DNA from: a virus
IMG/VR virus record: IMGVR_UViG_3300044638_002082
Coordinates: 1-22,115 of that record
Direction: 5' to 3' (one strand)
DNA: 22,115 nucleotides
Shown: one piece after another, positions 1 to 22,115 of the stretch
Position numbering within the stretch: the first letter of the stretch is position 1
Layout: every line of letters starts with the position of its first letter
Notes under the pieces: model-generated
The model's database searches: none
Told to the model about the DNA's origin: nothing
What the model saw: the letters and a program-made list of their open reading frames with translations, nothing else
Position numbers and translations under genes: made by a program

Positions 1-741
1 TGGATTTGGAAGCGGTGGTTTGAAAAGTCGCATCGCATGGAGACGATTGACGGACACATGATACCGATAAGCACGCATGAGGACATAACGCATATTCATA
101 CAACGTATTTGGATAATTACCATAACATAAGTAAGGATTATATTGCAAAGATTGAGGCGATAAAAAGCAAGTCACCTGAGGCATACGCTCACAGGTTTCT
201 TGGTAAATGGCTGGATAAGAAACAGGGCGTTGTATTTCCAAACTGGGTGGAAGGCAAATTTGATGAATCTTTGCCTTTTGCTTACGGGCTTGACTTCGGG
301 TTTTACCCCGATCCTTTGGCATTGGTCAAAGTCGCGGTTGATACCACGGCAAACAAGATATACGTAAAGGAAATCATTTACGAACAAAGTCTTTCTTATG
401 ACATGGTTTTGACAAAGATTAGGAATAGCATTGAACTTGATGCCATGGTTGTTGCTGATACAAGCGAACCACGTTTGATTGACGCGCTTACCTCAAATGG
501 TATTAATGTGCATAAGACGGAAAAGTACGCTGGCAGCGTGGTTGATGGGATTAAGAAAATGGCTGATTTTACGATTGTGGTTACTGAGGAATCGTATAAT
601 TTAAAGTATGAATTAAGGAATTACATTTGGAACGATAAAAAAAGTTCAACGCCAATGGACGCGGATAACCACGGGATTGACGCGCTTCGCTACGGTTGCA
701 TGAGGCTATTGGAAGGTTCAGACGTATTGGCATTTAATTAA
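1..741 (+). CDS. Phage terminase large subunit, C-terminal part (5' truncated by window edge)
   Basis: The frame is open from base 1, so this is the last 246 residues of a longer protein; the ATG at 37 is internal, not a start. The product is the packaging motor subunit, and the part seen is the RNase H-like nuclease domain that cuts concatemeric DNA. Three acidic motifs fit the metal-binding site: YGLDFGFYPDP (Asp98 of this fragment), VVADTSEPRLID (Asp153) and DNHGIDALRYG (Asp227). The final GIDALRYG followed by a short tail is typical of the Terminase_3C / PBSX-type ending. The ATPase domain must lie to the left of the window. The next gene starts 6 nt downstream. Unusually, portal and capsid genes do not follow; they lie more than 10 kb away. 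Confidence 0.93.
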   Translation, partial: WIWKRWFEKSHRMETIDGHMIPISTHEDITHIHTTYLDNYHNISKDYIAKIEAIKSKSPEAYAHRFLGKWLDKKQGVVFPNWVEGKFDESLPFAYGLDFGFYPDPLALVKVAVDTTANKIYVKEIIYEQSLSYDMVLTKIRNSIELDAMVVADTSEPRLIDALTSNGINVHKTEKYAGSVVDGIKKMADFTIVVTEESYNLKYELRNYIWNDKKSSTPMDADNHGIDALRYGCMRLLEGSDVLAFN

Positions 742-747
742 AAAGAT

Positions 748-975
748 ATGACACCAAAGGAAAAAGCAGATGAATTATTCACCCATTACCACAACCTTAT
801 ACAAAGCATCGGAGGCGAACTTGGTCAGGAGATACTTGTTTCAATCCTCGCAAAGCAAAGCGCCTTGTTTGCGGCACGAGAGGTCTTGAAAGAAAAGTGG
901 AACATTGAAATACAAGGCAGCGAAGATGAATATTATTTTTGGGAAGAAGTTGAACACGAAATCGAAAGTATATGA
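748..975 (+). CDS. Small helical phage protein, MTPKEKA family copy 1 (function unknown)
   Basis: This is a 75-residue acidic protein, predicted mostly helical by eye, with no signal peptide or membrane segment. It starts MTPKEKADELF and ends in an acidic stretch, WEEVEHEIESI. Its first 21 bases are identical to those of the next gene, so the two look like diverged duplicates. I know similar short proteins (N-terminal MTPKEKA, C-terminal aromatic/Val/Glu-Ile-Glu pattern) as recurrent in Bacteroidetes phages, but I know no function. The stop overlaps the next start as ATGA, which suggests translational coupling. The leader is A-rich without a Shine-Dalgarno sequence. It could be a regulator or an anti-host protein; the sequence does not say. 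Confidence 0.75.
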   Translation: MTPKEKADELFTHYHNLIQSIGGELGQEILVSILAKQSALFAAREVLKEKWNIEIQGSEDEYYFWEEVEHEIESI

Positions 976-992
976 CACCAAAGGAAAAAGCA
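748..992 (+). repeat. 21-nt identical direct repeat at the starts of two adjacent genes (748-768 and 972-992)
   Basis: The first seven codons (MTPKEKA) are base-for-base identical in the two neighbouring small genes, including wobble positions, while the following codons differ. The copies lie 224 nt apart. Identity at synonymous positions points to recent duplication or gene conversion of the 5' end, or to selection on the initiation region itself. Confidence 0.85.
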
Positions 993-1214
993 AGGGAATT
1001 GCATTTGATAATTTACGACACATTGCCTTATCGGCACGTGGTAACAGGTGAATACGACAGTTGGCTGGAGGCAAAGAAAATATGCTTGCTTTTGACCGAG
1101 ATAATCATAAGCAATAACCAAACGATTTGCGGACAACTTGGCTCAGACGTGGATGAAAACACGGCGTACTGGTGCGAAGTTGAGCTGCATTTAAAAAACA
1201 TAATAACGAAATGA
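972..1214 (+). CDS. Small helical phage protein, MTPKEKA family copy 2 (function unknown)
   Basis: This is an 80-residue protein starting MTPKEKARELH, with the same first seven residues and the same first 21 bases as the preceding gene. After that the two diverge, although both end in a region of Trp/Val/Glu followed by hydrophobic and charged residues (here YWCEVELHLKNI). The conserved start on diverged bodies suggests either an old duplication or a preserved N-terminal or translational-start element. Both ends are ATGA overlaps (972-975 and 1211-1214), so it is probably translated in series with its neighbours. No motif identifies an activity. Confidence 0.72.
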   Translation: MTPKEKARELHLIIYDTLPYRHVVTGEYDSWLEAKKICLLLTEIIISNNQTICGQLGSDVDENTAYWCEVELHLKNIITK

Positions 1215-1510
1215 CAAACAACGAAAAGGCGCATTACATCATTGACTTGATTAAGGTGATAACACTTGAAATAGAGGAACACCCGATGCGAAGGAAACAA
1301 TTACTTCTCCTTCGCTCCCACTTGGAAAAGGCTGTGCGGTTGACAGGTACGGGCAGGTACAGGGAATTAAAACGCCCTGAATCTTTGCCCCTTGTTAGCC
1401 ATTCAAAAGTATTAACCCCAGAGGTTAATGAAAATGCAAAAGGCATTGAACCGAGCGCAATAATTGCAGATAATATTCCCGAACCAACAAAGAAAAACAG
1501 GCGCAAATAA
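1211..1510 (+). CDS. Small two-helix phage protein with a disordered tail (function unknown)
   Basis: This is a 99-residue protein. Residues 1-45 look like a helical hairpin, starting MTNNEKAHYII and continuing through RRKQLLLLRSHLEKA. The rest is low in hydrophobics, rich in Pro, Ser, Asn and Lys, and probably disordered, ending KKNRRK. The N-terminus shares only the xxxEKA pattern with the two upstream genes. The hairpin, with a basic turn, Leu-rich second helix and LExA, faintly resembles the small hairpin fold of Acb2-type anti-CBASS proteins. I treat that only as a hypothesis. It overlaps the previous gene as ATGA and the next as TAATG (1508-1512), so it sits inside one translationally coupled run. 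Confidence 0.7.
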   Translation: MTNNEKAHYIIDLIKVITLEIEEHPMRRKQLLLLRSHLEKAVRLTGTGRYRELKRPESLPLVSHSKVLTPEVNENAKGIEPSAIIADNIPEPTKKNRRK

Positions 1511-2403
1511 TGGTACAATTTCATTTAAGCCACTCTGATACAAAGTATTTTTATCCTGAAACGGCAGCGGATATAACATTGGAACAATACGTTTATTTCC
1601 ATAAGTTTATTTTGCCTCAATACCCAGAAGTTGAACTTGATGCCCTTGTTGCGCAAAAGCAAATGAAGGCGGCGTATGATAAAATCAAGCCGTATGCAAA
1701 GAAGCTTGGCGTTGACTTGCTTAAATTGTGGGCGGACGTGGTGAAGGAATGTGAAATAATCCTTTTGACAAAAGATGTCAAAGATAATGTACGTCGTTTC
1801 CTTCCTGCATTGATTGACGAGTTTAATAAAAGTCAAAGTAAACTTGTTGAGTGCTTTGGTATCATGGACGAAGTCTGGGAGGCAAATGTAAAATACCCGT
1901 ACATGGCAAAGGTGGTAAATTATTTTACGGGCATTCCTTTAGATGCTTGTTATGGCAAAGTTGCCGAAAGCTTGGAATTGAAATACCTTACCTTCATGTT
2001 TACAAAGATCCTCAATGCGATAAGCGTACCCGAGGAATTGAAATACAAACAGATATACGACTTCAACGGCACCTTGTATTATTTACCTGATAAGTTAATG
2101 GCAAAATCCACGTTGCTTGAATTCGCGGAGGCAGCGCAATTTGACAAAGGAAGGAAAGCAATTGAAAACAACGACGCGCAAGGCTTGCTTCATGTTATCG
2201 CCGTGTTGCTCAGGAAAAAGGATGAGGCATATAGCGACGATGTTTTTCAAAGGAATTGCATTGACTTTTTAAAATTGCCCTTACAAGTTGGCTTTGAAAT
2301 TGGTTTTTTTTTGATGAAGTTAAGCGAGAGTTATCAAGTAGATTTGCAGACCTCTATGCTCAAAAAGGCGATGCAAAGTATGCCAACGCTTCACGACAAC
2401 TGA
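1510..2403 (+). CDS. Tail assembly chaperone, short (zero-frame) product
   Basis: This is a 297-residue, largely helical soluble protein. I assign it as the gpG-like chaperone from three observations. It lies upstream of tail genes and the tape measure. It carries a helical stretch near residues 230-270 (HVIAVLLRKKDEAY, then FLKLPLQVGFEIGFFLM) resembling tail chaperones of Bacteroidetes phages. It ends with a slippery T run followed by an open -1 frame, as in gpG/gpGT systems. After the T run the zero frame continues only about 30 residues to the stop at 2401. In lambda-type phages such proteins hold the tape measure during tube assembly. Start: ATG at 1510, overlapping the previous TAA. An unrelated early structural protein is possible but less likely. 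Confidence 0.7.
   Translation: MVQFHLSHSDTKYFYPETAADITLEQYVYFHKFILPQYPEVELDALVAQKQMKAAYDKIKPYAKKLGVDLLKLWADVVKECEIILLTKDVKDNVRRFLPALIDEFNKSQSKLVECFGIMDEVWEANVKYPYMAKVVNYFTGIPLDACYGKVAESLELKYLTFMFTKILNAISVPEELKYKQIYDFNGTLYYLPDKLMAKSTLLEFAEAAQFDKGRKAIENNDAQGLLHVIAVLLRKKDEAYSDDVFQRNCIDFLKLPLQVGFEIGFFLMKLSESYQVDLQTSMLKKAMQSMPTLHDN
2304..2313 (+). promoter_or_regulatory. Probable programmed -1 ribosomal frameshift site (T9 G)
   Basis: Nine consecutive T occupy 2304-2312, followed by G. In the zero frame this reads GGT TTT TTT TTG ATG, so both T TTT TTT and T TTT TTG are slippery heptamers on which two tRNAs can slip back one base. The -1 frame has a TGA at 2295-2297, just before the run, and then stays open to 2585. 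No obvious downstream stem-loop or upstream Shine-Dalgarno-like stimulator was found by eye. An alternative explanation is a one-base homopolymer error in the assembly. Confidence 0.75.
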
Positions 2404-2585
2404 ATGATAAGTATGGTTGGTACTTGACAATTAAGAAAATAGCTGAGTGCGGATTGTTCAACTTGGCAGGGCTCACACCCTTACAATCAAGCGAAAGGGC
2501 AAATTTGTACGAGGTATTTCAATACCTTGCGAGCAAAGCGGCTGAGGATAACTTATATAATGAGATACAAAAGCAAAAGAAATGA
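2310..2585 (+). CDS. Tail assembly chaperone, -1 frameshifted C-terminal extension (gpGT-like)
   Basis: Read in the -1 frame from the T run, this segment encodes about 91 residues ending EIQKQKK. It has no ATG start of its own, so it would be translated only as a fusion of 358 residues beginning at 1510. The sequence looks truly coding: it contains LNDKYGWYLTIKKIAECGLF and then SERANLYEVFQYLAS, a pattern I know from the C-termini of Bacteroidetes phage tail chaperones. Its TGA (2583-2585) overlaps the next ATG as ATGA, like other junctions here, whereas the zero-frame stop at 2401 would leave an unexplained 178-nt gap. In the gpG/gpGT model the extension recruits tube subunits. Confidence 0.78.
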   Translation, partial: FDEVKRELSSRFADLYAQKGDAKYANASRQLNDKYGWYLTIKKIAECGLFNLAGLTPLQSSERANLYEVFQYLASKAAEDNLYNEIQKQKK

Positions 2586-3037
2586 CATTATTAGAAATAG
2601 CAGACTTATTCAAAAGTACCACGGACGCAACGCAAGGGTTAAACGGCTTTTCATTCGGCTGGGCTTCGGACAGGACGCGGTCACAGGATTACGATTCCGT
2701 GGGCGAAAACAGTACAAACTTATTCCCCAGGGTTTTCTTTGCCGTGCCAACGCTCACAAACAACCCGATAACACGACGCGACGTGTATCAAATTACTTTG
2801 TTCTTTGACGATTTACTTGGATACAACGAGGACGGAACGGTTAACGAGGATACGCAAATAGAAAAGTGGTCAGCATTGACGGTGTTGGCTGAGAAATTCA
2901 TGTTACAAATAAATACCAATAAGCAGGCTGGCAATATCTCCGAAGGCGTTCAAATGACATTGGATAGTTTTTCATCGATACAAATGTTAATAAGTGTACA
3001 GGCGACGTTCAACTTAAACGTTATTTCATCATGTTAA
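2582..3037 (+). CDS. Tail or neck protein, tail-terminator-like candidate
   Basis: This is a 151-residue soluble protein with no recognised motif. The middle part is beta-rich with alternating hydrophobics (LFPRVFFAVPT, then YQITLFFDDLLGY), followed by a helix and a final strand-rich part (VQATFNLNV). This size and pattern would suit the small alpha/beta proteins that cap the tail or join it to the head. The position right after the chaperone and before a gp10-like candidate supports that, but it is inference. The start is fixed by the ATGA overlap with the frameshifted chaperone frame. It overlaps the next gene by 7 nt (ATGTTAA). A different minor tail role cannot be excluded. Confidence 0.55.
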   Translation: MTLLEIADLFKSTTDATQGLNGFSFGWASDRTRSQDYDSVGENSTNLFPRVFFAVPTLTNNPITRRDVYQITLFFDDLLGYNEDGTVNEDTQIEKWSALTVLAEKFMLQINTNKQAGNISEGVQMTLDSFSSIQMLISVQATFNLNVISSC

Positions 3038-3558
3038 TTGAGTTGCAAATTTTAGCGGATGACATTGCGCAAATGGCAATTGAAGCCGTGGCAAATGAAT
3101 GGAAGGCGCAAGGGCACAACTTGACAGGGGCAGCCATTAAGAACATGGAGACGGTTATACGCTTCCAAACAAATGAATTAATCATTGAAGGCTATGTTCC
3201 AGAGTATATGGCAATCAATAACAAAGGGGTACTTGCAACAAAGATTCCTTATTACCCAGGCAGCGGACGAAAGGAAAGCGAGTACATTAAAGGCTTAATG
3301 AGATATGCAAAACAAAGGTTTGGCGCATCGGATAAGGAATCTAAATCAATTGCCTTCGCTATTGCAAGTAAACATAAAAAGGAAGGGATGCCAACGATTA
3401 AAAGCCAAAAGCATTCAAAGACGGGAAAGCGGACGGGCTTCATCGAAGAAGCGTTGGATAAGAAGCAGGCTGAAATGTCAGACTTAATAAACAGGGCGAT
3501 AACATACAGCATTGAAACCACGGTTGAAACATTTTACAAATCAATTTTAAACAGATGA
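3031..3558 (+). CDS. Minor tail / neck protein, HK97-gp10-like candidate
   Basis: This is a 175-residue basic protein. Residues 1-50 are helical and followed by short strands (LIIEGYVPEYMAI). Then comes a loop with Pro, Gly and Lys residues (KIPYYPGSGRKESEY) and a helical C-terminus from about residue 135 (EEALDKKQAEMSDLINRA). The helix/loop layout, with a C-terminal helix from about EEALDKK, is what I expect for the gp10-like neck or tail-completion family that bridges connector and tail. The assignment is by pattern and context only. It is coupled to the next gene by ATGA at 3555-3558. Confidence 0.5.
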   Translation: MLIELQILADDIAQMAIEAVANEWKAQGHNLTGAAIKNMETVIRFQTNELIIEGYVPEYMAINNKGVLATKIPYYPGSGRKESEYIKGLMRYAKQRFGASDKESKSIAFAIASKHKKEGMPTIKSQKHSKTGKRTGFIEEALDKKQAEMSDLINRAITYSIETTVETFYKSILNR

Positions 3559-4757
3559 GTTACACGATAAACCCCGATACCATTTCAAGTAGCCTTTATC
3601 CCGTGGCGTTTCGTTCCATTGAACCGTCTGGGGTTATTCAGCAGCAAGTCAATGTTTATCTTGATGGAACATTGGAAGGTTCTTTCTTGGCGGCTCAAAC
3701 GGGAACAAGTGGAACTTCGGCGGTGTTTGACACAAATGTCCAATCGTTCTTGATTACTCAGCTTGCACCAAAGACAAACGCCAAAACAAGTTTCTTCGGA
3801 AACCTTTACGGGTTCAGTCTTACAAATAATACCGACGTTATTTCATCATTGTATTGCACGGCGTTTAATCAAACGATTAATTCATCGGGCTTTGTCGTCA
3901 CCTCCACGGCAGCGCAAAGCAGCACCACGGCATACGTTTTGCCTTCATTGTTCGTCGATGGGGAATACGACATGGGTGACTTTTATCAACCCTCGGCAAA
4001 TCCTTTCTTATTTTTAACACAAAGGAATGATTTTATAAAATGTAATTCATCGGGAAATATATTCTTGAGTTACCTCGGGCGTGGTACCAACGCGGCTCAA
4101 TTTGAATTTTATTTTAAGTCAGGATCTTCAGCCGTTACCATTGTTGACAATTTAAATTCCACGGCAAACAATGACTTATATTCTTTGTCCGCTGGCGTAT
4201 CAAATATATTTGGAAGCAGTGCCATTTTTCATGCTGGCAATTTTCCAACTAACCCAGATTTATACGATTATTACGATGTCTCCGTTGGTTCATACGACGG
4301 TGCATTCACGCGCCTAAGCGAAAGGCAACGCATTTACATTTATCCAAATTGCGATGATAACATTGAGCTTCATTGGTTCGGTAAGCATGGAGGCGCGGAA
4401 AGTTACCAATTCACAGGCTTAATGATTGATAAGCAAACGAGCAACGCGGACACGATTAACCTTGCGCAAAGGTGGAACATTGCAGCAAGTCCAAAGGCAA
4501 ACACGTATGACAAAAATGTAATTAAGGTTAATCAAAGGTCAAACAAAAGTAAGACGGTCACTGTGGCGGTAAGTCATGAGGATGCATTGTACATTGCCAC
4601 AATGTTTAATAGTCCTGAGGTTTACATTATTGAAAATGGGAAATACGTTAACGTTACCATTGCCAACGGGGAGATAAACACGGATAACAACAGGGCGACG
4701 GACATTGGTGTTACGTTTGAAATTATTTACCAAAATACGCCAGTGGCTCAGCTATGA
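3555..4757 (+). CDS. Bacteroidetes-type phage tail protein (tail tip/baseplate candidate)
   Basis: This is a 400-residue protein, nearly all beta-strand and Ser/Thr/Asn-rich, with no signal peptide. Residues about 257-290 contain YIYPNCDDNIELHWFGKHGG followed by AESYQFTG. Residues 353-369 read SPEVYIIENGKYVNVTI. I associate both motifs with a tail protein common in Bacteroidetes siphophages and usually found beside the tape measure, but it has no firm biochemical assignment. The position between neck candidates and a larger tail protein suggests a distal tail or tail-tip component. It overlaps both neighbours as ATGA, so its stoichiometry may be tied to theirs. Confidence 0.55.
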   Translation: MSYTINPDTISSSLYPVAFRSIEPSGVIQQQVNVYLDGTLEGSFLAAQTGTSGTSAVFDTNVQSFLITQLAPKTNAKTSFFGNLYGFSLTNNTDVISSLYCTAFNQTINSSGFVVTSTAAQSSTTAYVLPSLFVDGEYDMGDFYQPSANPFLFLTQRNDFIKCNSSGNIFLSYLGRGTNAAQFEFYFKSGSSAVTIVDNLNSTANNDLYSLSAGVSNIFGSSAIFHAGNFPTNPDLYDYYDVSVGSYDGAFTRLSERQRIYIYPNCDDNIELHWFGKHGGAESYQFTGLMIDKQTSNADTINLAQRWNIAASPKANTYDKNVIKVNQRSNKSKTVTVAVSHEDALYIATMFNSPEVYIIENGKYVNVTIANGEINTDNNRATDIGVTFEIIYQNTPVAQL

Positions 4758-7189
4758 TAAAATTATTTATAAATAATCAAGAGGTGGATTTAAACCAAAA
4801 GGATGTCAATGTAACTATTGATTATTCTATTGAGAACATTGAGCTTGGTAACATATCGGGAGCGCACTCGAAAAGGAATGTAACATTACCAGGCACAAAG
4901 ACAAACATTGAAATCTTTGAAAACATTGAAACGCCAAATGTCATTGTAACCAATGCTTACAAGTTATTACCTGCACGGCTGGAGGCAAACGGCGTTCCAA
5001 TTCTCACAGGAAAAGCACGTTTGGATTCAGGCGAATTGAATGCCATGAACCACGGATTCAAAGCGAATAATTACAAGGTTGCATTGATTGGAAATAATGC
5101 GGATTGGTTCGCAGACGTGGGTAACATCTTAGTCAGGTCATTGGGCTGGCAGGATATAACAGTATCAACCGCGACGGTTAAAACGAATTACAATCCTTTG
5201 ACTTCGGAACATTGTTTCATCTTGATGAAATGGAAAGCGTGGGAAAACGAAACGTACATTGTTGACAATGAGTTGACGCCTGCTATTTTCATTTGGCAAA
5301 TACTGGAAAAGGCATTTCAAAACAAAGGATACCAATTAAACAGCATCTTTAAAACCGATCCTTTCAGCCGTTTGATTATTCCAATGGGGCTTAATCTTGA
5401 TGCTGATTATATAAAAGACTTTGTAAACTTACGGGCTTCAAATCCTTCGCCTTCGTCCTTCGTTTATTCCTCAGGTGATTATGGCACGGTTGATATTACA
5501 TTTACAAATGAAACCACGTCACCCAACTTTGACACTGGGGGCAATTATTCAGGCGGCGTTTATACCGTGCCAATAAATGCGTTGTATGAATTAATCGCTG
5601 AGTTAAACGTTACATTAACGGCTTCTATTGGTGACTTAAACCAATTTGCAGAACTTATTCTTTTCTTTGAAGTCAATGGAAATAACGTTTCAACGTATGA
5701 TTTAACAAATGAAACATCGTTAAATGATTCTATTGCGCTTGAATTCCTGGGTGACTTAGTGGCAGGTGACTTGGTTAAAATGCGGCTAAGGTACGAGAAC
5801 GTCACATTCAACTTAGTTATCGGTGGTTCATTCTCCGTGGTTGCACAAAAGGAGGGATTAGAGCAAGGCGAAACGGTAAACTTGGAATACATCATACCTA
5901 ATTCATGGTATGTCAAAGATATTATTGCGGACTTAACAACCATTTTTAATTTAGCATGGGAGACGGACGTATTAAGCAAACAAGTGTACGCATACCCAAA
6001 GGACAATTATACGGTAAGGTATCGAGCCAATGCAAGCGGAGCGATTACCCTTACAACGTTTGACGGCTTTTTTAAGGACACAAATAAGTACGATTTAAAT
6101 ACCCGAGACATTGATGGAAGCGAATTAACCATTCTCGATAATTACAAATCAAGTCAAGTGCTGGCGTATGCCACGGATGACGATACCACGAACAAAGAGG
6201 AAGCAAGGCGAGGCGTTAACATTTACTCAGGCGGTTACAACTTTCCAGAGGATCGTTTTCCAAATGGGATTGAATTCCTTTATACAAAGTTCTTCGCAAA
6301 AGCTATTCATATAAACGACGTGGCAATAACCACGGGTGGAACATACGGGGCGCAGATGCCTCTTGTTTTCGGTGACGATTATAATACCGTTCCCGATGCA
6401 GAACCCAATTATAACTTGGCACCTCGTTTGCTTTATTACGCAGGAAGGCGCAGCGGCTTAGACGGGTATGTTCGTTTGTATGATGAAGCAAGCTCGGCGG
6501 CTTCGGCTTTTGATTTTCCTGCCGCGTTCATGGTTAATTACAATGACCCGAGTGGCGGAGATTTTAACCTTTCCTTTTCCGACGAGGTCACGAATTATAC
6601 AAATGTGATGCAAGGCGTTTTTAAAACGTTCCACCTTCAAACGTACAAACGCATTGAACTCGGTAAGCAATATACAACATTTGTCAAATGGGAAAACAAA
6701 GACATAACGCAACTGTCATTCAGGCGCAAGGGAATGATTGGAAGTTCCAATTTCATTATTCAGGAACTTGAATACAATCCCAAAAGCAATAGCCCAGCGC
6801 GCACGGTGATTTTATACGATGAAAAGCCAAATGTAAATGACTTAAGCAAAGTAAGCAATACGATTACACTGGCAGGCGCACCGCCGCAAGGTGGCACGGT
6901 GACAGGATCTGGAAGCGGCTTGGTTGGGGCAAATGGAGCAACGGTAAACATTCAGTTATCTTATACGCCGTTCCTTAATTCAAATACCAATGTACTTGTA
7001 TTACCCGTCAACTCAGGCATAACGCAGGTAAGCAACACGAATGCAAATGTACTTGTATTTCAGAACGGGCAAAAGTTGATACCAACCATTCAGTATATTA
7101 TTGGCGGCTCAACCATAGGAATAAACATTGATACTCATTACGATGGGGCAAATTATGAAGTTATTGTAAACGGCGTAACAAAGGGATAA
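4754..7189 (+). CDS. Large tail-associated protein (baseplate hub / tail-tip candidate)
   Basis: This is an 811-residue protein. The N-terminal 60 residues contain an alternating strand region ending in NVTLPGTKTNIEIF (residues 42-55), an opening I know from large tail proteins of Bacteroidetes phages. A long middle part mixes helices and strands, with a segment near WYVKDIIADLTTIFNLAWE that resembles hub-type subdomains. From about residue 715 there is a Gly-rich linker (GGTVTGSGSGLVGANG). The protein ends with a small beta module, VFQNGQKLI to NYEVIVNG (about 768-807), also found twice in the downstream fibre. No enzymatic motif was seen. It probably forms the tail tip to which fibres attach; that role is inferred from size, place and the shared module. 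Confidence 0.55.
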   Translation: MIKLFINNQEVDLNQKDVNVTIDYSIENIELGNISGAHSKRNVTLPGTKTNIEIFENIETPNVIVTNAYKLLPARLEANGVPILTGKARLDSGELNAMNHGFKANNYKVALIGNNADWFADVGNILVRSLGWQDITVSTATVKTNYNPLTSEHCFILMKWKAWENETYIVDNELTPAIFIWQILEKAFQNKGYQLNSIFKTDPFSRLIIPMGLNLDADYIKDFVNLRASNPSPSSFVYSSGDYGTVDITFTNETTSPNFDTGGNYSGGVYTVPINALYELIAELNVTLTASIGDLNQFAELILFFEVNGNNVSTYDLTNETSLNDSIALEFLGDLVAGDLVKMRLRYENVTFNLVIGGSFSVVAQKEGLEQGETVNLEYIIPNSWYVKDIIADLTTIFNLAWETDVLSKQVYAYPKDNYTVRYRANASGAITLTTFDGFFKDTNKYDLNTRDIDGSELTILDNYKSSQVLAYATDDDTTNKEEARRGVNIYSGGYNFPEDRFPNGIEFLYTKFFAKAIHINDVAITTGGTYGAQMPLVFGDDYNTVPDAEPNYNLAPRLLYYAGRRSGLDGYVRLYDEASSAASAFDFPAAFMVNYNDPSGGDFNLSFSDEVTNYTNVMQGVFKTFHLQTYKRIELGKQYTTFVKWENKDITQLSFRRKGMIGSSNFIIQELEYNPKSNSPARTVILYDEKPNVNDLSKVSNTITLAGAPPQGGTVTGSGSGLVGANGATVNIQLSYTPFLNSNTNVLVLPVNSGITQVSNTNANVLVFQNGQKLIPTIQYIIGGSTIGINIDTHYDGANYEVIVNGVTKG
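7043..7186 (+). repeat. Shared beta module at the end of the tail-tip protein, also present twice in fibre 1
   Basis: The protein-level pattern is V-[FY]-x-NGQ-x-L, about 8 residues, Y, a strand, then NY-[ET]-V. It occurs here (VFQNGQKLI to NYEVIVNG) and at 17410-17529 (VYRNGQILL to NYTVIF) and 18178-18312 (VFRNGQLLI to NYTVVTVSG) in fibre 1. The bases are diverged, so this is protein-level homology. It resembles the small phage fibre domain with a NGxxL...Y pattern that decorates tail tips. Confidence 0.65.
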
Positions 7190-10107
7190 TGTCAAAAGTA
7201 ATAGGTTTTCAAATAGTAATAGACGGGCTCGGCAAAACGGTTGAAACGGCAACGGAATTAAAAAGAGCCATTGCCGACGTAAACGCGGAAATCAAGAAAA
7301 CAACCGACGTTCAAGAAATCAAGAAACTTGAAGCGAAGTTGGTTGACTTGAAGGCGGCGCAAATGGAGGTTAACAAAGTTGTTAAGGAGCAAATCAAAAG
7401 CCGCAACGAAGAAATAACCGCAACCGACAAAGCCAACGGCGCGTATCGCAAGTTAAGCAAAGAGTTGAATGACCAACGCAACCGATACAAAGATTTGGCG
7501 GCGGCTGAACAGGAATCAAGTCAGGAGGCAAAAGATTTATTGGTAAGTATCAACAACCTCGATAAAAAGTTAAAAGGCATTGATGCCACGGTTGGACAAT
7601 TTCAAAGGAACGTCGGAGGTTATACCGAGGCATTGGGGCAATTTTTCCCGAAGCTTGGGGGAACATTAGGACAAGTGACGGGTACAATAGGAGGATTATC
7701 TCAGGGAATAAATGGATTAACTCAAACCACGGGAGCATTTAATAAATCGCTCGGCGCTATTGGAATAGCATTAACTCTTTTTAGTGGCATATCTGAAATA
7801 TTTCAAAGTATAAATGAATCGGTTGCTGAAACAAAAGAGTTATCTAATCAGGTTGCAGGATTTACGGGGGCAACAGGAAACGTATTGACTGACTTTGTAA
7901 GCAAGTCAAAAGCAATATCAACCACATATAAAAAAGATGTAAATGAAATAACCGTCGCAGCCAACACGGCAAGCAAAGCATTAGGCATTGGTTTCAATGA
8001 GGCATTGGACGCCATTGAGGCAGGATTTAGAAAGGGCGCAGATAGTAATGGGGAGTTCTTGGACAACCTAAAAGAATATCCAGCGCAATTTGCGGCGGCT
8101 GGATTAAGCATTAAAGATTATTTAGCCATTTCAATCGAGGCGGCAAATCAAGGTATTTACTCAGATAAGGGCTTAGACGTTGTTAAGGAATTTGGATTAA
8201 GAATTAGAGAACAAACAAAAACTTCCAAAGACGCATTGATAGGTGCATTTGGCGAAGAATTTACAGGAGAGTTATTTGAAAATTTAAACAATGGCTCAAT
8301 AACAACCGCCGAGGCTTTGTCCTTAGTAAGCGGAAAAATGGGAGACACTGAGGTTGCAGGCGATAAATTACAGACGGTTATTGCAGATGTTTTTGGCGCG
8401 GCTGGCGAAGATGCTGGTTTGGCTTACATTCTTTCGTTGGAAAAGATTTTAAAAAATACTGACGATGTAACAAAATCAACAAACCAATATCAAACACAAC
8501 AGGAAATTCTTTACCAAACAAACTTAGACTTGGAAGCAAGTCAATCAGAATTAAATGAATCATTCACAAAGTTTGGTGGAGAATTTACAATTATATCCTC
8601 TAAAGCAAAGATATTTTTCAATAACTTATTAGGAGGTTTACTTGATTTTGCAAATGAGTTTCCTGCAACCTTAAAAGCCATGGGCGCAGGATTAACGACC
8701 TTTTTTACTACGGGAAGCATAAGCGGTGCATTGAAAGCGAATCGAGATGTATTTAGAGCCGAAAAACAAAAGATAGATAAGGAAGATAAGTTAGCTATTG
8801 AGAAAGCTGAAAAAGATCGGATTGCACTTGAAAAGCAGAACGCCGAAGAACAAAAGAAAAGATTAAAAGCTCAAAACAAAGAGTTAAGCACCACGGCAAA
8901 TAAAGGAGGCATGGACGCGGCAAAAGAATATGCGGCTGGTTCCCTTGCAGCCCTCGAAGATGAACGAAGCAAATTGCAAACCGCATTTTCCAACGCCGTG
9001 GTTGGCGCAGGGACACAGAAAGAACTGGCGGTAAAGTTGAACGCAATTAATAACCAAATTAAATCAGCGGTTGAACAACAAAACCAAATCTTAGCAGATG
9101 CGGCGCGTGGTAACTTGCTTAACAACTTAAAAAACGCGGAACAACTTGCAACCTTGCCATTGACGACAAAGCCGCCAGAATTATTAAAAAAAGAGGTTGA
9201 AGATATTCAAAAGGTATTTAAAGAGGTTACAAAAAACGCGGACGACTTTAGGGACGAACAAAAGAAAAAAGAGGAACAAGATTTAGAGGAACGGGCAAAG
9301 AGAATTGAAACTTATTTGCAAACCGCTTCTTTAGTCACCGACTTTTTTTCCACGGTACAGCAAGCGCGTTTTAAAAAGGATGCTGACCAATTAAATGAAC
9401 AAATCGAGTTAACGGAAGAAAATATTGCAACGCTTGAAGCCAAAGCAGAAAAAGCAAGTGGCATAAAAAAGAGGAGATTAGAAAAAGAAATTGTTCAGGA
9501 AAAGGCATTGTTGGAATCAAGAAACAAAGAAGCCGAAGCATTGCAATTAAAAGCGGCGAAGGCTGAAAAGAAAATAGCCATTCTTCAATCAATAATACAA
9601 GGGGCTTTGGCGGTAAATAGGGCTTTAGCCGTTCCACCTGGTCCGCCATTTACTATTGGTTCAGCCATTTCTGCAGGTGTTTTCGCAGGAATACAAACGG
9701 CGACGATTATTGCCCAGCCCCTTGCAGAAGGTGGAGTTGTCACGGGGCAGCGGGTGAATCAAAAGCAAAACATACCAACGCGGTCAAATGGTGACAATGT
9801 TCTTGCGTATGTTAAGCGTGGTGAGGTTGTATTGAACCAACGCCAACAAAGTTTATTAGGTGGTTCTCCCACATTCAGGAAACTTGGTATAAAAGGTTTC
9901 GCGGAAGGTGGCATGGTTCCACCGATAAGCCCACCGATACAAGGCTTAGGTTTACAGGGTAACATGAACGAATTTTTGCAAGTCATGGAGGCAAAGACAG
10001 ACGCGATAAACAACAGGATAGACAGGTTGCAGGCATACGTTGTGAGCGAAGACATTGCGCGCGATCTTGCTGAGGGAAATAAATTGAAAATAAACGCCAC
10101 TTTATAA
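7189..10107 (+). CDS. Tail tape measure protein
   Basis: This is a 972-residue protein that sets tail length and is ejected with the DNA. The N-terminal 135 residues are charged coiled coil, followed by QFQRNVGGYTEAL (138-149), a sequence I know from Bacteroidetes tape measures. A hydrophobic stretch lies near 186-205 (LGAIGIALTLFSGISEIF). Long coiled coils occupy about 535-590 and 690-800. A Gly/Ala-rich hydrophobic part precedes the typical ending LAEGGVV, GDNVLAYVKRGEVVLN (868-883) and FAEGGMV. At roughly 0.15 nm per residue this predicts a tail of at most about 145 nm, hence a siphovirus. No peptidase or lysozyme insertion was seen. It starts at a TAATG overlap. Confidence 0.92.
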   Translation: MSKVIGFQIVIDGLGKTVETATELKRAIADVNAEIKKTTDVQEIKKLEAKLVDLKAAQMEVNKVVKEQIKSRNEEITATDKANGAYRKLSKELNDQRNRYKDLAAAEQESSQEAKDLLVSINNLDKKLKGIDATVGQFQRNVGGYTEALGQFFPKLGGTLGQVTGTIGGLSQGINGLTQTTGAFNKSLGAIGIALTLFSGISEIFQSINESVAETKELSNQVAGFTGATGNVLTDFVSKSKAISTTYKKDVNEITVAANTASKALGIGFNEALDAIEAGFRKGADSNGEFLDNLKEYPAQFAAAGLSIKDYLAISIEAANQGIYSDKGLDVVKEFGLRIREQTKTSKDALIGAFGEEFTGELFENLNNGSITTAEALSLVSGKMGDTEVAGDKLQTVIADVFGAAGEDAGLAYILSLEKILKNTDDVTKSTNQYQTQQEILYQTNLDLEASQSELNESFTKFGGEFTIISSKAKIFFNNLLGGLLDFANEFPATLKAMGAGLTTFFTTGSISGALKANRDVFRAEKQKIDKEDKLAIEKAEKDRIALEKQNAEEQKKRLKAQNKELSTTANKGGMDAAKEYAAGSLAALEDERSKLQTAFSNAVVGAGTQKELAVKLNAINNQIKSAVEQQNQILADAARGNLLNNLKNAEQLATLPLTTKPPELLKKEVEDIQKVFKEVTKNADDFRDEQKKKEEQDLEERAKRIETYLQTASLVTDFFSTVQQARFKKDADQLNEQIELTEENIATLEAKAEKASGIKKRRLEKEIVQEKALLESRNKEAEALQLKAAKAEKKIAILQSIIQGALAVNRALAVPPGPPFTIGSAISAGVFAGIQTATIIAQPLAEGGVVTGQRVNQKQNIPTRSNGDNVLAYVKRGEVVLNQRQQSLLGGSPTFRKLGIKGFAEGGMVPPISPPIQGLGLQGNMNEFLQVMEAKTDAINNRIDRLQAYVVSEDIARDLAEGNKLKINATL

Positions 10108-10371
10108 ATGTGTAATTGCATGAAGACAGATAGCATTTGGGGAGAGCTTGGTTCACGCATTCCAGAGGAATACAAGGCGCAAGTTATCGCCACGGTAAAT
10201 AGGACATACAGGGTTTTAAGTATTGACCCGAACGACATGGATTATTTGTTCAATGTTTATAACAATTTTGTAAACCATTACGAGCCTGAGCGGCGTAATT
10301 GTCCCGCGTGTCGGACAAAAGTCGTTGGTAAAATGAGGCAAATAGTACAATATTGGAACGAAAATGGATGA
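10108..10371 (+). CDS. Small four-cysteine protein (possible zinc-binding, function unknown)
   Basis: This is an 87-residue protein starting directly after the tape measure stop. Cys2 and Cys4 form a CxC at the N-terminus, and Cys65 and Cys68 form NCPACRTKVVGKM near the C-terminus. The four cysteines could bind one zinc ion if the ends come together; the middle is helical (EEYKAQVIATVNRTY). The CxxC-Arg-Thr-Lys-Val-Val-Gly-Lys pattern is one I associate with small proteins next to tail genes of Bacteroidetes phages, without known function. A start at the second ATG (10120) would remove the CxC. It overlaps the next gene by 8 nt. Confidence 0.68.
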   Translation: MCNCMKTDSIWGELGSRIPEEYKAQVIATVNRTYRVLSIDPNDMDYLFNVYNNFVNHYEPERRNCPACRTKVVGKMRQIVQYWNENG

Positions 10372-10714
10372 ATTTCAAATGATTAACGAAGATTTATTGC
10401 AGGATTTTACTCATGAAATCTTGAATAAATACAGTGCATTTTGCCAAAAGGAAGGCATTGTACCCAGCTTCTTTCATCTTATTTCCTTCCTCGTTAAAAC
10501 CGACGTGGTAAAGGAAAAGACGGTGGCGAAATATATGGTCATGCACCTTTACCCAAATAGCCTTTATTCAAATGATTCAAAAATGGATGCCATGATGGAA
10601 ATAAGCATACGAACGGGTATTTCAAAGAAGCACGTTTATAACATGGTTCAGCATCCTGAAAGGTTTGGTTTTCAAATCAAGCAAAAAAGAAAAGATAAAA
10701 AGAAGACCGAGTAA
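10364..10714 (+). CDS. Small helix-turn-helix protein (putative DNA-binding regulator)
   Basis: This is a 116-residue, mostly helical, basic protein. Residues 72-101 (SKMDAMMEISIRTGISKKHV, then YNMVQHPERF) fit a helix-turn-helix: a first helix with Ile/Ala, a Gly-Ile-Ser turn and a recognition helix with Lys/His/Asn. The tail KQKRKDKKKTE is strongly basic. It could be a regulator of the head genes that start 26 nt downstream, or a small-terminase-like DNA-binding protein, because no small terminase is seen in the window. The terminase option is weaker given the location. It overlaps the previous gene by 8 nt and ends just before the only candidate promoter. Confidence 0.62.
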   Translation: MDEFQMINEDLLQDFTHEILNKYSAFCQKEGIVPSFFHLISFLVKTDVVKEKTVAKYMVMHLYPNSLYSNDSKMDAMMEISIRTGISKKHVYNMVQHPERFGFQIKQKRKDKKKTE

Positions 10715-10719
10715 TTTTG
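10712..10719 (+). promoter_or_regulatory. Candidate Bacteroidetes-type -7 promoter element (TAATTTTG)
   Basis: TAATTTTG matches the Bacteroidetes sigma-ABfr -7 consensus TAnnTTTG. It lies 22 nt before the protease start, overlapping the end of the helix-turn-helix gene, in the largest intergenic gap of the window (10715-10740, almost pure A/T). No convincing TTG-type -33 element is seen at the usual distance upstream, so the evidence is position plus one motif. If real, transcription would begin around 10726 and give a very short leader for the capsid block. Confidence 0.35.
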
Positions 10720-10740
10720 TAAATAAATTATTTTTATTTT

Positions 10741-12123
10741 ATGACATACGCCGATTATCCAGATGCTGCAAAGAACAACGCACGACGCGCACTTGACCAC
10801 AAAGAAAAGAATGGTTCAGATTGCGGCACGCTTGTTGGCTGGCAACGGGCAAATCAAATTGCCAATGGTGAAGGCTTATCGGAAGAAACGGTTCAACGCA
10901 CCTATTCATTTTTAAGCCGCGCGGAAACGTATGACCAAGGGAAATACTTTGATGAAGATGGTTCGGAGATTTGCGGCTCAGTAATGTACGACGCATGGGG
11001 TGGAAGTGCCATGAGGGATTGGGCTGAGGCAAAGTACAAGGCGATACAAAAGGACAAAGCAAAAAACATGGCAAAAGTAAGTATAGATATTTTAGGGGAA
11101 ATTTCGGAATCGGTTAATTCTTACAACTCGGTAAGAACTAAAATTAACCAGGCGAACGGGCAGCCAATTAATTTGACAATATCATCGGGAGGTGGCAGCG
11201 TCACTGAAGGCATGGGTATTGCTGATTTAGTTGCTAATTACCCGGAAGAAACCACGGCAACAGGAATCGGCTTGGTAGCAAGCATTGCAACGGTTGTACT
11301 GTTGGCGGCTGACAATGTAAAGATGACTGAAAACGCCTTCATGATGATTCATCGCCCTTGGAGTTACACGATGGGTAACGCCGACGAGCTTGAGGCAACG
11401 GCTGAATTATTGGACAAGATGGAGGCAAAGTTACTTGACATTTACACGGCTTCGGTTATTAAACGCAAAGGAGACCAAAAGAACCTAAGAGAAATTATTA
11501 CGAATATGATGGCAGCCGAAACATGGCTGACCGCTCAGGAAGCATTAGAATTTGGCTTCATTGATGAAATTGTGAAAGTTGGCGAAAAAAACATAGATAT
11601 GTTACCGTTGCAAAATAGCCTAAACAAGTTCTTAAATGTACCAGCCGCATTATTAAACAATACAAAAAAAGAAGATGAAATGGGTAGTTCTATTTTAGAA
11701 AAAATCAAAAGCCTTCTTAATAGCATAGACGAAACTCCCACCGTGGAAAATGTTATTGAGGAGGAAAAAGTAATGGAGGAGGAGCCAAAAAACGACGAGG
11801 TGGAAGTTGCTATTTCCATGCTCAAAGAAAAAGGCTACTTTGTATTATCACCCGATGAAATGGAGACAATGCACTCGAAGCAAAAAGAGGAAATGGAATC
11901 AATGTACAAGAAAACCGAAGAACAAAAGAACTCGATTACTGAAATTGAATCGGTTCTTGAAACATTGGGCAATGAATTAGTCGCACTTAGGGCGCAAGTT
12001 AAAAAAGGCGTTGGACTTCCTTCGGGCGGTTCGGCGCACGAAAAGGTTCAGGAAACAAAAGCGAAATCGAGTTACTTTGATTCTTTCGCTTCATTAGTTC
12101 AAACTAAAATCTCACAAAGATAA
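10741..12123 (+). CDS. Prohead protease of ClpP type with extra N-terminal domain and scaffold-like C-terminus
   Basis: This 460-residue protein has three parts. Residues 1-105 form a domain with two conserved-looking motifs, CGTLVGWQRANQIANGE (28-44) and ICGSVMYDAWGG (77-88). I recognise this pattern from other phage head proteins but cannot name its function. Residues 110-285 are a ClpP-like serine protease: SSGGGS (148-153), the nucleophile Ser181 in VASIATVVLLAAD, His204 in MMIHRPW, and Glu260 in AAETWLTAQEA where ClpP has Asp. Residues 305-460 are Glu/Lys-rich with a coiled coil (about 370-420), as in a scaffold. The protease would cut scaffold and head proteins inside the procapsid. A standalone-type start is also conceivable at Met110 (11068). 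Confidence 0.88.
   Translation: MTYADYPDAAKNNARRALDHKEKNGSDCGTLVGWQRANQIANGEGLSEETVQRTYSFLSRAETYDQGKYFDEDGSEICGSVMYDAWGGSAMRDWAEAKYKAIQKDKAKNMAKVSIDILGEISESVNSYNSVRTKINQANGQPINLTISSGGGSVTEGMGIADLVANYPEETTATGIGLVASIATVVLLAADNVKMTENAFMMIHRPWSYTMGNADELEATAELLDKMEAKLLDIYTASVIKRKGDQKNLREIITNMMAAETWLTAQEALEFGFIDEIVKVGEKNIDMLPLQNSLNKFLNVPAALLNNTKKEDEMGSSILEKIKSLLNSIDETPTVENVIEEEKVMEEEPKNDEVEVAISMLKEKGYFVLSPDEMETMHSKQKEEMESMYKKTEEQKNSITEIESVLETLGNELVALRAQVKKGVGLPSGGSAHEKVQETKAKSSYFDSFASLVQTKISQR
11680..12123 (+). CDS. Possible nested scaffold protein, in-frame internal start within the protease gene
   Basis: An ATG at codon 314 begins MGSSILEKIKSLLNSI, which reads like a natural N-terminus, and the upstream bases are a purine run (AAAAAAAGAAGATGAA). 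The product would be 147 residues: an acidic linker, a coiled coil and a C-terminal capsid-binding candidate helix (SSYFDSFASLVQTKI). Lambda C/Nu3 is the model for a scaffold encoded inside the 3' end of a protease gene. The capsid protein has no obvious N-terminal delta scaffold region, so a separate scaffold is expected. Whether this internal start is used is inference. Confidence 0.4.
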   Translation: MGSSILEKIKSLLNSIDETPTVENVIEEEKVMEEEPKNDEVEVAISMLKEKGYFVLSPDEMETMHSKQKEEMESMYKKTEEQKNSITEIESVLETLGNELVALRAQVKKGVGLPSGGSAHEKVQETKAKSSYFDSFASLVQTKISQR

Positions 12124-12587
12124 TGGCAACAGCAAACGTTAATGGTTTTCTCGATTCAAACACATACATCGGGCAAAACAGCTTAAATCGCACCAACCCG
12201 TATGCAAATGCAAATGGAGTAAACGCGGAGCAATTATACGGTATCGATACCTTTGAGGATCGCATTCCCGTATCATTCACTTATGGCACTTCCTCAGCTG
12301 GAAAGCGTTTGAACTTTGCACCGTTGACAGGTGTAACAAGTGCAAGTGATTTTTACAAGGTTACCGTAATGGATGAATCAGGAAATGAGGCATACGCCAA
12401 CTGGCAATCCTCAGCACCAACCGCTATTTTACAAATCAATACCTCAGCGTTAAACGCGGGTAATGATTGGAAAGTATTATTTGCCGTGGCAACAACCGCA
12501 GGCGCAAAAACAGAGTTTTCATTTGGCATTGAGGATGCTTTTGTTTTAACAAATACGTCTGCAACCATTTCTTATCCAAACCTTTAA
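12123..12587 (+). CDS. Probable capsid decoration / head protein
   Basis: This is a 154-residue protein, mainly beta-strand, with no signal peptide, membrane segment or cysteine. It starts MATANVNGFLDSNTYIG and has many Asn, Ala, Thr and Ser residues. Its place between the protease and the major capsid protein is where many siphophages, lambda among them, encode a decoration protein that binds the expanded capsid; that position is the main evidence. The sequence has no motif that I can tie to a named decoration family. It starts at a TAATG overlap with the protease, and a 12-nt A-rich gap separates it from the capsid gene. Confidence 0.55.
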   Translation: MATANVNGFLDSNTYIGQNSLNRTNPYANANGVNAEQLYGIDTFEDRIPVSFTYGTSSAGKRLNFAPLTGVTSASDFYKVTVMDESGNEAYANWQSSAPTAILQINTSALNAGNDWKVLFAVATTAGAKTEFSFGIEDAFVLTNTSATISYPNL

Positions 12588-12599
12588 AATTAAAAACAA

Positions 12600-13583
12600 A
12601 TGGCATTAGTTGAAATAAGCCAATTAGACGTGTCCTTTAGAGGTACGGAGGCAAATAACATTTTTTTAGAACCAGTCTTTTTTGACGATGATTTACGCGG
12701 ACAATTCCGTGTACTTGGAAACGTCGCGAATAAAAAGAAGATGGTTTTCGTACAACAGTTGGAAAACATTGTGCGCAAGTATTCAGGCTGCGGATTTAAT
12801 CCAATTGGTGCAGTTGACATTTACCAGCGTACTATCGACGTTGAAAAAATGAAAGTGGATCTTGAAATGTGTTGGGACGAGTTCGAGGATACCGTTTTTG
12901 AAGAGTTATTGAAAACAGGTACAAGGCTTCCAGATGTTTCAGGAACTTTGATTGAAAATATTCTTTTGACCCGTACTCAGCAAGCCATAAGAAATGACAT
13001 TACCCGTCTTTCTTACTTCGGTGACCAGTCTTCAAACAATCCTAACTTTGATTCATTAGACGGTTTTTGGACGGTTTACTATCCTCAATTAGTTGCACAA
13101 GACTTAGTGCCACGTTGCAACACTGGTTCAGGCTCTGACCTTGGCGCAGGTGACGGCTTCGCAATCCTTCGCGCGGTGTATGACCAGGCTCCTTTGCAGT
13201 TGAAAGGTTTACCTGCTAACCAAAAGGTGTTCAATGTTACGCAAAGCGTTTATTCTCAATTAAGGGAAGACATTGAAAACGGCGGCGGTGGTGACTACGG
13301 TTTACTTCAGTTGATTAACGGGGTTGAGCAATTCACCTTCCGCGGGGTAACCGTTATACCTCAATTCCGTTGGGACGATATTGCAACAGGACTTGGAACA
13401 ACCAAACCGCATTACGTGGAATATACCACGCCGCAAAACAAGGTACTTGCGACGGACGTGTTAAGCCCTGAAACGGCTTTAGAACTTTGGTACGACCAGA
13501 AGGACGAAAAGGTGTACATTAAAGCGCGCTTCAAAATGGGCGTTAATTATATTCACCCATCTTTAATCAGCTTAGGCTACTAA
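12600..13583 (+). CDS. Major capsid protein (HK97-fold)
   Basis: This is a 327-residue protein in the normal size range for a mature HK97-fold shell protein, directly after the protease and decoration genes. It shows a helix/strand mix with SYFGDQSSNNPNFDSLDGFW (138-157), typical of capsid proteins of Bacteroidetes phages. A later part reads QKVFNVTQSVYSQLREDIEN, the spine-helix-like region, and the C-terminal part reads FTFRGVTVIPQFRWDD followed by a strand-rich end, consistent with the P-domain and A-domain. There is no long charged coiled coil at the N-terminus, so the scaffold function is probably supplied by the protease C-terminus. The leader is AAAATTAAAAACAA, without a Shine-Dalgarno sequence, which fits strong A-rich initiation. 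Confidence 0.85.
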   Translation: MALVEISQLDVSFRGTEANNIFLEPVFFDDDLRGQFRVLGNVANKKKMVFVQQLENIVRKYSGCGFNPIGAVDIYQRTIDVEKMKVDLEMCWDEFEDTVFEELLKTGTRLPDVSGTLIENILLTRTQQAIRNDITRLSYFGDQSSNNPNFDSLDGFWTVYYPQLVAQDLVPRCNTGSGSDLGAGDGFAILRAVYDQAPLQLKGLPANQKVFNVTQSVYSQLREDIENGGGGDYGLLQLINGVEQFTFRGVTVIPQFRWDDIATGLGTTKPHYVEYTTPQNKVLATDVLSPETALELWYDQKDEKVYIKARFKMGVNYIHPSLISLGY

Positions 13584-13592
13584 TCAAAACGA

Positions 13593-14141
13593 ATGAGCGC
13601 AATAACAGGCGGTTGGCTTAATCAATGTACAGACGGAACGTGCGCTGGTGGTATTGGCAAATTTTATGTTGCCAATGCTAATCAGGTGACAAGCATTACC
13701 AACAACGCATCGGGAGCAACCACGGCAATAACAATGACTTCAACGGCTGCCGTGTTTTACGAGATTGAATTCAGGGATAACTCAGGTGCGTTCACGGAAA
13801 CGGTGACGCAAGACCCAGACACTTTATCAGTAGCCATTGAGCAAAGTTTAACGGGAATCATTAATTGCCGCGATCAGGAATTACGCAACCTTATTCAAGA
13901 CATGGCAAATCAGGCTTGCGGCTTGGTTTGTGTTCACGTGGAAAACACGGGTAACTATTGGATTTGGGGCGTTGAACTTGTTGGCGGTAAGAAAAGGGTT
14001 GCAAGGTTAACAAGCGCCGAAGGTTTATCGGGTGCATTGTTTACCGATTCAAATCAAGAGACGCTTACCATTACTTGTAGAACAACGAACAAAGCAAGGT
14101 ACATCGTAAACGGCGAAACAGTGATGAACGCCTTAGATTAA
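13593..14141 (+). CDS. Probable major tail (tube) protein
   Basis: This is a 182-residue protein. The start, ITGGWLNQCTDGTCAGGIGK, followed by a beta-rich body with FYEIEFRDNSGAFTETVTQD, a helix (RDQELRNLIQDMANQACGLV) and the strand VHVENTGNYWIWGVELVGG, follows the layout I know for tube proteins of Bacteroidetes siphophages: an aromatic glycine strand pair after a helix of Leu, Asn and Arg. Tail-tube proteins form hexamer rings around the tape measure. Its location between capsid and portal, about 6 kb from the tape measure, is unusual and lowers certainty. A second decoration or head-closure protein is the main alternative. Confidence 0.55.
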   Translation: MSAITGGWLNQCTDGTCAGGIGKFYVANANQVTSITNNASGATTAITMTSTAAVFYEIEFRDNSGAFTETVTQDPDTLSVAIEQSLTGIINCRDQELRNLIQDMANQACGLVCVHVENTGNYWIWGVELVGGKKRVARLTSAEGLSGALFTDSNQETLTITCRTTNKARYIVNGETVMNALD

Positions 14142-14147
14142 TAAAGT

Positions 14148-14384
14148 ATGATAGTTAGAGAAAAAAGCAAACAAATGCTTTACGTGGGTGCAGACCTTTC
14201 GGGCAAAGCTGGCATCATTCGAAAAACTATCGGCGAACTTTCGCAAAACGAATTGAGGGCTTGGTATAAATCAAGCCCTCAGGACGTTGGGCAACACGTC
14301 ATTTATACCCCTGAGAAAAAAAGCTATGAGCCAACAATTAAAGAAAATACAGGCAGTCCCGAATCGGAACAATCGAGTAAGTAA
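14148..14384 (+). CDS. Small protein overlapping the portal start (function unknown)
   Basis: This is a 78-residue hydrophilic protein starting MIVREKSKQMLYVGADLSGK. Residues 1-50 look folded (short strands and helix KTIGELSQNELRAWY). From about residue 55 it is Lys/Glu/Ser-rich and probably disordered (KENTGSPESEQSSK). That tail lies over the first 59 nt of the portal gene, in another frame, so these bases would be read twice if both starts are right. The gap to the previous gene is 6 nt, with an A/T-rich leader. No function is recognised; such small proteins before the portal are common in phages. Confidence 0.6.
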   Translation: MIVREKSKQMLYVGADLSGKAGIIRKTIGELSQNELRAWYKSSPQDVGQHVIYTPEKKSYEPTIKENTGSPESEQSSK

Positions 14385-15735
14385 ACAGAATCAAAGCCCT
14401 TTACTTGCTTCGGTTACCTTAGATACCTCCAATACCATGCTTGTAAAGGAGGACATTTTTAACGAGCCGTCACGGGAAAGGCTTGATTTTACAGGGGCAA
14501 AATGGGTGCGGTTCTTTACGCAAAAAGATGACTTTTTAAAGAGCCTTATAGCCATTGTTAACAATTCGCCGACGTTAAGAAGGATAATAGAAGATAAAAC
14601 AAATATGGTCGTTGGTGACGGCTTCATTCCCATGATGGGTAAAGCAAATACATTGCTTACCACGTCAATGAAGGGTGAAGTTATCACCGACGATTCTTTA
14701 AGCGAAATAGAAGATGTTATTTCACAGGTTAATTTACATGGTCAAAATCTTCAGGAGGTTTTGGCTCAACTTGCGTTTGACTATGATGCTTTTGGGAATA
14801 GCTTTTGCGAAATTGTTAAAGGTAAAGTAGGCAGCGAACCATTTACTTATATTTACCATGTTCCAGTGTACAACGTTGGCATTCGAAAAGCCGAAGCCGA
14901 TCAGCTTATAAAATCGGTTGGCATTTACGATAACTGGGAAGAGGTGCCACTTACTACCGACGGCGTATTTTACGAAAGCGAAGGATTCAGGGAAGTACCG
15001 ATTTATCCTGACTTTAAGAAATTTGAAGACGGAACGCAAAGAAGCGTTATTCATGTGAAGCAATACGCGGCAGGCTATTTTTACTTTGGTTTACCTGAGT
15101 GGATTGGCGCGAAAATGTGGGCTGAGATTGAATATCGCATTCAAAGATTTAATACAAGTAAGTTTGAAAATGGTTTCATGCCTTCTGGGGTGATGCAATT
15201 CTTCGGCTCGATTACGCCCGACCAAGCAAAGAAATTGGTTGAAGGAATTGAAAGCAAGTTCACGGGAATGGGGAATAATCATAAGTTATTTGTACAGGTT
15301 CTTAGGGACGAAAAATTAAAAGCAAATTGGATTCCCACCTCAAAGGAAAGCGAGGGCGAATTTTTAAACTTGCAAAACTTGGCAGCCTCGGCGATTGTCG
15401 TGGCTAACAGGTGGAGCAAGTCACTTGCAGGCTTCGCCACGGAGGGGCAACTTGGAAGCAATCAACAGATACGTCAGGAAATGGAATATTTGCAAAGTAC
15501 GGTGATTAAACCGCGCCAAAACTTGATGTTATCTAAAATAATAAATCCTTATTTAGCCGAAATTGGGCTTTATAACCCAGCCTTTAAAGATGTTCAATTC
15601 TCAATATCAAACACTTTACCCGTGTCATTCATGGGTGAAATAAAGGTTGAGGATAATTTGACGCAAGACGAAAAAAGGGAAATATTAGGTTATTCACCAA
15701 TCGAAACAAATGAGCCAATTAATACAACCGTCTGA
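14326..15735 (+). CDS. Phage portal protein
   Basis: This is a 469-residue protein that forms the dodecameric ring through which DNA passes and on which the terminase docks. Evidence: the helical N-terminal part with NSPTLRRIIEDKTNMVVGDG (79-98 of this start), DYDAFGNSFCEIVKG typical of portal stem/wing strands, WSKSLAGFATEGQLGSNQQI and then EMEYLQSTVIKPRQNLML near the C-terminus, all matching the general portal pattern. I chose ATG 14326 (MSQQLKKIQ, preceded by GAGAAAAAAAGCT). The longer frame from 14287 would need a TTG start inside the coding region of the previous gene. It overlaps the next gene by 26 nt. The portal is far from the terminase, which is not the usual order. Confidence 0.85.
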   Translation: MSQQLKKIQAVPNRNNRVSKQNQSPLLASVTLDTSNTMLVKEDIFNEPSRERLDFTGAKWVRFFTQKDDFLKSLIAIVNNSPTLRRIIEDKTNMVVGDGFIPMMGKANTLLTTSMKGEVITDDSLSEIEDVISQVNLHGQNLQEVLAQLAFDYDAFGNSFCEIVKGKVGSEPFTYIYHVPVYNVGIRKAEADQLIKSVGIYDNWEEVPLTTDGVFYESEGFREVPIYPDFKKFEDGTQRSVIHVKQYAAGYFYFGLPEWIGAKMWAEIEYRIQRFNTSKFENGFMPSGVMQFFGSITPDQAKKLVEGIESKFTGMGNNHKLFVQVLRDEKLKANWIPTSKESEGEFLNLQNLAASAIVVANRWSKSLAGFATEGQLGSNQQIRQEMEYLQSTVIKPRQNLMLSKIINPYLAEIGLYNPAFKDVQFSISNTLPVSFMGEIKVEDNLTQDEKREILGYSPIETNEPINTTV

Positions 15736-16249
15736 GGTTATAAGCGGCGGAGTTGCAAGACCAACGCCTGCAGACATAAGACTTGATAAAAGCCTTATAA
15801 GCCCTCACATTCAAGATGCGGAGTTTCAATGGATTGTCCCAGCTATTGGCGTATCTTTTTACGATGCCTTGGTTGCTGACAAAGGAAGTTCAACCGCATT
15901 CACGTCAACGGCTTATCAAGCGTTATGGAATGATCATTTAAAATCCTTTTGTGCTAACGCCGTGTTATACGAAGCAGCTCCGTACATGGTTATGCAACTT
16001 GGTACAAATGGGCTTTATACGCTTGATAACGAGTATGGGCAAAACGTGGGGGTTGACGGCTTGAAATTTTATCAAGACACGATGCTTCAAAGGTTAGGGG
16101 TAAAGAAGAAAAGGATTAAGGATTATTTGTGCACTTGCGCAAGTAATTTAATAGGCTTTATTCCGAGTGCCATTGGTTGCCCTGAGGCAACTTGTAATGA
16201 GGATGAAGAAATATTTGACATTTATAACACGATGGGAATAGTACTATGA
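15710..16249 (+). CDS. Head-tail connector / adaptor-type protein (DUF6712-like)
   Basis: This is a 179-residue helical protein starting MSQLIQPSEVISGG. It has an early segment with HIQDAEFQWIVPAIGVSFYD (33-52) and a helical core (LKSFCANAVLYEAAPYMV), the layout of head completion adaptors that extend the portal. I associate the pattern with a Bacteroidetes phage family annotated DUF6712. The C-terminal 40 residues contain four cysteines (141, 143, 157, 162) in a CxC ... CPEATC arrangement that may bind metal. It begins within the last 26 nt of the portal gene and ends in an ATGA overlap with the first fibre gene. Confidence 0.62.
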   Translation: MSQLIQPSEVISGGVARPTPADIRLDKSLISPHIQDAEFQWIVPAIGVSFYDALVADKGSSTAFTSTAYQALWNDHLKSFCANAVLYEAAPYMVMQLGTNGLYTLDNEYGQNVGVDGLKFYQDTMLQRLGVKKKRIKDYLCTCASNLIGFIPSAIGCPEATCNEDEEIFDIYNTMGIVL

Positions 16250-19200
16250 GTGAAGAAATAAAGCCAAAAAAGGAACGTAAGTTTTTAAAGGCATTAGGAA
16301 AAATCGGAGAGGTTTTGATTCAAGAACTTTTTTTCAAAGTAGGGAGCAATTTGATTCGAAAGATTGGAGGCAAAAAAACTTTGCCTTCAATTCTTTTTAT
16401 ATTCCTTTCCCTCACCCTTTTCGCCCAATTCCCAAACACATTGAACAAACAACGTCTTGGTTTCCAGACCACGGGCGACGGGCTTGTTTGGCGTGGTGCA
16501 TTGTCCGACACGGCTTCCATTCAACCGGTAAACAATCAAAACGCATGGGTTATTCTTGATACGGTAAATTTAAAAATGTACTCATTTGATTTTACCTCCA
16601 ACGTTTGGAACTTGGTAGGCGGTGCATTAGCCATGCCTTTCGATTCTATCACCTTTAACACTGCAAAGAATGGCACAGTAGGCGTGGGTGAAGTTGAATA
16701 CAATGATACACAAGGCTCTCTTATACAAGGATTAAAGGGAGGTAATGTTACCAATGTCATTGGTCAACAATTACACCAAAGAGTGAATAATCGCACTGGA
16801 GCAACACTTAATAAAGGTGATGTCGTTTATTTATCAGGAAGTCAGGGTAATCGAATAACAGTGGCAAAAGGTTTAGCTGTTACGGATGCTTTTTCGGCTA
16901 ATACTTTTGGTGTAGTTGCTGAAAGTATTGCGGACAATCAAAGCGGATTTATTATTACTGAAGGCTTAATAACAGGCTTAAATACTTCAGCCTTAACAGA
17001 AGATAGCGCGGTTTATTTGTCTCCAACGGTTGCAGGTGCATTGACTTCAACAAAGCCTCAAGCACCACAGCATACAGTGTATATTGGCGTGTGCGTAAAG
17101 AGTAATAACGGTTCGGGGGAATTGTTCGTTAAAATAAGAAATGGGCAGGAACTTGACGAGCTTCATGATGTTCGAATAAGTAGCCCAGTAACAGGTGCTA
17201 CTTTGTTTTATTCAGGTGGATTATGGCGCGACACAACGGCAGCCCTTTTGGTTAGTGACACGGCTTCCATGCTTTCCAATTATGCAACAAAAGCATACGC
17301 GGATACAACGGGAAGGTTATACGCAAGACAGGACTATACGACAGGCGTAACGTCTTCAACTTTGACATGGACACAAAGTGACACTTTGATTCCTGGGGGA
17401 GTTAATGTTGTTCAAGTGTATCGTAATGGACAAATATTATTGCCTTCGCAATACACAATACCAACGTCAACAAGCGTGGTAATTGCAGCTTCATCATTTA
17501 AAGTCAATGATAATTACACGGTTATTTTTCCGCGTGGTGGCGGTGCAGGAAGTGGTGGAGGATCGGGCAGTTTAACATCAATTTCTGCAGGTACAGGAAT
17601 AACAGTTAGCCCAAATCCAATAACAACGACTGGAGTAGTTTCGGCTGACCTCAGTGTTTTAATGGAATTGACAGATACATCATTATTGAACCTTACATCA
17701 AGATTCAACACAAAGCAAAATACCTTGGTATCTGGAACAAATATCAAGACGGTAAATTCAAATAGCTTATTAGGCTCAGGAAATATAAGCGTTGGAACAT
17801 TGGTTGCGGCTGATACCGTTTCGTTATCCAACAGAATAAATACAAAGTTAAATTCAACTGACACATCTTCGTTATCTAATCGAATCAATCTTAAATTAAA
17901 CGCTTTAGACACGGCTTCCCTTTCCAATAGGATAGACGCAAAAGGTACGGGTACTGTTACAAGTGTTGCCACGGGCTACGGTTTAACAGGTGGAACAATT
18001 ACAACAACGGGTACTTTGTTACTTGATTCAGCCGTTGTATTTTCGCGAATAAGGGATTCCATTGTTGACGTTGCCATTGGGAATGATACCATAAAGATTT
18101 TAAAACAGGAATACGCACCAGCCACAACAAGCGTTTTAACTTGGACAATTACGTCAAAGTTTCCGATTCAATCAAAGGCATTTATTTTGGTTTTCAGAAA
18201 TGGTCAGCTTCTTATTAATGACCAATATAATTTAACTGATACTAATAAAATTACCATTGTTTCCAATTCCTTTAAATCAGGGGCTAATTACACGGTGGTC
18301 ACGGTTTCTGGCATTGGTTCGGTTGGGACGGGGGTGTTTCCAAACCCCGTTTACCCTGAGGCAGGGATAGCGGTATCAACAGGCAGCGCGTGGGCTTCAA
18401 GCATTGCAAATAATTCAAGCAATTGGAACGTCGCATTCAATGACAAAATAAACAATGCTGAGTTCTCAGGAACAAATACAAAGACGTTGACTTTGACCCA
18501 ATATGACGGGGGAACATTTACGCCAACGTTTACCGACTTGCAAGGGGTGACAGGCGTAACGGCAGGAACAGGTTTAACAGGTGGAACGATAACAACCACG
18601 GGCACGGTGGCGGTTGATTTTACCACGGTTGCACCTTTAGCGAATCCCACGTTTACGGGCACGGTTTCGGGGATAACGAAAAGCATGGTTGGATTAGGCA
18701 ATGTGGATAATACTTCAGATGCAAATAAGCCCGTATCAACGGCAACGCAAACGGCGTTAAATGGTAAAGAAAATACTATTACAGCAGGAACGACAGGACA
18801 ATATTTTAGAGGAGATAAGACATTTCAAACCTTAGATAAAAGTGCGGTTGGCTTAGGAAATGTAGATAATACTTCGGATGCTAATAAGCCCGTATCAACA
18901 GCAACACAAACGGCGTTGAATGGTAAACAAAACACATTAACCAACCCAGTCATGGGCACGGGAACAACAAATACTTTGCCATTATTTACAGGGTCTTCAA
19001 CTTTAGGAAGTTCAGTAATTCAAGAAAGTGGAAGTAACATTGGAATAGGTAAAACTCCTTCGGCAAAATTAGATGTTAATGGAGATTTACATACAAATGG
19101 AACTTCTTATAATTTTAATAATGTAAATAACAGAAATGGATATTTATACTTTGACCATTCTGGAGTGCAAGTTTGGAAATTTGGATTATTTAATGACAAT

Positions 19201-20112
19201 AACAGTACCCTAAGTTTAGGTAATGGAGGTAATTTTAATAGAATATTTAATATAGCAAACAATGGGAACATTGGCATAAACGATACAACGCCTTCATTTG
19301 CCCTTGATATTAATGGTAGTTTTTCATCAAATGGATTATTTAGATTTGGAGGCAATACAAATTATATAGAGCATAATTTTGATAATGGTGGATTTTATAG
19401 CGAAATATATGGTACAACATCTAATAATAGGCATATAAGATTTCAAGGTTTAAATGACGCACAAACAAAATATACATCAATAAATTTATATGCAGGGTTA
19501 TCTACTATAATGTTTAAAACAGATGAATTTAACAAAATGGAATTAACTAATAATTTATTAGTTATTAATGAAGATTCTCAGGATACAGATTTTCGCGTTG
19601 AAAGTGACGGTAACGCTAACATGGTTTTCGTGGATGCGTCAGCCAACCACGTAGGCATTGGCACAAATGCGCCTGATAAAACGCTTCATGTAAACGGTGA
19701 GGTAAAAATTGCAACGGTAACTGCAACGCCTTCAAGTTTACTTGGTAAAGATGGAAACAACGTCGTTGGCACGGTTACATTAGGAAATACTTTAAATTTA
19801 ACAAGCGGGACATTAAATGTTAATAATAAAATTACAGATATAAATACATCTACATATAGTATTACATCGACCGATTATTATATTGATAATAAAAATAGTT
19901 CATCAACTACTATTATTTTACCATTAGCAGGATTAAATATATTTAGAGAATTAAAATTTAAAAATTCATCTACGGGTTCTTTAATAGCAAATGGAAATAT
20001 TATTCCTTTAAGTGGAAGCGGAACGACAACGACAATATTACCAGCAACTAATGCTAAATGGTGTACATTAGTAAGTGATGGTACTGATTGGCGAATAATG
20101 CAAGCAAACTAA
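16246..20112 (+). CDS. Tail fibre protein 1, with an internal Sec signal peptide after a 45-residue leader
   Basis: This is a 1288-residue repetitive beta protein, the likely host-binding fibre. Residues 1-45 are a basic, amphipathic leader (MSEEIKPKKERKFLKALGK). Residues 43-60 form a signal peptide (KKTLPSILFIFLSLTLFA, cleavage before Gln61). Residues 66-125 are a domain shared with the next gene. Later parts contain two RNGQ modules (about 389-428 and 645-689), three 16-residue SLSNRI repeats (524-571), three GTGLTGGTITTTGT-type units (449, 579, 776), two VGLGNVDNTSDANKPVS repeats (812 and 865) and NIGIGKTPSAKLDVNG-like fibre motifs (931, 1008, 1136). It ends in KWCTLVSDGTDWRIM, a common fibre end. 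The last third is partly very A/T-rich. Confidence 0.82.
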   Translation: MSEEIKPKKERKFLKALGKIGEVLIQELFFKVGSNLIRKIGGKKTLPSILFIFLSLTLFAQFPNTLNKQRLGFQTTGDGLVWRGALSDTASIQPVNNQNAWVILDTVNLKMYSFDFTSNVWNLVGGALAMPFDSITFNTAKNGTVGVGEVEYNDTQGSLIQGLKGGNVTNVIGQQLHQRVNNRTGATLNKGDVVYLSGSQGNRITVAKGLAVTDAFSANTFGVVAESIADNQSGFIITEGLITGLNTSALTEDSAVYLSPTVAGALTSTKPQAPQHTVYIGVCVKSNNGSGELFVKIRNGQELDELHDVRISSPVTGATLFYSGGLWRDTTAALLVSDTASMLSNYATKAYADTTGRLYARQDYTTGVTSSTLTWTQSDTLIPGGVNVVQVYRNGQILLPSQYTIPTSTSVVIAASSFKVNDNYTVIFPRGGGAGSGGGSGSLTSISAGTGITVSPNPITTTGVVSADLSVLMELTDTSLLNLTSRFNTKQNTLVSGTNIKTVNSNSLLGSGNISVGTLVAADTVSLSNRINTKLNSTDTSSLSNRINLKLNALDTASLSNRIDAKGTGTVTSVATGYGLTGGTITTTGTLLLDSAVVFSRIRDSIVDVAIGNDTIKILKQEYAPATTSVLTWTITSKFPIQSKAFILVFRNGQLLINDQYNLTDTNKITIVSNSFKSGANYTVVTVSGIGSVGTGVFPNPVYPEAGIAVSTGSAWASSIANNSSNWNVAFNDKINNAEFSGTNTKTLTLTQYDGGTFTPTFTDLQGVTGVTAGTGLTGGTITTTGTVAVDFTTVAPLANPTFTGTVSGITKSMVGLGNVDNTSDANKPVSTATQTALNGKENTITAGTTGQYFRGDKTFQTLDKSAVGLGNVDNTSDANKPVSTATQTALNGKQNTLTNPVMGTGTTNTLPLFTGSSTLGSSVIQESGSNIGIGKTPSAKLDVNGDLHTNGTSYNFNNVNNRNGYLYFDHSGVQVWKFGLFNDNNSTLSLGNGGNFNRIFNIANNGNIGINDTTPSFALDINGSFSSNGLFRFGGNTNYIEHNFDNGGFYSEIYGTTSNNRHIRFQGLNDAQTKYTSINLYAGLSTIMFKTDEFNKMELTNNLLVINEDSQDTDFRVESDGNANMVFVDASANHVGIGTNAPDKTLHVNGEVKIATVTATPSSLLGKDGNNVVGTVTLGNTLNLTSGTLNVNNKITDINTSTYSITSTDYYIDNKNSSSTTIILPLAGLNIFRELKFKNSSTGSLIANGNIIPLSGSGTTTTILPATNAKWCTLVSDGTDWRIMQAN
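17590..18627 (+). repeat. Three dispersed fibre units of the GTGLTGGTITTTGT type
   Basis: The units are at residues 449-466 (GTGITVSPNPITTTGVV), 577-590 (GYGLTGGTITTTGT) and 774-787 (GTGLTGGTITTTGT), about 17590-17643, 17974-18015 and 18565-18606. Each is preceded by a T/S-V-T/A stretch and followed by a strand. They are a known building block of phage fibres and mark domain borders in this protein. Confidence 0.75.
17815..17958 (+). repeat. Three tandem imperfect 48-nt repeats in fibre 1
   Basis: Units begin at 17815, 17863 and 17911, each encoding 16 residues built on T-x-SLSNRI. The amino acids are more conserved than the bases, so this is an older coding repeat, probably a repeated structural turn of the fibre shaft. 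Copy number may vary between related phages by recombination. Confidence 0.8.
18679..18939 (+). repeat. Two 159-nt-period repeats of the VGLGNVDNTSDANKPVS fibre motif
   Basis: Copies lie at 18679-18780 and 18838-18939, each coding for a segment that contains VGLGNVDNTSDANKPVS and then TATQTALNGK. This motif recurs in many unrelated phage tail fibres. The bases differ at several wobble positions, so the copies are not recent. The spacer holds TTGQYFRGDKTFQ, another common fibre motif. Confidence 0.85.
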
Positions 20113-20124
20113 AAAAACATAAAC

Positions 20125-21567
20125 ATGAAACAACTCCTTTTCCTCCTCCTTTTCCCTTGCCTTGCCCTTGCACAATATCAAGGCAATGGAAACCAAAAGA
20201 TAACATTGGGCGAACAAACGACTGCCGATGGGTTGATTTGGCGAGGTGTGGCTGCTGATACAACATTGACGGCAAAGAGCGACACAGCGGCTTATTTTGT
20301 GCTTGATACGGCTAATTTAAATTTGTATACCTACAAGGCTTCTGCAACTGGGCGAAAGTGGCGGCAACTTGGAGCGGATACTGCGGCTATTGCCTATGTT
20401 AATACTTATGGAACGCAAACGGTAAACGGGGCAAAGACATTTACAAGCGCACTCACGGCAACAAGGTTTAATCTTAATCCAACGGCAAACACGGCAACGG
20501 GAAATGGTATGTTTTTACCAGCAGCAAATACACTTGGATTTTCAACTAATGGATTAAACAGAGTTACAATAAATTCAAATGGCAGTTTTGGCATTGGAAT
20601 AACTCCTGGAACTTTTGAAGGGTTAACTTTTCCTGACCCATTTTTTGATGTTGCTGGAAATATGCAATTAAAAGGTACAGCAGCAAATGGATTTTCTAAT
20701 TTATCAATGGGAGGATTAACACACAGAAAAGCAGGTATATTTACTTCAATAGATGGTGAATCTCCTTATTTAAGTTTTTACGTTGCATCAAGTTATAATA
20801 ATTCAAATGTATCATTATTAATGTATGCAGATTCTTTGCAACGTTTAGGTATTGGAACTACAAGTCCAAGTTCACGTTTAGTTGTTAAAGGTGTTGATGG
20901 TACAAGTTCTTATTCATCATTAAATGTTACTAACTCATCAAATGCTTCATTACTATTTGTTAGAAATGATGGAAATATTGGCATTGGAACTACGAGTCCA
21001 GCTAATACATTAAGTATTTATGGAACCAATCCTTCAACAGTTTATCAAACAAGTGGAACAGGTACAGGCATTAATAACGGATTTTACGTGGGTCATACAG
21101 CTAATGTAAGTTATTTGTATAATTATAATAATTTTCCAATTGTTTTGGCAACAAACAATTCGACAAGAATGACTATTGCAAGCGGAGGTGCAGTTACTAT
21201 TAATGATTTAGCTGGCACAGCAAGTAGGGCAGTAAATGCAGCGGCTGATGGCACATTAAGTGCTGCATCATCTATTTTAATTAAAGAAAATGTTGAAAAT
21301 ATAAATTATGGTCTATCAGATGTTTTAAAATTAAATCCTGTTATTTTTAATTATATTGATAGAAATAAATGGGGTGAAGGTAAGGATTTGGGTTTTGTGG
21401 CGGAAGATGTTATGAATGTTATTCCAGAAGCAACAGGAGTAATGAATAATTCAGATATATATTTTGATTTACAAAAATTAATCCCAGTTCTAACCAAAGC
21501 CATCCAGGAGCAACAAGCCCTTATAAAAGCCCTTGAACAAAGAATTATTAACCTTGAAAATAAATAA
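20125..21567 (+). CDS. Tail fibre protein 2 with signal peptide and C-terminal S74 intramolecular chaperone domain
   Basis: This is a 480-residue protein. Residues 1-16 are a clean Sec signal peptide (MKQLLFLLLFPCLALA, cleavage before Gln17). Residues 24-83 match the N-terminal domain of fibre 1 (GEQTTADGLIWRG against GFQTTGDGLVWRG). The middle has fibre motifs RLGIGTTSPSSRLVV and NIGIGTTSPANTLSI. From about residue 380 there is a peptidase S74 domain: SSILIKENVENINYG, LNPVIFNYID, KDLGFVAEDVMNVIPEA, then a coiled coil IQEQQALIKALEQRIINLE. S74 domains trimerise fibres and then cut themselves off. Ser382 and Lys387 keep the five-residue spacing of the catalytic dyad, but the usual Asp and Arg between them are replaced. 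Export of such a protein is odd for a virion part. Confidence 0.87.
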   Translation: MKQLLFLLLFPCLALAQYQGNGNQKITLGEQTTADGLIWRGVAADTTLTAKSDTAAYFVLDTANLNLYTYKASATGRKWRQLGADTAAIAYVNTYGTQTVNGAKTFTSALTATRFNLNPTANTATGNGMFLPAANTLGFSTNGLNRVTINSNGSFGIGITPGTFEGLTFPDPFFDVAGNMQLKGTAANGFSNLSMGGLTHRKAGIFTSIDGESPYLSFYVASSYNNSNVSLLMYADSLQRLGIGTTSPSSRLVVKGVDGTSSYSSLNVTNSSNASLLFVRNDGNIGIGTTSPANTLSIYGTNPSTVYQTSGTGTGINNGFYVGHTANVSYLYNYNNFPIVLATNNSTRMTIASGGAVTINDLAGTASRAVNAAADGTLSAASSILIKENVENINYGLSDVLKLNPVIFNYIDRNKWGEGKDLGFVAEDVMNVIPEATGVMNNSDIYFDLQKLIPVLTKAIQEQQALIKALEQRIINLENK

Positions 21568-21568
21568 A

Positions 21569-22115
21569 ATGAGATACCTATTTTTATTTCTTCCCTTGTT
21601 TTCTTTTGCGCAAGACGTCGTAAAAGACACCGTTTACATTCAAAAGCAAGGAAACATTTATTACATTATTCAGCAAACGACTTTGTCTGATAGTACAGTC
21701 ACAGGCTCAAAGCAAATATTAGGCGATAGTGCAACCGCCATTCAAAGCCTTGTTACCGATGCGGAAAGGCAAAGCAACACGTTAGCTATTCATGCAAAGC
21801 CTATTATCACAAAAGGCAAAGCGGTGCAAAGAATTAATTACTACAATGATTTGCACGTTCAAATTAGTGGAAAGCCTGTGTATTTTACAACGGCACAAAG
21901 AGACACTGCAAAGTTTTTGGGAGATTGGAAATTGAATTTTAACGGTGAAATTATTGATGGAGTAATTGAATTAAACAACAACAAGCGTTTAATTTTTAAT
22001 CCTGATAATGGCAAAGTATATACAATTTCAACAAACCTGTTACTCTCGACATTCACAAATCAAATCACCTTTTCATTTAATGGTGTGCGCTATGATTTAT
22101 ACAAGTTTGGTAATG
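21569..22115 (+). CDS. Signal-peptide protein of unknown function (3' truncated by window edge)
   Basis: ATG at 21569 lies one base after the fibre 2 stop, and the frame is open to the window end (182 residues seen). Residues 1-14 form a signal peptide (MRYLFLFLPLFSFA, cleavage before Gln15). The mature part starts QDVVKDTVYIQKQGNIYYII, with later strand-rich segments such as LGDWKLNFNGEIIDGVIEL. There is no fibre repeat and no lipobox, and no domain is recognised in the part seen. As the third consecutive exported-type gene in the fibre block it may belong to the same functional group. The C-terminus lies outside the window, so sorting signals or an S74 domain there cannot be judged. Confidence 0.75.
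   Translation, partial: MRYLFLFLPLFSFAQDVVKDTVYIQKQGNIYYIIQQTTLSDSTVTGSKQILGDSATAIQSLVTDAERQSNTLAIHAKPIITKGKAVQRINYYNDLHVQISGKPVYFTTAQRDTAKFLGDWKLNFNGEIIDGVIELNNNKRLIFNPDNGKVYTISTNLLLSTFTNQITFSFNGVRYDLYKFGN

Follow-up and report, generated by a model that had tools for sequence, protein, structure and literature searches.

The gene at positions 1510-2585 very probably yields two proteins by way of a -1 frame change at a run of nine T residues (T9), a reading to which we assign, from sequence conservation, a probability of about 0.97. The window, i.e., the whole stretch of DNA that was analysed, is the 22,115 bases of IMG/VR record IMGVR_UViG_3300044638_002082, from an uncultured phage with a tail and a head module. 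All of the features described in this and the next paragraph are on the plus strand. The 0-frame ORF (1510-2403, from ORF reading) encodes the N-terminal, G-like product of 297 amino acids, which AlphaFold2 models as mostly helical (pLDDT 81.5). The T9 run occupies 2304-2312, with a G on its 5' side and a G on its 3' side; the 0-frame codons across it are GGT TTT TTT TTG. Plain reading would give the 297-residue protein. In a share of events, a -1 shift on the heptamer U UUU UUU (2304-2310) would instead give a predicted 358-residue fusion, composed of the first 267 residues and a domain of 91 residues encoded in the -1 frame. The predicted masses of the fusion and of the 0-frame product are 41.4 kDa and 34.4 kDa, respectively.

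The open -1 frame runs from 2298 to 2585 and contains no ATG; its second, T-like domain, delineated from the open frame and from relatives, carries the motif YGWYLTIKxIAExGLFN, and its AlphaFold2 model is weak (pLDDT 67). The 29 residues of the 0-frame product that lie past T9 are predicted to be disordered (pLDDT < 50 at residues 270-297). The next gene (2582-3037, 151 amino acids, from ORF reading) overlaps the -1 ORF at an ATGA junction, and its syntenic counterpart in Bacteroides phage BS-TP3 is phrog_33245. A sequence-only reading had placed the T9 run, the ATG-less open -1 frame and the ATGA junction correctly, in both coordinates and lengths. A separate start for the -1 ORF was ruled out: there is no ATG, and conservation starts right at the T run.

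Conservation of the T run and of both reading frames

Relatives were gathered by scanning IMG/VR with both products and then by alignments of growing depth. The peptide patterns used in the scans need no T9, and fused single-frame versions of the gene would also have matched; none appeared among the relatives from these scans. Indeed, a run of exactly nine T, always in the same phase, was present in 78 of the 78 distinct IMG/VR relatives that extend across the site. These sequences represent 19 diverged groups, in which the identity of the 0-frame product to that of the window falls as low as about 25%. Both frames are open in the 74 complete relatives, with the 0-frame stop located 27-58 codons past the run and a -1 domain of 92-121 amino acids. 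The comparison of the run and the two frames among relatives, which had been suggested from the sequence alone, thus came out in favor of the two-frame gene. Two profiles detected no prophage copies in a bacterial genome collection, and single-protein queries of 50,697 phage records yielded no close relatives.

A T9 run alone is not improbable: dinucleotide shuffling of the window gives an expectation of 7.2 such runs on both strands, and one was observed. Its invariance across the relatives, however, is far beyond chance. Elsewhere in the gene and its relatives, TTT accounts for 73% of Phe codons. For the third-position T ahead of the first Phe codon, the joint probability is about 10^-11.7 over 19 representatives treated as independent, a figure that is overstated given their shared ancestry. 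Loss of one T would bring a stop within two codons in 72 of 74 relatives, which coding in the other frames makes partly inevitable. Long A/T runs are rare in the window in general, a single T9 and not one A8 occurring in its 22 kb, as if they were avoided except at the slip site.

The site also occurs in cultured phages. A fold search with the AlphaFold2 model of the 297-residue product returned matches to uncharacterised phage proteins, including one from Nonlabens phage P12024S (BFVD, E = 3e-4); phage 6H was also a fold match. Nonlabens phage P12024L was reached only by way of this fold search and synteny. In this phage, the gene that immediately follows the terminase carries a T9 close to its 3' end; a -1 frame domain homologous to that of the window comes next (hhalign probability 95%, E = 3.7e-8), and P12024S has an identical T9 site. 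The likely T9-frameshift gene of P12024L spans 23946-24640 of JQ823123.1. GenBank splits it into two hypothetical proteins, with a short second ORF and no frameshift, and does the same in P12024S. The genes after TerL (phrog_32199) in these two phages therefore resemble that of the window in the T9, the homologous -1 domain, the position directly after TerL and the fold match of the first ORF. They differ in that the first ORF is only 175 amino acids long, the frameshift is unannotated, and the run begins at the second codon position rather than at the third as in the window's family, while being nine bases long in both.

Elizabethkingia phage TCUEAP1 and Bacteroides phage BS-TP3 have one continuous ORF of ~180 amino acids right after TerL, with no T run (2164-2703 and 44401-44937, respectively, in the coordinates of the stretches compared). 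These genes are colinear with the frameshift gene and have the same gene order, and the hhalign probability is below 10%; possibly, they are a shift-free fused version. Other gene orders were found after TerL in the cultured Bacteroidota phages RAP44, Fpv11, hemulen6-1, Arctus_1, BC422P2, Harreka_1 and BS-TP2.

Are both frames of the overlap (2313-2403, plus strand) in fact coding? We compared synonymous differences, counted at codons with an unchanged amino acid in pairs of sequences at 55-75% amino acid identity; the pairs are not independent of one another. In the -1 frame, synonymous differences amounted to 22% inside the overlap vs. 41% after it, and in the 0 frame to 18% inside vs. 51% far upstream; inside T9 they were 0%. 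The contrast between the overlap and its surroundings fades at larger distances. Synonymous change is thus suppressed in both overlapping frames, bearing out the earlier description of the -1 frame as coding-like. Such constraint on both frames is at odds with a sequencing error and with a decayed gene.

A homopolymer within an ORF could also belong to a phase-variable gene that is switched on and off as replication slippage alters the run length, but the run showed zero length variation among the 78 sequences and selection acts on both frames when the run is T9, so that we consider phase variation very improbable. T9 runs are prone to sequencing error, and the sequence-only reading had named such an error (in sequencing or assembly, the real gene having ten T and a single frame) as its main alternative; that idea is refuted by the 78 distinct sequences, drawn from many metagenomes, and by the cultured phage genomes, all with a run of precisely nine T, as well as by the suppressed synonymous sites, and its likelihood is negligible. 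The unchanged run in all of these relatives therefore indicates a real two-product gene.

Slippage by the polymerase or by the ribosome

The two products could arise at either of two levels, and we slightly favor transcription. RNA polymerase would add one U while copying T9, and the resulting U10 mRNAs would then be translated straight through. Runs of nine A or T cause highly efficient slippage of bacterial RNA polymerase (PMC5009743), programmed transcriptional slippage is known at T runs of more than eight (PMC3711429), and the E. coli polymerase favors T runs (PMC6260861). An A/T homopolymer of roughly nine bases or longer, as expected of a transcriptional slippage site, is present in all 78 relatives and in P12024L and P12024S. 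Moreover, the run has a constant length in differing phases, which points to polymerase slippage, although this phase argument draws on one outside lineage (P12024L). Slippage by the polymerase is only slightly ahead because the constraint of dual coding accounts for some of this pattern as well: the final T's of the run are dictated by the need to encode Leu in one frame and Phe in the other.

Frameshifted tail chaperones are a textbook case of ribosomal recoding, and most tail chaperone genes, like that of lambda, employ -1 ribosomal slipping. Frameshifting of the lambda G/GT type is ribosomal and widespread (PMC5009743). The same two products could accordingly be made by classical -1 slipping on U UUU UUU, for which the perfect X XXY YYZ heptamer is present in the right phase in both the window and P12024L. 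Several groups also have a Shine-Dalgarno (SD)-like GAGG about 10 nt upstream of the run. This motif, however, is absent from several groups, the window included, and no SD-like signal was kept across the 19 groups. Nor did a stimulatory structure emerge: the mean fold z was 0.0 both downstream and upstream of T9 (19 groups, scored without pseudoknots), and Rfam gave no match at the site. Finally, seven T suffice for ribosomal slipping, yet nine are retained in two different phases. On balance, we give the ribosomal route somewhat less than an even chance.

The closest parallels to slippage by the polymerase are Thermus thermophilus dnaX and Shigella mxiE, in which a nine-base homopolymer within the ORF likewise leads to an extension of the product in a different frame (PMC5009743, PMC3711429); they differ from the present case, in which slippage is inferred from sequence only. 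In the open-licence papers searched, we found no report of transcriptional slippage in a phage tail-module gene.

Protein families, gene order and probable role

Twenty diverse members of the 0-frame family had no meaningful match in PHROGs, Pfam or NCBIfam, and the -1 domains had none in PHROGs or Pfam. Profile searches against PDB sequences yielded nothing significant. The same was true of a PDB fold search with the 0-frame model, in which the HK97 chaperone 2ob9 appeared only at rank 44, with a probability of 0.09. Both halves of the protein thus appear to be new families, as far as PHROGs, Pfam, NCBIfam and the PDB reach.

The window begins with the C-terminal part of the terminase large subunit (1-741, plus strand; Terminase_3C, 4e-16), followed by three small ORFs, the gene at 1510-2585, two small ORFs, an ORF of 400 amino acids, one of 811 amino acids and the tape measure gene (7189-10107, plus strand; Pfam PhageMin_Tail, 3.8e-13). 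Diverged loci keep this arrangement: TerL, the frameshift gene, two small ORFs, one of ~400 amino acids, one of ~700-800 amino acids and a long ORF of the tape-measure type, a family for which only two of the four diverged loci extending that far gave a Pfam match. Further along the window, a capsid-like ORF lies between the gene for a Clp-type protease (10741-12123) and the portal gene (14287-15735).

Some other features of the window deserve mention. Between the terminase and the frameshift gene, two tandem small ORFs (748-975 and 972-1214) both start with MTPKEKA and both match phrog_21441 (unknown function), i.e., they are a duplicated gene. An ORF of 182 amino acids (13593-14141), which lies between the capsid-like and portal genes and has no family match, is by eye a candidate for the tail tube; if it were, the tube and chaperone genes would be far apart. 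Three successive fibre-like ORFs (16246-20112, 20125-21567 and 21533-22114) have hydrophobic stretches resembling signal peptides near the N-terminus. Export signals on phage tail proteins would be unusual. The first two of these ORFs have TxxGLxWRG in common, and a Peptidase_S74 chaperone forms the end of the second. The host is likely a member of the Bacteroidota, because the best relatives of the terminase are from flavobacterial phages and the gene starts in the window, read by eye, are without SD sequences.

By analogy, we regard the gene as probably that of a tail chaperone, because of its two-product architecture and its tail-module position, the latter kept in diverged loci. Position and architecture suggest a division of labor like that of lambda gpG/gpGT, in which the tape measure would be coated by the short form and the long form would recruit tail tube subunits through its extra domain. 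The tail chaperone had already been proposed from the sequence alone. The position in the tail module supports that proposal; the profile comparison of the products does not, as neither matched known chaperones in the libraries searched, a weak test given that known chaperones are very diverse. Further, the lambda-type pair lies immediately upstream of the tape measure gene, whereas here the gene is upstream on the same strand with four genes (2582-7189) intervening, in an order that is the same in relatives. The system differs from lambda gpG/gpGT also in the lack of any sequence or fold similarity found, in the greater length of the first product (297 amino acids), in the T9 slip site and in the absence of a detected stimulatory structure.

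The new families, the missing chaperone match and the four genes before the tape measure would suit a different role for the two products in the tail or at the head-tail junction, e.g., as two sizes of a structural protein. This interpretation must contend with the gene's place in the tail module at all loci examined and with its -1 extension at the 3' end, which, upstream of a tape measure, is the hallmark of tail chaperones; we view it as the less probable one, with an appreciable chance nonetheless. Returning to the chaperone, we find its combination with the two-product frame change, leaving aside the level of the slip, reasonably likely.

The most far-reaching interpretation is one that we offer tentatively and, taken as a whole, with some doubt: that a large unrecognised family of probable Bacteroidota phages uses polymerase slippage on an invariant T9, rather than ribosomal frameshifting, to fix the proportions in which the two parts of a tail chaperone are made, with families that are unrelated in sequence to known chaperones. 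The real and conserved two-frame gene is in itself a variant on known recoded genes, one whose second domain is missed or mis-split in present annotation. In this diverse phage group with its new protein families, the nine-base T run is the sole conserved signal found. If the slip is transcriptional, then a widespread two-product strategy of tail assembly would have been reached by a different molecular route.
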